Origin: Enterococcus rotai | Lineage (GTDB): Bacteria; Bacillota; Bacilli; Lactobacillales; Enterococcaceae | Direction: 5' to 3' | Assembly (NCBI RefSeq): GCF_001465345.1 | Contig: NZ_CP013655.1 | Coordinates: 1,377,349 to 1,441,348 of the forward strand | Length of the DNA: 64,000 nt | Shown: positions 1-64,000 of the stretch, one piece after another | Position numbering within the stretch: position 1 is the stretch's first letter | Layout of the letters: the number at the start of each line of letters is the position of its first letter | Position numbers and translations under genes: made by a program | The notes under the pieces: model-generated | Database searches by the model: none | The model's input: only the letters and a program-made list of their open reading frames with translations | Told to the model about the DNA's origin: nothing

Positions 1-38
1 AAGAATTAAATCAATTAATATGATTTCTAGGGGGGATT

Positions 39-404
39 TCATCTAGGTTTTTTGTTTTCTTGAAAAAGAATTGTACGAAAACATAAAGAAATTCTCAATT
101 TGAAATTGTAAAAGTTGCGAAACCCGTAAGCATGTATCTTCAACACTTTAATAGGATTATTTAAATATTCCAGTGCATTGTTTAATTCATTTTGGTACTT
201 CTTAAAAGTACCAATAGTTGTTTGATAATAGGTAGGAAGACGATGGAAATCTTCGTCTAATAGTGCATAAAATCGAGTGTACCTGAAAAGACTAGACAGA
301 CTCTTCTTTTGATTCGTTCCTTTTAAGCAAATTTCATTAGAAGTGATGGTTAAATCTAGAATATCTAAGGTTTCTTTGATAAGATTTTTCTTTTTTGAAT
401 GGTT
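39..404 (-). pseudogene. ISL3-family transposase remnant (C-terminal end)
   Basis: Read on the minus strand this stretch gives about 121 codons without a start, ending at the stop at 39-41. It contains the segment NNPIKVLKIHAYGFRNFYNF, which matches the typical C-terminal end of ISL3-family transposases (the INNKIK..KR.AYGYRNF block near the end of the DDE domain). In-frame stops occur just upstream (405-407), and the N-terminal two thirds of a normal transposase of about 430 residues is absent. This is a decayed insertion-sequence fragment. No terminal inverted repeat or target duplication was recognised, so the element boundaries are unknown. Confidence 0.72.
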
Positions 405-407
405 TTA

Positions 408-632
408 GACGACTTAATTCTAAAGGATATCAGGGCGGTTTCTCCATTATTTTACATTAAAAAAGATGCCAGTGATTTCTCACCAACATAAGAAAGTATA
501 GAGCCAGATTTTGGTAAGAAGCATCTTAAATTCAACAAAGTAATTTTTTTTCGAATCTAACCAAAATCTGACCATTAAATTAGTATGATAGATTTGATCA
601 GGAACAAAGAAGTATAAATTGGAGGAAACAAG
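408..632. other. intergenic region upstream of the ABC operon
   Basis: No gene was found. The sequence holds an inverted pair CAGATTTTGGT (505-515) / ACCAAAATCTG (560-570), and an aagatgc (468-474) / gcatctt (520-526) pair. These could be IS debris or an operator for the gene starting at 633. No convincing sigma-A promoter was identified. Confidence 0.4.
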
Positions 633-2015
633 ATGAGTTTTTTTAAAAGAGCACTAATCAGTATATGGCAAAGAAAAGGACGAACGTCCTTGTTTTTAGG
701 ATTATTTTTAATTGTCTTTCTATTGATTTTGTCTGGTTTTGCGATACAGCAATCAGCAGAAAAAAGTAAAGTTGATGCGCGAAAACAATTAGGCGCCGAA
801 GTTCGTTTGAAAAGAGATAATGAAAAGATCAAAGAAGCATTATTGAGTGGGAATAATAGTATAAAACCACTTTCAAGAGAAACGATTGATAATATTAGTA
901 GCTTACCTCAAATAAAAAGTGTCCAGTTAGGTGGAGAAGCCAGCGCTGCTAAAGGAGACTTGAAAAGTGTAGCAGCGACAGCAAGTAGTACGGATAATGC
1001 TATGAACCCTAATTTAGCTGGGAATTATAACGAAAATCAAAAACCAACATTCCGCTTATATGGAACAAATGCATTATTGAAAACAACTGATTTTAAAAAT
1101 CATGATTCTAAATTAATTGATGGGGAAGGAATCACGGATAAAACACCAGAAAATTCAGCTGTTGTTGAACAAACTTTTGCTGAAAATAACCAGTTAAAAG
1201 TAGGGGATAAATTTAAACTTACTGGATTTTCATTAGATGGTAATGGAAATAACATAGAGTATCAGGTGGTCGGGATTTACAAAACAGATAAAGTAACATC
1301 TGCGCTCGATCAAATGTATGAAATGGCTCAACCTGAAAACCAAATTTATGTAGATATAAAATCATTTGTAAAAACAAGTGATCAGGCAAATATAGAGGAT
1401 GTAACCTTTTACTTAAATGATCCTATGCAAGTGGAACATTTTGTGAAAGATGCAGAAAAGAAAATGCCTGCTGAGGGGAATTTTTATAAACTAGATTCGT
1501 ATACAGAACAGTATAAGCAAATGATTGGTCCTATCGAAAAAATGTCTGCTTTTAGTTCGATCATGATTAAAGTTATTGTAATAGCTGGCGGTTTGATTTT
1601 AACCTTCTTATCATTATTGTCTATTCGTGACAGGAAAAAAGAAGTTGGAATTTTACTTTCATTAGGAGAAACTAAAATGAAAGTAATCGTCCAATTAGTG
1701 ACGGAAATCGTCATCATCGGTCTCATTTCTTTTGCATTATCCGTGACAATCGTCCAAATTTCAGGTCAAACAGCCGCTAACGCCATGTTATCAAAACAAG
1801 TGGCAGAATCAGAACAGGTTGTGCCGACTGAAGACGAGTATGGGGAAGAAATTAAAACGGTAGAACCTGTCGACCAAATGGAGCTGCAATTGAATTCAAC
1901 TGTGGTTACACAAGCAGCCGGTTTAGGTTTTCTACTAATCGTCCTTACAACGCTTGTACCAAGTATCATGATTGCTAGAACAGATCCTAAAGACCTGTTC
2001 GCTCAAAAAGAGTAG
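633..2015 (+). CDS. FtsX/MacB-type ABC transporter permease
   Basis: A 460-residue membrane protein with an N-terminal membrane segment (about residues 18-40), a large extracytoplasmic domain (about 40-305) and three C-terminal membrane segments (about 310-332, 350-375 and 428-450). This is the MacB/FtsX topology. The start is supported by an aattggaggaaac Shine-Dalgarno just upstream. The ATPase partner follows after 16 nt, so the two form one exporter or stress-response transporter. The length is well below that of BceB-type bacitracin permeases (over 600 residues), so a Bce-type detoxification pump is less likely than a MacB-like peptide or lipid exporter. The response regulator and kinase downstream may control it, but they are separated by a strong terminator. 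The substrate is unknown. Confidence 0.85.
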   Translation: MSFFKRALISIWQRKGRTSLFLGLFLIVFLLILSGFAIQQSAEKSKVDARKQLGAEVRLKRDNEKIKEALLSGNNSIKPLSRETIDNISSLPQIKSVQLGGEASAAKGDLKSVAATASSTDNAMNPNLAGNYNENQKPTFRLYGTNALLKTTDFKNHDSKLIDGEGITDKTPENSAVVEQTFAENNQLKVGDKFKLTGFSLDGNGNNIEYQVVGIYKTDKVTSALDQMYEMAQPENQIYVDIKSFVKTSDQANIEDVTFYLNDPMQVEHFVKDAEKKMPAEGNFYKLDSYTEQYKQMIGPIEKMSAFSSIMIKVIVIAGGLILTFLSLLSIRDRKKEVGILLSLGETKMKVIVQLVTEIVIIGLISFALSVTIVQISGQTAANAMLSKQVAESEQVVPTEDEYGEEIKTVEPVDQMELQLNSTVVTQAAGLGFLLIVLTTLVPSIMIARTDPKDLFAQKE

Positions 2016-2031
2016 AGGGAGAAATTAATAC

Positions 2032-2697
2032 ATGAATTTACAATTGAAAGATATCACGTATTCATATAAAGAAGGCATCCAAGAATATAAAGTCTTGGAC
2101 AACATTAACTATACATTTGAACCTGGTAATTTTTATACAATTATGGGACCTTCAGGTGCGGGGAAAACAACACTTCTGTCAATTGCTTCAGGATTAACAA
2201 CACCTGTTGAAGGAAGTATTAGCTATCAAGGTGAAAACATTTATGAAATGGGCATCACGAAATACCGTAAAAAATTTACATCCATTATTTTTCAAGCGTA
2301 CAATTTAATTCCCTATATGACAGCTTTTCAAAATGTGAAAATTGGTATGGAAATCAAAAATCAACAGGTTGACCATATCAATAACTATGTAAAAGAGAAA
2401 CTGAAATCTGTGGGAATCACAGAGGAGTTAATGCATAAAAATGTCATGAAATTAAGTGGGGGACAACAACAAAGAGTAGCAGTAGCTAGAGCATTATCAG
2501 CAGATTCACCACTGATTTTTGCAGATGAACCTACAGGGAATTTAGATAATGTGACGTCTAAAGGGATCATTGAGATGCTAAAAGAACTTGCCTTACTAGA
2601 GAAAAAATGTGTGATCATGGTAACCCATGACTTAGAAATAGCCAAACAAGCGGATATCAGTCTGATTTTAAAAGAAAACAAGCTCCAATCAATGTGA
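2032..2697 (+). CDS. ABC transporter ATP-binding protein (MacB/LolD type)
   Basis: A 221-residue nucleotide-binding domain with all the expected motifs: Walker A GPSGAGKTT (39-47), Q-loop Q88, signature LSGGQQ (141-146), Walker B LIFADEP (161-167), and switch histidine H199 in VTHD. The length is normal for LolD/MacB-type ATPases. It lies 16 nt after the FtsX-type permease and has its own SD (gagggag), so the pair is surely co-transcribed. It would power conformational work or export by the permease at the inner face of the membrane. No accessory membrane-fusion protein is encoded beside it. Confidence 0.92.
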   Translation: MNLQLKDITYSYKEGIQEYKVLDNINYTFEPGNFYTIMGPSGAGKTTLLSIASGLTTPVEGSISYQGENIYEMGITKYRKKFTSIIFQAYNLIPYMTAFQNVKIGMEIKNQQVDHINNYVKEKLKSVGITEELMHKNVMKLSGGQQQRVAVARALSADSPLIFADEPTGNLDNVTSKGIIEMLKELALLEKKCVIMVTHDLEIAKQADISLILKENKLQSM

Positions 2698-2721
2698 GGT
2701 GAAAGCAAAATGAATTGAGTT

Positions 2722-2786
2722 AAAAGTCGTTTTGTCGTGGTTATATACAGTATCTTACTGTATATAACCACGAGTTAACGACTTTT
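2722..2786 (+). terminator. strong intrinsic terminator after the ABC pair
   Basis: A 17-bp perfect inverted repeat (2736-2752 / 2756-2772, 3-nt loop) is nested inside an outer aaaagtcgtt (2722-2731) / aacgactttt (2777-2786) pair and is followed by a T-rich run. It separates the ABC operon from the two-component operon. Confidence 0.85.
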
Positions 2787-2907
2787 ATTTTACTGTTTCA
2801 TTCAATTTTACATTAAAAAGTTATACATTTTTCATAAACCAATCAATCTTTCGAAAATAAAGTATGCTATTGTTATTTATAGTAAGATTTTTCAGGAGGT
2901 TTATGGT

Positions 2908-3612
2908 ATGCGATTACTTGTCGTTGAAGATGATGTTTTATTGGGGGACGGATTATGTATGGGTTTGAGAAAAAAAGGATACGCTGTAGATAAAGCAACA
3001 GATGGCTTTCAAGCATTAGACATGATTGAAGTCACTGAATATGATTTGATTATTTTAGATTTATCTTTGCCCAATATGAGTGGCTTTGAAGTGTTAGAAA
3101 AGGTGCGCAAGAATGATCTAGCAGTAAGAATCTTGATTTTGTCGGCAAAAAGTTTTGTTGAAGATAAAATCAAAGGCTTGGACATGGGGGCAAATGATTA
3201 TTTAACAAAACCATTTGATTTTTTTGAATTAGATGCTAGAATCCGAAATTTATTAAGACAGAAAATCAGTATAGAAGAAACCGTCATATATTATGGACAG
3301 ATCAGCTTAGATTCTTCGAAGCGAGTTGTGAAGGTAGGAGAAACCCCAGTCAAGTTGACGAGAAAAGAGTTTGGAATTTTAGAGTATCTAATCAAACATC
3401 CAGAAGAAGTTTTTTCGGCGGAAAAACTTATGGAACATGTTTGGGATGGTGATGTGGATTTATTCTCTAATACCTTTAAATATCATATGTATTCACTAAG
3501 AAAAAAAGTAGCGGACTTTGATCAAAATGCTGCTGGTATGATTCAGACGATTAGAGGGGTTGGGTATTGTTTATCAGCTAAGTATGTTCAAGAAGGGACG
3601 TGTGATGAGTGA
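2908..3612 (+). CDS. OmpR/PhoB-family response regulator
   Basis: A 234-residue response regulator. The N-terminal receiver has the acidic pocket E7-D8-D9, phosphoacceptor D51, S79 and K101. The C-terminal half (about 125-225) is an OmpR-type winged helix ending in IQTIRGVGYCL. The start follows caggaggttt. Its last codons overlap the GTG start of the sensor kinase (GTGA overlap), so the two are translationally coupled. It probably binds DNA to regulate transport or envelope genes; the adjacent ABC operon is the natural target candidate. The signal is unknown. Confidence 0.93.
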   Translation: MRLLVVEDDVLLGDGLCMGLRKKGYAVDKATDGFQALDMIEVTEYDLIILDLSLPNMSGFEVLEKVRKNDLAVRILILSAKSFVEDKIKGLDMGANDYLTKPFDFFELDARIRNLLRQKISIEETVIYYGQISLDSSKRVVKVGETPVKLTRKEFGILEYLIKHPEEVFSAEKLMEHVWDGDVDLFSNTFKYHMYSLRKKVADFDQNAAGMIQTIRGVGYCLSAKYVQEGTCDE

Positions 3613-4733
3613 GTTTACAAAAACAAATCACCTTATTAGTTAGCGGAATATTAACCAGTATGCTGTTGATTATGCTGATGTTTTCAGTGTCAGGTGCAAA
3701 CAAAAACTTTACGGTAGAACGACTAACACAAATCGATCCGCGGTTTACAGATTCAACTATGGAAAATAATATACCGACAGATGTCAATAAAGAAGATGTC
3801 GAATTAAACCATATGCTGGCCAAAGCCAGAATAGCTTTTTCTTCAAACATTATGCTTGTTTGGCTAGTATTGATAATCATTGGTACGTTGATCACTTATA
3901 AGCTAGTGGGCAAAAGCTTGCAATCACTCGTCAATCTTCAAAAGACGATGGAAAATTTGGATACTGGAAATATTGGTAAACAAATTAGCCTGGATGAGAA
4001 ACAGCCCCGAGAAGTTCAAGCATTAAGCTTGAGCTATAATGAAATGACTGCTCGTTTAGATGAATCTTTCCTGAAACAAAAAAACTTCGTTCATAATGCT
4101 GCACATGAATTAAAAACCCCCTTAGCGGTAATTATTACATACACACAACTACTTCAAATGAACGCAGCTGAAGCGGATTTGGAACATAAAAAAATGACAG
4201 AGGCAATTTTATCTAGCTGCGATAAATTATCAAAAACGCAAGAACAACTGCTGTTATTAGCTAATGATAACCTACTACAATTGACAGATACTATCGATGC
4301 TCAATACTTAATCAACGAGTTATTCAACGAACTTAAATCTCATGCAATTGACAAAGGAATGGTTTTGAAAAATAACAATTCAAAAAATTACTCATTTAAA
4401 GGCAACAAAGTGATGCTAAGTGTGGCCTTAAAAAATTTAATTGAAAATGCGATTAAATATGGAGAAGCTGATTCAGAGATTACAGTTTTTACAAGAGTTA
4501 GTGCTAAACAAATTTACTTTGAAGTCAAAAATCAGGGACAGGAAATCACAGAAGCGGAAATTGACCGCATCTTTGAACCGTTTTATCGAGGGGAAAAAAA
4601 TACAAATCAAATTATCGGAAATGGGTTAGGTTTATCTTTGGTGAAAAAAATAGTTGAAGATCACGGAGGTGAAGTGTTTTGTAAGCCTCAGGGGAAAGAA
4701 GTTCTTTTTTCCTTTTCCATACCAGTACATTGA
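3609..4733 (+). CDS. sensor histidine kinase, HAMP type
   Basis: A 374-residue membrane kinase starting at GTG within the stop codon of the response regulator. It has two membrane helices (about 8-27 and 79-98) enclosing an extracytoplasmic loop of about 50 residues, then a HAMP-like linker, a HisKA domain with phospho-acceptor H166 in AAHELKTPL, and a HATPase_c domain with N-box NLIENAIKYG and G-box GNGLGLSLVKK. The short external loop suggests sensing at or near the membrane, as in peptide or envelope-stress kinases. It phosphorylates the regulator encoded just upstream. Confidence 0.92.
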   Translation: MSLQKQITLLVSGILTSMLLIMLMFSVSGANKNFTVERLTQIDPRFTDSTMENNIPTDVNKEDVELNHMLAKARIAFSSNIMLVWLVLIIIGTLITYKLVGKSLQSLVNLQKTMENLDTGNIGKQISLDEKQPREVQALSLSYNEMTARLDESFLKQKNFVHNAAHELKTPLAVIITYTQLLQMNAAEADLEHKKMTEAILSSCDKLSKTQEQLLLLANDNLLQLTDTIDAQYLINELFNELKSHAIDKGMVLKNNNSKNYSFKGNKVMLSVALKNLIENAIKYGEADSEITVFTRVSAKQIYFEVKNQGQEITEAEIDRIFEPFYRGEKNTNQIIGNGLGLSLVKKIVEDHGGEVFCKPQGKEVLFSFSIPVH

Positions 4734-5051
4734 TTCATAAATTGTCATAGAGGAGTAGCCCGATTTGTAAACGTTAACTTGGTGATAGAGGGATGTATTC
4801 ATGATAATGTTTCGAAGTAAGTTGATTTCTTATTAATTAAGTTATGAAATAATAAATATAAAGGCAAAATAAGATTCTTTAGTAAAAAATGTGTAGACAA
4901 CATGTTTTGAGTATCGTTAATAAATAGTCAATGTGAGATTTGTCTATCCCACACGAATCATTAACAATCCCTAAAAATACCTCAAAGCCTTATATTTTCA
5001 ATGAATTTTTTGGTATGATGAACCTATCTAAAAAAAAGTGAGGAAAAAAAC
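4734..5051. other. intergenic region upstream of tetR
   Basis: No gene was found. A possible catabolite-responsive element TGTAAACGTTAACT (4766-4779) matches 13 of 14 positions of the Gram-positive WGWAARCGYTWWMA consensus. Half-sites TAGACA (about 4894) and TGTCTA (about 4939) recur as TGTCTA before the oleate hydratase gene. A TATGAT box at 5014-5019 may be the -10 of the tetR gene, but no good -35 was seen. Confidence 0.4.
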
Positions 5052-5627
5052 ATGAGCGAATCACAAATAACCAAAAAAGCTATTTCTGCTGCATTGATTG
5101 AATTATGCGGTCGAAAATTGTTCAGTAAGATCAGCGTCCAAGATATCACCAAAGAAGTCGGTTTAAATCGCCAAACGTTCTATTATCACTTTACTGATAA
5201 ACAAGATCTATTACGCTGGATTTATACCCACGATGCATTGATTTATTTAGACTCTCCAGATGTTTCTATCGATAATTGGGAAGAACAAGCGCTAAAAATG
5301 TTAAAAGCAATCCAATCAAAAAGTGATTTTTACTATAATACAGTCAGTTCGGATTCAGATATTTTAAGAGCCTGTTTTTCAACGATCACGAATAAACTGT
5401 TTATTAACTTGTTCGACCAAATGGATAAAGAAAATCAGCTGCTTCCAGAAGATAAAATTTTCTATGCCCGTTTCTTTTCCTATGGTTGTAGCGGTGTGTT
5501 GATCGATTGGATTCTTGGTGGTTATAAAGAATCACCGTTAGAGATCGCGACACAGCTTTTCAGATTAGCTAAAGATACTGAATTTTTCTCTTATCGTTTA
5601 TACGCCCAAGAAAACGAACTATTGTGA
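5052..5627 (+). CDS. TetR/AcrR-family regulator
   Basis: A 191-residue regulator with an N-terminal helix-turn-helix (about residues 10-55; VQDITKEVGLNRQTFYYHF) and a C-terminal ligand domain of the type found in DhaS-like TetR proteins. The SD gtgagg lies 9 nt before the ATG. It stands 108 nt upstream of, and in the same direction as, the oleate hydratase gene, so regulation of that gene by a fatty acid-type effector is a reasonable inference. Repeated TGTCTA half-sites before both genes could be its operator. Confidence 0.88.
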   Translation: MSESQITKKAISAALIELCGRKLFSKISVQDITKEVGLNRQTFYYHFTDKQDLLRWIYTHDALIYLDSPDVSIDNWEEQALKMLKAIQSKSDFYYNTVSSDSDILRACFSTITNKLFINLFDQMDKENQLLPEDKIFYARFFSYGCSGVLIDWILGGYKESPLEIATQLFRLAKDTEFFSYRLYAQENELL

Positions 5628-5735
5628 CAAATTGTTGATAGTGTCTAAAAAGAAGACGGAATGATAATGCTATCACAAGACTTTTATGGAGAATCGTTGT
5701 ACGCTAGGTTCATAAATTGAATCGGAGGGATTCTC

Positions 5736-7430
5736 ATGAAAAAAAGACATATTGGATTAGCAGCAGCAGGTGCATTAGGTGCCGCTTACCTTGCTAAAAA
5801 AGTATCCGCTGAAAAGAAAGTAGAAAAAGTTGCTGAAATCGAAGAAGAAATCAATAGTCGCTATTATGGAGATAAACAGGTCTACTTAATCGGTGGGGGA
5901 ATTGCCACAATGGCTGCAGCAGCCTACTTGATTCGTGATGCTAATTTTTGTGGAAAAAATATCCATGTGATTGAAGGCATGAAAATTCTCGGCGGAAGCA
6001 ATGATGGGATCGGTACCAATGAAAAAGGCTTTGTCGCTCGTGGGGGGCGGATGTTAAATGAAGAAACGTACGAAAACTTCTGGGAATTATTTAGCAGCAT
6101 TCCATCATTAGAATGGCCTGATCACAGTGTGACGGATGAAATTTTAAATTTTGACCATTTACATCCAACACATGCGCAAGCACGTTTAGTGACAAAAGAT
6201 CAAGAAATCCTTGATGCTCATACAATGGGCTTTGATAATGAAGACCGCTTAGCGATGACAAAATTATTAGCTGCCTCAGAAGACAGTTTAGATGGTGTAA
6301 CAATTGAAGAATGGTTTGGACCACATTTCTTTGAAACAAATTTTTGGTATATGTGGCAAACAACATTTGCCTTCCAAAAATGGAGCAGTGCCTTTGAATT
6401 ACGTCGTTATATGAACCGAATGATTTTAGAATTTTCTCGAATTGATACATTAGAAGGCGTTACTCGTACACCTCTAAATCAATACGATAGTGTGATTTTA
6501 CCTTTGAAATCATTTTTAGAAAAACATGGGGTCGATTTTACCTTGAATGAAGATGTAGTCGATTTAGAATTCAAACCAGGTTCTGAAATCACGGTTACTG
6601 CGTTGAAACTTGGAAATGGAGAAACAATCGAGCTAAATGAAGAAGATGTTGTAATCATGACCAACGGAACGATGACAGATAGTTCAACAGAAGGTGATTG
6701 GAGCACTCCAGCACCAGAAGTGACAGAAGAATCTCGTTCGGCACGACTATGGCGCAATATTGCCAAGAAAAAAGCTGGATTAGGTAATCCTGAACCATTC
6801 TTTGGCCATGAAGCTGAGACCAATTGGGAAAGCTTTACAGTTACCTGCCGTGGGGATAAATTATTAAAACGTATTGAAGAGTTTTCTGGCAACATTCCAG
6901 GCTCAGGTGCTTTGATGACATTAAAAGATTCAAGCTGGTTAATGAGTACCGTTGTGGCAGCGCAACCCCATTTTAAAAACCAGGATCCTGATACGACAAT
7001 TTTCTGGGGTTACGGCATTTACACAGATAAAGTCGGCGATTATGTGAAAAAACCAATGCGTGATTGTACTGGGGAAGAAATTTTGTACGAATGGATTTGC
7101 CAAATGGGGTGGCAAGCAGATTGGGATGAAATCGTTAAAGATGTGGTGAATGTGATTCCTGCCTACATGCCATACATTGATGCACAATTCCAACCACGTA
7201 AAATGACAGACCGCCCTCAAGTGGTTCCTGAAAATAGTACGAACTTTGCCATGGTCAGCCAATTTGTGGAAATTCCGAAAGATATGGTCTTTACAGAAGA
7301 ATATTCAGTACGGGCTGCTCGAATCGCGGTTTATACGCTATTCGATATTAACAAGGAAATTATCCCTGTAACGCCTTATAATCGTGATCCTAAAGTATTA
7401 GCAAAAGCGGCACAAACGATGTTTAGATAA
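5736..7430 (+). CDS. ohyA: oleate hydratase / MCRA-family flavoprotein
   Basis: A 564-residue member of the myosin-cross-reactive-antigen family. FAD-dependent members hydrate cis-9 double bonds of unsaturated fatty acids to 10-hydroxy acids, detoxifying host or environmental fatty acids. Seen: dinucleotide-binding IGGGIATMAAA (52-62), E80 at the end of the second strand, GG at 86-87, and the RGGR block (102-105). Characterised members commonly have Glu after RGGR; here M106 follows. The N-terminus has an extra 45 residues with a small hydrophobic alanine-rich stretch, perhaps membrane-associating. The start has SD cggagg. The TetR gene upstream is the likely regulator, and a terminator follows. 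Confidence 0.92.
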   Translation: MKKRHIGLAAAGALGAAYLAKKVSAEKKVEKVAEIEEEINSRYYGDKQVYLIGGGIATMAAAAYLIRDANFCGKNIHVIEGMKILGGSNDGIGTNEKGFVARGGRMLNEETYENFWELFSSIPSLEWPDHSVTDEILNFDHLHPTHAQARLVTKDQEILDAHTMGFDNEDRLAMTKLLAASEDSLDGVTIEEWFGPHFFETNFWYMWQTTFAFQKWSSAFELRRYMNRMILEFSRIDTLEGVTRTPLNQYDSVILPLKSFLEKHGVDFTLNEDVVDLEFKPGSEITVTALKLGNGETIELNEEDVVIMTNGTMTDSSTEGDWSTPAPEVTEESRSARLWRNIAKKKAGLGNPEPFFGHEAETNWESFTVTCRGDKLLKRIEEFSGNIPGSGALMTLKDSSWLMSTVVAAQPHFKNQDPDTTIFWGYGIYTDKVGDYVKKPMRDCTGEEILYEWICQMGWQADWDEIVKDVVNVIPAYMPYIDAQFQPRKMTDRPQVVPENSTNFAMVSQFVEIPKDMVFTEEYSVRAARIAVYTLFDINKEIIPVTPYNRDPKVLAKAAQTMFR

Positions 7431-7445
7431 AAAATATTCCGTTTT

Positions 7446-7488
7446 AGAGTAAAAGATAAGTGTTGATTTATCTTTTACTCTTTTTTTC
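7446..7488 (+). terminator. intrinsic terminator after oleate hydratase
   Basis: A 14-bp perfect stem agagtaaaagataa (7446-7459) / ttatcttttactct (7468-7481) is followed by a T run. Confidence 0.85.
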
Positions 7489-7692
7489 GCAATTAAACGA
7501 TAACGAATCCGTGGCTGCTGTATACGTTGGATATTGAGAATAACTAAGACGCTATATAGTATAAATTGCCTAGAAAAATCTCAGTCTTTAGATGGATGTT
7601 TCCCTTGTGAAAAAAACGTATACTTGAAAAGTAGAGAAACGACAAAGAAAAAATCCACTAGATAAAGTCAAAAGAGATTGGGGAAATGGAAC

Positions 7693-7914
7693 ATGAAACA
7701 TTTATTTAAAACAGTTGTGTTTGAGATGAGTCTGTATTATGGAGTACTAGCAGTTGTGTTGCCGTTAATTTATGCAGTGACGTATCACGTCTCTTATCTA
7801 TCTGTTTTTAGCGCTGAATGGTTTGCTGTGACAGTGTTCATGTATCCAGTTGTACTTGTCTTGTCAGCAATTCGTTATGGCTATGGACGTATGAGAAAGA
7901 CTAGTCACTTCTAA
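7693..7914 (+). CDS. small membrane protein of unknown function
   Basis: A 73-residue protein with two hydrophobic segments (about residues 14-30 and 38-60) and a basic C-terminus. I prefer ATG 7693 (GGGG upstream) to the in-frame TTG at 7678, because the later start gives a conventional MKHLFK N-terminus. No family was recognised. It stands alone between two terminators. Confidence 0.6.
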   Translation: MKHLFKTVVFEMSLYYGVLAVVLPLIYAVTYHVSYLSVFSAEWFAVTVFMYPVVLVLSAIRYGYGRMRKTSHF

Positions 7915-7925
7915 ATAAAATTGAA

Positions 7926-7966
7926 AAAAGCTAGGACAGGAGTACTCACTTCCATCCTAGCTTATT
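7926..7966. terminator. bidirectional terminator
   Basis: Stem aagctagga (7928-7936) / tcctagctt (7955-7963), flanked by A-rich and T-rich tracts, lies between the convergent small membrane gene and the sortase gene. Confidence 0.75.
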
Positions 7967-7974
7967 TTGAAATT

Positions 7975-8712
7975 CTATAAGGTTAATTGTTCCATATTAA
8001 ACGCATCTGTCATCGCTTGTGTGGCTTTTTTCATTGGTGTGACTGATTCTAATTCACCTTGAACAGCGATTCGTGTTGTCGCATACATATCACCACATGT
8101 AATCAATGTGATCATTTTTTTACCAGGAACATCATCAATCAACTCTACACGTGAAGGATCGATTTTTTCAACATAAGTAATTTTATATGTATAAACATTG
8201 TTTAAATCAGTCGTATAAATCAATTCTCCTGGTTTTGAATATTCCAATGGTGAAAATAAAGAAATCATGTCTTGTACACGGTGACTGGCAAGAGCGTAAT
8301 TCCCTTTACCCATTTCTTGGTCAGGTTTCATCGTTCCAGCGCCAGTTAGCAAGACCACATTGTCCAATCCTCTAAAGATCGGCAAGTTGATTTTGACATC
8401 GGGGAGTGCAACTGCACCTACAACAGGTAGATTTTTATTGGCAAGCTGAGCTTTTAAGACAGCTTCCGTACTCAAAGATTCAACTGCGGCAAAATCAAAA
8501 GAAGTATCCGTCTGATTATTTTTTGCAACAATTTCAGGTGTTAACTTCTCTACGGCATATTCTTTTCCGTTTTGCTGAATCAACCAATTTCTGATTTGGG
8601 TATTAAAGACCAGTGCTAAACCAACAATCAATAATAAAAATAGGAAGATATTAATCAGCCAATTTCTTTTTCTTGATTTTTTCTTTTTAGGGCGTTCTTT
8701 TCTTGAGGCCAT
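7975..8712 (-). CDS. srtA: class A sortase
   Basis: A 245-residue membrane-anchored transpeptidase. It has a basic N-terminus (RKERPKKKKSRKR), one membrane anchor (about 18-37), then the sortase barrel with catalytic H144 (ASHR), C206 in TLITCGD and R214 (TTRI). The TLxTC motif and type II N-anchored topology fit the housekeeping class A enzyme that attaches LPXTG proteins to peptidoglycan. I chose the ATG at 8712 because aaaggagg lies just upstream; the 13-residue upstream extension has no SD. Substrates in this window could include the LPRTG protein at 46386 and possibly the LPHLG protein at 52461. It is transcribed alone. Confidence 0.92.
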   Translation of the reverse strand: MASRKERPKKKKSRKRNWLINIFLFLLLIVGLALVFNTQIRNWLIQQNGKEYAVEKLTPEIVAKNNQTDTSFDFAAVESLSTEAVLKAQLANKNLPVVGAVALPDVKINLPIFRGLDNVVLLTGAGTMKPDQEMGKGNYALASHRVQDMISLFSPLEYSKPGELIYTTDLNNVYTYKITYVEKIDPSRVELIDDVPGKKMITLITCGDMYATTRIAVQGELESVTPMKKATQAMTDAFNMEQLTL

Positions 8713-8981
8713 AAGCTTCCTCCTTTTTTTATTAAGTGTATCATAAATCAAAATGAAACCCTAGCTTAAAATCTTTATTTTTTTATAAATATGATTATTT
8801 AAAAGGAACCTTAAAAATATAGCAGTTGCACACTATTTTTTTACAGATATCCGTTATCTTCTCTAGAAAGTGGGCAGTTTTTAACTCTTTGTAACTGAAT
8901 CTTAAAATAAAAGACACAAGCTTTTCTTTACAAAATATTGTAGAATGTAAGAGAAGACAATTGACGGGGGTGATGGAACAA

Positions 8982-9764
8982 ATGTTGGAATTGATTTATG
9001 TACATATTGATATGACAAGTAATGCAGTATTATCAAAAGGGATCACACATACAGACTTTACGCGCTCCATTGTTCATCACCCTAAGAACCTGCTATTACT
9101 GAATCCTTCTGCTGAAGAAGGCGAGTATGATATGCACAGTGGATTAAAGATCATTCGTGGTCAAGAGAATGTCGATCACTATTTTTCTACGGTTCATCGT
9201 CGTAAAATGAACGAAGAAATTAAATGGATCGATTTCTCTGATGTTACAATGCTCAAAGAACTGACGCCGATGGAAATTTCAGAGTTGCTTTATTTTGGGC
9301 ACATGAAAACGAGTTTGCATTCACCATTTTTTTATAAATTACAAAATGATTTTGTCTTTTTTGAATTTGTTGACCATATGACAAGGGTTTATTATCGTTA
9401 TATCGACGAGTTTTATCGGATTTTGGCGGATAAAATCACCCGAGTAATTTTGGAGAAAGTCAATGATCGTAAAACGTTCTTTAAACGTGGGGTTTCCGTT
9501 GAAAAATTAGACAGTGAATTATTGAAAGAAATGAAACCGATTTTGCAAGAAGGGGTTGTGTTCTGTTTTGATCAGATGGATATTAAAGGAAAAGAATACC
9601 ATATTCCAATCCATGTGGTAGAAGATTCATTATGGAAAACGAAAAACTTTGCTTATCAAAAAGAACCGGTCATTGCCATTTTGATTTACAATACAGCAAA
9701 ACGAACTTGGCGTTTAATCCAAGAAGATGAATTTGGTTTTACTGATTTGCCTAGACAGGCCTAA
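8982..9764 (+). CDS. conserved hypothetical cytosolic protein
   Basis: A 260-residue soluble protein without a signal peptide, membrane segment or motif that I recognise. I chose ATG 8982 because the gggggtga SD (8966-8973) sits at the right distance; the in-frame ATG 8973 overlaps the SD and TTG 8961 precedes it. The middle is rich in aromatic residues (FVDHMTRVYYRYIDEFYR). It is monocistronic with its own terminator. Function is unknown. Confidence 0.7.
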   Translation: MLELIYVHIDMTSNAVLSKGITHTDFTRSIVHHPKNLLLLNPSAEEGEYDMHSGLKIIRGQENVDHYFSTVHRRKMNEEIKWIDFSDVTMLKELTPMEISELLYFGHMKTSLHSPFFYKLQNDFVFFEFVDHMTRVYYRYIDEFYRILADKITRVILEKVNDRKTFFKRGVSVEKLDSELLKEMKPILQEGVVFCFDQMDIKGKEYHIPIHVVEDSLWKTKNFAYQKEPVIAILIYNTAKRTWRLIQEDEFGFTDLPRQA

Positions 9765-9770
9765 TAAACG

Positions 9771-9811
9771 AAAACAAGCAGAAGTGTAAAAAACTTCTGC
9801 TTGTTTTTTTG
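9771..9811. terminator. terminator, probably bidirectional
   Basis: Stem aaacaagcagaagt / acttctgcttgttt (9772-9785 / 9794-9807) with flanking A and T tracts separates convergent genes. Confidence 0.85.
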
Positions 9812-9818
9812 ATCCTAA

Positions 9819-10586
9819 TTAAATATTTTTCTGCAATCTCAAACGTTTTGCAATCTTTTCGATGAGGAAAAGTGCTGGTAACTGTGAGGTTAGTTCAATT
9901 GTTTTGTCGTGATTATTACTAGTTTTATAGATAGTTTCCCGATTGATTGTGTAAGGAATATTCAAATCGGACATTCTGCTGATTGTTGAACTATCACTGT
10001 TGGTTATTGAAATGATTGGGCATTTTTTCGTGTTCAGCCGTTTAATATAATGAATGATTTCTTTTGTTTCGCCAGTAACAGATAATGCAATCACACAAGT
10101 TCGTTCTAAAATATCATCTGGAAACCATTCAATCGGGTAATTGGAAGGATCTTCAATACGTAAGGCGGTTTGAGACAAATTTGTAAAATAAAGAGAGCCA
10201 TAGGCAGCAATTGGTTCTGAAGAGCCAGAACCAAGAAACAGGACTAATCCTTTATCTGCTAAAAGGGCAACTGCTTGTTCGATTTTGCTGTCGAGAAAGG
10301 GCTCATTAACACGCTCCAGAAAATGAATGTGTTGGGTTTCATCAACATCGGCAATTTGAGCTTGGTTGATGGACTCGTAATATAGCTGAAGTTTTACTTT
10401 GAATTCCGAAAAACCATTACATTCAAATTTGTGACAAAAACGCAAAATACTTGCAGTACTTGTGTGTGTTTCATCAGCTAAGTCCCTGATACGCATGTAA
10501 GTCACAAGCTTTAAATGATTTGCGATATAGTGGTAAATCTCATATTCTAAAGGATTTAAATCGGGAATATAATCTAAAAACAGCAT
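9819..10586 (-). CDS. RpiR-family regulator (HTH + SIS)
   Basis: A 255-residue regulator with an N-terminal RpiR helix-turn-helix (about 1-75; TSTASILRFCHKF) and a C-terminal SIS sugar-phosphate-binding domain (about 105-240; VLFLGSGSSEP). It is divergent from the 6-phospho-beta-glucosidase and PTS genes, so control of that locus by a phosphosugar is the simplest reading. SD caaggagg precedes the ATG. A second RpiR protein of similar size is encoded at 21070. Confidence 0.9.
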   Translation of the reverse strand: MLFLDYIPDLNPLEYEIYHYIANHLKLVTYMRIRDLADETHTSTASILRFCHKFECNGFSEFKVKLQLYYESINQAQIADVDETQHIHFLERVNEPFLDSKIEQAVALLADKGLVLFLGSGSSEPIAAYGSLYFTNLSQTALRIEDPSNYPIEWFPDDILERTCVIALSVTGETKEIIHYIKRLNTKKCPIISITNSDSSTISRMSDLNIPYTINRETIYKTSNNHDKTIELTSQLPALFLIEKIAKRLRLQKNI

Positions 10587-10660
10587 AGCGTCCTCCTTGT
10601 AGTTACAAACTGTGACAAAATTGTGAGAAATGACAAAAGACGTGACTTATCACAAAGAAA

Positions 10661-10698
10661 TGAAAGCGTATAACAAACATTATAATCAATGCTATACT
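10661..10698 (+). promoter_or_regulatory. possible cre and -10 box upstream of the GH1 gene
   Basis: TGAAAGCGTATAAC (10661-10674) resembles a catabolite-responsive element with two mismatches. TATACT at 10693-10698 is a plausible -10; the -35 is weak. CcpA repression would suit a beta-glucoside locus. Prediction from pattern only. Confidence 0.35.
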
Positions 10699-10788
10699 CC
10701 AATTATAGATCGTGAAAGCGCAATCTGCAAGAAGGTTCAAACTAAAATGTTTTATTTGAACTTAAACTATAAATTGGAGGACTAACAA

Positions 10789-12171
10789 ATGAAAGTAACA
10801 TTTCCAAAATCATTCTTTTGGGGAGCCGCTTCAAGTGCTACACAAGCAGAAGGACGAGTAACAGGTGATGAAAAAGGGGGAAATATCTGGGACTATGCGT
10901 CCAAAGAATATAATCACCGTTTTTATGATGGGGTTACAACAGAGAACACTTCTTTATTTTATCAAGACTATCAACAGGATATTCAAAAAATGCAGGACAT
11001 CTCATTTAACTCATTCCGTACCTCAATTTCGTGGTCACGCTTGATTCCAAACGGAACGGGAGCGGTCAATCCTGAAGCGGTGATATTTTATAATAATATG
11101 ATTGATGAATTGATTGCTAAAGGGGTGGAACCATTTGTCAATTTGTATCATTTTGATATGCCGATGGCGCTTCAAGAAATAGGTGGATTTGAGGCTAAAG
11201 CAGTGGTGGATGCATATAAACAATATGCTAAAACCTGTTTTGAGTTGTTTGGTGATCGAGTGAGGTATTGGTTTACTTTTAATGAGCCAATGATTCCAGC
11301 AGAAGCCGGTTATCTGCATGATCGTCATTATCCATATGTCGTTGATTTTAAGCGTGCGGCAGCCGTATTACACAATATCATTTTAGCGCATTGTGAAGCA
11401 GTCAAGGTGTACCGTGAAATGAAACTAGCTGGAAAAATCGGCATCATTATGGATGTCATACCGGTTTATCCTCGTAGTCAAAACGCAGCAGATTTATACG
11501 CGGCTGAAATGGCAGATTTATTCTATACAAAGAGTGTTAATGATGCGATTTTAAAGGGGAAATACCCAGTACGTTTAAAAGAAGTTCTACAAGAATATGA
11601 TCAATTACCAGAAGTCTCTAATTCAGATTTAGAACTGATTGCAGCGACAAAGATCGACTTATTAGGAATCAATTACTATCGTCCTCGTAGAGTTAAAGCG
11701 AAAGAGTGTGTACCGAATCCTAATGGGGTTTTCTCACCAGAATGGTTTTTTGACGAATATGTTATGCCGGGTCGACGGATGAACACTTCTCGCGGAATTG
11801 AGATCTATCCTAAAGGAATATACGATATTGCGAAAAAGATTCAGACAGAGTATGACAATATCGATTGGTTTGTTTCTGAAAATGGTATTGGAATCGAAGG
11901 AGAAGAAGCGTTTATTGAAGAAGGGGTGGTTCAAGATGAGTATCGAATCGACTTTTTGAAAGAACATTTAACGTATTTGCATCAAGCGATGGAGGAAGGG
12001 AGCAACTGTTTAGGGTATCATATGTGGACGTTTGTAGACTGTTGGTCTTGGGGCAATGCCTATAAAAATCGTTATGGTTTTTATCGGTTAGATCTGGCAA
12101 CAGGAGAAAAGACGGTCAAAAAATCTGGTTTGTGGTTTAAAGCGTTAGTGGAAAATAATGGGTTTGAGTAA
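10789..12171 (+). CDS. 6-phospho-beta-glucosidase, GH1
   Basis: A 460-residue GH1 enzyme of normal length. The acid/base is E166 in TFNEP and the nucleophile is E364 in SENG. It hydrolyses phosphorylated beta-glucosides (cellobiose, salicin or similar) delivered by a PTS, releasing glucose 6-phosphate. SD aattggagg precedes the ATG. A PTS EIIC gene follows 20 nt later in the same operon, and the divergent RpiR gene is the likely regulator. The exact substrate (cellobiose, gentiobiose or aryl-glucoside) cannot be read from the sequence. Confidence 0.92.
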   Translation: MKVTFPKSFFWGAASSATQAEGRVTGDEKGGNIWDYASKEYNHRFYDGVTTENTSLFYQDYQQDIQKMQDISFNSFRTSISWSRLIPNGTGAVNPEAVIFYNNMIDELIAKGVEPFVNLYHFDMPMALQEIGGFEAKAVVDAYKQYAKTCFELFGDRVRYWFTFNEPMIPAEAGYLHDRHYPYVVDFKRAAAVLHNIILAHCEAVKVYREMKLAGKIGIIMDVIPVYPRSQNAADLYAAEMADLFYTKSVNDAILKGKYPVRLKEVLQEYDQLPEVSNSDLELIAATKIDLLGINYYRPRRVKAKECVPNPNGVFSPEWFFDEYVMPGRRMNTSRGIEIYPKGIYDIAKKIQTEYDNIDWFVSENGIGIEGEEAFIEEGVVQDEYRIDFLKEHLTYLHQAMEEGSNCLGYHMWTFVDCWSWGNAYKNRYGFYRLDLATGEKTVKKSGLWFKALVENNGFE

Positions 12172-12191
12172 AGAAAGGAAAAGTGATTCTG

Positions 12192-13520
12192 ATGATGAAA
12201 ACGCTCGATAATTTAGCGATGAAACTGTTACCGATTGCAAATGCAATTGGTAATCAGCGGCATTTACAGGCAATCAGGAATGGGCTGATTTCGATTTTGC
12301 CGCTGACGATTGTGGGCTCCTTTTTTACAATTTTGCTAAACTTACCGATCCCTGGTTATTCTGAAATGATTGCTCCATATTTAGCAGCATTAGATGTTCC
12401 GTTTCGGTTTACTGTAGGTTTGATGTCTTTATACGCTGCCTTTACAATTGGTTCGTTTTTAGGAAATACGTACAAGCTAGATAAGATCACTAGCGGCTTT
12501 CTTTCAATGTTAGCGACACTTTTGATGGTCATGCCAGTCAATCTTCAAGAAGGCGTGGACACAGCAGGAAATGTCGTGGCAAGTGGTCGTTATATACCGA
12601 TTACACCACTTGGCTCCCAAGGATTGTTTGGAGCGATTGTGGCAGCGTTGATTTCAGTTGAGATTTATCGTTTTACGAAAGAAAAAAACTTGGAAATCAA
12701 AATGCCAGAAGGTGTTCCTCCTGTAGTGGGAGAATCGTTTGCTGCGTTGCTACCGACGCTTTTAGTGATTTTAGTCTTTTGGATTCCTCGTCACTTTTTT
12801 AACTTCAATTTAAATGATCTGCTTAGTGTAGCAATTTCACCTTTGAAGGTCTTTTTAACAGGTAATAATATTTTTGGCGGTATTATCACGCAATTTATGA
12901 TTTGTTTGTTCTGGGCGTTAGGGATTCACGGTCATGCTGTTCTAGGACCGATCATTCGTCCGTTTTGGGATCAAGCGATTATCGAAAATGCGGAGTTATT
13001 TCAAAATGGTACGAGTGCTTTTCAATTACCGAATATTTTTACAGAACAATTTTATCAATGGTATGCGCAAATGGGCGGTACTGGCGCAACGTTAGCACTT
13101 GTTTTCTTATTCTTGTTCTCTAAATCAAAATATTTGAAACAATTAGGGAAATTATCGATTTTACCAGGGATTTTCAATATCAATGAACCCGTGATTTTTG
13201 GAACACCGATCGTAATGAATCCACTATTAGCAATCCCCTTTATCACGGTGCCGATTGTGAATACGATTTTAGTTTATATTGTAACAGCGCTAGGTTGGAT
13301 GCCGAAAATGATGGTCAAACCGCCATTTTCGATCCCTGCACCTTTAGGAGCGCTGATCACCTCGAATTGGAACTGGGTCGCATGCATTATGGTTTTTGTT
13401 TGTTTTGCGGTTTCGTTAGCGATTTATTATCCATTCTTTAAAATGTTTGAAAAAATCCAAGTAGAACAAGAGCAGCAAGTGGAACAAGAAGAGACTGCGA
13501 TGGCTGTTGAAGAGCTTTGA
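12192..13520 (+). CDS. PTS EIIC, lactose/cellobiose (CelB) family
   Basis: An integral-membrane permease of about 442 residues with roughly ten hydrophobic segments, of the lactose/cellobiose EIIC class (FNINEPVIFGTPIVMNP block near residue 330, LGALITSNWNWVA near 400). It has no fused EIIB or EIIA, and none is encoded nearby, so it must borrow these from elsewhere. I favour ATG 12192 with aggaaa upstream; GTG 12183 is also in frame. It is co-transcribed with the GH1 gene, which handles its phosphorylated product. The C-terminus is a short Glu/Gln-rich cytoplasmic tail. Confidence 0.9.
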   Translation: MMKTLDNLAMKLLPIANAIGNQRHLQAIRNGLISILPLTIVGSFFTILLNLPIPGYSEMIAPYLAALDVPFRFTVGLMSLYAAFTIGSFLGNTYKLDKITSGFLSMLATLLMVMPVNLQEGVDTAGNVVASGRYIPITPLGSQGLFGAIVAALISVEIYRFTKEKNLEIKMPEGVPPVVGESFAALLPTLLVILVFWIPRHFFNFNLNDLLSVAISPLKVFLTGNNIFGGIITQFMICLFWALGIHGHAVLGPIIRPFWDQAIIENAELFQNGTSAFQLPNIFTEQFYQWYAQMGGTGATLALVFLFLFSKSKYLKQLGKLSILPGIFNINEPVIFGTPIVMNPLLAIPFITVPIVNTILVYIVTALGWMPKMMVKPPFSIPAPLGALITSNWNWVACIMVFVCFAVSLAIYYPFFKMFEKIQVEQEQQVEQEETAMAVEEL

Positions 13521-13543
13521 TGAGAGCATAGGAGGTAGTAGAA

Positions 13544-13786
13544 ATGATTTATGTGATTAGTGGCTGCATGATTTTCGGGACTCATTATTTGTTGAAGGAA
13601 AATCAGTGGTTACTGCAAAAGAAACTTTGGCAATTGATCGTTGGGGCTATTTTGATTGTGGGACTTACGGTTGTGCTAAGTACGTGGATCGGCTCATTAT
13701 TTCCAGTGATTGGTGCCACTTTAGTTTGTGCCACGATTTTACAAATTAAGCATACACACCAACTTGCGATCCAACGGTTAGGGTAG
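13544..13786 (+). CDS. small membrane protein at the end of the GH1-PTS operon
   Basis: An 80-residue hydrophobic protein (segments about 1-16, 27-45 and 47-65), 23 nt after the EIIC gene, with SD taggaggt. No family was recognised. Its position suggests co-transcription with the beta-glucoside genes; function is unknown. Confidence 0.65.
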   Translation: MIYVISGCMIFGTHYLLKENQWLLQKKLWQLIVGAILIVGLTVVLSTWIGSLFPVIGATLVCATILQIKHTHQLAIQRLG

Positions 13787-13828
13787 ATAAAAAGACAAGC
13801 TGTGATTAAATCAGCTTGTCTTTTTATC
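13786..13828. terminator. bidirectional terminator
   Basis: A 17-bp perfect stem gataaaaagacaagctg (13786-13802) / cagcttgtctttttatc (13812-13828) lies between convergent genes. Confidence 0.9.
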
Positions 13829-14209
13829 GATTGTTTCATTTTCTTTATCTTTCAGAGCATCTTCAATTTCCTTATGCAAGAAGTAGGAGATCACCGTTCG
13901 GATCACTACTAAAATAGCCAATTTTAAAATATCTTGAAAAGTTGGTTTGATGATCGATTCAATGATATCTGCGGCAATCAGTATTTCTAAACTAAGGAGA
14001 ATATAACTACCTAGAAAACTTTTGATGAAATTATTTTGACGTGCCATTACAACACGATTTCGATCGTTTCGTTCACTTTTTAGAAAATCGATTCCAGCCA
14101 TAATTACGCCCCAAATCAAGACCACAATCGAAAAAATATTTAACGCTAAAATAAATAAATCAAAGAAAGGAATTAAATTATCCATGATGTTTTGAGCTAA
14201 ATCGTGCAT
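13811..14209 (-). CDS. DUF1622 membrane protein
   Basis: A 132-residue protein with three membrane segments (about 15-38, 65-85 and 92-112). The block LEILIAADIIE followed by LAILVVIRTVISYFL is typical of the DUF1622 family, whose function is unknown. SD aaaggggg precedes the ATG. It is monocistronic; its 3' end overlaps the terminator shared with the PTS operon. Confidence 0.85.
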   Translation of the reverse strand: MHDLAQNIMDNLIPFFDLFILALNIFSIVVLIWGVIMAGIDFLKSERNDRNRVVMARQNNFIKSFLGSYILLSLEILIAADIIESIIKPTFQDILKLAILVVIRTVISYFLHKEIEDALKDKENETIDKKTS

Positions 14210-14243
14210 TGGACGTCCCCCTTTTTCTGTATTCTAGAAAGGC

Positions 14244-14975
14244 TCATATTTTTTTAGCAGAAACCAACAGCATCATTGGTCTACGCAATTCATCTCTCAT
14301 TTGGGCACTTGCTTCAAGCATTTCAGGAGCGGGCATCGGTTCAACCAAGCGAGTGATTTGAAAGCCATTTGTTAATAGTCCGTCCAAATAAGTAGTCAAG
14401 GTTTTGTGATATTTCATTACGGTTTCACCTAAAAATAGTGTCTCACGAATACTTTCATCAAAGTAGCGATCAACTGGCCAATAAAGTGGCTGCCCTTTTT
14501 GATCATAAATCCAATCTTCCGTTCCTTGTGCTGTGAAAATCGGATGTTCTGTAGAGAAAATAAAATCGCCGCCAGAGTTCAAACAATGATTGACTTTTTT
14601 AGCAATATCATCAAATGAAGGGACATAATGGAGTGCTAAAGAGCTGATCACAATATCGAATGTTTCATTTAGTCCATCGATTTCATCCATACCCATTAAA
14701 TGATAAGTGATTTTTGAAGAATCGGTCATCTCTTTTGCTTTTTCGATCATCCGTTCAGATAAATCGATGCCAATGACCTTTTTCGCGCCGTTTTCAACGG
14801 CATAACGGCAATGCCAACCGTAGCCGCAACCGAGATCTAGAACGGTTTTTCCAGTGAAATCAGGCAATAATTTTTTTAACTCATGCCACTCACCAGCGCC
14901 TTCAAGCCCTTTTTTTGAACGATCCATTTGACTATAAGCTTCAAAAAAATTAGGATTGTCATATTCGTTTTTCAT
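14244..14975 (-). CDS. class I SAM-dependent methyltransferase
   Basis: A 243-residue methyltransferase with a Rossmann fold. Motif I is VLDLGCGYGWHC (about 45-56), followed by the acidic GIDLSERMI (about 71-80) and the VISSLALHYV block (about 108-117). It belongs to the ubiquinone/tellurite-like Methyltransf_11/25 group of cytosolic small-molecule methyltransferases; the substrate is unknown. SD aaggagac precedes the ATG. It stands alone on the minus strand. Confidence 0.88.
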   Translation of the reverse strand: MKNEYDNPNFFEAYSQMDRSKKGLEGAGEWHELKKLLPDFTGKTVLDLGCGYGWHCRYAVENGAKKVIGIDLSERMIEKAKEMTDSSKITYHLMGMDEIDGLNETFDIVISSLALHYVPSFDDIAKKVNHCLNSGGDFIFSTEHPIFTAQGTEDWIYDQKGQPLYWPVDRYFDESIRETLFLGETVMKYHKTLTTYLDGLLTNGFQITRLVEPMPAPEMLEASAQMRDELRRPMMLLVSAKKI

Positions 14976-15073
14976 ACGGTGTCTCCTTTAATGAACGTAC
15001 TTTTGTCTTATTAATTGTACCAGATTGTGACGAGAATACCCATAAAAGAGAATTTAAGGAAGCTGGCATCCGT

Positions 15074-15457
15074 TTATTGAAAAGTATGACCACAATCGCT
15101 CAACACCTGAACCGCTTTCGTTTTGTCTTTATTTTTGATTAAAAGATAATCGGTATTGTATGTGGATAACGCGAAAATCGAGATCTGATTGTCAGCCAAA
15201 GGATTAGCCAATTGTGTCAAAATACCTACTAAAGAAAAATCTAGTTCGCCGACGATCTGAATAATGAACCAGTCCTCATCAATAGAAAGAGCAAGATCTG
15301 TCTCCAGCGAGCCAGAAGGGACAATCACAGAACATTCATCGTGTGTGTAAGTCAGGCTCTTAAATGTTTTGATTTTATGGAATGAAGTAGGAATTGGGGT
15401 ATCAACCGGAAATTTTATAATGGCATAGTTTAGTGTATCTAATAGTTTCAAGTGCAT
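15074..15457 (-). CDS. ACT domain-containing protein
   Basis: A 127-residue protein of the small ACT-domain group (paired ACT-like folds, as in aspartate-kinase regulatory regions). The block IQIVGELDFSLVGILTQLAN (about 66-85) and the ending ISIFALSTYNTDYLLI are characteristic. It probably binds an amino acid. SD cggagg precedes the ATG. It lies 22 nt downstream of the GNAT gene, in one minus-strand operon. Confidence 0.85.
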   Translation of the reverse strand: MHLKLLDTLNYAIIKFPVDTPIPTSFHKIKTFKSLTYTHDECSVIVPSGSLETDLALSIDEDWFIIQIVGELDFSLVGILTQLANPLADNQISIFALSTYNTDYLLIKNKDKTKAVQVLSDCGHTFQ

Positions 15458-15479
15458 TTGTTTTCCTCCGAGTAGTATG

Positions 15480-15947
15480 TTAAATCGGGATTTCTAAAAA
15501 GACTTGAGACCCGTAAATAGGCGGAAGGTGATTGTCAGCCTCTTTAAAGCCTGCTTGTCGACATAAAGATTGGGTAAACGCTTTGTCTTCATTTACGATG
15601 ATCGTAAGTTGATCGATCGTCGAAAAATGCTGGTGAATGAATGCTGGCAACAAATGAGTCGCTTGTTTGGCATAGCCTTTCCCTAAGTGACGATAATCAG
15701 TAGAAAAGTCCTGGACTAAAATATTATTTTTATTGATAGAATAGGGACTGCCGCCTTGTGCTTCATAAAGAGTCAAGAAGGCAACGAGCTGATCGTGTTC
15801 AAAAACGAGAACACCATGACGATGGGGGTCTTTTTTGGTTAGAGCAATAGCGATTTTTGGTTCACGGACATAGCGCCTTTTCTTTTGGGATAGGCAATAA
15901 TCATTAATAAAAGTTTGGTGCGTATCATCGTACATTTTTAGGTACAT
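15480..15947 (-). CDS. GNAT-family N-acetyltransferase
   Basis: A 155-residue acetyltransferase. The acetyl-CoA loop is in the RHLGKGYAKQA segment (about 93-103). It has an extended N-terminal strand region and ends in a dimer-type QVFLE strand. SD caggagg precedes the ATG. It is co-transcribed with the ACT-domain gene. The acceptor substrate cannot be predicted. Confidence 0.87.
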   Translation of the reverse strand: MYLKMYDDTHQTFINDYCLSQKKRRYVREPKIAIALTKKDPHRHGVLVFEHDQLVAFLTLYEAQGGSPYSINKNNILVQDFSTDYRHLGKGYAKQATHLLPAFIHQHFSTIDQLTIIVNEDKAFTQSLCRQAGFKEADNHLPPIYGSQVFLEIPI

Positions 15948-16053
15948 GAGTTTTCCTCCTGCCTAGCGTAATGTGCTTATTTTAGCCGATAGGAAAATAG
16001 CAATTCCTTTATACTTATAGTATAACTTGTTTGAGAGGTCTTGTGCAGTTGCT

Positions 16054-16530
16054 TTATAGAATTTTTTTCATTGGCGTGAAAATAATACCATCAACTTCTT
16101 GTTGACTACCCGTTGGTATAAAGCCGAGATGGTGATAGGCGTCAAGCGCATAAGGTGAAGAGTTCAATGTTAGTTGGGTTGCCATGTGGACCGTTTGGCA
16201 ATAGGTAGTCGCTGTTTTCATAAGCTGACGAGCAATTCCTTGTCTATGAAACGCCTTATCCACAAAAAGCAAGGATATGTGGTTTGGCAAACGCACTGCA
16301 ATCAACCCAGTTATGGTTGCTTCATTAGAGAAACAGGCCCAAAGCGTTAATTCTTGCGCTGCTAATTGCTGCGTAATTGTATCAAAAGAGATAAATTGCT
16401 TGAAATGTTGGATTCCTTCATCAGAATAATCAGGTGCTTCAAATTCAAGAAAAACCCGCTGAACAAGTGTGAGAGCTGCTTTAAGTTCTGATTCATCTAT
16501 GATCGAAAGCTGTTTGATTGGGTTATTCAT
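16054..16530 (-). CDS. GNAT-family N-acetyltransferase
   Basis: A 158-residue acetyltransferase with the core VDKAFHRQGIARQLM (about 97-111), an acetyl-CoA pyrophosphate loop, and the YHHLGFIPTG end block. I chose the ATG at 16530 because tttggaggt lies just upstream; the four-residue upstream extension would have to start inside this SD. The substrate is unknown. Confidence 0.87.
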   Translation of the reverse strand: MNNPIKQLSIIDESELKAALTLVQRVFLEFEAPDYSDEGIQHFKQFISFDTITQQLAAQELTLWACFSNEATITGLIAVRLPNHISLLFVDKAFHRQGIARQLMKTATTYCQTVHMATQLTLNSSPYALDAYHHLGFIPTGSQQEVDGIIFTPMKKIL

Positions 16531-16590
16531 AATGACCTCCAAAGCCTTTTTATCTATTTTATCATGAATAGGATTCTATTTTTCAATAAA

Positions 16591-16633
16591 AAATAGCCAG
16601 AGAGAAGTAAAAGCATTTCTCTCTGGCTATTTT
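16591..16633 (-). terminator. terminator after the 121-residue gene
   Basis: A 16-bp perfect stem aaatagccagagagaa (16591-16606) / ttctctctggctattt (16618-16633). Confidence 0.85.
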
Positions 16634-16635
16634 GA

Positions 16636-17001
16636 TTACTTAATGAGGCGCTTGTCATTTTTAGACAAGGTACTGACTTTTTTTATATGGTCAACAGTGA
16701 TCATTCGGATTTGTTGGCTGTCTTCTTGTAAACGCAACATGATCGAATCACCAATGCTCTTGGAAACGATCCATCCAGATACTGTTTCAAACTTTTGAGA
16801 AGTCGGCACTTCTTTTAATTGTAGAACAACTAAACTTTTTTGAGCAGAAGCAACTTGTAATTTCTTAAGAATTTCTTCACGCTCTTTATCTTTGCTCTGT
16901 TTATCTTTAGAGTCGTCTAAAAATGCCGAAAAGAAACTTTGGGAAGATTGGCTGATCAATTTTGAAATGCTTTTCATTGTTGATTTGTGGTTATTGTCCA
17001 T
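16636..17001 (-). CDS. conserved hypothetical protein
   Basis: A 121-residue soluble, highly charged protein. The first half is Ser/Lys/Asp-rich (residues 1-45) and likely flexible. The second half (about 50-115) looks like a small beta-rich domain containing VSGWIVSKSIGDSIML and a TVDHIKKVS end. A strong SD (gaaggaggt) supports the start. No family was recognised; an RNA- or ligand-binding barrel is only a guess. Confidence 0.65.
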   Translation of the reverse strand: MDNNHKSTMKSISKLISQSSQSFFSAFLDDSKDKQSKDKEREEILKKLQVASAQKSLVVLQLKEVPTSQKFETVSGWIVSKSIGDSIMLRLQEDSQQIRMITVDHIKKVSTLSKNDKRLIK

Positions 17002-17170
17002 TCTTCTACCTCCTTCACGAATTTACTACTACTGTCAGACTCTGAACAATCAGATACTACCATTCTACCTAATAAAGTCAAATAATTCAAGAAAATATGT
17101 TCGTAATAATCTTGTAAAGAATTATTCCTACTTGCTTTTTTCGATAGTTTCAGTAATATTAGAAGTACCG

Positions 17171-17220
17171 ATTACATTTATGTAATTTGTTTGAAAGTAA
17201 ATAACGACTCAACGCTTTCA
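17171..17220 (+). promoter_or_regulatory. dyad-rich upstream region of the C39-like peptidase
   Basis: ATTACAtttaTGTAAT (17171-17186) has perfect 6-bp arms. A wider TTGAAAG / CTTTCAA pair follows (about 17190-17220). Operator function is inferred from symmetry only. Confidence 0.3.
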
Positions 17221-17241
17221 ACTTAAAAGAGGGAGATTTCA

Positions 17242-18009
17242 ATGAAACAAAAACAGACAAAAAAATCAAACATTTCTATTATAGCATTACTAGTCGGCAC
17301 AGCCTTTGCTGGAGCTCTTTTAGCTAAAGTAGCACCTATGGCAGAAGGTAGCGGATTTTCAGCTTTATTTAATGATGGCAAAGCAGCGAATGAAGTAAAA
17401 ATAACTGAGACAAGTGAAAGTAAAAAAGAGCCAGAAAAAGTTAAAAAATTAACATACACGGAACAAGTCAATGAAGGGTTAAGCCAAAATAAATTTGCTA
17501 ATCGGATGCCGATCAACTTATTATTGCAAACTGACGATAAATGGAAAGCAACACCTTATGGCATGGACAATCCTGATGGTAATACATTAGAAATCAATGG
17601 CTGTGCAATTGTATCATTAGCAATGGTGTCTTCTTTCTTAGATAATAAACAGTATACACCGCAAGATATTTTGAATTGGTCGAAAAACGATTACTTTGTA
17701 GAAGGGGAAGGGACAGCTTGGTCCGTTTTCTCTGATTTTGCGATGGAAAAAGGCTACCAATTTGAGGATCTTGAAACAGATATGACAGCGGTAGAAGAAC
17801 AATTAAAACAAAAACACCCTGTAATCATCTCAGTAAAACCAGGGCTATTTACTGAAACGGGTCATATTATGGTATTAAGTGGTACAAATAATGGGAAATT
17901 CTGGGTAAATGATCCAAATGACTCTGAAACAAAAGGTCACTCAATAAAAGAATTTACTGCAGATGAACTGCTGAATGAAGCAATGAATTTCTGGGCGGTA
18001 TATAAATAA
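17242..18009 (+). CDS. secreted C39-like cysteine peptidase
   Basis: A 255-residue exported protein with a basic start and hydrophobic segment (about 11-30), a Lys/Glu/Ser-rich linker (45-70) and a C39_2-type papain-like domain (about 88-250). Catalytic candidates are C121 in NGCAIVSLAM, H208 in TGHIMV and D224 in WVNDPND. It probably acts at the cell surface as a peptidase or transpeptidase-like enzyme. SD agagggag precedes the ATG. It is monocistronic, followed by a half-copy of the dispersed intergenic repeat rather than a simple terminator. Confidence 0.87.
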   Translation: MKQKQTKKSNISIIALLVGTAFAGALLAKVAPMAEGSGFSALFNDGKAANEVKITETSESKKEPEKVKKLTYTEQVNEGLSQNKFANRMPINLLLQTDDKWKATPYGMDNPDGNTLEINGCAIVSLAMVSSFLDNKQYTPQDILNWSKNDYFVEGEGTAWSVFSDFAMEKGYQFEDLETDMTAVEEQLKQKHPVIISVKPGLFTETGHIMVLSGTNNGKFWVNDPNDSETKGHSIKEFTADELLNEAMNFWAVYK

Positions 18010-18010
18010 A

Positions 18011-18052
18011 GTTGGGACAGAAGGAGTTGCTTCTGTTTCACTATTTATTCGG
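18011..18052 (-). repeat. partial copy of the dispersed intergenic repeat
   Basis: gttgggacagaa...ggagttgcttctg...tttattcgg is the reverse complement of the right half of the element at 59891-60077, with an internal deletion. It lies directly after the peptidase stop codon. Confidence 0.65.
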
Positions 18053-18108
18053 ATAGAAAATGGAAGGTCAACCAGTATTTATGGTTGGCTTTTTCTGCTG
18101 TCATGAGT

Positions 18109-18168
18109 AGAAAACGCTTTACTTTTTTTGCGAAAACCATTGACATGGGATGGTTCCCACATTATACA
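18109..18168 (+). promoter_or_regulatory. cre plus sigma-A promoter of the NagB-like gene
   Basis: A consensus promoter: TTGACA (18140-18145), 17-nt spacer, TATACA (18163-18168). The spacer holds the dyad TGGGAtggtTCCCA (18146-18159), a likely operator. Upstream, AGAAAACGCTTTAC (18109-18122) fits the cre consensus well. Sites are seen in the sequence; function is inferred. Confidence 0.6.
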
Positions 18169-18180
18169 ATCAAGGTATAA

Positions 18181-18900
<720 letters not shown>

Positions 18901-18903
18901 AAT

Positions 18904-18941
18904 AAAAAAGATTAAGGTGCTAACGTGCCTTAATCTTTTTT
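18904..18941 (+). terminator. intrinsic terminator
   Basis: A 14-bp perfect stem aaaaaagattaagg (18904-18917) / ccttaatctttttt (18928-18941). Confidence 0.9.
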
Positions 18942-19002
18942 AAATCAGTTTTACAAACGTACGTTCTCGTGTTATGCTTAATAAAAAAGAATGGAGACGA
19001 GC

Positions 19003-19563
19003 ATGGATAAAATTCGGTGTGATTGGGCTAATGGAAATGAACTGGAAGCGAACTACCACGATGAAGAGTGGGGAACAGCAGAACATGGCGATCAAAAACT
19101 ATTTGAAATGTTGACTTTAGAAAGTATGCAAGCTGGTTTAAGCTGGTCTACGATCCTTAAAAAGCGAGATACACTGACTAGTGCATATGATCAATTTGAT
19201 TATGTAAAAATTGCTGCCTATACTCAAGAAAAAATCGATTCTTTACTAGAAGATCCAGGAATTATTCGGAACAAACTAAAAATCAATGCAACGATCAATA
19301 ATGCAAAAGTATTTATGCAGATCCAAGAGGAATACGGAAGTTTTGATCAATTTATTTGGGCTTACGTAGAGAACGAACCTATTATAAATCGTTGGAAAGA
19401 GATCAAAGAGGTTCCTGCGTCAACAGAACTCTCTGATAGAATCAGCAAAGACTTAAAGAAAAAAGGATTCAAATTTTTAGGAACGACAACTGTTTATGCT
19501 TTTATGCAAGCTACTGGTATGGTAGATGATCATGTTCAGCATTGTTTTAAGTGCAAAAAGTAA
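19003..19563 (+). CDS. tag: DNA-3-methyladenine glycosylase I
   Basis: A 186-residue Tag-family base-excision repair glycosylase that removes 3-methyladenine from alkylated DNA. Diagnostic blocks: RCDWANG near the start, YHDEEWG (about 19-25), QAGLSW (about 44-49), and the zinc-associated end HVQHCFKCKK. I chose the ATG at 19003 with GGAG about 8 nt upstream; ATG 18991 overlaps this SD. It has its own promoter region and is followed by a hairpin. Confidence 0.95.
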   Translation: MDKIRCDWANGNELEANYHDEEWGTAEHGDQKLFEMLTLESMQAGLSWSTILKKRDTLTSAYDQFDYVKIAAYTQEKIDSLLEDPGIIRNKLKINATINNAKVFMQIQEEYGSFDQFIWAYVENEPIINRWKEIKEVPASTELSDRISKDLKKKGFKFLGTTTVYAFMQATGMVDDHVQHCFKCKK

Positions 19564-19581
19564 CATCAGCACATTTTGTTC

Positions 19582-19615
19582 CAGGTCCTGAGAGAATGAC
19601 CAATCTCAGGACCTG
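19582..19615. terminator. terminator between convergent genes
   Basis: A 12-bp perfect stem caggtcctgaga (19582-19593) / tctcaggacctg (19604-19615), with no long T tract. Confidence 0.7.
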
Positions 19616-19620
19616 AACCC

Positions 19621-20160
19621 TTAATTAGAAGAAATGTGCAGGATTTCATAAAGAGCAGCACTGGTTTTGTCAGGTTTCTCAGCATAAAACCCCAAAATCG
19701 CTGCTTGCCATTTATCTGGATTATAGACAATGAGTTTTCCCAAGTTATTTTTAGGTAACTTGTCTTTGATCTTTAACAACTTTTCTGGAAGCTTTTCCAA
19801 AGAAAGTTGTTCGTCAATTGTCACGGTTTGTTCCAATAAATAAGTAGAATCAGTAAAATTAGTTGCTAGATCTACAGTTAAAGGAATACCGATTTGACAA
19901 TTTTGCCAACCAAAGTCGTGGATGATAGCATCGTAAAAGCCGCCAAAAATAAATTGATTCATTCCTTCAGAATCTTTCCAAACATATAAAGGAGAGTACG
20001 AATTGGAAACAGCACCGTCTGTTTTTTCTGAAATAAGATACGCTTTAAATAGTAGCCCCTTAAAACCATCTGTTTTTGAACCGTTCTCTTCAACACGTTG
20101 TCGAATCAGTGACATGTCGTAATCATCCGGTAAAATTATTTTGTATTGCATAGCATTCAT
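19621..20160 (-). CDS. DUF4865 family protein
   Basis: A 179-residue soluble protein. The start MQYKIILPDDYDMSLIRQRV followed by DGFKGLLFKAYL is the hallmark of DUF4865, a family of unknown biochemistry often found beside LysR regulators. Here it is divergent from a LysR gene (start 20276), which supports regulation by that protein. SD aggagctg precedes the first ATG. Confidence 0.82.
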   Translation of the reverse strand: MNAMQYKIILPDDYDMSLIRQRVEENGSKTDGFKGLLFKAYLISEKTDGAVSNSYSPLYVWKDSEGMNQFIFGGFYDAIIHDFGWQNCQIGIPLTVDLATNFTDSTYLLEQTVTIDEQLSLEKLPEKLLKIKDKLPKNNLGKLIVYNPDKWQAAILGFYAEKPDKTSAALYEILHISSN

Positions 20161-20275
20161 TCAACTCAGCTCCTATTCTTGATAAATCCAGTATATTCTT
20201 TTGAAAAAGTATTGCATAATACGAAAAAATGATATATGTTATCAGTAATTGTGATAGCAAGAAATGGGTGGTAAG

Positions 20276-21052
20276 ATGGAATTGAATGATTTAGCAATCT
20301 TTCAATGTGTAGCTGCTGCAGGTTCAATGTCAGAGGCTGCCAGAATCATGGGATACGCTCAGTCCAATGTGACTGAACGAATCAAACTGCTGGAACAAGA
20401 ATTGACCGTTAGGCTCTTTGAACGCACGAATCGAGGCGTTATACTACTTCCAGAAGGGGAAAAATTAGTAGAGTATGCAACGGTCATTTTGAATCAGATT
20501 GACGAAATCGAAAAGCACTACAAAAAAGTACCGATAAAAATTGGCTGTACCCAAACAATCGCTTCTAATTATTTTGATTTAGCAGCGGCCATTGATCATC
20601 AGCCGACAATCGAGTTATTTATTGATACAACAGTCCATTTAGAGGCGATGTATAGAAAAAAAGTGCTGGATGTATTGGTTACCAACAAAACGACGACTCT
20701 TACCAACACGATTTTATTTACTGAAACGGTTGGCTGGCTATCTGCCTCAGGTGTCCAAGATGTATACCTGATTAGCCGGGATAAGGAATGTCCGTATAGA
20801 AAGATGATGCTATCTTTAATCAATCCGCTGACATGTAAAATTGTCGAAGTCGACACTATTTACTTGATGATCGACCTAATAAAAAAAGGAGCTGGCCGGT
20901 CGCTTTTACCTGAACGTTTTGTTCATGAGAAACAGAATCAGTCGTTGCTTTTCAATAAAATAGAACAACAAGTTCCTATATATATCGCTGGAAATGAAAT
21001 AAACAGACGTGATGTTCGTTCATTTTTAGAGCAAAGCAGCGGCTTGATATAG
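20276..21052 (+). CDS. LysR-family regulator (short form)
   Basis: A 258-residue regulator with the classical N-terminal winged helix (1-60; MSEAARIMGYAQSNVTERIK, LFERTNRGV) and a periplasmic-binding-protein-like effector domain. It is shorter than the usual 290-300 residues; the effector domain seems compact, not broken. ATG 20276 has ggtggtaa upstream. It is divergent from DUF4865, its probable target, and is followed 17 nt later by an RpiR regulator, so two regulators share a transcript. Confidence 0.88.
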   Translation: MELNDLAIFQCVAAAGSMSEAARIMGYAQSNVTERIKLLEQELTVRLFERTNRGVILLPEGEKLVEYATVILNQIDEIEKHYKKVPIKIGCTQTIASNYFDLAAAIDHQPTIELFIDTTVHLEAMYRKKVLDVLVTNKTTTLTNTILFTETVGWLSASGVQDVYLISRDKECPYRKMMLSLINPLTCKIVEVDTIYLMIDLIKKGAGRSLLPERFVHEKQNQSLLFNKIEQQVPIYIAGNEINRRDVRSFLEQSSGLI

Positions 21053-21069
21053 GGAGGATTTGATTTGTT

Positions 21070-21825
21070 ATGAGTGATATTTACAAGGATATCAATTCAA
21101 ACTACGAGCGATTATCAGAAGCCGAACGGGAAGTCGTTGAGTTCATTTTAAAAGTTAAAGATATTGAGAGTTTAAAATTAAAAGATATTAAAGACGTTCT
21201 ATATGTGTCAAATGCGACAGTCATCAGAGCGTGTAAAAAGTTGAATTACGCCACCTTTAGTGAAATGAAAGAAGCGTTTATTCAGGCAAGAGATGCAAAG
21301 CAAAAAAACTGTTCAGCAGAATCAGAATTTGTGCGTGTTTTAGATGGTATAAAAAAGGATACGATAACAACTCTAGAATTAGCTGATGAAAAAAATATCG
21401 ATCAAATCTGTAATTGCCTAATCGAGGCAAGAAGAATTTTTTGTGTTGGAATGGGGTCCAGTTTTCTAGCAGCATCTGAGTTTAACCACAAACTAACGTT
21501 GCTCGATCTTTGGGGGAATGTTTATTCAGATAAAAATTCGATTGAATATATTCCTCAAATCAGTAAAGAGCAAGATGTAATCGTTGTTTTTTCTTCAAGT
21601 GGTCAAGTAGATGAAATCAATGAGACCATTATTAAAGCAAAAGGCAATGGGACTCAAATTATTGCGGTTACTAGCATGTCTGCAAATAAACTAAAATCGA
21701 TCAGTACATATTCTCTACTGACTGGTAGTTCCGGTAGTCAGAAAAAAACTCGTTCTGGATTGATGTTACATGTAATGAGTACTCTTGTTTATGAAAAAAT
21801 CTTAACCAAAGTATCTAGCGTTTAA
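21070..21825 (+). CDS. RpiR-family regulator (HTH + SIS)
   Basis: A 251-residue regulator with an N-terminal RpiR helix-turn-helix (VSNATVIRACKKL, about 48-60) and a SIS domain (about 105-240; IFCVGMGSSFLAASEF). The SIS domain would bind a phosphosugar. It lies downstream of lysR in the same direction with agggagg 12 nt before the ATG. No sugar operon adjoins it, so its target lies elsewhere or is the DUF4865/LysR module. Confidence 0.87.
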   Translation: MSDIYKDINSNYERLSEAEREVVEFILKVKDIESLKLKDIKDVLYVSNATVIRACKKLNYATFSEMKEAFIQARDAKQKNCSAESEFVRVLDGIKKDTITTLELADEKNIDQICNCLIEARRIFCVGMGSSFLAASEFNHKLTLLDLWGNVYSDKNSIEYIPQISKEQDVIVVFSSSGQVDEINETIIKAKGNGTQIIAVTSMSANKLKSISTYSLLTGSSGSQKKTRSGLMLHVMSTLVYEKILTKVSSV

Positions 21826-21853
21826 CGCATATTAAGGAGTGACACAAATAAAA

Positions 21854-21899
21854 TAAGAGCCTGCAATATAACTTTTTTGAGTTATGTTGCAGGCTCTTA
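21854..21899. terminator. hairpin related to the dispersed repeat; bidirectional terminator
   Basis: A 19-bp stem (21854-21872 / 21881-21899) with one G-U position and a short T-rich loop. It shares the ..ATAACT..AGTTATG.. core with the palindromes at 26240, 28848 and 59903. Confidence 0.8.
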
Positions 21900-21934
21900 G
21901 TTTCTATATCTGTTCCATTTAGGCTCGACAAAAC

Positions 21935-23398
21935 TTAATTTTTATCAAAATGATCTTCATAAACCAACATCAGTTTATCAAAACTTTTGGCATCGGGGAT
22001 CAGTGGAATCACAACAATCGGTATATTATTGATATAAATTTCAGGAATATTGGTAATGATGCAATCATATTCAGCAGCAGCTTTTTCTAATTCCTCTAAA
22101 GAGGTCACATGCAAAGGTGTACAAGAAAAACGTCCTCGCAGGTAATAGTTAATTCGTTCAGAAAGCATGTTCATATAATCTAAACCAGAGTTAAATAAAA
22201 GACAGGCGTTCAGTGTTGGTGTTGAGTATTCTAAACGATCCAACAAGTTTGGCCAATTCGTAAACAGAATGGAAATAGCTTCATAGACCATATATTCTTT
22301 ATAAGGACTGGAATAAAAAATCGCTTGTAAAGAGTGGAGCAATTCCATTGGGAAATGTCCATATAAGTTTTTTATACTTGAAAGAAATTCCTTGTTTTTG
22401 TTGTGCAAAATGTAGGTTCTTCCATGGATCTGACATTCTAAATTATAAAGACGTATAAAGATAGTCTCAAAATTAGCACATTTAGAGCCCATTCTTTTTT
22501 CGATTTCCAATAGAAGAGCTTCAATTTTTTTGTATTTCAAGTAGGCATTACGATCTGTTTTTATTAGTTCGTGTACTGCATCAAGAGAAGCCATGTATTG
22601 GTCACTAAAAAATAAATAGTAGAACGTGTTTAAGTTCACTGGGTTCAAGGGTAAATGAAATTGACTGTAAAATTCATCGCATGCATAGGCATCACTAAGG
22701 ATAGTGAATTCTTTTTCTGGAATATCATGCAGATGATTCTCACTATTATGCTTTAAAAGATTGATGACCGTATACGTATAAAAGCGCAAGCGATTCAACA
22801 AAGAAAAATCTAAGTTATAAGATGATTTATCAGGAATTGCCTGATGAATCATCTGAAGGCCGACTTGATCCAAAATAATCAGTTGTGGTGGTGTTAAAAG
22901 ACTTTCGGCTACGCCGTATTTTTCATAAAAATAGTGCTGCATAAAATTACAAATACTATGTGGATCGCCAACAAGCTGCATTTTTTTTAAGTTGATTGTA
23001 AAACCTTCTATCTGAAGGAGCTGGTTGACGCGAAGAACAATTCGCTTGATTGTAGAGACGCTAGTATAAAGATCGTCTGCTAGATCAATGATTGTAGAGA
23101 AATTATGTAAGAAAATTTTTTCGATAAGCTGAAATTCCACGCTATTTTTAATAAACTTCTGATAAATACTTGTTTTACAAAAATCAAAATTTGCAGCAAG
23201 ACGGATACCGTATTTTTTAGAAGACTCGATTGTAGTAGGCGCGAGCAATGCTTCCAGTTCGATAATATCTGATTTTAATGTTTTTACAGGTACGTTTAAG
23301 ATTTCTGATGCTGTGGGAAAAGTGACCCAATCATTATCAGCTAACAGTTCCATTAGCTCTAATTGGCGTTTGGATCGTGAGGAGAGGATTTCTTTCAT
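21935..23398 (-). CDS. Mga-family transcriptional regulator
   Basis: A 487-residue regulator. It has two N-terminal helix-turn-helix units (about 15-60 and 100-135; VSTIKRIVLRVNQLL), a long PRD-like helical middle, and a C-terminal EIIB-like segment (about 435-480; DCIITNIPEIY). This is the Mga/AtxA layout of PTS-linked virulence and surface-protein regulators. It is divergent from the LPMO gene 390 nt away, the obvious candidate target. The SD (gaaag) is weak. A second protein of the same class is at 48241. Confidence 0.87.
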   Translation of the reverse strand: MKEILSSRSKRQLELMELLADNDWVTFPTASEILNVPVKTLKSDIIELEALLAPTTIESSKKYGIRLAANFDFCKTSIYQKFIKNSVEFQLIEKIFLHNFSTIIDLADDLYTSVSTIKRIVLRVNQLLQIEGFTINLKKMQLVGDPHSICNFMQHYFYEKYGVAESLLTPPQLIILDQVGLQMIHQAIPDKSSYNLDFSLLNRLRFYTYTVINLLKHNSENHLHDIPEKEFTILSDAYACDEFYSQFHLPLNPVNLNTFYYLFFSDQYMASLDAVHELIKTDRNAYLKYKKIEALLLEIEKRMGSKCANFETIFIRLYNLECQIHGRTYILHNKNKEFLSSIKNLYGHFPMELLHSLQAIFYSSPYKEYMVYEAISILFTNWPNLLDRLEYSTPTLNACLLFNSGLDYMNMLSERINYYLRGRFSCTPLHVTSLEELEKAAAEYDCIITNIPEIYINNIPIVVIPLIPDAKSFDKLMLVYEDHFDKN

Positions 23399-23787
23399 GC
23401 TATCAACACTTTCTTTATTTATGTTATTTTTTTATATTTGTTCATATTGTAATGAAAATAATTTCAAGACATTTCTATTTTAACTTGAAACAGGCTGTTT
23501 TGTCTAGATAACCTTAGATGATAATAGATGTTTTTTTTAAATAAGTTAAATTGTATAGGTCAAAATTTTCTTTTTAATAGAAAAATATGACCTTTTAAGG
23601 TAGGTTATTTTGATAACATTTGTAATATTTATTTAAAAATGTTCATAAATTAATATTATTTTCATATGGAAGTCAAATTCAATCAAGTATTGCTATTTTC
23701 TGACCATAAATGACCCTTTTTTTTCTTACATAACGTTTAAACTAATGTTAAGCCAGTTGAAGGCAAAACGATAGACGGAGGAAAGTT
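23399..23787. other. AT-rich divergent regulatory region (Mga / LPMO)
   Basis: No gene is visible. The region is very AT-rich with poly-A/T tracts and a small dyad ACCTTttAAGGT (about 23593). It must hold promoters for both flanking genes; I could not choose the boxes with confidence. Confidence 0.4.
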
Positions 23788-25266
23788 ATGAAGAAAAAAT
23801 TACTAGGGTTAGCATTAATGTCAACAATTATTTTGGGTGGAGCAGGTCTGTTGAATGCTGATGTTGCAAATGCTCACGGATATGTAGAAAAGCCAGCGGC
23901 TCGTGGCTATCAAGGTTCATTAGATAAAAATACGTTAGGCTGGTCAGCAGCTATGGAGAAATACGGAATGGTTATTACAAATCCGCAGTCTCTAGAATTT
24001 GATAAAGGGTTCCCGCAAGCAGGTCCAGCAGATGGTCGTATTGCATCAGCAGATGGTGGTAAAGGTCAAATCACTGACTCTGTAATGGATAGCACAGGGG
24101 CAAACCGTTGGACAAAACAAGATATCAATACTGGTGTGAACACATTTACATGGCACTATACAGCGCCTCACAGTACGACTAAATGGCACTACTATATGAC
24201 AAAAGTTGGTTGGAATCCAGATAAACCATTATCAAGAGCTGATTTCGACTTTCTTGGTGAAGTGAAACATGATGGTTCACCGGCTTCAAATAATAAATCA
24301 CATCAAATTACTGTTCCAGAAAACCGTTCTGGTTACCACGTGATTTTAGCTGTTTGGGATGTTGCAGATACAACAAATGCCTTCTATAATGTGATTGACG
24401 TAAATGTAAAGGGTGGCGGAGAAATCACTCCTCCAGTTGAGGAAGCACCAGCTAAACCAACAAATGTAAAAGCAACAGATGTCACAACCTCTTCACTTAA
24501 ATTAACATGGGATACCGTTTCAAACGCTAAAGAATACAATGTATACCGTGATGGTAAAAAAGTTGCAACCGTTGGCGGAACTCAATTCAACGATGCTAAC
24601 TTAACTGAAAACACAACATATTCTTATCAAGTAGAAGCAGTTGGAACAAACGGTAAAGTCTCTGAAAAGAGCGCGGCAGTAAAAGCAACAACACAATCAT
24701 CAGCAGTAGAAGATAACCAAAAACCAACAGCACCAACAAACGTTCACTCAATGGGAACAACTGAAAATACAGTAGATTTAATGTGGACAAAATCAACTCA
24801 TTTCTTAGGTGTTAAAAACTACGAAGTATACCGTGATGGTAAAAAAGTTGCAACAACTGAAAAAACAAGTTTCAAAGATACGGGCTTAAAAGCTGATACA
24901 ACATATAACTATACAGTAAAAGCAATCAGCGTTGGCGGAAACGTTTCAGAAACAAGTGCGGTATTTACTGTGAAGACCAAAGAAGCACCAAGTGGTCAAT
25001 CAACATGGGAAGCGGACAAAATTTATAACTATGGTGATAAAGTAATCTTCAACGATTTAGAGTATGAAGCAAGATGGTGGACAAGAGGTGAACGTCCAGA
25101 TCAATCAGACGTTTGGAAACTTCTTTCAAATAAAGCAGTCAACTGGGAAACAAGCAAAGCGTATAGCGGCGGCGATACAGTAATTTTCCAAGGAGAAACA
25201 TACAAAGCAAAATGGTGGACACAAGGAAACGAGCCGACAACTTCAAACGTTTGGGAATTGATTTAA
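23788..25266 (+). CDS. secreted AA10 lytic polysaccharide monooxygenase with FnIII and chitin-binding modules
   Basis: A 492-residue exported protein. A signal peptide (1-29) is cut after ANA to expose H30 as the N-terminal residue. The copper brace is H30 plus H128 (APHSTT), with an axial Phe in the NAFYNV block. The AA10 domain spans about 30-205. Two fibronectin III modules follow (about 218-302 and 312-398; both contain YRDGKKVAT), then two CBM5/12 modules (about 403-445 and 448-492; RWWT and KWWT motifs). It oxidatively cleaves chitin or related polymers outside the cell. The E. faecalis AA10 enzyme I know of is a single domain, so this multidomain form is different. Strong SD acggagg. 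Confidence 0.93.
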   Translation: MKKKLLGLALMSTIILGGAGLLNADVANAHGYVEKPAARGYQGSLDKNTLGWSAAMEKYGMVITNPQSLEFDKGFPQAGPADGRIASADGGKGQITDSVMDSTGANRWTKQDINTGVNTFTWHYTAPHSTTKWHYYMTKVGWNPDKPLSRADFDFLGEVKHDGSPASNNKSHQITVPENRSGYHVILAVWDVADTTNAFYNVIDVNVKGGGEITPPVEEAPAKPTNVKATDVTTSSLKLTWDTVSNAKEYNVYRDGKKVATVGGTQFNDANLTENTTYSYQVEAVGTNGKVSEKSAAVKATTQSSAVEDNQKPTAPTNVHSMGTTENTVDLMWTKSTHFLGVKNYEVYRDGKKVATTEKTSFKDTGLKADTTYNYTVKAISVGGNVSETSAVFTVKTKEAPSGQSTWEADKIYNYGDKVIFNDLEYEARWWTRGERPDQSDVWKLLSNKAVNWETSKAYSGGDTVIFQGETYKAKWWTQGNEPTTSNVWELI

Positions 25267-25327
25267 TCTATTTTAAACTTCCTGAATGACATAGTAAGGA
25301 ATACAGAGTACCAACGACATAGAACAA

Positions 25328-25378
25328 AAAAAGAAGCGCTGGATCAGATGTTATGCATCTTCTCTGGTGCTTCTTTTT
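25328..25378. terminator. terminator between convergent genes
   Basis: Outer stem aaaaagaagc (25328-25337) / gcttcttttt (25369-25378) with an inner agatg/catct pair. Confidence 0.7.
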
Positions 25379-25727
25379 ATAGATTTTGAATATGTGTATG
25401 TTTAAATGCATCAGAATATTTAAGTCCATATCCCATTGTTCGATCCATAAAAATATGTGCGAACCAAATGATAGAAATGGCTAATAAAAGAGCAGTGTGG
25501 GTAAAGAGATACACAAAACTAAGTAAGACTGGAAAAACTAGATTATGACCTAAATTATAAATTTTAGCACCGACAGCTGGATTTTTTGAGTAGCCTACCA
25601 TAGTAACATCTGGTAGTAGAAGAAAAAGAAAGAAGTAAAGAATTGAAAAACCAAAATGGATATAGAGTGCTAGTGCTAAAATAAAGAGAGCCCCATTTTC
25701 TAGTTGTAAAATTATTTTATTTATCAT
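25377..25727 (-). CDS. DUF4260 membrane protein
   Basis: A 116-residue protein with three or four membrane segments. LLLPDVTMVGY, YNLGHN and the IWFAHIFMDRTMGYGLKY end block are typical of DUF4260, whose function is unknown. The start ATG overlaps the stop of the MerR gene (ATGA), so the two are coupled. The MerR-type promoter at 26175-26205 drives both. Confidence 0.87.
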   Translation of the reverse strand: MINKIILQLENGALFILALALYIHFGFSILYFFLFLLLPDVTMVGYSKNPAVGAKIYNLGHNLVFPVLLSFVYLFTHTALLLAISIIWFAHIFMDRTMGYGLKYSDAFKHTHIQNL

Positions 25728-26152
25728 AATGAGAGCTCCTTTATTCCATGGTTAGATAGTTGATCGATCAAAACGAATAACTCCGCTTGATTTTCTACGT
25801 AGTTATTATCTTGGATCGTAGCTTTTAGTTTTAATAATAACTTGTAAGACACTTCGTAAAAAGAGATCTTTTGTTTGATATAGTTGATTTTATCTGTTAA
25901 AAAATCAGTGGACTCATCGTTGCATTGAGTAGAAATCGGCTGTCTTTTTAACTCTAACAAGTAGTTGATTTCTTTTATGGAAAAATCCAGCTCTTTTAAC
26001 GCTAAGATAATTTTTAAATCTTGTTTGTCAGTTTCTGTAAATTCACGATACCCATTTGTTTGGCGTTTGGGTTGTAGCAAACCAGAGCGCTCATAAAAGC
26101 GGATCGCATCGGTTGATAGATTAAATTGTTGGGCGAATGCGGTTATTTTCAT
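25724..26152 (-). CDS. MerR-family regulator
   Basis: A 142-residue MerR protein with an N-terminal winged helix (1-70; LSTDAIRFYERSGLLQPKR.TNGYREF) and a coiled-coil dimer helix (about 75-125), and no large effector domain. SD ggaggg precedes the ATG. It heads a two-gene unit with DUF4260. A 19-nt-spaced promoter with a dyad centred in the spacer lies just upstream, the classical layout for autoregulation. Confidence 0.9.
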   Translation of the reverse strand: MKITAFAQQFNLSTDAIRFYERSGLLQPKRQTNGYREFTETDKQDLKIILALKELDFSIKEINYLLELKRQPISTQCNDESTDFLTDKINYIKQKISFYEVSYKLLLKLKATIQDNNYVENQAELFVLIDQLSNHGIKELSL

Positions 26153-26174
26153 GGTTGTTCCCTCCTGTATCGTT

Positions 26175-26205
26175 AGTGTAACATTGGATATAGCTCCAAG
26201 GTCAA
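26175..26205 (-). promoter_or_regulatory. MerR-type promoter with 19-nt spacer
   Basis: On the minus strand: TTGACC (26205-26200), 19-nt spacer, TACACT (26180-26175). The spacer holds the dyad TTGGA-n6-TCCAA. This is the overlong spacer expected for a MerR-activated promoter; it precedes the merR-DUF4260 pair by about 20 nt. Confidence 0.75.
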
Positions 26206-26239
26206 GAAGGAAATTTAAGGAGGTGGAAAAAATGAAATG

Positions 26240-26355
26240 ACTGGGACATAACTCTAAGAGTCATATCCCAGCCAGGTGGAATCCAAATAAACAGTGGAAG
26301 CAGAAGCAACTCATCCTCAGTTCTCGGAGTTAAACAACTTCTGTCCCAAACTCAG
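26240..26355 (+). repeat. dispersed palindromic intergenic repeat, copy A
   Basis: ctgggacataact...agtcatatcccag is followed by aataaacagtgg.agcagaagcaact and tctcggagttaaacaacttctgtccc. The same order of blocks occurs at 59891-60077, with an extra middle segment there. It sits between two minus-strand genes and could end transcription of the AraC-type gene. Confidence 0.75.
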
Positions 26356-26370
26356 TGCTTAAAGGTTGTG

Positions 26371-27255
26371 TTAGTTAGTTTTTACGACAGGTAACCAAAC
26401 CTCAAATACTGCATTTGCTGGATTAGCATCAAGATAAAGCTCGATATCAGGTCCATTTGCATATTCGTACCCTGAACTTGGAAGCCAATCGGTGACGATT
26501 TTTTTCTCTAACTCTTGAATTGCTTGAGGCATAGCTCCTTGCCCGGAAAAGATTGCCCAAGTGAAGGGGGGCACAATGTATTCTTCCATATTTTCTGGTA
26601 CTGCTTGATCACTAGCGACAGCGATATAATAAGATAGTTCTTTGTTATTTGACACTTCTTTTTTATCTTCAAAATCAGATTCAAATCCTACACTGACACC
26701 CATTATGCCTTTTGGTTCTTGAGTCATTAGAGGGATTAGTTTCTCTAGGGTGCCATCTGTTGCAACTTGCTGCCAAAACAGTGGCGTTTCTTTAAAATTT
26801 TCCTCAATGTCTGTAGATAGTGCCTTCTTTGCTCCGATAATTCGAAAAGCTTCTTTTGTTTTAATGCAATATTCCATCTCTTCATCTCCTTTGATTGTGA
26901 TGTGGAATTTGATTCTAGGATATGAGGTTAATAGGCTGCCTTCTTGTTGTGCTTGAGAAGGTGTGATATTGTGTTGTTTTTTAAATGCGCGAGTAAATGA
27001 GTTAGGGGACTCATAACCATATTTAATGGCGACATCAATGACTTTTGCCCCTTGTTGTAACTCAACACCAGCTAATGATAGCTTTCTACGACGAATGTAA
27101 ACAGCCAGTGGTACGCCGACCATATAAGAAAAAACGCGTTGGTAGTGATAGGTAGAGCAACGTGCAATAGCTGCCAAATGCTCAAAATCGATTTCGTCTG
27201 TTAAGTTTTTTTCAATGTAGTCTAGTGAATTTTCCAGTCTAGTAACCCATTCCAT
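26371..27255 (-). CDS. AraC-family regulator with C-terminal GyrI-like domain
   Basis: A 294-residue protein. It has an N-terminal AraC double helix-turn-helix (about 8-105; CSTYHYQRVFSYMVGVPLAVYI and YGYESPNSFTRAFKKQH) followed by a GyrI/SbmC-like small-molecule-binding domain (about 125-292). This Rob/BltR-like architecture is known from multidrug and ligand sensing. SD aggag precedes the ATG. It is divergent from a MerR-GyrI regulator with only 151 nt between, so they may cross-regulate. Confidence 0.9.
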   Translation of the reverse strand: MEWVTRLENSLDYIEKNLTDEIDFEHLAAIARCSTYHYQRVFSYMVGVPLAVYIRRRKLSLAGVELQQGAKVIDVAIKYGYESPNSFTRAFKKQHNITPSQAQQEGSLLTSYPRIKFHITIKGDEEMEYCIKTKEAFRIIGAKKALSTDIEENFKETPLFWQQVATDGTLEKLIPLMTQEPKGIMGVSVGFESDFEDKKEVSNNKELSYYIAVASDQAVPENMEEYIVPPFTWAIFSGQGAMPQAIQELEKKIVTDWLPSSGYEYANGPDIELYLDANPANAVFEVWLPVVKTN

Positions 27256-27360
27256 TGTAAGATCAACTCCTGATTTTATTTTATACTAATTAAACCAAGT
27301 GTACCTCACTTTCTCTGCCCAGAAAAGAGAGGCTAGAGAAATGTCGTTGTATACTTGACT

Positions 27361-27400
27361 TTCAAGTGCGGTATAAGCTTTATACTATAAAAAAGGTGGT
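27361..27400 (+). promoter_or_regulatory. promoter region of the MerR-GyrI gene
   Basis: A dyad ACTTGActtTCAAGT is followed by a TATAAgcTTTATA near-dyad. TTGACT to TATACT is 20 nt (19 nt to the overlapping TTATAC). An overlong spacer suits MerR control. Box choice is uncertain. Confidence 0.45.
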
Positions 27401-27406
27401 GAACAA

Positions 27407-28228
27407 ATGCGATACAAAATCAATGAGTTTTCCAAAATGACCGCTATTCCTAAGTCCACACTACGTTATTACGATAGAGAAAGATTGTTGATTCCGTCAT
27501 TAAGAGATCAAGAGAATGGTTATCGTTACTACGATGAAATAGATTTTAAACGAGCAAACCAACTGACGTTATTAAGAAATAGCGAATTTTCGATCTCAGA
27601 AATCAAAGAAGTCTTGTATGGGCTTGAAGAAGAAGCGGATTTAGCCTATTATTTAATTGAAAAAAAGGCATTTATTTTAGAAGAAATTTATGAAAAAGAG
27701 CGATTGATGAAAAAAATCGATCAGATGATTACACTAAGTGAAACAGGTGATTGTGAACAAGAGTACGTCGTTAAAACACAAACTAAACCAATGCAACGTG
27801 TGATCACTAGGACTTGTACTTGCCCATTTGATGAAATGGGACCGGAAGTGAATTGCTTATATGAAGCAGCCAAAGAAGCTGTTAGCGGTGAGTTGTTTAC
27901 TAGTCAACAAGAATTATTGAATGAAAAGATACAGTATGAAATTGGCATTCCCGTTAGTCGCATGATTGAAAGTAAAGCGGTTAAAAATGAAATTTTTCCT
28001 GAAATGACGGGGATTCAAACACTTCATTATGGTGATTACCAGGAGATTGGACAGGCGTATAAAGTGTTGATCGATTATGCAGAACAACATCAGTTACAAA
28101 CAAATTTTGCGTTTATCAGCACCTTTATTAAGGGAAGTGGCAAGAAGTTCAAAGGGAATCAGGCAAAATATATCACGGAAATCTTTTTACCTATAAACTA
28201 TTCTGGAGGAAGTAACAATGAAATTTGA
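27407..28228 (+). CDS. MerR-family regulator with GyrI-like effector domain (BmrR type)
   Basis: A 273-residue regulator with an N-terminal MerR winged helix (1-72; IPKSTLRYYDRERLLIP, NGYRYYDE), a coiled-coil linker (about 85-115), and a C-terminal GyrI-like effector domain (about 125-265). This is the BmrR-like architecture, in which the C-terminal domain binds drugs or other amphipathic ligands. An aaaggtgg SD precedes the ATG. The next gene, a free-standing GyrI-like protein, overlaps its end by 11 nt. Confidence 0.9.
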   Translation: MRYKINEFSKMTAIPKSTLRYYDRERLLIPSLRDQENGYRYYDEIDFKRANQLTLLRNSEFSISEIKEVLYGLEEEADLAYYLIEKKAFILEEIYEKERLMKKIDQMITLSETGDCEQEYVVKTQTKPMQRVITRTCTCPFDEMGPEVNCLYEAAKEAVSGELFTSQQELLNEKIQYEIGIPVSRMIESKAVKNEIFPEMTGIQTLHYGDYQEIGQAYKVLIDYAEQHQLQTNFAFISTFIKGSGKKFKGNQAKYITEIFLPINYSGGSNNEI

Positions 28229-28838
28229 GTGGAGAAAGCAAGAGAAAGAACTGTATTTACCTAAAACAAAACCGACGGAAATTGTAGTGCCAGAACAGAA
28301 ATTTTACACGTTATCTGGAGCAGGCGATCCTAATGGAGAACCGTTTTCACAGGAAGTCTCGGCCTTGTATGCCATGTCTTACAGTATTAGAATGTTATCG
28401 AAAAAAGGTTTGGCTGGCAAAGAACCGTTTGAATATACGGTTTATCCTATGGAAGGGATTTGGACATTATCTGATGAAGCAGTGGCGGAGGGTAGAGCCT
28501 TCAACAAAGCCGATTTAGTCTACAAGATCATGATTCGGCAACCTGACTTTGTAACCGAAGCACTAGCGTTAGCTAATTTAGAACAAGTGTCTAAAAAGAA
28601 ACCAAACCCAAATAATCAAAACATAACATTTGAACGGATCGAAGATGGTAAATCTCTTCAAATGCTGCATCTAGGTTCATATGATGACGAAGCGAAGACC
28701 TTTGAAGTAATGGAGCGATATTGTGAGGAACATCAGTTGCATAGAACGACATTTGCCCATAGAGAAATCTATCTGTCTGACCCTAGAAAAGTGGTGCCAG
28801 AAAAAATGAAGACAGTTTTGCGGTATTTTGTTGAGTAA
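28218..28838 (+). CDS. GyrI-like domain protein (YdhH/SbmC group)
   Basis: A 206-residue stand-alone GyrI-like protein, without a DNA-binding domain. Blocks such as YTLSGAGDPNGEPFSQEV (about 31-48) and LQMLHLGSYDDEAKTF (about 152-167) fit the family. Some members hydrolyse or sequester cytotoxic small molecules. It overlaps the MerR gene by 11 nt with its SD (ggaggaag) inside that gene, so expression is coupled and the MerR protein probably controls it. A repeat-derived terminator follows. Confidence 0.85.
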   Translation: MKFEWRKQEKELYLPKTKPTEIVVPEQKFYTLSGAGDPNGEPFSQEVSALYAMSYSIRMLSKKGLAGKEPFEYTVYPMEGIWTLSDEAVAEGRAFNKADLVYKIMIRQPDFVTEALALANLEQVSKKKPNPNNQNITFERIEDGKSLQMLHLGSYDDEAKTFEVMERYCEEHQLHRTTFAHREIYLSDPRKVVPEKMKTVLRYFVE

Positions 28839-28847
28839 ATGATAAAA

Positions 28848-28911
28848 CGAATGAGAGGTGTCTGGGATATAATTCTGCGAGTTATGTCCCAGACACCTCT
28901 CATTCGCTTTT

Positions 28912-28912
<1 letters not shown>
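28848..28912. terminator. long bidirectional hairpin, left-half copy of the dispersed repeat
   Basis: 25-bp arms (28848-28872 / 28882-28906) with one mismatch, containing the repeat core tctgggatataa / ttatgtcccaga, followed by a T run on the plus strand. It separates the GyrI-like gene from the convergent GH13 operon. Confidence 0.88.
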
Positions 28913-34016
<5,104 letters not shown>

Positions 34017-34081
34017 CTAATTTGTCCCCCTATAATCGACTTAGTATTTTTTCTAGTTAGACGTTTCTAAAAACCACCCAT

Positions 34082-34133
34082 ATTATGCCACATAAGAAAA
34101 ACGTTTTCAATGTATTTTTCGCAATCGATTGCA
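34082..34133 (-). promoter_or_regulatory. promoter, cre and MalR-type operator of the GH13 operon
   Basis: Minus-strand TTGAAA (34110-34105), 17-nt spacer, CATAAT (34087-34082). TGAAAACGTTTTTC (34109-34096), a cre-like site, overlaps the -35 and spacer. CGCAATCGATTGCA (34120-34133) lies just upstream and matches the MalR operator set found elsewhere in this island. Confidence 0.7.
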
Positions 34134-34317
34134 TTTTGTTTTAGTCGACCCGTTATTTACTAGGGAAATAGCGGAAATTACTAGTTAAAGAACCTTTATT
34201 TTCATTTGAACATTCTAATTGTTGTTTAAACAATGTTTGTTTAGTTGAGAGAAGGGGAGTTCTTTGACTAGTTTATTGAGAAATGAAAATTATTTTTTTG
34301 CTTTTTTTAGTTTTCTC

Positions 34318-34346
34318 TTGACATTTTACGCAAACGATTGCACAAT
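34318..34346 (+). promoter_or_regulatory. promoter and MalR-type operator of mdxEFG
   Basis: TTGACA (34318-34323), 17-nt spacer, CACAAT (34341-34346). The near-palindrome CGCAAACGATTGCA (34329-34342) fills the spacer, so a bound LacI-family protein would block polymerase. Confidence 0.75.
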
Positions 34347-34389
34347 GTATGAGAATAGATCATTAAAAAATTCCTGGGAGGAACAAAAG

Positions 34390-35625
34390 ATGAAAAGAAA
34401 TATGAAAAAGCTTTTGACATTAGGAGTAACAATGACGGCAGCAGGATTTGCTTTAGCAGCGTGTGGCGGAGGCTCGACAGACAAAAAAGCTTCTGATGGA
34501 AATGAAAACGCTTCTATAAAACTGTGGGTAGATGTAGCGTTTGTTGATACGTATAAACCATTAGTAGAACAATTTGAAAAAGAGCATAAAGATTGGAAAG
34601 TGACGATCAAGCCGAGTGAATCTGCCTCAGCGCAAGAAAACTTGAAAAAAGATCCTAGTGCTGCAGCGGATGTTTTTATGATGCCTCATGATCAATTAGG
34701 ACAAATGGTCGATGCTGGAATTATTTATGCAAATACAAAATATGAAGATAGTGTGAAAGAAAATAGTACTGAAAGTGCAGTCGCAGCAGCGACTTATGAT
34801 GGGAAGTTATATGGTTATCCCTATGGCGTGGAATCACAAATTTTATACTATAACAAAGGGAAATTAGCGGAAGATGATGTGAAAAGTTGGGAAACATTAA
34901 CATCAAAAGGCAAATTAGGTGCGAACTTTGGTGAAGCTGGCGCCAACTATATTTTCACTCCGTTATTTATGTCAAACGGGGATGAATTATATGGTAAAGA
35001 TGGCGAAGATATCAATGGGACCAACTTCAACAACGATCAAGGTGTACAAGTCTTAAAATGGATTCGTTCACAAAAAGACAATCCTGGTGTGGTGCAATCA
35101 AATGCTGACGCGCTTTCTAACTTAGGGAACGGTAAAATCGATGCTTATCTATCTGGTCCGTGGTCTAAATTGGATGTAGAAAAAGCTTTGGGTGATAACT
35201 TTGCAGTAGCGCCTTATCCAACGGTTGATTTAGGTAATGGTGCAGTGCAACAAAAAGCCTTTTTGGGAGTTAAATTATTTGGCGTTAACGCTTCAACGAA
35301 AAGTCCTGTAGCTGCAATGGCCTTAGCTGATTTCTTAACGAATAAAGAAAATCAATTAACTGTTTTTGAAAAAAATGGTACAGTGCCAGCTAATAAAGAG
35401 GCGCAAACAGACGGCAAAGTGACCTCTGATAAAGTAGCTGAAGCTGTAATGACGATGAGTGATGCAGATCATTCAGTAGTAATGCCGAAACTTCCAGCAA
35501 TGGTGACCTTCTGGGGACCTGTGGAAGCTGTGATCAATGATACGTATAACGGCAAAATTGCGGAAGATCAATACTTGCCGAAATTGGATAAATTAGTAAA
35601 AGATACCAGTAAATCAGATAAATAA
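34390..35625 (+). CDS. mdxE: maltodextrin-binding lipoprotein of an ABC importer
   Basis: A 411-residue extracellular solute-binding protein. The signal peptide ends in the lipobox LAAC at residue 22, so it is a membrane-anchored lipoprotein. The family 1 fold (MalE/MalX) is shown by VEQFEKEHKDWKV, the PYGVESQILYYNKG block, and a C-terminal KLPAMVTFWGPVEAV segment. I chose the ATG at 34390 with tgggagg upstream; an in-frame TTG extension of 42 residues is rejected because it covers the promoter and operator. The partners are the two permeases downstream. Confidence 0.94.
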   Translation: MKRNMKKLLTLGVTMTAAGFALAACGGGSTDKKASDGNENASIKLWVDVAFVDTYKPLVEQFEKEHKDWKVTIKPSESASAQENLKKDPSAAADVFMMPHDQLGQMVDAGIIYANTKYEDSVKENSTESAVAAATYDGKLYGYPYGVESQILYYNKGKLAEDDVKSWETLTSKGKLGANFGEAGANYIFTPLFMSNGDELYGKDGEDINGTNFNNDQGVQVLKWIRSQKDNPGVVQSNADALSNLGNGKIDAYLSGPWSKLDVEKALGDNFAVAPYPTVDLGNGAVQQKAFLGVKLFGVNASTKSPVAAMALADFLTNKENQLTVFEKNGTVPANKEAQTDGKVTSDKVAEAVMTMSDADHSVVMPKLPAMVTFWGPVEAVINDTYNGKIAEDQYLPKLDKLVKDTSKSDK

Positions 35626-35655
35626 ACGTTAGAAACTATAGCTAAAATAGCGGCT

Positions 35656-35699
35656 AAGTAATGATGGTAAAACGTATAGCGTTTTTACTATCATTACTT
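35656..35699 (+). terminator. intercistronic hairpin after mdxE
   Basis: Left arm 35656-35674, right arm 35680-35699 (one bulge), 5-nt loop. There is no long T tract, so it is more likely a partial terminator or mRNA stabiliser that lifts the level of the binding protein above the permeases. Confidence 0.7.
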
Positions 35700-35739
35700 A
35701 AGTCGCTTGATTTCAAAGAAGAACAGGAAGTGAAATGCT

Positions 35740-37095
35740 ATGAAACTAAAGTCAAAATCGGAAGGTCAGCTCACGTTTAGAGAGTTGTTTAAAAAAGGCG
35801 ATACACCGATCAAGCTTTCGTATATTTTTATGGGAACAGCTAATATTTTGAATGGACAAATCATCAAAGGGGTGGCATTTTTAGCGCTGCAAATCGGGTT
35901 TGTGGCATGGCTCGTTGTGAATGGCTTTCATGCATTGTCAATGCTGCAATCATTGGGAACCAAAGCGCAAGGTTGGGTCATGGATGAGTCGTTAGGGATC
36001 GAGGTACAACAGCCGGGCGACAATTCGATGTTGCTGTTATTATTTGGGATCGCTGCAATTATTTTGATTTTACTCTTTATTTTTCTTTATATCGTCAATC
36101 TGAGAAGTGCCCGTAAAATTTTTGCCTTGAAGCAGGCGGGCCAACCTTTGCCAACGCTGAAGGAAGATCTAAATAGTTTGTTGAATGAAAAATTCTATAT
36201 TACGTTGATGAGCATTCCGTTGTTAGGTGTACTAGCCTTTACGATCTTGCCGCTGTTGTATATGATTTCGATTGCATTTACGAGTTATGATCATAATCAT
36301 TTGCCGCCTAAAAATTTATTTCATTGGGTCGGTTTTGCTAATTTCAGCAATGTGATCACAGGAGATATTGCGGGGACCTTTTTCCCGGTGCTTACTTGGA
36401 CATTGATTTGGGCCGTTTTAGCAACAGCAACCACTTTTTTCTTTGGTATTCTGTTAGCATTACTGATCAATGAGAAAGGTGTTAAAGGGAAAAAAGTTTG
36501 GCGGACGATTTTTGTGATCACGATGGCGGTACCGCAATTTGTCAGCTTGTTGTTGATGGCGAACTTATTCAATGGTTCAGGACCAGTGAATGCAATGCTG
36601 CAAAATTGGGGCTTGATCGATCAGCCGATTCCGTTTTTGACAGATGCTTTATTGGCCAAAGTTACGGTTATCTTCGTTAATATGTGGGTTGGGATTCCGG
36701 TCACGATGTTAGTAGCGACAGGGATCATTACTAATTTGCCGACCGATCAAATCGAAGCAGCCGAAATTGATGGCGCTAATAAGTTTCAAATCTTTAGAAA
36801 TATCACGTTCCCGCAAATCTTGTTTGTCATGGCACCTAGTTTGATCCAACAGTTTATTGGGAATATCAATAATTTCAATGTGATTTTCTTGTTAACTGGC
36901 GGACAACCAGCGAATAGTAATTTTCATTCTGCTGGTGAGACTGACTTGCTAGTAACGTGGTTGTATAAATTAACCGTAACAGCCGCCGATTATAATCTTG
37001 CATCGGTAATCGGAATCATTATCTTTGTACTTTCAGCTGTCTTCTCCTTATTTGCTTATACACGAAGCAGTTCATTTAAAACGGAAGGGGCGTAA
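35740..37095 (+). CDS. mdxF: maltodextrin ABC importer permease MalF-type
   Basis: A 451-residue integral-membrane protein with extra N-terminal helices, as in MalF proteins. The C-terminal permease core has the EAA loop EAAEIDGANKFQIFRNITFP (about 347-366), which docks the ATPase. SD aggaag precedes the ATG. It pairs with the MalG-type permease 8 nt downstream. No ATPase gene is present in the cluster, so a shared MsmX-type ATPase encoded elsewhere must serve it. Confidence 0.93.
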   Translation: MKLKSKSEGQLTFRELFKKGDTPIKLSYIFMGTANILNGQIIKGVAFLALQIGFVAWLVVNGFHALSMLQSLGTKAQGWVMDESLGIEVQQPGDNSMLLLLFGIAAIILILLFIFLYIVNLRSARKIFALKQAGQPLPTLKEDLNSLLNEKFYITLMSIPLLGVLAFTILPLLYMISIAFTSYDHNHLPPKNLFHWVGFANFSNVITGDIAGTFFPVLTWTLIWAVLATATTFFFGILLALLINEKGVKGKKVWRTIFVITMAVPQFVSLLLMANLFNGSGPVNAMLQNWGLIDQPIPFLTDALLAKVTVIFVNMWVGIPVTMLVATGIITNLPTDQIEAAEIDGANKFQIFRNITFPQILFVMAPSLIQQFIGNINNFNVIFLLTGGQPANSNFHSAGETDLLVTWLYKLTVTAADYNLASVIGIIIFVLSAVFSLFAYTRSSSFKTEGA

Positions 37096-37103
37096 ACAAG
37101 CTT

Positions 37104-37943
37104 ATGAAATCGAAAAAAAGAAACCATTTAGGCCTACATTATACGTTGTTGACGATTTTATCGATTGTCTGGATCTTTCCAATCGTTTGGATTGTTTTGA
37201 CTAGTTTTAGAAGTGAAGGCGGAGCCTTTGTGACGTATTTTATACCTAAGCAGTTTACCTTTGAAAATTATAAAATGTTGCTGACAAGCTCGACTTATCC
37301 GTTTGTTCAATGGTTTTTAAACACGTTGTTTGTAGCGATTTGTAGTTGTATTTTATCAACATTGATCACGATTGCAATGGCGTATTCTTTAAGTCGTTTG
37401 CGTTTTAGAGCGCGCAAGCCGTTTTTGAAATTAGCGTTAGTGTTGAATATGTTTCCTGGTTTTATGAGTATGATCGCTGTTTACTATATTTTAAAAGCGA
37501 TGAATTTAACTGGTAGTTTGTTAGCCTTAATTTTAGTGTATTCTTCTGGAGCGGCTTTAGGCTTTTATATTGCAAAAGGCTTTTTCGATACGATTCCGAT
37601 GGCATTAGATGAATCAGCTATGATCGATGGCGCAAGCAAGTTTGAGATTTTTACAAAAATCACATTGCCATTAAGTAAACCGATCATTGTTTATACAGCA
37701 TTGATGGCCTTTATGGCGCCGTGGATGGATTTCATTTTTGCGAAAATCATTTTAGGCGATAACGTCAATAAATATACAGTTGCGATCGGTCTGTTTACGA
37801 TGCAAACCAAGGATAAAATCGATCAATACTTTATGGCGTTTACAGCTGGCTGTGTTTTGATTGCGGTACCGATTACGTTACTGTTTATCTTTATGCAGAA
37901 ATATTATGTAGAAGGAATTACCAGTGGTTCTGTGAAGGGATAG
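37104..37943 (+). CDS. mdxG: maltodextrin ABC importer permease MalG-type
   Basis: A 279-residue permease with six membrane segments and the EAA-loop ESAMIDGASKFEIFTKITLP (about 172-191). It is the last gene of mdxEFG; SD ggggcg precedes the ATG. Together with MdxF it forms the channel for maltodextrins delivered by MdxE. Only 16 nt separate it from a convergent gene, and no terminator is obvious there. Confidence 0.93.
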   Translation: MKSKKRNHLGLHYTLLTILSIVWIFPIVWIVLTSFRSEGGAFVTYFIPKQFTFENYKMLLTSSTYPFVQWFLNTLFVAICSCILSTLITIAMAYSLSRLRFRARKPFLKLALVLNMFPGFMSMIAVYYILKAMNLTGSLLALILVYSSGAALGFYIAKGFFDTIPMALDESAMIDGASKFEIFTKITLPLSKPIIVYTALMAFMAPWMDFIFAKIILGDNVNKYTVAIGLFTMQTKDKIDQYFMAFTAGCVLIAVPITLLFIFMQKYYVEGITSGSVKG

Positions 37944-37959
37944 GATGGAAATGCTTTTT

Positions 37960-38604
37960 TTACGTCTGTCTTTGAGTATAAGGAGAAGGTTCACCTTCAA
38001 TCACATTCGCAATCTCCACAGCTAATGTTTCTCTTGAAATAGGTTCGTATCCTTGAACCAGTTTTCTAATTCCGGGTATCACTTTAAGCAGGTTGATCCC
38101 AAAGGCACTAATAACAGAAAAATAATGCTTTTTATCCACAACTAAACTAGGGTAAATAATCACATGTTGTAGGCTGCTTGCTTTGATCAGTTGTTCGGCT
38201 TGCAGTTTAGCATTCATATAATTTCTTAGAGGGAACGGGGCGCTATTGGCAGATATAAATAAGAAATGTGCCGCCGAATTATGCGTGTTTAAATAATCCA
38301 GAATTAGTTGGACCGGCGTTAAAATAAAGCGATCATAGGTAATTCCTTTACGAGGATGCTCGAAAAGAATCCCGATAGTATCGATGACCCAATCAGCTTG
38401 TTGGACAGCTTTGTGCCAATTGGTATCGTTTAGGATATCCGAACGAACCCAACGGACTTTTTTAGACCAAGAACTGGATAGGTCAGTAGGCTTTCCGTGA
38501 CGTGAAATGCTGGTTAGGTCATGTCCTCTGTTAACCAGTTCTTCAGTCAGTTTTTGCCCGATAAAACCACTTCCGCCGAAAATAGTTATATTTATCGTCT
38601 CCAC
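37960..38604 (-). CDS. atypical short-chain NAD(P)-binding oxidoreductase/epimerase-like
   Basis: A 214-residue Rossmann protein with NAD(P) motif FGGSGFIGQKL (about 9-19) and the VIDTIGILFE block, resembling atypical SDRs related to complex I NDUFA9-like and NmrA-like proteins. It is compact, with no clear YxxxK catalytic pair (the N-terminal part of MNAKLQAEQLI may replace it). The start is a GTG with only a weak SD. No pathway link to the flanking maltose genes was seen. Confidence 0.78.
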   Translation of the reverse strand: METINITIFGGSGFIGQKLTEELVNRGHDLTSISRHGKPTDLSSSWSKKVRWVRSDILNDTNWHKAVQQADWVIDTIGILFEHPRKGITYDRFILTPVQLILDYLNTHNSAAHFLFISANSAPFPLRNYMNAKLQAEQLIKASSLQHVIIYPSLVVDKKHYFSVISAFGINLLKVIPGIRKLVQGYEPISRETLAVEIANVIEGEPSPYTQRQT

Positions 38605-38653
38605 CTGCTTTCGCTATGTAATATAGTTAGTTTAGCATTATTTTCCGAAGGAG

Positions 38654-38698
38654 AAAAAGAAACAGTACGCTGAAGCATCTAGCATACTGTTTCTTTTT
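38654..38698 (-). terminator. terminator after mapP
   Basis: A 14-bp perfect stem aaaaagaaacagta (38654-38667) / tactgtttcttttt (38685-38698), just reaching the stop codon. Confidence 0.85.
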
Positions 38699-39518
38699 AT
38701 TTAATTGTTACTGTGACACCGAAATGATCGCTAACAACAGGTGTCTGTTTCCCGTCGAAGAGGATCTGATAATTGGTAATCGCTAATTCTGGGGAAGTGA
38801 ATATATAGTCGATACGCAATTTCTCCTGATTTGCTCCCCAACCATCAATGGCCTTTTCAACAGTATGTTCACCAGATTTTTCTGCTGCAGCTAAAAAGCT
38901 ATCTTGCAACTGTAACGGACTGTTTAGCACTAGATCATAACCAGTTTTGGCAAGTGATGCAGGATTATTGAAGTCTCCCATAAACAACAACGGTGTTGTG
39001 TGATGTTGTAAGGCGCGCTCAGTTTTCTGCCATTCATGTTTAAAACCACCCGATTCTAACCACCAAGAATAATGACAACAAACTGCAGTGATTGCTTGCT
39101 CAGCTAGTTTTGTTTGACCGATCAGGATAACTCTTGTGCGGTGGTCATTTGGATCTGTTGCTTCGGAAACGAGGACAATTTCAGGGGTGATTGGCTGCTT
39201 TGAAAGTAGGGCGACCCCTTCGTGATAAGTTGAGTAACCAATGTGATTGTAAGCCCAACTCCAGTGGTAGTCGTGTCCTTGTTCCTTTAATTGTTGTACC
39301 AATAAATGAGCGAAGTTATCTTCATGGATCGGCTGTTGCTTTTCAGTTGGGTGGAAATTATGGGTTGAAATGGCTGGTAAGCTGTCCATGCGTTGGTTGA
39401 CTTCTTGTAAGGCGATCACCTCATAGTCTGCTTTGATGATTTGATCGGCTAATTGTTGTAATTTTTCTAAGGGCTGTTCTTCTAACCAGCTGTGAGTATT
39501 CAACGTTAGTATGTTCAT
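38697..39518 (-). CDS. mapP: maltose 6'-phosphate phosphatase (EEP family)
   Basis: A 273-residue protein of the endonuclease/exonuclease/phosphatase superfamily: TLNTHSW (about 5-11), ALQEVNQ (about 36-42), FMGDFNNP and SDHFGV. In E. faecalis the gene next to malT encodes MapP, which dephosphorylates maltose 6'-phosphate so that the intracellular maltose can be phosphorolysed. Family and position both match here. SD aggagg precedes the ATG. It is separated from malT by a hairpin, so it is either read through or partly attenuated. Identity rests on synteny plus fold. Confidence 0.85.
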   Translation of the reverse strand: MNILTLNTHSWLEEQPLEKLQQLADQIIKADYEVIALQEVNQRMDSLPAISTHNFHPTEKQQPIHEDNFAHLLVQQLKEQGHDYHWSWAYNHIGYSTYHEGVALLSKQPITPEIVLVSEATDPNDHRTRVILIGQTKLAEQAITAVCCHYSWWLESGGFKHEWQKTERALQHHTTPLLFMGDFNNPASLAKTGYDLVLNSPLQLQDSFLAAAEKSGEHTVEKAIDGWGANQEKLRIDYIFTSPELAITNYQILFDGKQTPVVSDHFGVTVTIK

Positions 39519-39542
39519 AGTTATTTCCTCCTGTGATTATAA

Positions 39543-39589
39543 AAACAAGGTCAGAGTAAAGCTCTATAAGCTTTACGCCGACCCTGTTT
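39543..39589 (-). terminator. hairpin between malT and mapP
   Basis: 21-nt arms (39543-39563 / 39569-39589) with three non-Watson-Crick positions and a 5-nt loop. Probably an attenuator lowering mapP relative to malT. Confidence 0.7.
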
Positions 39590-39604
39590 AGACTGTTGTT
39601 TGTG

Positions 39605-41782
39605 TTAAATATCTAATCGTCCGATAACAGTTCCAGGATCTTGTTTACCAACTGCATCTAAATGGAAAGCATTGATCTTTTCGCCATTTGTAAAGACCAC
39701 GATCATCGTTGTTTGTTTACCATCGGCTTTGATTTTATCCAAATCAGCAGTGGCAATCGTATCGCCTGCTGTGACCTTTTGGCCTTCGGTAACATGGATC
39801 GTAAAGGCTGACTCTTTCATTTCGATCGTATCAAGTCCCATATGGATCAAGACTTCAATGCCTTCGTCTGTCTGAATCCCTAATGCGTGTTTTGATGGGA
39901 AGATACTGCTGATCACGCCATCGATTGGTGCGTAAATCGTTGAGTCTTCTGGGATAACGGCGAAACCATCGCCCATCATTTTTTGTGAAAAGACAGGATC
40001 ATCGACTTGCTCGATAGCGATCACCTCACCATTTGCGACAGGTACAATTGTTTTGGTGATACCTAGATAATCCGTTGTACTTGTTGGTGTATTCATTGTT
40101 TCTGTTTGTTGCGATACAGGTATTTCGACGCCGGAATCTAGTAAGTCTTGAATATCTGATTTTAACACGTCGGCTTTCGGTCCGTAAACTGCTTGAACGC
40201 CGTTATCTTTTACGATCAGCCCCATAGCGCCTGCTTTTTTCCAAGCTTCTTCGGTTCCAACTTTATTTTTATCTGTAACACTGACGCGTAAACGAGTCAT
40301 ACAAGCATCAACGTCTACGATATTTTCTTTTCCGCCTAATAGATGAACAATATCGATAATTTGAGGATCGATTCCGTTAATGCTTTGAGTGTTGCTTGTT
40401 TCAGAAGGTGTTTGGGTTTCGTTGTTATCATAGTTGCCGTTGCGGCCTGGTGTTGCAAAGTTGAATTTTTTGATCATGAAATTGGCGATAAAATAAGTTA
40501 GGACGCCAAATGCAATCGTGCAAAGGACGAAATTTAATAAATCCCCACCTAATCCGGCTTTGATTGCAAGGGGTGTTCGAGTCAATAATTCGATATTTCC
40601 GAAAGAGTGAACACGTAGTGCAACGATATCTGCCATAGCAAACGCTGCTCCTTGAATAATGGCGTAAACGACATATAATGGAACCGCCGCAAACATAAAC
40701 ATGAATTCTAAAGGTTCAGTAACACCGGTTAAAAATACAGCTAGAGCCGCTGAAAGATACATTGATTTATAACTGGCACGTTTATCTGCATCAACATTTC
40801 GGTACATGGCAAGGGTCATACCCATCAAAATACCAGAAGCGCCGATCATTTGGCCTACTTTGAAGCGAGCAGGTGTCCAGTTGGCTAAAACAAAATTATA
40901 TTGTGATGTGTCGCCAGCCCCTTTTAGATTGACTAAGTCAGTTGCCCAAGCTAACCATAAAGGATCTTGTCCAAAAACTTGCGTTCCTGCTTGTGCACCA
41001 GATAAAATTTCGTAAGTTCCGCCTAGCTGTGTATAGTTGATCGGAATCGTCAACATATGATGTAAACCAAACGGTAATAGCAAACGTTCTAAAGTTCCGT
41101 ATAAAAATGGTGCTAAAACTGGGGCCGTATCTTGAGACTGAGCGATCCAAAGTCCAAAATTATTGATACCTGCTTGAATATAAGGCCAAATAATGGCTAA
41201 AAGGATTGCGACGATTGTTGACCAAAGAATCACAACAAATGGCACAAACCGTTTGCCGTTGAAAAATGAAAGTGCGTCAGGTAATTTACGGTAATTATAA
41301 TACTTATTAAAGGCCATCGCGCCAACGAAACCAGCGATGATTCCAACGAAAACCCCCATATTTAATGCGGGTGCTTCCAAAACACTTGTGAAAAAGCCTT
41401 TGACCATGATTTTAGTGCCGAATAAGGTATGCGTAAAAGCTTTGTCATCTGCCAACATGGCACTCGTAACGCCAAAAATCGATCCTGTGATGCGGTTGAT
41501 CAAAATAAATGAAAGTCCAGCAGCGAAGGCGCCTCCTGCGCGCTCTTTTGCCCAACTTCCTCCAATTGCAAGTGCAAACAAGATATGCAAGTTGCCAATA
41601 ACGGCCCAACCGATATTTTCAATAACTCCCCCAGTTGTTGCTAGGGCTGCCCAATCAGGATTAATCAACGGAATGGTTTTGCCGATACTGATCATTAACC
41701 CTGCGGCAGGCATAACGGCAATGACGACCATCAGTGCTTTACCAAACTTTTGCCAAAATTCAAAACTCAATAATTTTTTCAT
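39605..41782 (-). CDS. malT: maltose PTS transporter EIICBA
   Basis: A 725-residue three-domain PTS permease. The N-terminal EIIC (about 1-440, glucose family), EIIB (phospho-cysteine in VDACMTRL) and EIIA (phospho-histidine in VLIHMGLDT) follow in order. It imports and phosphorylates maltose to maltose 6'-phosphate at the expense of PEP. Identity as the maltose member of the glucose family follows from its neighbours mapP, malP, pgmB and malR, in the arrangement known in E. faecalis. SD aaaggag precedes the ATG. Its promoter (41831-41859) has a MalR-type operator at the transcription start. Confidence 0.93.
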   Translation of the reverse strand: MKKLLSFEFWQKFGKALMVVIAVMPAAGLMISIGKTIPLINPDWAALATTGGVIENIGWAVIGNLHILFALAIGGSWAKERAGGAFAAGLSFILINRITGSIFGVTSAMLADDKAFTHTLFGTKIMVKGFFTSVLEAPALNMGVFVGIIAGFVGAMAFNKYYNYRKLPDALSFFNGKRFVPFVVILWSTIVAILLAIIWPYIQAGINNFGLWIAQSQDTAPVLAPFLYGTLERLLLPFGLHHMLTIPINYTQLGGTYEILSGAQAGTQVFGQDPLWLAWATDLVNLKGAGDTSQYNFVLANWTPARFKVGQMIGASGILMGMTLAMYRNVDADKRASYKSMYLSAALAVFLTGVTEPLEFMFMFAAVPLYVVYAIIQGAAFAMADIVALRVHSFGNIELLTRTPLAIKAGLGGDLLNFVLCTIAFGVLTYFIANFMIKKFNFATPGRNGNYDNNETQTPSETSNTQSINGIDPQIIDIVHLLGGKENIVDVDACMTRLRVSVTDKNKVGTEEAWKKAGAMGLIVKDNGVQAVYGPKADVLKSDIQDLLDSGVEIPVSQQTETMNTPTSTTDYLGITKTIVPVANGEVIAIEQVDDPVFSQKMMGDGFAVIPEDSTIYAPIDGVISSIFPSKHALGIQTDEGIEVLIHMGLDTIEMKESAFTIHVTEGQKVTAGDTIATADLDKIKADGKQTTMIVVFTNGEKINAFHLDAVGKQDPGTVIGRLDI

Positions 41783-41808
41783 CTTTTTTCTCTCCTTTGC
41801 AAAAATTG

Positions 41809-41859
41809 CGCAATCGATTTCGTTGATTGTAGTATAAAGCAGATTTTTATGTTTGTAAA
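41809..41859 (-). promoter_or_regulatory. malT promoter with MalR-type operator
   Basis: Minus-strand TTTACA (41859-41854), 17-nt spacer, TATACT (41836-41831). CGCAATCGATTTCG (41809-41822) lies at the likely transcription start. It is the least symmetrical of the four operators. Confidence 0.72.
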
Positions 41860-41959
41860 CCCTTAAGTACGATCACTTTGTTTTCATTATCAATAAAAGG
41901 ATAGTATCATTAAAGATAAAGAAATTCTAATTGTTAAGGTGTAATCCATAAATAAATAA

Positions 41960-41988
41960 TTGACAATGCAATCGGTTGCGTTTATTAT
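41960..41988 (+). promoter_or_regulatory. malP promoter with MalR-type operator
   Basis: TTGACA (41960-41965), 17-nt spacer, TATTAT (41983-41988). TGCAATCGGTTGCG (41967-41980) fills the spacer. Confidence 0.78.
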
Positions 41989-42025
41989 GATGTTAAGAAG
42001 CGAACCATTTACAGGAGGAGATAAA

Positions 42026-44305
42026 ATGAATCACTTATTTGAAATAGACCCATGGAAAATCGCAACACATCAATTAGCACGAGACGAACGCCGTTTGCAA
42101 GAATCGTTAACTTCAATAGGAAACGGTTATATGGGGATGAGAGGGAATTTTGAAGAACAGTATACAGGAGATCATCATCAAGGGACTTATTTAGCAGGCG
42201 TTTGGTATCCTGACAAAACAAGAGTCGGCTGGTGGAAAAATGGTTATCCAGACTATTTTGGTAAAGTGATCAATGCAGTGAATTTTATAGCCATGGATAT
42301 TTTTGTGAATGGTGAAGCGGTTGATTTAGGGATTCAAGCAGCAAAGGATTTCTATTTAGAATTGGATATGCATAACGGGTTGTTGACTCGGACCTTTGTT
42401 ATTGAAGTTGGCGAGACAAGTGTTAAATTCCGTTTTGAACGTTTTTTAAGTATTGTTCAACAAGAGCTAGCGGCGATTCGAGTAACGGCGGAAGTGCTTG
42501 CAGGGACGGCGGATATTCAGATCATCTCAAAAATTGACGGTGATGTTCGAAATGAAGACAGCAATTATGATGAGATGTTTTGGGAAGCACAACAGTCAGG
42601 TTTTGAAGAGACAATTGGCTTTTTAACGACTAAAACGATTCCCAATTCATTTGGTATCGAGCAATTTAGCGTGACTGCTGCAATGAAACATGTAACAGAA
42701 GCTGAAGTGGGAATTGTGGAAACAGAACCATTGAAAGTACAACAGGCATTTCAAACAACGCTACAAGCAAATGAAACGATCACGTTAGAAAAGCAAGTAA
42801 TCGTTTTAACTAGTCGTGATCTTCCAGAAGCGGAACAACAAGGAAAAGCCGTTCAACTGTTGCAAGAAAATACGAAGACGTTTGCTGAATTATTAGACGA
42901 GCAAAACGCAGCTTGGGCAAAACGTTGGGCGCTGGCTGATGTTGTGATCGAAGGTGATGATGCCGCACAACAAGGGATTCGTTTTAATTTATTCCAATTA
43001 TTTACAACGTACTACGGTGAAGATGAACGCTTGAATATTGGACCAAAAGGCTTTACTGGTGAAAAATATGGCGGTGCCACTTATTGGGATACTGAAGCAT
43101 ATGCTGTTCCATTGTATTTAGCCATAGCTAAACCAGAAGTAACTAAGAACCTCTTGAAATACCGCTACAACCAATTAGAGCAAGCAAAACACAATGCTCG
43201 TCAACAAGGGTTAGCTGGTGCTTTATATCCGATGGTGACCTTTACTGGTATTGAATGCCATAATGAATGGGAAATCACGTTTGAAGAAATCCATCGAAAC
43301 GGAGCAATTGCCTATGCAATCTATAATTACGTCAACTATACAGGCGACAAAGAGTATTTAAAGAACGAAGGACTGCAAGTTTTAACGGAAATCGCGCGCT
43401 TCTGGGCAGATCGGGTTCATTTTTCTAAACGTACTGGAAAATACATGATCCATGGCGTGACTGGACCAAATGAATATGAGAACAATATCAATAATAACTG
43501 GTACACAAATACGATTGCAACATGGGTGCTGCAATATACGTTAGAGAATTACGCTCAATACAAAGCAGAAACACCAGTCGAAATTACTGAAGCAGAGCAA
43601 GCTCATTGGCAAGCAATTATCGAAAATATGTACTATCCTTTTGATGAAGAATTAGGTGTTTTTGTCCAACATGATACCTTCTTAGATAAAGACTTAATGC
43701 CTAGAACGGCATTAACATCAGCGGATCTTCCGTTAAATCAGCATTGGTCTTGGGATCGGATTTTACGTTCTTGTTTTATTAAGCAAGCAGATGTGCTACA
43801 AGGGATTTACTTCTTTGGTGAACGCTTTTCTCGAGCTGAAAAAGAACGGAACTTTTTATTTTATGAACCAATGACGGTCCACGAATCTTCTCTATCACCA
43901 AGTGTTCATGCGATTTTAGCAGCAGAACTTGGAATGGAAGAAAAGGCAGTGGAAATGTATCAACGTACGGCTCGCTTAGACTTGGATAATTATAACAATG
44001 ATACAGAAGATGGCTTACACATTACCTCGATGACGGGTAGCTGGCTTGCAATCGTGCAAGGATTTGCTCAAATGAAAACAGCTGGTGAAACCTTGAGTTT
44101 TGCGCCATTTTTACCAAGTACTTGGTCAAGTTACGCCTTTCATGTGAACTATCGTGAGCGCTTATTATATGTGACGGTAGATAAAGAAAATGTCCGCTTG
44201 CAACTAGTAACGGGCGCAGAGCTGCCAATTACGTTATATGGCAACAAATTCGTTTTAGCAGACGAATTAGTGATTGAAATGGAAAAGGTGAATGAAGATG
44301 TTTAA
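42026..44305 (+). CDS. malP: maltose phosphorylase, GH65
   Basis: A 759-residue GH65 phosphorylase of normal length. It converts maltose and phosphate to glucose and beta-glucose 1-phosphate. The barrel contains the general acid Glu in TGPNEYE; the phosphate-binding loop lies near the MTGSWLA block. ATG 42026 follows caggaggag; a 22-residue in-frame TTG extension would start inside the promoter and is rejected. It is the first gene of malP-pgmB-malR and overlaps pgmB by a few nucleotides. Confidence 0.94.
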
Positions 44306-44969
44306 AGGGGTACTATTTGATCTAGATGGTGTTTTAACCGATACAGCCGAATACCATTACCAAGCATGGCAACGTTTAGGGAAAGAAATTGGGATCACGA
44401 TCGATCGAGCATTCAATGAAGAATTGAAAGGTGTCAGTCGTGAAGATTCGCTGAAGTTGCTTTTAGCTCATGGCGGACGGACAAATGCGTTTGATTCAGA
44501 GCAATTTGCTGAATTAGCGCAGCGGAAAAATGAGTATTACGTTGAGATGATCCAACAAGTCGGTCCAAAAGACGTTTATCCAGGGATTTTAGACTTGTTA
44601 AAACACTTAAAAAAAGAAGAAATCAAAATCTCGTTAGCTTCTGCAAGTAAAAACGGACCATTCTTATTAGAAAAGATGGCATTGATGTCTTATTTTGATG
44701 GGATTGCAGATCCAGCAGAAGTAGCGAAAGGCAAACCAGATCCAGAGATCTTTCAATTGGCAGCGGAAAAAGTTGGTTTAACAGCCGCTGAGTGTATTGG
44801 GATCGAAGACGCTAAAGCGGGGATTCAAGCGATCCTAGCAAGTGGTGCCTTGCCAATCGGTGTTGGGCGTCCAGCAGATCTGGGAACAGATATTGTATTG
44901 GTTGCCTCTACAAAAGAATTGACGATCGAGCTTTTGACTTCTGTATGGCAAACAGCAAATAAAGGTTGA
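44298..44969 (+). CDS. pgmB: beta-phosphoglucomutase
   Basis: A 223-residue HAD-superfamily enzyme that turns beta-glucose 1-phosphate from MalP into glucose 6-phosphate. The HAD nucleophile/acid pair is in [36 protein letters not shown] and GIEDAKAGI are the family hallmarks. ATG 44298 has aaaaggtg at a good distance; ATG 44292 is also possible. It overlaps the malP stop, so the two are coupled. In the E. faecalis operon an aldose epimerase gene follows; here malR comes next after about 110 nt. Confidence 0.94.
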
Positions 44970-45082
44970 ATGAACGGGGAATGCGTTTAAATAAAAAAAG
45001 ACGATAGCAACGAAGTATCAATCTGTGGTATTATTTTCTACGATAGAAGGATTTATAATTAACCGTGAAAGGAGTGGAAAAG

Positions 45083-46093
45083 ATGACGATTACAGTTAAA
45101 GATGTTGCCAAAAAGGCTGGAGTAGCCACATCTACGGTTTCCAGAGTAATCAATGATCATCCCAGCATTTCAGATGCTACAAAGAAAAAAGTCTATAAAG
45201 TAATGGAAGAAATGGGGTATGTGCCTAATATTGCTGCTCGTAATCTTGGTAAACGTTCTTCGGGAGCTGTGGGCGTGATTTTGCCACCGTTGGATTCTCG
45301 CGAGCGGATGGGGAATCCATTTTACTTAGAAATTATTGAGTCGATCAATGATGAAGCCCGTAAGCATAGCATGACGACAGCGATTGCCACGGCCCAATCC
45401 TTTGATACCTTATTGGAAAATGTCCAGCTAATGCATCGACAAAAACAAGTTGACGGCTTTATCCTGCTCTATTCAGATAAAGATGATCCCGTCATTGACT
45501 ACTTATTCGAAAATCAAGTACCATTCTCATTGATCGGTCAACCTTATACGAACGAAGATCAAGTGATCTATGTAGATAATGATAATCAATTATTGGGAAA
45601 ACATGCTACGGACTATCTAATTGAAAATGGTCATAAAAATATCTTGTTTATTACTAATACAACGCATGAAAATGTCTATTATGAACGCTATTTCGGCTAT
45701 CAAAAAGCGATGATGTTGGCTAATTTAACGGTGTTGCCTTCTGTCGATATGGAGCAACCTGAGGATTATGTAGCGTTTGAACAACTATTAAAAGAAACTA
45801 AAGCCACGGCGGCTGTTGTAATCGATGATATCTTTGCAATGAGAATGATTCAATTAGCGCAAATGTATGGTTATCGCGTGCCAGACGATTTTTCGGTGAT
45901 CAGTTTCAATAACTCGATTTATGCTACCTTAGTTCACCCTTATTTGACGAGTATTGATATCGACATTGCAGAACTTGGAAAAATGGGCATGCAGAAGCTG
46001 ATCGAATCATTGCAGGAAAAAGAAGCGACAGGCGTCCGAATGGTGATTCCCCATAAGTTAATTAAGCGGGAGACAGTTCTTTCGTTAAAATGA
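45083..46093 (+). CDS. malR: LacI-family maltose regulator
   Basis: A 336-residue LacI/GalR protein with an N-terminal helix-turn-helix and hinge (1-58; VKDVAKKAGVATSTVSRVIND, YVPNIAARNL) and a sugar-binding core. It probably represses the maltose and maltodextrin units by binding CGCAAnCGnTTGCA-like operators found at 34120, 34329, 41809 and 41967. ATG 45083 follows aaaggagtgg; the GTG at 45065 overlaps no SD. It closes the malP operon and is followed by a very long perfect hairpin. Confidence 0.92.
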   Translation: MTITVKDVAKKAGVATSTVSRVINDHPSISDATKKKVYKVMEEMGYVPNIAARNLGKRSSGAVGVILPPLDSRERMGNPFYLEIIESINDEARKHSMTTAIATAQSFDTLLENVQLMHRQKQVDGFILLYSDKDDPVIDYLFENQVPFSLIGQPYTNEDQVIYVDNDNQLLGKHATDYLIENGHKNILFITNTTHENVYYERYFGYQKAMMLANLTVLPSVDMEQPEDYVAFEQLLKETKATAAVVIDDIFAMRMIQLAQMYGYRVPDDFSVISFNNSIYATLVHPYLTSIDIDIAELGKMGMQKLIESLQEKEATGVRMVIPHKLIKRETVLSLK

Positions 46094-46099
46094 TTAAAG

Positions 46100-46154
46100 A
46101 TATATATAAATAGGTATCATTCAATTTTATTGAATGATACCTATTTATATATAT
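46100..46154. terminator. 26-bp perfect hairpin after malR
   Basis: The arms 46100-46125 and 46129-46154 are fully complementary with a 3-nt loop. The distal stem is AT-only and no T tract follows. It probably ends transcription, but the arm length is unusual. Confidence 0.75.
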
Positions 46155-46315
46155 GATAGAATATTTTTTTCCTATAGCGGAGATAGAATATGCTATATTA
46201 ACGTATAATAATCCAGTTAATACCTACATCTTTACATGGAAGCTATATCTGGAATAAATTTATAATTGATGATAAGACTTTAGGTACTGAAAATTAAAAA
46301 ATTGATAGTATAGTA

Positions 46316-46346
46316 TTGACTGATAGATACTCTAACACTCTATAAT
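46316..46346 (+). promoter_or_regulatory. 19-nt-spaced promoter (P1) of the MucBP surface protein
   Basis: TTGACT (46316-46321), spacer of 19 nt with CTCTAA at spacer positions 9-14, TATAAT (46341-46346). It shares this pattern with the promoters at 58348 (minus), 58451 and 60116. It lies 40 nt before the start codon. Confidence 0.65.
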
Positions 46347-46385
46347 ACTAGATGAAAAAATCTTAATATAGATGGAGTGAGCGGT

Positions 46386-48092
46386 ATGAAGAAAAAAATG
46401 TTTTTTTTAGCTATGACAATAATAATGTCGGGCCATTCTTTTCCAGTTAGTGGACAAGCAATTTCTGATGAAGAGCTTCAAGGGAGTCAAGATTATATTG
46501 AAAATAAAGAACTCACAGAGCACTCATTGGAAAATGGTGTAGAGTTGATTGAACAATCAAGTGAACGATCGGTACAAAAAAGTGTTAGTAACCAAGAAAA
46601 CAAAGAGGAACTAGAAACAATTTCTCCCATTTATAGAGTACATAATCAAGCCTATGGTAGTTTTGAAGAAAGTCTTTTTCCTTATAACAGCCCCATAGTA
46701 TTAAATATACCCATTTATGATTATAGTGAGCAAGCCCAGTATTTGCCTACATTATATATTGTTATCCCGAAAGAAATTAAACTATTCGGTGGATTAAGTA
46801 GCTTACAAGCAGAGCTAGATCGATATTTGATGATAAATGGTAACATCAAAGGTGGCCAATTGATTGCTTCAAAATTGAATGACACTCCAAATGGTAGAGA
46901 AGCTTACCAAATTACGCCAACAGAAGGTACTTATATAGATGGTATATTGCAGGATAGAAATTTACATTTAGTATTAGAAGCACCAGATAAAAAATCGAAT
47001 GTTGAGAAAATTATTTTAAATGCAAATAAAATTAGTGAGATAGCAGATTATAATATTTTATTTTTTGGATATGACAAAAAAAATCTCACTAATGTTAATG
47101 GTAAAAATCCAGTCATAGACGCTAGCGCTTGTGGAATTGAGGGAAGTGATATGACAGTTGCGACAAGTGTATCTAGCCAGCATCGGCAGGAAGTATACTT
47201 CTATATTCAAAAAATCAAAGACAGCTACAAACTGATTAATTACTATACGGGGGAGTTGATTGAAGAAAAATCAATTGTTGGTGATTTTGGAGATGTTTAC
47301 AGTAGAATTGGATTAGTAAACAGCCTAGAGTCATGGGGGCTCCCAAATAAAGACTATTCAGAAGATTCTTTATTTTTAGAATCAGGAGATATCAACGGCG
47401 CTGAAATATTAACAACTGAAGCTAGAAATCCAGAAGGTATAGTTGAAGGGAAGAACTATTCTGTATTTGTAAAAAAATATGCTGGGGATATTGAGATACG
47501 GTTTATTGATGTTAATGGTGAAAATATTATATCAAAAGAAATTTTAAGTGGCTTTGTTGGTCAAGAATATACAACACAAGCAAAGGAACTACAAGGGTGG
47601 TTAGTGGAAACGGAATTTCCTGAAAATCAGAATGGAGTGTTTACTGAAGAACCTCAAGAGATTACTTACAGGTATGATCGTAAAGATGGAGAACCTGTAG
47701 TTGTTAAATATGTTGATGAGAATGGAAACAAATTAGCTGTAGAAGAAATATTATATGGAAAAGTTGGATTGGAATATAAGTCACAAGTTAAACAGATAGA
47801 AGGTTGGGAAATAAAAGAAGATCCAATAAATGCTGAAGGAAAATTTATGGAAGTCTCCCAAGAAGTTATTTATGTATATTCTGTCAAAGCTGTTTTGCCG
47901 AAAGAAGACTCAAAATTGAATAAAGAAAAGCCAGCAGGAAAACTGTTAGGAACACTAAATGAAGAAAAGCCTATGCTTCCACGTACTGGTGGAAAATACA
48001 GCAGTTTCATTAGTTTTACGCAACTAGGATTAATTTTTATTTTAACATCAATAATTATTTTTTATAAAAGAAAAAAAGCTAAAAACACATGA
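46386..48092 (+). CDS. LPXTG-anchored surface protein with MucBP repeats
   Basis: A 568-residue cell-wall protein with a signal peptide (about 1-25, ending SGQA), an Asn/Glu/Ser-rich linker, a unique domain (about 80-370), two MucBP-type repeats (about 373-440 and 442-508; each with F/Y-x-D-x-N-G and a GWxV/GWEI step), and a sorting signal LPRTG (from about 531) with hydrophobic segment and KRKK tail. It is probably an adhesin anchored by sortase A. ATG 46386 has GGAGTG 6 nt upstream. The Mga regulator at 48241 is convergent. Promoter P1 lies directly upstream. Confidence 0.9.
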   Translation: MKKKMFFLAMTIIMSGHSFPVSGQAISDEELQGSQDYIENKELTEHSLENGVELIEQSSERSVQKSVSNQENKEELETISPIYRVHNQAYGSFEESLFPYNSPIVLNIPIYDYSEQAQYLPTLYIVIPKEIKLFGGLSSLQAELDRYLMINGNIKGGQLIASKLNDTPNGREAYQITPTEGTYIDGILQDRNLHLVLEAPDKKSNVEKIILNANKISEIADYNILFFGYDKKNLTNVNGKNPVIDASACGIEGSDMTVATSVSSQHRQEVYFYIQKIKDSYKLINYYTGELIEEKSIVGDFGDVYSRIGLVNSLESWGLPNKDYSEDSLFLESGDINGAEILTTEARNPEGIVEGKNYSVFVKKYAGDIEIRFIDVNGENIISKEILSGFVGQEYTTQAKELQGWLVETEFPENQNGVFTEEPQEITYRYDRKDGEPVVVKYVDENGNKLAVEEILYGKVGLEYKSQVKQIEGWEIKEDPINAEGKFMEVSQEVIYVYSVKAVLPKEDSKLNKEKPAGKLLGTLNEEKPMLPRTGGKYSSFISFTQLGLIFILTSIIIFYKRKKAKNT

Positions 48093-48162
48093 ATTGAACG
48101 TGGTTCGAGTATACTTGTTTTTTGTTTGTCAAAGTTTATGTAACTAATAAATCATCGTATAT

Positions 48163-48202
48163 AAATAGGAGTCTGAATTGTAAGAAATTCGGACTCCTAT
48201 TT
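48163..48202. terminator. bidirectional terminator
   Basis: 17-bp stem (48163-48179 / 48186-48202) with one G-U pair, between the convergent surface-protein and Mga-type genes. Confidence 0.82.
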
Positions 48203-48240
48203 AGTAATATTAAACTCGTGTTAAATCATTTTTCTCTATG

Positions 48241-49671
48241 CTAAATTGCCCAGTTAAGTTTTAGTATTTGACCTTGAATTGCTTTTCCAAGCTCTTCCCA
48301 GTTTACTTTGGAGCTAATATCGCTGAAGAAAAATAAATCAACATTCCTTTTTTTTATTGGAATAACGTTCGTAATGATTAAATCAGCGTCATCAGGATTA
48401 TCTGTAAATACAAGAATATCTGTACGATAACTTCGGCCCAAAATATTTTCGATAAATACTTTTACGCTAGAATACTCAAATAAATCAATATGGATTTTAA
48501 CAGGAATGAGCAAATTCAAGTAAGAGTATGTTAACTCGGAAAGTTCATCTGCATATTGTTGAATAGCTAAAGGTGAGATAACATCCTTTAAATATATCTT
48601 TGTGATTGACTCAATACGATCAATGTATCTATTTTTAGTTCTTTTTATTTCAATAATATTTTTGTATTTCCAACATTTGAAAAATTTATAGACAATAAAT
48701 CGTGCGTAATACTCCCACATTAATAAAAACATTTCCTCTTCTGAGCAACTAAACTCTTCTTCGACTGCGTGAATGAATATTTTAAAAAAAGGAACTATTT
48801 CCGACTGGCTTTTCCACAAAGAGTTACCAATCATTTTTTTTTCATCGTTTGTAATAATGTCTGGTGCGATATACGTCAGCCATAATAACATAGCAGAGGA
48901 ATCATTATTGTCTAAAGAAGCTAATGCATATCTTGGACAGACTTGTTTAATGAGGTTTACAAAGGCAACTTCTTCTTTACCAAGCTCAGGTAAAAGATAT
49001 AATTGTTGCTTTCTCGACATGAAAATACTTTCTACTATAGTAATAAGATGATTTGTTGTTTCGGTAAATTTATTATTAACAAAAACGTTTGATGAATGTG
49101 TCACACTTGGTTTAAATTTTGAATCAAGTGTATTAAAAATTAAAGAAAAAAAATAATAGGCGATACATCGAATCTCTATTTCATCACCGAAAAAAGAGAC
49201 TTTGTAAGCTTGAACATCTATATGTACATTGAGATGATGAAGTTTTAATTGATCAGAAAGATCTTTTATTAATTTGTAAAGATAGGAGTGACTAACCATA
49301 AGCTTTTCAGATAGATCATAGATGGAGATTGATTTAGATTTTAATAATAATGTGAATAATTGAAATGAAATTGAATTCTCATAATAATTGAGCTGCATGG
49401 TTTTATAAACATTTAAGTAAGTTTCAGAATTAAAGTTATCTCCAAATTTAATTGTATTTCCATTAAGAGAAATATCCAACGAACTATCTATAGCATGTAT
49501 TTCTTCAAGCAATTCTACCAGTAAATTCTTTGCTGTTCGCTTAGAAATCGTATAAAAAGTAGTCAGCTCATCTAAAGTCATAGCCCCTCTTTCTAGTAAG
49601 TTATTTAATAAATCTAATTTAATTGTCTCTTTTTTAGAAATAAAGCTGTTATTTTCTTTTACTGGAATCAT
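48241..49671 (-). CDS. Mga-family regulator
   Basis: A 476-residue regulator with an N-terminal helix-turn-helix (TLDELTTFYTISKRTAKNLL), a second one (about 110-140; VSHSYLYKLIKDL), a helical PRD-like middle, and an EIIB-like C-terminus (DILVFTDNPDDADLIITNV). I chose the ATG at 49671 with aaaaggag upstream; the 10-residue extension lacks an SD. It lies between an LPXTG gene and the WxL locus, so control of either surface locus is plausible. It resembles the protein at 21935 in layout only. Confidence 0.85.
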   Translation of the reverse strand: MIPVKENNSFISKKETIKLDLLNNLLERGAMTLDELTTFYTISKRTAKNLLVELLEEIHAIDSSLDISLNGNTIKFGDNFNSETYLNVYKTMQLNYYENSISFQLFTLLLKSKSISIYDLSEKLMVSHSYLYKLIKDLSDQLKLHHLNVHIDVQAYKVSFFGDEIEIRCIAYYFFSLIFNTLDSKFKPSVTHSSNVFVNNKFTETTNHLITIVESIFMSRKQQLYLLPELGKEEVAFVNLIKQVCPRYALASLDNNDSSAMLLWLTYIAPDIITNDEKKMIGNSLWKSQSEIVPFFKIFIHAVEEEFSCSEEEMFLLMWEYYARFIVYKFFKCWKYKNIIEIKRTKNRYIDRIESITKIYLKDVISPLAIQQYADELSELTYSYLNLLIPVKIHIDLFEYSSVKVFIENILGRSYRTDILVFTDNPDDADLIITNVIPIKKRNVDLFFFSDISSKVNWEELGKAIQGQILKLNWAI

Positions 49672-49843
49672 ATTTCTCCTTTTTATATGGTTTATTTTCA
49701 TTATAATCTTGAATTCAATACCTTTTGCGAGTTGAAAAGAGGTGTTCTTTTTTTTTTGTAAAAAAAAACAGTAATAAAATAATAGATATTAAATAAATGA
49801 TAGATAATGATTATACAGAACAGATGATTTCCAACACATTTAG

Positions 49844-49861
49844 ATAATACATATGTATTAT
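49844..49861. promoter_or_regulatory. 18-bp perfect palindrome upstream of the WxL locus
   Basis: ATAATACATATGTATTAT is fully self-complementary and lies 66 nt before the first gene of the WxL locus. Probably the operator of a dimeric regulator; either flanking regulator could bind. Confidence 0.55.
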
Positions 49862-49926
49862 ATTAAGTTTAAATCGCAAAATAAATCAACTTATTTGCTT
49901 TTAAAAGACAAAGGAGGACAAATTAT

Positions 49927-50625
49927 ATGAGTGACAGACTAGGAATAATTGAAATTAATAGTGCTGAAGATCAGGAATCAATCTTTAATGGCATTAATAA
50001 TGGCATTAATGAAAATTATAAATATGAGTTCATAAACATTGAAAATGAAGAACAATTAGAAGAAATAGCTGGATTAATGATTTTCGCAAATAAGATAGTT
50101 GATTATATCGAAGTTTGTCAATGGCTATTGTCACTGCGCAATAGAAAGCCGCTATTTGTTTGGATCGTTTGTAAAGATTATGACGATAATATGAAGGAGT
50201 TATATTGTAAATTAGCAACGAATGCAATGATTGAGGTTATCCAATATGATAAAAACAATCAACATTTGATGAGCAAAGTAAAACAAGCGATTGATTTTCA
50301 AAATAGCTTGCTCTCGTATAAAGAGCAAAAGGAACGGAAAGCCACTTTTTACTTGGATAGTCAAAGTTTGAAAATTGTCGTTGAGGATAAAGATATATAT
50401 CTGACAAGGTCAGAGTTTAAATTATTTACTATCTTATATGACAATTTAGATAATCCTGTTAGCTATGAAAAAATAATAGAAATAATCTGGCCGACGATTG
50501 ATAGTGAAAGTTATAAATACAGATTAGCAAATTTAGTATTTCATCTGAGAAAAAAGTTAGGAAGACAACCGAATATAGATATTCAAATAATTCGAACGAA
50601 GGGTTATCTATTAAAAATAAAATAG
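49927..50625 (+). CDS. orphan winged-helix regulator with degenerate receiver-like half
   Basis: A 232-residue protein. The C-terminal half (about 135-232) is an OmpR/PhoB-type winged helix (LTRSEFKLFTILYDN, YKYRLANLVFHLRKKLG, IIRTKGYLL). The N-terminal half has receiver-like length, but I find no aspartate triad or conserved lysine. No kinase gene is near. It stands first in a run of WxL-locus genes on the same strand, so it is probably a phosphorylation-independent activator of that locus. SD aaaggagg is strong. Confidence 0.82.
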   Translation: MSDRLGIIEINSAEDQESIFNGINNGINENYKYEFINIENEEQLEEIAGLMIFANKIVDYIEVCQWLLSLRNRKPLFVWIVCKDYDDNMKELYCKLATNAMIEVIQYDKNNQHLMSKVKQAIDFQNSLLSYKEQKERKATFYLDSQSLKIVVEDKDIYLTRSEFKLFTILYDNLDNPVSYEKIIEIIWPTIDSESYKYRLANLVFHLRKKLGRQPNIDIQIIRTKGYLLKIK

Positions 50626-50674
50626 ATTAAGCTAGTGAGTCCAGAAATAAATTCTAAATAATCCGAAGGAATGG

Positions 50675-51343
50675 ATGGTATATCAAGTGAACATTATCAA
50701 AGAGAGATTCAAAAAGTACAAACTTTATTTTTTGAACCTATTGTTTATAGCAATGGCATGGTCATTATATTTTCTGTTTTTTAATAGCTTTTACAAAGAG
50801 GCTGCATTCTACATAGATAAAAAAGCAGGTATTGTCATACAATTACTATTTTTAACAACTTATTATCTAGATGCAATATTAGTATATATTGCACTGGCAT
50901 TTATTTTGTTAACAATTCACCAACTAATCATAGTGTACTTTTTTATAAATGAACAAAAAAAATTAACTGTGAATAAAAAAGTTCAACCAATTATCTGGTT
51001 ATTTTTATTTCTTTTCATAATTTGTTTGATAGGATTAATGGCTAATTTAATCTGGCCATTGTTTTTACTAACGCTTGTATTTTCTTCTACAGTTGTTTAT
51101 ATCATATACGTTGCGACTAAGTACATATATGAAGATACGCAAAATTTATATGAAAATAACGAAAATATAAAATTAGAAGGTCCATTTAAAACGAAAGAAG
51201 AGGCGCAAGCATATGTCAGTGAATTTGATTGCTATTGGAAGGATTACTTTGATAAAAAAGGTTTTTCCATACATAGCAATATAGAACTAGACGATAGTAA
51301 TAACTATTTTGTTTATTTATATACGATCAGTAAAAATAACTAA
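50675..51343 (+). CDS. membrane protein of the WxL locus, unknown function
   Basis: A 222-residue protein with about four membrane segments (about 17-37, 55-90, 105-125 and 127-150) and a soluble C-terminal domain (about 165-222; KTKEEAQAYVSEFDCYW) with a SPOR-like flavour. SD aagga precedes ATG 50675. It lies between the orphan regulator and the first DUF916 gene. No family was recognised. The C-terminal domain may face the cytoplasm and interact with a partner of the locus. Confidence 0.65.
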   Translation: MVYQVNIIKERFKKYKLYFLNLLFIAMAWSLYFLFFNSFYKEAAFYIDKKAGIVIQLLFLTTYYLDAILVYIALAFILLTIHQLIIVYFFINEQKKLTVNKKVQPIIWLFLFLFIICLIGLMANLIWPLFLLTLVFSSTVVYIIYVATKYIYEDTQNLYENNENIKLEGPFKTKEEAQAYVSEFDCYWKDYFDKKGFSIHSNIELDDSNNYFVYLYTISKNN

Positions 51344-51368
51344 AAGAGTATGGATAAGGAGAGAAATT

Positions 51369-52433
51369 TTGAAAAAAAAAATTAGACTACTATGCTTTGT
51401 AATTGTTTATTTATTTGCTAATAGTATTGGAGGTCAGATAGCTTTAGCTGCGTCAGAAGATGATAATTTAGGGTATGTAGTATCTTTAGTACAACCTAAA
51501 AGTCAAATAGATCCTAATAAAAGTTATTTCTATATTCAAACTGAACCTGGAATTGAACAAGACTTAGAAGTAAGAATCAAAAGTACAAAAAAAGAAAATG
51601 TGAAAATCAAAATTAGTGCAACAGACGCATTTACTGGGGATAGTGGGACGATTGAATATACGGATAAAAAAGAAAAACTAGGGGAAACATTACAAAATCC
51701 TGTGAGTTCATTAGTTAAAATTGACACACCTGAAATTACAATTGGTAATTTTGAAGAAAAGAAAGTGATGGTTCGATTGACACCTCCTAAAGAGCATTAT
51801 GAAGGTGTAAAAATGGGGGCATTAGTCTTCAAGTTAGATGTAGGAGAAAAAAGTTCAGGAGTTGCAACAGAATTTGCATATAGAACAGGTTTTCTGATAT
51901 CGGAGTCAGGAGACGAGTTTAATAACGGTCAAACATTGGAACTAACATCAGCAAAAGCAGCGATTAAGAGAGGGAAAAAGATGGTTCTAGCGAATTTAAA
52001 AAATCCAGAACCCAAAGTATTAGAAGATTTAAATATAACAGCGATGATGGTAAGAAAAGGAACAGACAATGTCATTAAACAAAAAACGGTTCAAAATTAT
52101 TCAATGGCGCCAAATAGTCAGTTTGATTTTGAAATGGACTGGGGAATCGAAAATCTACCATCGGGTACCTATACACTAAAATTAGAAGCTGAAAATGGTA
52201 ATAAAGAGTGGAATCTGAGTAAGGATTTTACTATTTCGAATAAAGAAGCAAAAGAAATGAATGAACAAAGTGTGTTTAAGATTGTGACTCCGATGTGGAT
52301 CAAAATTGTGACTGTGATAATGGCTTTCATTACTATGATGAGTGGTGTTATTACTATAGTTAGACGTAAAAAATGGGAAAAAAGATGGAAAAAATTGAGA
52401 TTGAAAAAGAAAAAGAAAAACAAAAAAAAGTAG
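51369..52433 (+). CDS. DUF916/DUF3324 WxL-associated surface protein
   Basis: A 354-residue exported, membrane-anchored protein with a signal peptide (1-28), a DUF916 domain (about 35-150; begins VVSLVQPKSQIDPNKSYFY), a DUF3324 host-binding-type domain (about 160-305), a C-terminal membrane helix (about 312-335), and a very lysine-rich cytoplasmic tail. Such proteins partner WxL proteins at the wall (CscA type). The start is TTG 51369 with aaggagag upstream; the ORF extends further 5' but overlaps the previous gene without an SD. A second DUF916 protein ends the locus. Confidence 0.88.
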   Translation: MKKKIRLLCFVIVYLFANSIGGQIALAASEDDNLGYVVSLVQPKSQIDPNKSYFYIQTEPGIEQDLEVRIKSTKKENVKIKISATDAFTGDSGTIEYTDKKEKLGETLQNPVSSLVKIDTPEITIGNFEEKKVMVRLTPPKEHYEGVKMGALVFKLDVGEKSSGVATEFAYRTGFLISESGDEFNNGQTLELTSAKAAIKRGKKMVLANLKNPEPKVLEDLNITAMMVRKGTDNVIKQKTVQNYSMAPNSQFDFEMDWGIENLPSGTYTLKLEAENGNKEWNLSKDFTISNKEAKEMNEQSVFKIVTPMWIKIVTVIMAFITMMSGVITIVRRKKWEKRWKKLRLKKKKKNKKK

Positions 52434-52460
52434 TGAGTTAGTGAATAAGGAGACTTATAA

Positions 52461-52802
52461 ATGGGCAAAAAAAATAAATATTTAATTAAGGTCATACTAC
52501 TACAAGCATTTTTATTTATCTCTTTTTGCTCGAATAATATAGTTGTTCAAGCAGAAAAAACGGATGCGGGTATAGGCTTTGAAGAATCTACAATTACAAC
52601 GACTGATTCTTCAAAGCCAGAGCCACCCATAACATTGAAGCCTAAGCCTATAGGACCAGATCGAGATACACAACTGCCGCATTTAGGGCAAATGATTTCA
52701 TCAATCATTCTATTATTGATAGGTTTAGGAATGCTAATCATTTTTATTGGTGTATTTGCATTGAAAAAATTATGTTACAACAATAGCTTAAAGGAGAGAT
52801 AA
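52461..52802 (+). CDS. small LPXTG-like protein (CscD type) with LPHLG motif
   Basis: A 113-residue exported protein with a signal peptide (1-31), a Pro/Lys/Thr-rich stem, a sorting-like motif LPHLG (72-76), a hydrophobic segment (about 79-100) and a short charged tail. Small LPXTG proteins are regular members of WxL clusters. Here Thr is replaced by Leu in the sorting motif, so cleavage by the window's class A sortase is uncertain. The DAGIGFEE start of the mature part resembles DVGIRFET of the WxL protein. SD aaggag. Confidence 0.85.
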   Translation: MGKKNKYLIKVILLQAFLFISFCSNNIVVQAEKTDAGIGFEESTITTTDSSKPEPPITLKPKPIGPDRDTQLPHLGQMISSIILLLIGLGMLIIFIGVFALKKLCYNNSLKER

Positions 52803-52805
52803 ACA

Positions 52806-53030
52806 ATGAGAGATTATTTATGGGTATTTATTTTAGCTGGAATCGCTTCAGTATCATTACTATTTTTCATCGTTACATTGTCTCGGGATGTATTTTTGGC
52901 TAGACGACTAAAGCTGAAAAAAAGTAATTTAGTATTGAATTTTAGTTTTTTAGCAATGTCACTTGGTAGCTTAATAATGATAATCTATTTATTTATGTTA
53001 TTAAAAGAACAGATTGGTCTGATAGGATAA
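52806..53030 (+). CDS. small two-helix membrane protein of the WxL locus
   Basis: A 74-residue protein of two membrane helices (about 6-25 and 44-66) joined by a basic loop (ARRLKLKKS). SD aaaggag precedes the ATG, and only 3 nt separate it from the gene upstream, so it is coupled. No family was recognised. Confidence 0.7.
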   Translation: MRDYLWVFILAGIASVSLLFFIVTLSRDVFLARRLKLKKSNLVLNFSFLAMSLGSLIMIIYLFMLLKEQIGLIG

Positions 53031-53036
53031 TTTTTT

Positions 53037-53895
53037 GTTAATGAACGGTTTAAATCAGTAACTGTCTCCAATCTGGATAACAGCTTAAGAGGGAGATAAA
53101 ATTTTGAAAAAATTAGTTTTGACAACACTTTTAGCATCATCAGCATTGATGATTTTTGCTAAACCAGCAAATGCTGAAGAAGTGAGTAAAGATAGCACAG
53201 ACGTAGGTATTCGCTTTGAAACAGATGGTCCAAATAAACCTGGACCTGGACCATACAAAGATAACTTAGCATTAATTTGGACACCATCTACATTTGATTT
53301 TGGTAAACAAAAAGCGACAGCTAATATTGCCACTTTCAGCAATACAGTTGCAGGCGATCAATATCTTGTAGTCAACGATGATAGAGCCTTAGAAGGTGAA
53401 ACAGATGGTACAACAAGCGCTTGGAAATTAACAGCGACTATGTCTGAATTAGTATCTAAAGATACGACTAAAGCTGAATTACCAGCTAAGTTGACATTCT
53501 CTCTAGGCGATATTGAATCATATGATATTGGTGATGTAGATGAAGAAACAAATGACTATTATCCAAACCCTGTTGAAGGTAACTTAGGTAAATTAGCAGA
53601 AAATAGTGATACAAAGTTAAATAAAGCAGTTTCTTTAGAAGCTGGAAATACAACTGCTGTTGAACTTATGGGTAAAACAAAAGCTAATGCTGTAAAAGGC
53701 GGTTTTGCAACTAAATTATCTGATACAAAATTAGTAGTAACTTCAGGTAAAGATGCTGCTGGTAAAAACTTTAAAGGTACAGTTAACTGGAGTCTAGATA
53801 ACACTTACTAAAAAAGTTTATAAAAATAAAAAAATAAATTAAAGAAATTGTTTCCAAATTCGGATGACAGTTACTGATTTAAGCTGTTCACTAAC
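53037..53895. repeat. inverted repeat pair flanking the WxL gene
   Basis: The 30-nt sequences at 53037-53066 and 53866-53895 are reverse complements at 27 of 30 positions. Each also lies beside a TCCAA-TC-GGAT-ACAG-like motif (about 53066-53083 and 53852-53870) in direct orientation, before the start codons at 53104 and 53947. Confidence 0.65.
53104..53811 (+). CDS. WxL-domain cell-surface protein
   Basis: A 235-residue secreted protein with a signal peptide (1-24, ANA). The WxL domain has both motifs: W107-K-L in SAWKLTATM and W229-S-L at the very C-terminus (NWSLDNTY). WxL domains attach non-covalently to peptidoglycan. The N-terminal PGPGP stretch (46-50) is a flexible linker. The start is TTG 53104 with agagggag upstream. 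It lies between two DUF916 partner genes and is flanked by an imperfect inverted repeat. Confidence 0.93.
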   Translation: MKKLVLTTLLASSALMIFAKPANAEEVSKDSTDVGIRFETDGPNKPGPGPYKDNLALIWTPSTFDFGKQKATANIATFSNTVAGDQYLVVNDDRALEGETDGTTSAWKLTATMSELVSKDTTKAELPAKLTFSLGDIESYDIGDVDEETNDYYPNPVEGNLGKLAENSDTKLNKAVSLEAGNTTAVELMGKTKANAVKGGFATKLSDTKLVVTSGKDAAGKNFKGTVNWSLDNTY

Positions 53896-53946
53896 AAACT
53901 AGATAACTAATTATATGGAAAATACGTAAGAAATGAGGGGATATTT

Positions 53947-54975
53947 TTGAAAAATATACAATGGTTAAGTCTTTGTTTTCTTAGTCTGTTACTATTTCTC
54001 ATATACCCTTTAAAAACAGTTGCACAAGAGAGTAATAATGAGCCGATGAATGGATTTTCATATCAAGTAAGACAACCTGAAAATCAGATAAATAAAAATG
54101 TAGGTTATTATGATCTTCTAATGAAAAAGGGGCAAAAACAAAAAGTAGAATTAATTTTATATAACGCGAAGAAAAAAGCGATTGATGTTTCTATCAAGTT
54201 AAGTAGCGCTAAAACAAATGCGAATGGCGTTGTAGAGTACGCACCCAATGCGTTAAAAGAAGATGATTCACTAAAATATAAGTTTACAGATATTGTTAAA
54301 ACTACTGATAGAGTAACAGTTCCAGCTGAGAGTGACAAAACGGTCATATTAGAGATCACGATGCCCGAAGATTCAATAGAAGGTCTTATAGCAGGTGGAA
54401 TTCAGCTACAACTCATTGAGGAAGAGAAAAACACTGAAAAAGAAATTATACAGAATAAATTTGCTTATTTAATCGGCTTTTTGTTAAGTGAGTCAGATAC
54501 CAAAGACATTAAGCCACGACTTAAATTCAATGAGACTTACTCAAAAGTTTCTAATGGACAGCATACATTATTTTTGAATTATTCGAATACTAGCCCAATT
54601 TTCGTAGAAAATATGGACGTGGTAGTCAAAGTATCAAAGCATAATTCTAATAAAGATTTATTTGAATTAAAAAAAAGTGGATTAAGAATGGCCCCTAATT
54701 CGATGATTGATTTTCCGATTTCTTTAGAAGATAAAAAATTAGCTAAAGGTAAATATAAATTACAAGCCGACATTCGACTATCTACTGGTGAAAATTGGAA
54801 GTGGGAGCAAAATTTTACGGTAACCCAGGATGATCTATCATCTTTGGATGTTCAAAAGAAAGAATTAGGTGAGGATAACACGATTTCACTATATACATTA
54901 CTTTTAGGAATTACGTCAGTGGTAATATTAGTTTTAGTAATGGTCGTTTTTCTAATAAAGAGAATAAAAAAATGA
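53947..54975 (+). CDS. second DUF916/DUF3324 WxL-associated protein
   Basis: A 342-residue exported protein with a signal peptide (1-26), a DUF916 domain (about 33-150; YQVRQPENQINKNVGYYD), a DUF3324 domain (about 155-300) and a C-terminal anchor helix (about 312-338) with an RIKK tail. The start is TTG 53947 with gagggg upstream. It is a paralogue of the protein at 51369 but lacks the poly-Lys tail; the two may bind different WxL partners. Last gene of the locus, followed by a hairpin. Confidence 0.88.
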   Translation: MKNIQWLSLCFLSLLLFLIYPLKTVAQESNNEPMNGFSYQVRQPENQINKNVGYYDLLMKKGQKQKVELILYNAKKKAIDVSIKLSSAKTNANGVVEYAPNALKEDDSLKYKFTDIVKTTDRVTVPAESDKTVILEITMPEDSIEGLIAGGIQLQLIEEEKNTEKEIIQNKFAYLIGFLLSESDTKDIKPRLKFNETYSKVSNGQHTLFLNYSNTSPIFVENMDVVVKVSKHNSNKDLFELKKSGLRMAPNSMIDFPISLEDKKLAKGKYKLQADIRLSTGENWKWEQNFTVTQDDLSSLDVQKKELGEDNTISLYTLLLGITSVVILVLVMVVFLIKRIKK

Positions 54976-55025
54976 TATTCAAAGGTTTTCCCAATAATTA
55001 TTAAAAATAGACATTCTTATAGGTT

Positions 55026-55052
55026 CATTATTCATTTATAAAATGAATAATG
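55026..55052 (+). terminator. hairpin at the end of the WxL locus
   Basis: A 12-bp perfect stem CATTATTCATTT / AAATGAATAATG with a 3-nt loop and no T tract. Confidence 0.55.
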
Positions 55053-55195
55053 GTTAAACGAAAATAGTAGGAGTAGTTGAGAACATAAGGGAGACCGTTT
55101 GAGAAAGCATTGATACTTTTATAGACATCTATGTAGTAAAGAAACATGTGTGTATTCAGAAATGTCAGCTGAGTAGGAAGAAGGAGGGAACGGTT

Positions 55196-55642
55196 GTGAA
55201 GACTTATACTGTAAAAGAGGTCTCTGAAATGATGAATATTTCACCGTACACATTGCGCTTTTACGATAAAAAAGGCTTATTCCCTTTTGTGAAAAGAAAT
55301 AGTAAGAACGTTCGTGAATTTAATGAGGAAGACCTAGAATGGGTATATATAGTAATGTGCTTAAGAGCGACGGGGTTATCGATCAGTAATGTTCAGTATT
55401 ACATAAATTTATTTCGTCAGGGTGATGATACTGTAAAAAAACGCTTAGAATTATTGATAGAGCAACGTCAAATTATCAAAAAACAGTTAGCTGAGCTAAA
55501 GCAGAAAAGTGAAATGTTAGAGTACAAGATTGCTGTGTATCAGGGGATGATTGATGGAAACAAAGTCAGATTACACAATCCAATTTCTGAGAAAGTAAAA
55601 AAAAGAGAGCAAATAAACAATTCTAAACTTCGATTGATATAA
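55196..55642 (+). CDS. MerR-family regulator (AdhR/NmlR-like size)
   Basis: A 148-residue regulator with an N-terminal MerR winged helix (1-70; ISPYTLRFYDKKGLFPF, NVREFNEEDLEW), a LRATGLSISNVQYYI helix, then a coiled coil (about 90-125). There is no effector domain, as in aldehyde/electrophile-sensing MerR proteins. GTG 55196 follows aaggaggg; the longer frame from 55148 has no SD. It is convergent to VOC, royal-jelly-like and SDR genes whose promoter (58348 minus) has the MerR layout. It is the best candidate regulator for the four 19-nt promoters. Confidence 0.87.
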   Translation: MKTYTVKEVSEMMNISPYTLRFYDKKGLFPFVKRNSKNVREFNEEDLEWVYIVMCLRATGLSISNVQYYINLFRQGDDTVKKRLELLIEQRQIIKKQLAELKQKSEMLEYKIAVYQGMIDGNKVRLHNPISEKVKKREQINNSKLRLI

Positions 55643-55737
55643 TTCAATTAATGATCATCAGGTTAATTGCTACTTTAGAATGAAGATCGTAAGAAACTAT
55701 TGCTTTAGTAAGTATGTAATTATTAATATAAAGACGA

Positions 55738-55789
55738 AAAAAGCATCACAATCTCCTTATTTTGGTTATAGGAGGCTGTGATGCTTTTT
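55738..55789. terminator. bidirectional terminator
   Basis: 20-nt arms (55738-55757 / 55770-55789) with two mismatches, A-rich and T-rich flanks. Confidence 0.88.
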
Positions 55790-55914
55790 GTTATTATCCA
55801 ATTAAACAGCAATAATGTGATCTATTCAAATTTCGTAACGTAAAGCTAAACAATTAAAAAAGACATGTCTATTCGAAATACCCTTTTACCGAATTAGATA
55901 CTTACAAAAATATG

Positions 55915-56283
55915 TTATATAGAAACAATTTCAATTTTGTAGCCATCAGGATCTTCTAGAAAGTAATAATCTGAGGCTCCGTTAAACTGTTTTATATCTG
56001 TTACTTTTAAACCAAATGATGCCTGTTTTTCGTGCAATTCTCGAATGTTTTCAGCTTTCATGCCAATATGTCCGTATCCATCACCTAAATCATAATTTTT
56101 TTGGTCATAATTATACGTTAATTCGATTTTTACATCACTGTTGGGGAAACTTAAGAATACTAAAGTAAATTTGTATTCTGGAAAATCATCCATACTGATC
56201 TCCTCACAGCCGAATGCTTTTTGGTAGAATGCAATTGACTCTCTAAGATTACTAACTCTAATACAAATATGATCTAATCTCAT
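55915..56283 (-). CDS. VOC-family glyoxalase-like protein
   Basis: A 122-residue vicinal-oxygen-chelate protein. Putative metal ligands are H5 (LDHICIRV), E54 (IELTY), H72 (GYGHIGM) and E118 near YKIEIV, the pattern of lactoylglutathione lyase-like enzymes. This fits aldehyde or methylglyoxal detoxification, though many VOC proteins have other substrates. It is the last of three minus-strand genes with royal-jelly-like and SDR genes. Confidence 0.87.
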   Translation of the reverse strand: MRLDHICIRVSNLRESIAFYQKAFGCEEISMDDFPEYKFTLVFLSFPNSDVKIELTYNYDQKNYDLGDGYGHIGMKAENIRELHEKQASFGLKVTDIKQFNGASDYYFLEDPDGYKIEIVSI

Positions 56284-56303
56284 ACTATGCGCCTCACTTC
56301 ATT

Positions 56304-57383
56304 TTAATAGGATGGTGTTTCTCCAATATTTATCTTTAATAATAAATATGGCTTTTCTCGTTTATCAATTCCTCCGTTGAAGCCTGGTTGCCTATGCACT
56401 TGATTGGCTGTTACATAAAGATAGCCATCTTGTCCAATAGTCATAGAATCAGGCCACAAGACTAAATCATTTTGCAAAACGGTCTCTAATTGTCCGTCCT
56501 CATTAATAGCCACTATAGAGTTGTGCTCATAGTCTCCAGCATACAAAGTTCCATTAACAGACATAATCAGACCATCAGAAGACCCTTTTTCAACCAGTGC
56601 TTCTACTTTACTTTCTAAGTATTCATCTGTAAAGTTTGAAAATAATAAGTCTGTTTCAATAGAATACAGGTAGCGTCCAACTAAAGAACAAAAATAAAGC
56701 GTCTTTTTATCTGGAGATAGTTCAATTCCGTCCACAGCTACGTGAAAACTAGAAATATTCCCATCAGAATCCAAATTACGTAAAGGTTTTCCTTCGACCT
56801 TAGGAAGGATAGTTTCATCAACAGCCGTTGATTTGACACCGTCTAAAACTCTTCTAGATTGTCCGCTTTCTAGATCTAATAGTATGATTGCTCCAGGTCC
56901 AGAGACAGATGAATCAGTGATAAATGCGGTTCCTTTATCGCCTCTATTCCAATCAAAGCGCATATCATTCAAATAAGTTGTATCTAATAGGACTTTTTCA
57001 GAAAACGAATAAGTATTTAAAATCTTGTTCGTTTTTAAATCAATAGATACTAATTTTGCGGCTTCTTTGTTTGGTACATTAAAAAATGGAGCGCCTGTAT
57101 CTAAAACCCACAATCGATCGAGATGATCGATAAATAATGCTTGTACACTTAAAAACGTGTTAATTGGATTAGTAGAATCATAACGGTTCATTTCTTCATT
57201 TGGATAAGGTATTTCTTTTTCATCTACTAACTCAACCACAGAATATGTTACATCATCTCCCCATTTCGGGAAATTTATAAACAATCTCCCGTTTTTAGAG
57301 ATAGCCACTCCTGTGGGCATCGCATTATAAAATTTTGCTGCTATTTCTAATTCTCCGGTGTTTTTTCTACTGGGAAAATCCAT
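56304..57383 (-). CDS. major royal jelly/yellow-like beta-propeller protein
   Basis: A 359-residue protein related to the MRJP/Yellow and SMP-30 propellers: AMPTGVAISKNGRLFINFP (about 20-38), LWVLDTG (about 91-97), DLESGQSRRVL, and WPDSMTIGQDGYLYV near the end. No signal peptide. Bacterial members are largely uncharacterised; a lactonase- or tautomerase-like role is possible. I prefer the ATG at 57383, 7 nt after ggagg; the ATG at 57389 abuts the SD. It is in the middle of a three-gene unit with SDR and VOC genes. Confidence 0.85.
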   Translation of the reverse strand: MDFPSRKNTGELEIAAKFYNAMPTGVAISKNGRLFINFPKWGDDVTYSVVELVDEKEIPYPNEEMNRYDSTNPINTFLSVQALFIDHLDRLWVLDTGAPFFNVPNKEAAKLVSIDLKTNKILNTYSFSEKVLLDTTYLNDMRFDWNRGDKGTAFITDSSVSGPGAIILLDLESGQSRRVLDGVKSTAVDETILPKVEGKPLRNLDSDGNISSFHVAVDGIELSPDKKTLYFCSLVGRYLYSIETDLLFSNFTDEYLESKVEALVEKGSSDGLIMSVNGTLYAGDYEHNSIVAINEDGQLETVLQNDLVLWPDSMTIGQDGYLYVTANQVHRQPGFNGGIDKREKPYLLLKINIGETPSY

Positions 57384-57438
57384 ATACATTCCTCCTTATA
57401 TAGAACGATAGACAAAAAGATGTTCCTCACATTTCCTT

Positions 57439-58191
57439 TTACAATGCATGTTTTGAAGAGCGCATTAACACTTCACTAATTGAAACATTTTCAGGTGTCG
57501 ATAGGATATATGCGACCGCTTCTGCTACGTCTTCTGCTGACAATGATGTAGTTCGGTCTTTTACTTCACCCGCAATCCACGACTCAATATCAGGGTTTCC
57601 TACGCTGTTGATCAGCTCAGTTTCTACAATACCCGGTGAAACAATAGACGAGCGGATGTTATCTTCTAAATGTTCTTGTCTAACTCCTTCCATGATGGCT
57701 CTAACTGCATATTTAGTTCCACAATAAACAGCTGAATTTGGATAGACTAGATGACCTGCTACTGAGTCCATTGCAATCATATGTCCGAATTTTTGCTCTA
57801 CCATTATAGGAAGACATGCTGCTAATCCATTTACAACCCCCATAATATTAACATTAACTGCTGAAGTCCATTTTTTTACTTCTTTTTCCTCTGAGCTAGC
57901 TAAAGGTCCCATTGGCATAATTCCAGCATTATGAAACATAACATCGATTTTCCCGAATTTTTCTAGTGTATAGCTGACTAGTTCTTTCATATCCAATAAG
58001 CTTGTAACATCTCCAACTTTATACTCTACATCATAGGCTACTAATTCTGATTTTATGGATTTTAGCAGATCTTCTCTTCGAGCAAACATCATAACTTTAG
58101 CACCAGTCTTTGCTAATTTTTTTACAGTAGCTTCACCTATACCGCTAGATGCACCCGTAATAATAATAACTTTGTTTTTAATATTTTCCAT
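57439..58191 (-). CDS. SDR-family oxidoreductase
   Basis: A 250-residue classical short-chain dehydrogenase/reductase with cofactor motif GASSGIGEA (about 12-20), NAG (about 89-91), catalytic Ser in AMDSVAGHLVYP and YCGTKYA (Tyr/Lys), and a PGIVETEL block. It reduces a carbonyl with NAD(P)H; substrate unknown. SD gggag precedes the ATG. It heads the minus-strand SDR - royal-jelly-like - VOC unit, 157 nt from promoter P4. Confidence 0.93.
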   Translation of the reverse strand: MENIKNKVIIITGASSGIGEATVKKLAKTGAKVMMFARREDLLKSIKSELVAYDVEYKVGDVTSLLDMKELVSYTLEKFGKIDVMFHNAGIMPMGPLASSEEKEVKKWTSAVNVNIMGVVNGLAACLPIMVEQKFGHMIAMDSVAGHLVYPNSAVYCGTKYAVRAIMEGVRQEHLEDNIRSSIVSPGIVETELINSVGNPDIESWIAGEVKDRTTSLSAEDVAEAVAYILSTPENVSISEVLMRSSKHAL

Positions 58192-58347
58192 AGTATCCGC
58201 TCCCGTGCTTCAATATATTTTTATCTAATTTTTAAGTAAACTACAGCAATATCTCTTCATATTGATGGTTAGTAGTCAATAGCTATCACTTGAAAAGAAT
58301 AGAGTGTTTTATAGGCAATGCTATTTACTTAAGATTAGATTATATGA

Positions 58348-58378
58348 AGTATAGTGCATTAGAGTTACTATCATGCAA
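58348..58378 (-). promoter_or_regulatory. MerR-type promoter P4 of the SDR unit
   Basis: Minus strand: TTGCAT (58378-58373), 19-nt spacer GATAGTAACTCTAATGCAC, TATACT (58353-58348). CTCTAA is at spacer positions 9-14, as in P1-P3. TGCAT/ATGCA arms surround the core. Confidence 0.68.
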
Positions 58379-58450
58379 ATGTTTTTTATTATTTTTTTAT
58401 AGTAAGTAAGCATGTACAAAATTTATTTATAAAAAGTTTGACTTTAAGTA

Positions 58451-58481
58451 TTGACTTAGACTAACTCTAACCTTTTATACT
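58451..58481 (+). promoter_or_regulatory. MerR-type promoter P2 of the DUF2798/MBL unit
   Basis: TTGACT (58451-58456), 19-nt spacer, TATACT (58476-58481). A dyad TTAGA-ctaac-TCTAA overlaps the -35 and spacer. This is very like operators known for AdhR/NmlR-type MerR proteins. Confidence 0.7.
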
Positions 58482-58667
58482 GCGTTTGTGGTCATGGAAA
58501 GGGGGTTTTGTTAATCATTCAAACGGCATAATGATGGACATTAGTTACTAAGATATTTTGTTTTAAACATAAACTCTTATTTATAAATGAAATATTAGAG
58601 TAAAAAAATGTAATTTGCTGTCTTAAAGTAGTATAAAAACTGATATAACAGAGAAAGGAGGAAGCTC

Positions 58668-58904
58668 TTGTTTTTAATAGACTTAAAAAAATATAATCTA
58701 TTTTTTACCATTTTTTATGCAGGGACATTAACTGCTTTAGTATCTTTAACATTGACATTGATTAATGCAGGTATTGATAATTTTAATTTTGTAAGTTGGC
58801 TTAGATCGTGGCTTATCGCTTTCGCAATCGTATTTGCATGTTCGTTTTTCTTGCCAAGTGTAGTACGTAAATCACTAAACAAAATTATAACCATAAAAGA
58901 ATAA
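58668..58904 (+). CDS. DUF2798 membrane protein
   Basis: A 78-residue protein with two membrane helices (about 10-32 and 46-66; the second ends in SFFLPSVVRK), typical of DUF2798. Start is TTG 58668 with a strong aaaggaggaag SD. It lies 33 nt before the MBL-fold gene in the same direction and probably shares its transcript from P2. Function unknown. Confidence 0.8.
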   Translation: MFLIDLKKYNLFFTIFYAGTLTALVSLTLTLINAGIDNFNFVSWLRSWLIAFAIVFACSFFLPSVVRKSLNKIITIKE

Positions 58905-58937
58905 TAATCCGAATTTAACAGAAGGACGTGACGTAAG

Positions 58938-59600
58938 ATGAATATCATTCAACTTTCAAAATCAATCTATAAATATGAGTTTCCAGCTGGTAGTGTACTC
59001 AAAGATGCAGTAAGAATAAATGTTTGGTTAGTATTAAAAAGAACAGATGTCTACATTATTGATACTGGCTTTGCTGAAATGACAGAGGAACTTGTAAAAT
59101 ATATAACAGCTTTAGGAACTCCGAAAGCCTTATTTGTAACACATGGCCATCGAGATCACATACTTGGTGTTCATCAACTTGCCCATATGTTTGATATCCC
59201 AGCATATGCTCATCCCTTAGAGATAAAACAAATCGAAAATGCAATGGCACCTTATCCAACATCAGAGGACAAAATGTCTGGGATGTTTAAAGAATTAACA
59301 GATGAAATTGTGAAAGAAGCTGGACTTCAATCTTTTGTAACGCCAGGTCATTCTCCTGGCCATACTATTTTTTATCACATGGAAGAGCAAGTTTTAATGG
59401 TAGGAGATTTATTTACAACAACAGATAAACAATTGCTACCACCTATCGTGAGATTTACTCCCGATATGACAGAAAGTATTGATAGCGGAGCGATTTTAGA
59501 TGAAATAAAACCTAATTTAATTTCATCTTCTCATGGAGAAGACTTACTATACAATGAAGAGCTGTATTCTCAACTAGCTTACTTTTTTAGAGCTGAATAA
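58938..59600 (+). CDS. MBL-fold metallo-hydrolase
   Basis: A 220-residue metallo-beta-lactamase-fold hydrolase. Zinc ligands: HGHRDH (about 70-75), H138 region in TPGHSPGH, D157 in MVGDLF and a C-terminal His in SSHGE. This fits glyoxalase II-like or lactonase-like activity. SD aaggacg precedes the ATG. With the VOC, SDR and MerR genes nearby it suggests handling of reactive carbonyl or lactone compounds; substrate unproven. Confidence 0.9.
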   Translation: MNIIQLSKSIYKYEFPAGSVLKDAVRINVWLVLKRTDVYIIDTGFAEMTEELVKYITALGTPKALFVTHGHRDHILGVHQLAHMFDIPAYAHPLEIKQIENAMAPYPTSEDKMSGMFKELTDEIVKEAGLQSFVTPGHSPGHTIFYHMEEQVLMVGDLFTTTDKQLLPPIVRFTPDMTESIDSGAILDEIKPNLISSSHGEDLLYNEELYSQLAYFFRAE

Positions 59601-59665
59601 TTAAGTGAACTGCTTGTTATGAACAGAGCAGATGAAGCAAATCCGAATGAAAGAGTTCTAATAAA

Positions 59666-59887
59666 ATGGAAGTAGTTATCTATGATAGCCTAGGTCATCA
59701 ACTGCATAATGGAGATACGGTTATTTTGACGAAGGATTTAAAATTAAAAGGCACTAAATTTATTTTAAAAAGAGGATTTAAGTTAAAAAAAATTACAGTT
59801 AGAGATGATGTCTTTTGTATAGTAGCTCGCACAAAAGAACATGGGATAATTGAACTGAAAAATGAATCTGTTAAGCTTTTAAAATAG
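59666..59887 (+). CDS. PhnA-like SH3 domain protein without zinc ribbon
   Basis: A 73-residue protein matching only the C-terminal domain of PhnA/YjdM (IYDSLGHQLHNGDTVILTKDLKLKGT). The N-terminal zinc ribbon of typical 110-residue members is missing, and no remnant of it lies upstream. The SD is weak. It may be a stand-alone short form or a truncated gene. It lies 65 nt after the MBL gene. Confidence 0.7.
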   Translation: MEVVIYDSLGHQLHNGDTVILTKDLKLKGTKFILKRGFKLKKITVRDDVFCIVARTKEHGIIELKNESVKLLK

Positions 59888-59890
59888 AAA

Positions 59891-60077
59891 AAACAGTAGG
59901 GGCCTGGGACATAACTAAAAAAGTTATGTTTCAGGCTCTTAGTAACCGAATAAACGGTGGGCGCAGAAGCAACTCCTTCGAAAATAAGCCGAAACTCACA
60001 AAAATTTGAAGAGCAATTTTCGTAAACTCCTTCTTATTTCTCGGAGTTAAACACTTCTGCCCCAACCTCTACTGTTT
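59891..60077 (+). repeat. dispersed palindromic intergenic repeat, copy B (complete)
   Basis: Outer arms aaacagtaggg / ctactgttt enclose a cctgggacataact/agttatgtttcagg hairpin (59903-59935), a gcagaag / cttctgc pair, and an extra middle segment (about 59975-60038) with cgaaaat / attttcg arms. It shares block order with copy A at 26240. It may end transcription from the MBL unit. Confidence 0.78.
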
Positions 60078-60115
60078 CCTATAATAAATTTATTGTAAAT
60101 AATTAAACATATTAG

Positions 60116-60146
60116 TTGACTGATACTTGCTCTAATGTATTAACAT
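60116..60146 (+). promoter_or_regulatory. 19-nt-spaced promoter (P3) of the amaP operon
   Basis: TTGACT (60116-60121), 19-nt spacer with CTCTAA at positions 9-14, TAACAT (60141-60146). Its first 20 nt match P1 at 17 positions. A TATTAA with a 16-nt spacer is an alternative -10. Confidence 0.55.
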
Positions 60147-60227
60147 GGTTACATAAGGACAGGGTATTTTTTTCAAATATGTATATTTAGTGTTCTTAAT
60201 TTAGATTGTTGATTTGGAGGTAATATT

Positions 60228-60779
60228 TTGGGTAAGTGGAAAAAATTTAGTATGGTAGTTATTTGTTCAATTGTTATGTGTATGACATTATTTACTCTAC
60301 TATCCTACTCAACTGCTACAGGTATGTATATTTTTGAATTACCTTATCCCGATCTTTTATTAGCTAATGATGTTGTAGCTACTCTCGTTATTTGGTTTAA
60401 CGCATGTATGTTCTTATTCTTTTTAACTACGGTATTTGTAATAACATGTTATCCTAAAAAAATGACCAAATTAAAATTTAAAAAAAATGGTGGAGTACTA
60501 TTAATTGATCGTAAGGGAATTAAAGGATTTATTCTTTCTAGTTTAAAAGAAGAAAAAGTTATCAAAGATCCTTCTATTCACATTAAGATGACAAAGAAAA
60601 AAATACATGTTGCTATAAAAGGGAAAATAGGTGTAACGTCCGAAATATATGGCCGCATAAAAGAATGGGAGTATGAGATGGAAGAACAGATCAAGATGCT
60701 AGTTGGCAGTGAGGTTGGAATAAGAACAAAGGTTATACTAAAAGCTTATGCCGATGAAGACGCTCGAAGAGCGGGCTAG
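60228..60779 (+). CDS. amaP: alkaline shock response membrane anchor protein AmaP
   Basis: A 183-residue protein with two N-terminal membrane helices (about 7-28 and 50-75) and a cytosolic domain (about 85-183) ending in ..VILKAYADEDARRAG, typical of AmaP, which anchors Asp23/Gls24-type proteins to the membrane. The start is TTG 60228 with ttggaggt upstream. First gene of the amaP-DUF2273-Gls24 operon. Confidence 0.88.
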   Translation: MGKWKKFSMVVICSIVMCMTLFTLLSYSTATGMYIFELPYPDLLLANDVVATLVIWFNACMFLFFLTTVFVITCYPKKMTKLKFKKNGGVLLIDRKGIKGFILSSLKEEKVIKDPSIHIKMTKKKIHVAIKGKIGVTSEIYGRIKEWEYEMEEQIKMLVGSEVGIRTKVILKAYADEDARRAG

Positions 60780-60794
60780 AAAGAGAGTGAGAGG

Positions 60795-60992
60795 ATGAAA
60801 GAATTATTGAAATCGAATCAAAGTGTTTTAATAGGGGGCATTTTAGGTCTGTTATTCGCCACCATTTTCATAGCGATCGGTTTTTTCAAAACAATAGTGA
60901 TCTTTATATTTACCATTTTAGGTAGCTATGGCGGATATTATGTGAAAAAGAGTGGTTTATTGGATGGATTTCTTTCTAAAAAGAGAAATTAA
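60795..60992 (+). CDS. DUF2273 small membrane protein
   Basis: A 65-residue protein with two hydrophobic segments (about 11-28 and 29-47) and a GGYYVKKSG motif, typical of DUF2273 proteins encoded between amaP and asp23/gls24. SD gtgagg precedes the ATG. Probably helps localise the Gls24-type protein. Confidence 0.88.
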   Translation: MKELLKSNQSVLIGGILGLLFATIFIAIGFFKTIVIFIFTILGSYGGYYVKKSGLLDGFLSKKRN

Positions 60993-61022
60993 TTATAAAT
61001 AGTATTAATCAGGAGGACAATT

Positions 61023-61553
61023 ATGGATAACAAAGCTGGAAAAAAAGTAAGCGAAGTAAAAGAAATTAAAGGTGAATTAACATTTGAAGACAAAGTAGTT
61101 CAGAAAATAATTGGAATAGCGTTAGAAACAATTGATGGTCTACTAACAGTGGATGGTGGTTTTTTCTCAAATGTAGCGAATAAATTAGTGAATCGAGAAG
61201 ACGTGACCAATGGAATTGATGTTGAAGTTGGAAAATCGCAAGTAGCGGTGGACTTAAATGTTGTGGCCGAATATGGGAAAGACATTGCATCATTATATGA
61301 CAAAATCAAAGAAGTTGTTTCTCGTGAAGTAGAAAAAATGACTTCGTTATATGTTGTAGAAGTAAATGTAACGGTGGTTGATGTGAAAACCAAAGAACAG
61401 CATGAAGAGGATTCAACTACTGTACAAGATCGTTTATCCGAAGCGACAGGTTCTTTGGGCGAATTCACCTCTGAGCAAACCGATAAAGTAAAAAATGCGG
61501 TTAGTAATGGTACAAACAAAGTGAAGGAAGCAACTGACTCAAGAGTAAAGTAA
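61023..61553 (+). CDS. Asp23/Gls24-family envelope stress protein
   Basis: A 176-residue protein with an Asp23/Gls24 domain (about 15-122; GELTFEDKVVQKIIGIALETIDG-like start, VNVTVVDVK end) and a charged, flexible C-terminal tail (123-176). Family members help enterococci and staphylococci withstand bile, alkali and envelope stress. SD aggagg is strong. Third gene of the operon; the putative MerR-type promoter P3 would make it stress inducible. Confidence 0.92.
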   Translation: MDNKAGKKVSEVKEIKGELTFEDKVVQKIIGIALETIDGLLTVDGGFFSNVANKLVNREDVTNGIDVEVGKSQVAVDLNVVAEYGKDIASLYDKIKEVVSREVEKMTSLYVVEVNVTVVDVKTKEQHEEDSTTVQDRLSEATGSLGEFTSEQTDKVKNAVSNGTNKVKEATDSRVK

Positions 61554-61564
61554 TAAGCAAATGA

Positions 61565-61621
61565 GCTTTATCTAAAATGAAAATAGACTTAAAATTGATT
61601 ATCTTTTATTTTAGATAAAGC
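61565..61621. terminator. stem-loop after the Gls24 gene
   Basis: A 14-bp perfect stem gctttatctaaaat (61565-61578) / attttagataaagc (61608-61621) with a 29-nt loop. The long loop and lack of T tract make terminator function uncertain. Confidence 0.5.
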
Positions 61622-61670
61622 AAAGCTTAATTGAAAATAACTATTAAATAAGAAGAAAAGAGTTGTTTCA

Positions 61671-62306
61671 ATGGAATTAGTTACTATATTTTTAAAATTG
61701 TTAATAGGCTATGCCTCTATCATTGTCTATTTCCATATGGTTGGGCGATCAGCTATGGCTCCTGCTACAGCTTCAGATCAAGTACAAAATTTCTTTTTAG
61801 GTGGTATGGCGGGTGCGGTAATTCTAAATTTTTCGATTAGCCCAATTCAGTTTTTGATCATCTTAGCCATATGGTTTGCGATTATTGCATCGGTAAATTT
61901 TTTGAAATTAAGAATTCCTGTACTTAGAAGCTTGATAGAAGGGGATTCAATTGAATTGTTTTCGGAAAATAGACCGAATAAAAAAGCTTTTCTTAAAGCA
62001 AAACTATCAGCTGGAGACTTTATCACACTACTTAGAAACCAGGGAGTAACCAGTATAGACAATTTGCAAAATGTACGAATTGAAGCGAATGGTCAATTAT
62101 CCATTTCTGAAAAGAAAGAAGATTCATTTAATAAATATTTAATTGTAGATGGAATGATAAATGCTACTGAGCTAGTTGAAATAAAAAAAAGTAACGATTG
62201 GTTAGAAGCATTCGTTGGAAGTAAAGGACTAAAAGTAGAAGAAATTTTTATTCTAGAATATAATACGAAAACTGCCAATATCATTTTTGTAAAACAACCA
62301 GTTTAA
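61671..62306 (+). CDS. DUF421 (YetF-like) membrane protein
   Basis: A 211-residue protein with three N-terminal membrane segments (about 5-25, 40-60 and 61-80) and a cytoplasmic DUF421 domain (about 85-205; LLRNQGVTSIDNLQNVRIEANGQLS type block). Family members belong to the sporulation/stress-associated YetF group. The SD is weak. It lies 117 nt after the Gls24 gene, with a stem-loop between. Confidence 0.88.
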   Translation: MELVTIFLKLLIGYASIIVYFHMVGRSAMAPATASDQVQNFFLGGMAGAVILNFSISPIQFLIILAIWFAIIASVNFLKLRIPVLRSLIEGDSIELFSENRPNKKAFLKAKLSAGDFITLLRNQGVTSIDNLQNVRIEANGQLSISEKKEDSFNKYLIVDGMINATELVEIKKSNDWLEAFVGSKGLKVEEIFILEYNTKTANIIFVKQPV

Positions 62307-62534
62307 GTAAAGAAGACTTGATGATTGTCTAGCGTAGATTAAGGACTCTATTTTCCCCAGATATATATATATAATAGAAAGACAGTTAGGTTAAAGACCA
62401 CACTTCTGATGCTTATTAAAAATGTTTCATAAGGCAATACGTTTTATTTTTATAGATAATTTTACTCAAAAATAGGATACCCATTTTTAGGTTTATTCTC
62501 TTAATAAAATCATTCATCCCTTCAGGAGACAAAG

Positions 62535-62957
62535 ATGCAATTTCAAAGCGAAAAAAATAAAGAAATAAAATCAATTTTAGAAAATAATATTGTTCAGTAT
62601 AATAGTAAATTTGTGCCTAGCATAATTAATAATAAGCCTACAGGTGAGGTATCCTTCATAAATAAAGATGAGCAAGGGGAGATTCAGGCTGGTATCTCCA
62701 TGAGTTGGTACTGGGGGATTATGCATATAGACTACCTGTGGGTTAAAGAATCACTTAGAGGCAAAAAAGTTGGTGAACAATTATTAAAACTAGCCGAACA
62801 AAAAGCAATCTCTTTAGGATGTTCAGTTATTCATTTAGAGACGTACAGTTTTCAAGCGCCAAACTACTATAAAAAGTTTTCTTATAAAGTCTTTGGGACA
62901 TTAATTGATACACCAGAAGAGGGAACATCATTATTCTTTTTGAAAAAAAACATATAA
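62535..62957 (+). CDS. GNAT-family N-acetyltransferase
   Basis: A 140-residue acetyltransferase with a core strand MHIDYLWVKESLRGKKVGEQLL (about 61-82, acetyl-CoA loop), and the QAPNYYKKFSYKVFGTL end block typical of the GNAT group near YhfO/YjdJ. SD caggaga precedes the ATG. It stands alone; substrate unknown. Confidence 0.88.
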   Translation: MQFQSEKNKEIKSILENNIVQYNSKFVPSIINNKPTGEVSFINKDEQGEIQAGISMSWYWGIMHIDYLWVKESLRGKKVGEQLLKLAEQKAISLGCSVIHLETYSFQAPNYYKKFSYKVFGTLIDTPEEGTSLFFLKKNI

Positions 62958-63043
62958 GCATTTCCAGGTGCTTACACTAGAAAATAATATCGGCTAAACG
63001 CCGATTACATAATTTTAAGGAAGTAACATGAGAGGATATGGAC

Positions 63044-63559
63044 ATGAATAATATAGTGTATTACTTATTTAGTTTGATTGTCTTATTTCGGCTAGTAGTT
63101 CTTTGTATCTCTAAAAATAATGAAAAAAAGCTACTCTCTAAAGGAGCCGTAGAATATGGAAAAAATATATCTAACTATTTAGCAGTCTTACATACAATAT
63201 TCTATTTTTCAGCTTTTGTCGAAGGGATGACTAGGCATGTGAAAATGGATTTTATTAGTTACATTGGCATAATGATAGTATCACTTTCATTTGTTGTTTT
63301 ATTGTATGTAATCAAAAGCTTAGATTATTATTGGACTGTGAAATTAATAGTTGAAGATCAGCATAAAATTAATAATAATTGGGTGTTTAAGACAATTAAG
63401 CATCCCAATTATTTTTTTAATATTATTCCCGAACTTATCGGGGTTACACTATTATTTCACGCTTGGAGAACACTTCTGACACTATCCATTCCTTATGGAC
63501 TATGTCTATATTTTAGAATCCGAAAAGAAAATGATTTACTTAGTAAAAAGAATCAGTAG
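63044..63559 (+). CDS. isoprenylcysteine carboxyl methyltransferase-like membrane protein
   Basis: A 171-residue protein with about five membrane segments and the KHPNYFFNIIPELIG block, followed by PYGLCLYFRIRKENDLL, typical of the ICMT/phospholipid methyltransferase superfamily. Such proteins methylate small lipids or unknown substrates in bacteria. I favour ATG 63044 with gagagga upstream; ATG 63038 is also possible. Confidence 0.8.
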   Translation: MNNIVYYLFSLIVLFRLVVLCISKNNEKKLLSKGAVEYGKNISNYLAVLHTIFYFSAFVEGMTRHVKMDFISYIGIMIVSLSFVVLLYVIKSLDYYWTVKLIVEDQHKINNNWVFKTIKHPNYFFNIIPELIGVTLLFHAWRTLLTLSIPYGLCLYFRIRKENDLLSKKNQ

Positions 63560-63751
63560 ACAATCGTGTAATTAAATACGGTAGAGAAAAAAGACTTAAG
63601 TAGCTTACCTATCAAGATTCTAATTAAAAAAGTTATTTAATTTTGTTTTAAAAAGAACGTATATTTTTTTGTTGTCAAAAAAAACATAAATAAAATATAG
63701 TTGAGTTTGATATTTAATATATTATAGAAAATATACACTAAGGAGAATGAT

Positions 63752-64000
63752 ATGAAGAAACAAGTATTTTTATCACTAGTTGTTTTATCTATAATATGTA
63801 TCTTAACTATATTTATTCAACAAGAAAAAACAGAAGCCTCAATTAAAGTAGCTAAAGAGAGTGAAACAAGCGAAATCGAATTGCAAGAGAGTGAAACAAG
63901 CGAAATCGAATTGCAAGAGAGTGAAACAAGCGAAATCGAATTGCAAGAGAGTGAAACAAGCGAAAGCGAATTGCAAGAGAGTGAAACCAGTGAAAGCGAA
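63752..64000 (+). CDS. secreted repeat protein, cut by window end
   Basis: Starts at ATG 63752 with aaggaga upstream. A signal-like N-terminus (about 1-27) is followed by 10-residue repeats (ESETSEIELQ) encoded by 30-nt units. Four full units run from 63857 to 63976, and a fifth begins at 63977. The unit changes from I to S at its seventh residue in the last copies. No stop before the window edge. Likely a wall-attached or secreted protein with a Glu/Ser-rich stalk; the domains beyond cannot be seen. Confidence 0.8.
   Translation, partial: MKKQVFLSLVVLSIICILTIFIQQEKTEASIKVAKESETSEIELQESETSEIELQESETSEIELQESETSESELQESETSESE
63857..64000 (+). repeat. 30-nt in-frame tandem repeats
   Basis: Four perfect or near-perfect units at 63857, 63887, 63917 and 63947, and a partial fifth at 63977. 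Units differ by single bases (atc/agc, acaagc/accagt). Prone to length variation. Confidence 0.9.

Follow-up and report, generated by a model that had tools for sequence, protein, structure and literature searches.

An NmlR-like MerR protein of Enterococcus rotai as the probable activator of five promoters that share one operator

As judged from sequence comparisons, a MerR family protein of Enterococcus rotai very probably switches on five groups of genes through a shared DNA switch. The gene begins at position 55196 of the window, which is the whole stretch of DNA analyzed here (64,000 nucleotides of contig NZ_CP013655.1, positions 1,377,349 to 1,441,348). We are fairly confident that this NmlR/AdhR-like activator serves five promoters located within 30 kb, and the regulator would most likely be an activator of the NmlR type whose regulon is unusually large. 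To the preliminary description of this DNA, we add a fifth target with a PI-PLC domain, the NmlR-like character of the regulator, and a 3-bp center of the operator dyad. The operators (with bits from a matrix derived from other genomes), the regulator and the target genes are as follows.

46316-46346, plus strand: P1 operator before the adhesin gene, TTGACT-19-TATAAT, 27.4 bits
46386..48092, plus: MucBP adhesin, P1 target (Pfam MucBP, 1.3e-30; C-terminal LPRTG motif read in the ORF)
55196..55642, plus: merR, proposed regulator, NmlR-like, 148 aa (Pfam MerR_1, 5e-16)
55915..56283, minus: VOC protein, GloA-like, P4 unit (Pfam Glyoxalase, 4.6e-18; NF050074, 154.8 bits, cut-off 165)
56304..57389, minus: MRJP-like protein, P4 unit (Pfam MRJP, 4.6e-28)
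57439..58191, minus: SDR oxidoreductase, first gene of the P4 unit (Pfam adh_short, 1.6e-47)
58378-58348, minus: P4 operator of the SDR-MRJP-VOC unit, TTGCAT-19-TATACT, 27.7 bits
58451-58481, plus: P2 operator of the DUF2798-MBL-YjdM unit, TTGACT-19-TATACT, 30.3 bits
58668..58904, plus: DUF2798 small membrane protein (Pfam, 1.3e-11)
58938..59600, plus: MBL-fold hydrolase (Pfam Lactamase_B, 3.6e-23)
59666..59887, plus: YjdM/PhnA-domain protein, after MBL (Pfam YjdM, 1.5e-14)
60116-60146, plus: P3 operator of amaP-DUF2273-Asp23, TTGACT-19-TAACAT, 23.2 bits
60228..60779, plus: amaP (NCBIfam AmaP, 97.1 bits, cut-off 55)
60795..60992, plus: DUF2273 protein (Pfam, 1.4e-11)
61023..61553, plus: Asp23/Gls24 protein (Pfam Asp23, 5e-29)
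G000:C1:1453671-1453701, in the genome beyond the window: P5 operator before the gene of a PI-PLC-domain protein, 34.3 bits

The four promoters of the preliminary description (TTGnnT, 19-nt spacer, CTCTAA and -10 hexamer) are correct letter for letter, and its gene names were confirmed by Pfam and NCBIfam. The YjdM gene, the left half of the dyad, and P5, which lies outside the window, had not been described. When the 3.75-Mb genome was searched with the loose pattern TTGnnT-N8-CTCTAA-N5-TAnnnT (CTCTAA at spacer positions 9 to 14), exact matches numbered five, the 19-nt spacer being required by the pattern and P1 to P4 having been spotted by eye beforehand. The reversed pattern, used as a control, gave none. 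The fifth site, P5, is 12 kb past the window end and precedes the gene of a secreted, lipase-like protein. All five sites fall inside 30,038 bases; for five randomly placed sites, the probability of such a span is about 2e-8. With up to one mismatch, the window contained four matches, all exact, versus 0.20 expected, and 0 of 100 shuffled windows reached four. Genome-wide, one mismatch added 12 places compared with 18 for the reversed control, which places them at background level. Outside E. rotai, the loose pattern does not rise above background: the 105 family genomes searched gave 21 exact matches versus 22 for the reversed control. Nine of these exact matches come from the rest of the genus (21 genomes, 0 or 1 per genome). 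Among these outside matches, the loci opened (L039, L044, L046, L048, L051, L055, L056, L058 and that of G090) were picked by eye for the left half or conservation, and 12 were left unopened (L038, L040-L043, L045, L047, L049, L050, L053, L054 and L057); the exact match in L051 had neither a MerR gene nor a dyad match nearby.

The proposed dyad of the E. rotai operators has the consensus TGATAG-TAA-CTCTAA with a 3-bp center, and it reads as a relaxed form of the TGAGAG-TTA-CTCTCA of relatives, in whose operators the palindrome is clear (GAGAG-TTA-CTCTC). Paired positions in the arms, out of seven, number six in P1 (center 8, the best dyad being one base off), five in P2 and P4, and four in P5 (center 7). 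P3 pairs at 4 of 7 positions, off center; it is the weakest of the five, with a poor left half and TAACAT as its -10 hexamer, and has the lowest matrix score, the highest being that of P5. Copying of whole promoters was considered and rejected, as promoter-region alignments (E up to 0.01) were limited to the operator (14 to 26 bases). The exceptions were P2 and P4, which overlap in a single stretch, and a 43-base match within the SDR coding sequence.

The preliminary description had proposed one MerR regulon with the protein encoded at 55196 as its regulator, and four lines of sequence evidence support this. One is co-occurrence. The refined motif was found in 5 of 22 genomes of the genus, the same five that encode a MerR protein matching that of the window below 1e-30 (5/5 versus 0/17 in genomes without one; Fisher, 3.8e-5). 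Over the order, the motif was present in 8 of the 11 genomes with such a MerR protein versus 4 of the 384 others. Another line is location, since in four genus relatives (G073, G084, G089 and G090) the motif lies directly beside merR, between this gene and a divergent SDR gene at which it is aimed; the same arrangement is seen in G209, G227 and G234. Thirteen genomes have a refined site, and in 10 of them the site and a MerR gene are adjacent or in one operon, the others being E. rotai, G226 and G428 (site and merR on separate contigs); in G110, the MerR protein beside the site is only 25% identical. G117, G332 and G395 encode a MerR protein below 1e-30 but have no site in its locus. No site with up to five mismatches was found in the 4-kb loci of G319, G040 and G272, whose MRJP proteins are 53 to 56% identical and have no SDR homolog beside them.

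The third line is a matrix of 13 rows (12 distinct sites) from other genomes only, with the E. rotai genome left out on purpose and the sites of G226, G110, G012, G096/G099/G103 and G072/G076/G085 also omitted. It places the four window sites on top, with scores of 23 to 30 bits compared with -1.4 for the runner-up, and likewise puts P5 on top in its locus (L006).

The fourth line is the recurrence of operator and target in a genome of another family (G133), whose merR product is 53 to 57% identical to that of the window. Operators are present there before SDR/MRJP/VOC, before MBL, before the operon holding merR, and before amaP-Asp23, which is 822 kb away from the other sites. The SDR of the P4 unit is 84% identical to the G133 SDR behind the same kind of operator, and a YjdM homolog (55% over 69 aa) is part of the merR operon. 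The dyad is centered 7 bp from the -35 hexamer in three of the four sites, with a tie in the fourth; only one of the three genomes of the G133 genus has sites. This indicates that detoxification and Gls24-type targets recur. Of the earlier proposal that surface change, envelope stress and detoxification are joined, the envelope and detoxification parts are supported by conservation and the adhesin promoter P1 is not: adhesin and PI-PLC targets with a site before them were seen in the E. rotai genome only and in none of the relatives' loci opened. When plasmids were searched with the SDR protein and the PI-PLC protein, all relatives were below 60% identity. A Vagococcus carniphilus plasmid carries a copy of amaP-DUF2273-Asp23; an IS256 gene ends 124 bases upstream of amaP, and there is no operator before amaP (best score, -1.9).

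The protein encoded at 55196 scores 59 bits with PF13411 (cut-off 21.6), 50.7 bits with PF00376 (cut-off 28.2) and 23.1 bits with PF09278 (MerR-DNA-bind; cut-off 25.4). NmlR (Haemophilus, Neisseria) and AdhR (Bacillus subtilis) are its best counterparts among curated models and solved structures: NCBIfam NmlR (NF041849) gives 100.4 bits (6.5e-29), below the cut-off of 175, the G133 homolog scoring 94.8 bits, and the closest structure is PDB 5d8c (1.7e-28). As in those proteins, a cysteine is present at the sensing position: Cys55 lines up with the cysteine seen in NmlR structures, which is numbered 54 (Cys54) in H. influenzae and 52 (Cys52) in B. subtilis. The cysteine is found in 4 of 10 aligned homologs and shared with G133, G227 and G234; the six without it include all four genus relatives with the motif, and the signal may therefore differ among homologs. 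In a tree of MerR proteins (47 rows, long branches), the window protein is in none of the starred groups; the label "site" was given by hand to 18 rows, including those of G012, G096/G099/G103, G072/G076/G085 and G110, L081 gave no row, and the L092 row is a fragment of the neighboring L084 gene.

The regulon resembles those of NmlR and AdhR, whose inducers are formaldehyde or methylglyoxal, in its 19-nt spacer and its targets linked to carbonyl stress. As in P1 to P5, CTCTAA is also present next to a gonococcal homolog, which we take to be nmlR, in the promoter that runs divergently from it. The NmlR/AdhR operator is TTAGAG-N4-CTCTAA; the E. rotai sites retain the half-site but have an N3 rather than N4 center, and perfect NmlR-type dyads (TTAGAG-N3/4-CTCTAA) are absent from the whole genome. 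According to the part of PMC4776306 available to us, the NmlR cysteine is required for the response to formaldehyde, and the regulons consist of a few detoxification genes (adhC-estD or adhA, yraC and yraA). In E. rotai, the targets are instead SDR, VOC, MBL, MRJP, amaP-Asp23, the adhesin and the PI-PLC protein. P2, P4 and P5 share an odd dyad centered 7 bp from the -35 hexamer with the 21-bp CueR and CadR-PbrR sites, which have 19- to 20-nt spacers (PMC5045206, in the part available). Unlike CueR, the half-site differs, and the CueR model gives 37.4 bits (cut-off 147.4). Divergent MerR-SDR pairs are a further close counterpart, for example on a Priestia megaterium plasmid, where an SDR gene diverges from a gene for a 43.5% identical MerR protein; the site between them, TTATAG-TTTA-CTCTAA, has a 19-nt spacer but an even 4-bp center, and one target was seen. 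Among the matches listed, judged by title and abstract opening in open-licence literature, none dealt with this operator or with control of gls24/amaP by a MerR protein.

We infer that a MerR dimer would bind the dyad within the 19-nt spacer of P1 to P5. With no signal, the long spacer would hold the -35 and -10 hexamers out of register; a signal, probably a reactive electrophile, would act on Cys55, and the protein would then distort the DNA and let RNA polymerase initiate; nothing in the sequence points to bile as the signal. The output common to the other family would comprise carbonyl handling (SDR, GloA-like VOC, MBL hydrolase, MRJP-like protein and YjdM) and the amaP-Asp23 envelope operon, with the MucBP adhesin and the secreted PI-PLC-domain protein as E. 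rotai additions. Autoregulation was rejected, as no match with up to two mismatches occurs within 500 bases on either side of the merR start; in the preceding intergenic stretch, even the closest places differ from the refined pattern by seven mismatches. The window merR thus differs from those of relatives, which are directly beside an operator. A dyad, ATAGACATCTAT, was noticed by eye at 55121-55132.

The five sites might form one regulon read by another of the 19 MerR_1 proteins encoded in the genome, for instance the paralog at G000:C1:30472, which is preceded by a site with the same CTCTAA half-site, TTGACCTAGAGTTAACTCTAAG (L082:1433). That site has an even 4-bp center, however, and when each of the 19 MerR genes was scanned with its 3-kb locus, the best matrix score was 1.6, versus 23 to 34 for P1 to P5. 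Four paralog loci (L079, L082, L091 and L093) show even-centered sites of their own, by eye, and in other MerR subfamilies the distance from center to -35 is fixed within a subfamily (PMC5045206, in the part available). Together with the co-occurrence of the motif and the close 55196-type MerR in the genus, this makes another reader improbable. It is slightly less improbable, though still unlikely, that only the conserved units (SDR, MBL and amaP) are regulated, P1 and P5 being look-alike or silent sites. The relatives' loci opened offer no counterpart of the P1 and P5 targets behind a site, but P5 tops the matrix, P1 outscores P3, and both are intergenic, each aimed at a gene start, within the same 30 kb, the rest of the genome having no further exact site.

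That the sites are chance matches or a sigma factor motif is scarcely credible. Their hexamers are ordinary promoter letters, and the loose pattern is no more frequent than its reverse outside this genome. The counts, controls and clustering nevertheless rule out a chance origin, the matrix test and the G133 recurrence also oppose it, and the -35 and -10 hexamers are those of housekeeping promoters, with the extra conserved letters forming a dyad within the spacer.

With the MerR protein encoded at 55196 as regulator, one operator at five promoters would join detoxifying enzymes, an envelope stress operon and surface or secreted proteins. As the amaP-Asp23 operator recurs, unlinked, in another family, the Gls24-type stress system has a testable candidate regulator. 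This MerR lineage may also be a clean case in which the operator center shifted by one base pair while the regulon grew. Tentatively, and with somewhat less than even confidence, we raise the possibility that an electrophile-sensing MerR protein ties carbonyl detoxification to AmaP-Asp23/Gls24 in more than one family and has captured an adhesin and a PI-PLC protein here. If so, the regulon would be larger than those told for NmlR and AdhR in the part of PMC4776306 available, the Gls24 envelope system would gain a named regulator, and reactive aldehydes would serve as a cue for remodeling of the cell surface.

Re-reading of the sequence bore out the positions and letters of the four promoters in the preliminary description, namely P1 (before a MucBP adhesin gene), P2 (DUF2798-MBL-YjdM), P3 (amaP-DUF2273-Asp23) and P4 (SDR-MRJP-VOC). 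The window contains four exact copies of their loose pattern, TTGnnT-N8-CTCTAA-N5-TAnnnT, where 0.20 matches would be expected if one mismatch were permitted. The genome of 3,746,111 bases contains five, all within 30,038 bases, and no copy of the reversed pattern. One mismatch adds 12 places in the genome versus 18 for the reversed control, so the five exact sites are distinct from background. The fifth site precedes a gene for a protein with a PI-PLC-X domain and a ricin-type lectin domain:

G000:C1:1453671-1453701 (contig C1 of the source genome), minus strand, P5, 12 kb beyond the window

Elsewhere in the family the loose pattern does not rise above background: a search of 105 genomes gave 21 exact matches outside the source genome versus 22 for the reversed pattern. 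The comparative argument therefore rests on a refined motif. The aligned sites approximate TTGACT-GATAGTAA-CTCTAA, and four relatives in the genus carry the similar motif TTGACTGAGAGTTACTCTCAA, TTGACTGAGTGTAACTCTCAA, TTGACTGAGAGTTACTCTAAG, whose two arms are mirror images (GAGAG-TTA-CTCTC). In the window sites the right arm is preserved and the left is mostly GATAG. One site in G133, a genome from another family of the same order, shows the opposite symmetry (TTGACTGATAGTAACTATCAA, GATAG-TAA-CTATC). This arm symmetry in the relatives and G133 argues that CTCTAA is one half of a predicted MerR operator. In P2, P4 and P5 the dyad centre and the -35 box are 7 bp apart, as reported for 21-bp MerR-family sites (PMC5045206); P1 is one off, and P3 is without a clear dyad. 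Recent copying of long promoter stretches was rejected as the origin of the sites, since similarity between promoters stops where the operator stops.

A matrix trained on 12 distinct sites, all from genomes other than the source genome, ranked P2 (30.3 bits), P4 (27.7), P1 (27.4) and P3 (23.2) highest in the window; the fifth-ranked place scored -1.4 and the best of the reversed window -0.3. P5 scored 34.3, with a weak nearby place at 6.3 (L006:12741, in the extracted locus covering P5).

In the four genus relatives the motif directly adjoins the merR gene most similar to that of the window (55196..55642, plus strand; 44-48% identical) and points toward a divergent SDR gene. Within the genus, 5 of 22 genomes carry the refined motif (<=2 mismatches), and these are precisely the ones whose best MerR match falls below 1e-30 (Fisher P 3.8e-5). 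Across the order (<=1 mismatch), the motif is present in 8 of the 11 genomes that have a MerR of this kind versus 4 of 384 others (P 6e-12). Evidence to the contrary comes from G117, G332 and G395, where a MerR of this kind is present and no site was found in the locus, and from G428, where MerR and site lie on separate contigs. A tree was built from 47 MerR proteins, with inner forks that are poorly resolved; in it the four rows closest to the window MerR (G133, G227, G234 and G209) all come from site-bearing genomes, and the site label needs 3 changes versus 14.6 when shuffled (0 of 500 as low). No operator site was found near the window merR itself, and no matrix score exceeded 1.6 in the 3-kb loci of all 19 MerR_1 genes of the source genome. 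Some of its other MerR loci have even-centred sites, such as TTGACCTAGAGTTAACTCTAAG at L082, where TTGACCTAGAGTTAACTCTAAGTGGTACACT (L082 1433-1463, near G000:C1:30472) precedes another MerR; this sequence resembles an NmlR/AdhR operator, has an even centre and shares the CTCTAA half-site. Upstream of the window merR we noted by eye a short perfect dyad, ATAGACATCTAT (55121-55132), which might be a candidate promoter or operator for merR. The preliminary description of a probable MerR regulon was right in substance.

The 2.8-Mb G133 genome has four refined sites. One precedes an MFS transporter, YjdM, merR (53-57% identical to the window gene, varying by method) and a second SDR; another precedes SDR, MRJP and VOC (84, 79 and 66% identity), a third MBL (42%), and the fourth, 822 kb off, amaP, a 56-aa ORF at the DUF2273 position and Asp23 (55%). 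The G133 AmaP is only 24% identical, yet above the AmaP model cut-off. This type of operator thus precedes the predicted P4, P2 and P3 targets in G133 too, in a different gene order. No site was found in the two remaining genomes of the G133 genus, and three further genomes that encode an MRJP homologue lack both the SDR neighbour and a site. No counterpart of the P1 or P5 gene was seen behind a site among the matches listed, and both promoters are best read as probable local additions.

Between P1 and merR, the following were noted by eye:

48241-49701, minus strand, Mga-like regulator
49927-50625, winged-helix regulator
51309-54975, apparent WxL surface-protein cluster

The first has a homologue (24%, 3.5e-16) in G133, next to the amaP operon that the operator precedes (L109 8549-10150). 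Between the window and P5 are two large secreted proteins (L006 101-6081 and 6425-8013), one of which carries ESETSEIELQ-like repeats in tandem; a transposase ORF and an adjoining fragment were also recognised there by eye. A DNA match to 40000-62000 was seen in 14 plasmid records, 13 of them from Enterococcus. The 124 bases just upstream of P3 (59947-60070) look like a dispersed repeat because they are 87-90% identical to Enterococcus plasmid stretches (H41-H45) with no annotated feature beneath. On a Vagococcus carniphilus plasmid (L124 585-5266), amaP-DUF2273-Asp23-GlsB-CsbD lies between two genes that encode one and the same IS256 transposase, an arrangement resembling a composite transposon that carries envelope-stress genes.

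The regulon probably works like the NmlR/AdhR system. NmlR is the best NCBIfam model for the window MerR (6.5e-29), yet the score is below the model cut-off; the best solved structures are NmlR-type (5d8c, 5d90, 5e01). Cys55 aligns at the position of the NmlR cysteine, which PMC4776306 gives as required for the formaldehyde response; it is common to G133, G227 and G234 and absent from the other six aligned homologues. The operators adjoining a gonococcal homologue (TTAGAG-TGAA-CTCTAA) and in Priestia both have a centre one base pair longer than that of the source genome. In another set of genomes, a related dyad (TTTAGAG-TTA-CTCTAAA and similar) stands before genes judged by eye to encode aldo/keto reductases (L055, L056, L058, L039, L099 and L101), with MerR adjoining in all except L099. 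Because both the model cut-off and the operator spacing failed, the putative regulon is filed as a variant of the NmlR/AdhR kind and not as NmlR itself; no description of it was found in the open-licence literature among the matches listed. By likeness to promoters whose 19-20-bp spacer leaves them weak until a protein distorts the DNA (PMC9909328), P1 to P5 would stay weak until the MerR protein distorts theirs. A reactive carbonyl may be the signal, to judge from the enzymes that these units encode (SDR, GloA-like VOC and MBL hydrolase).
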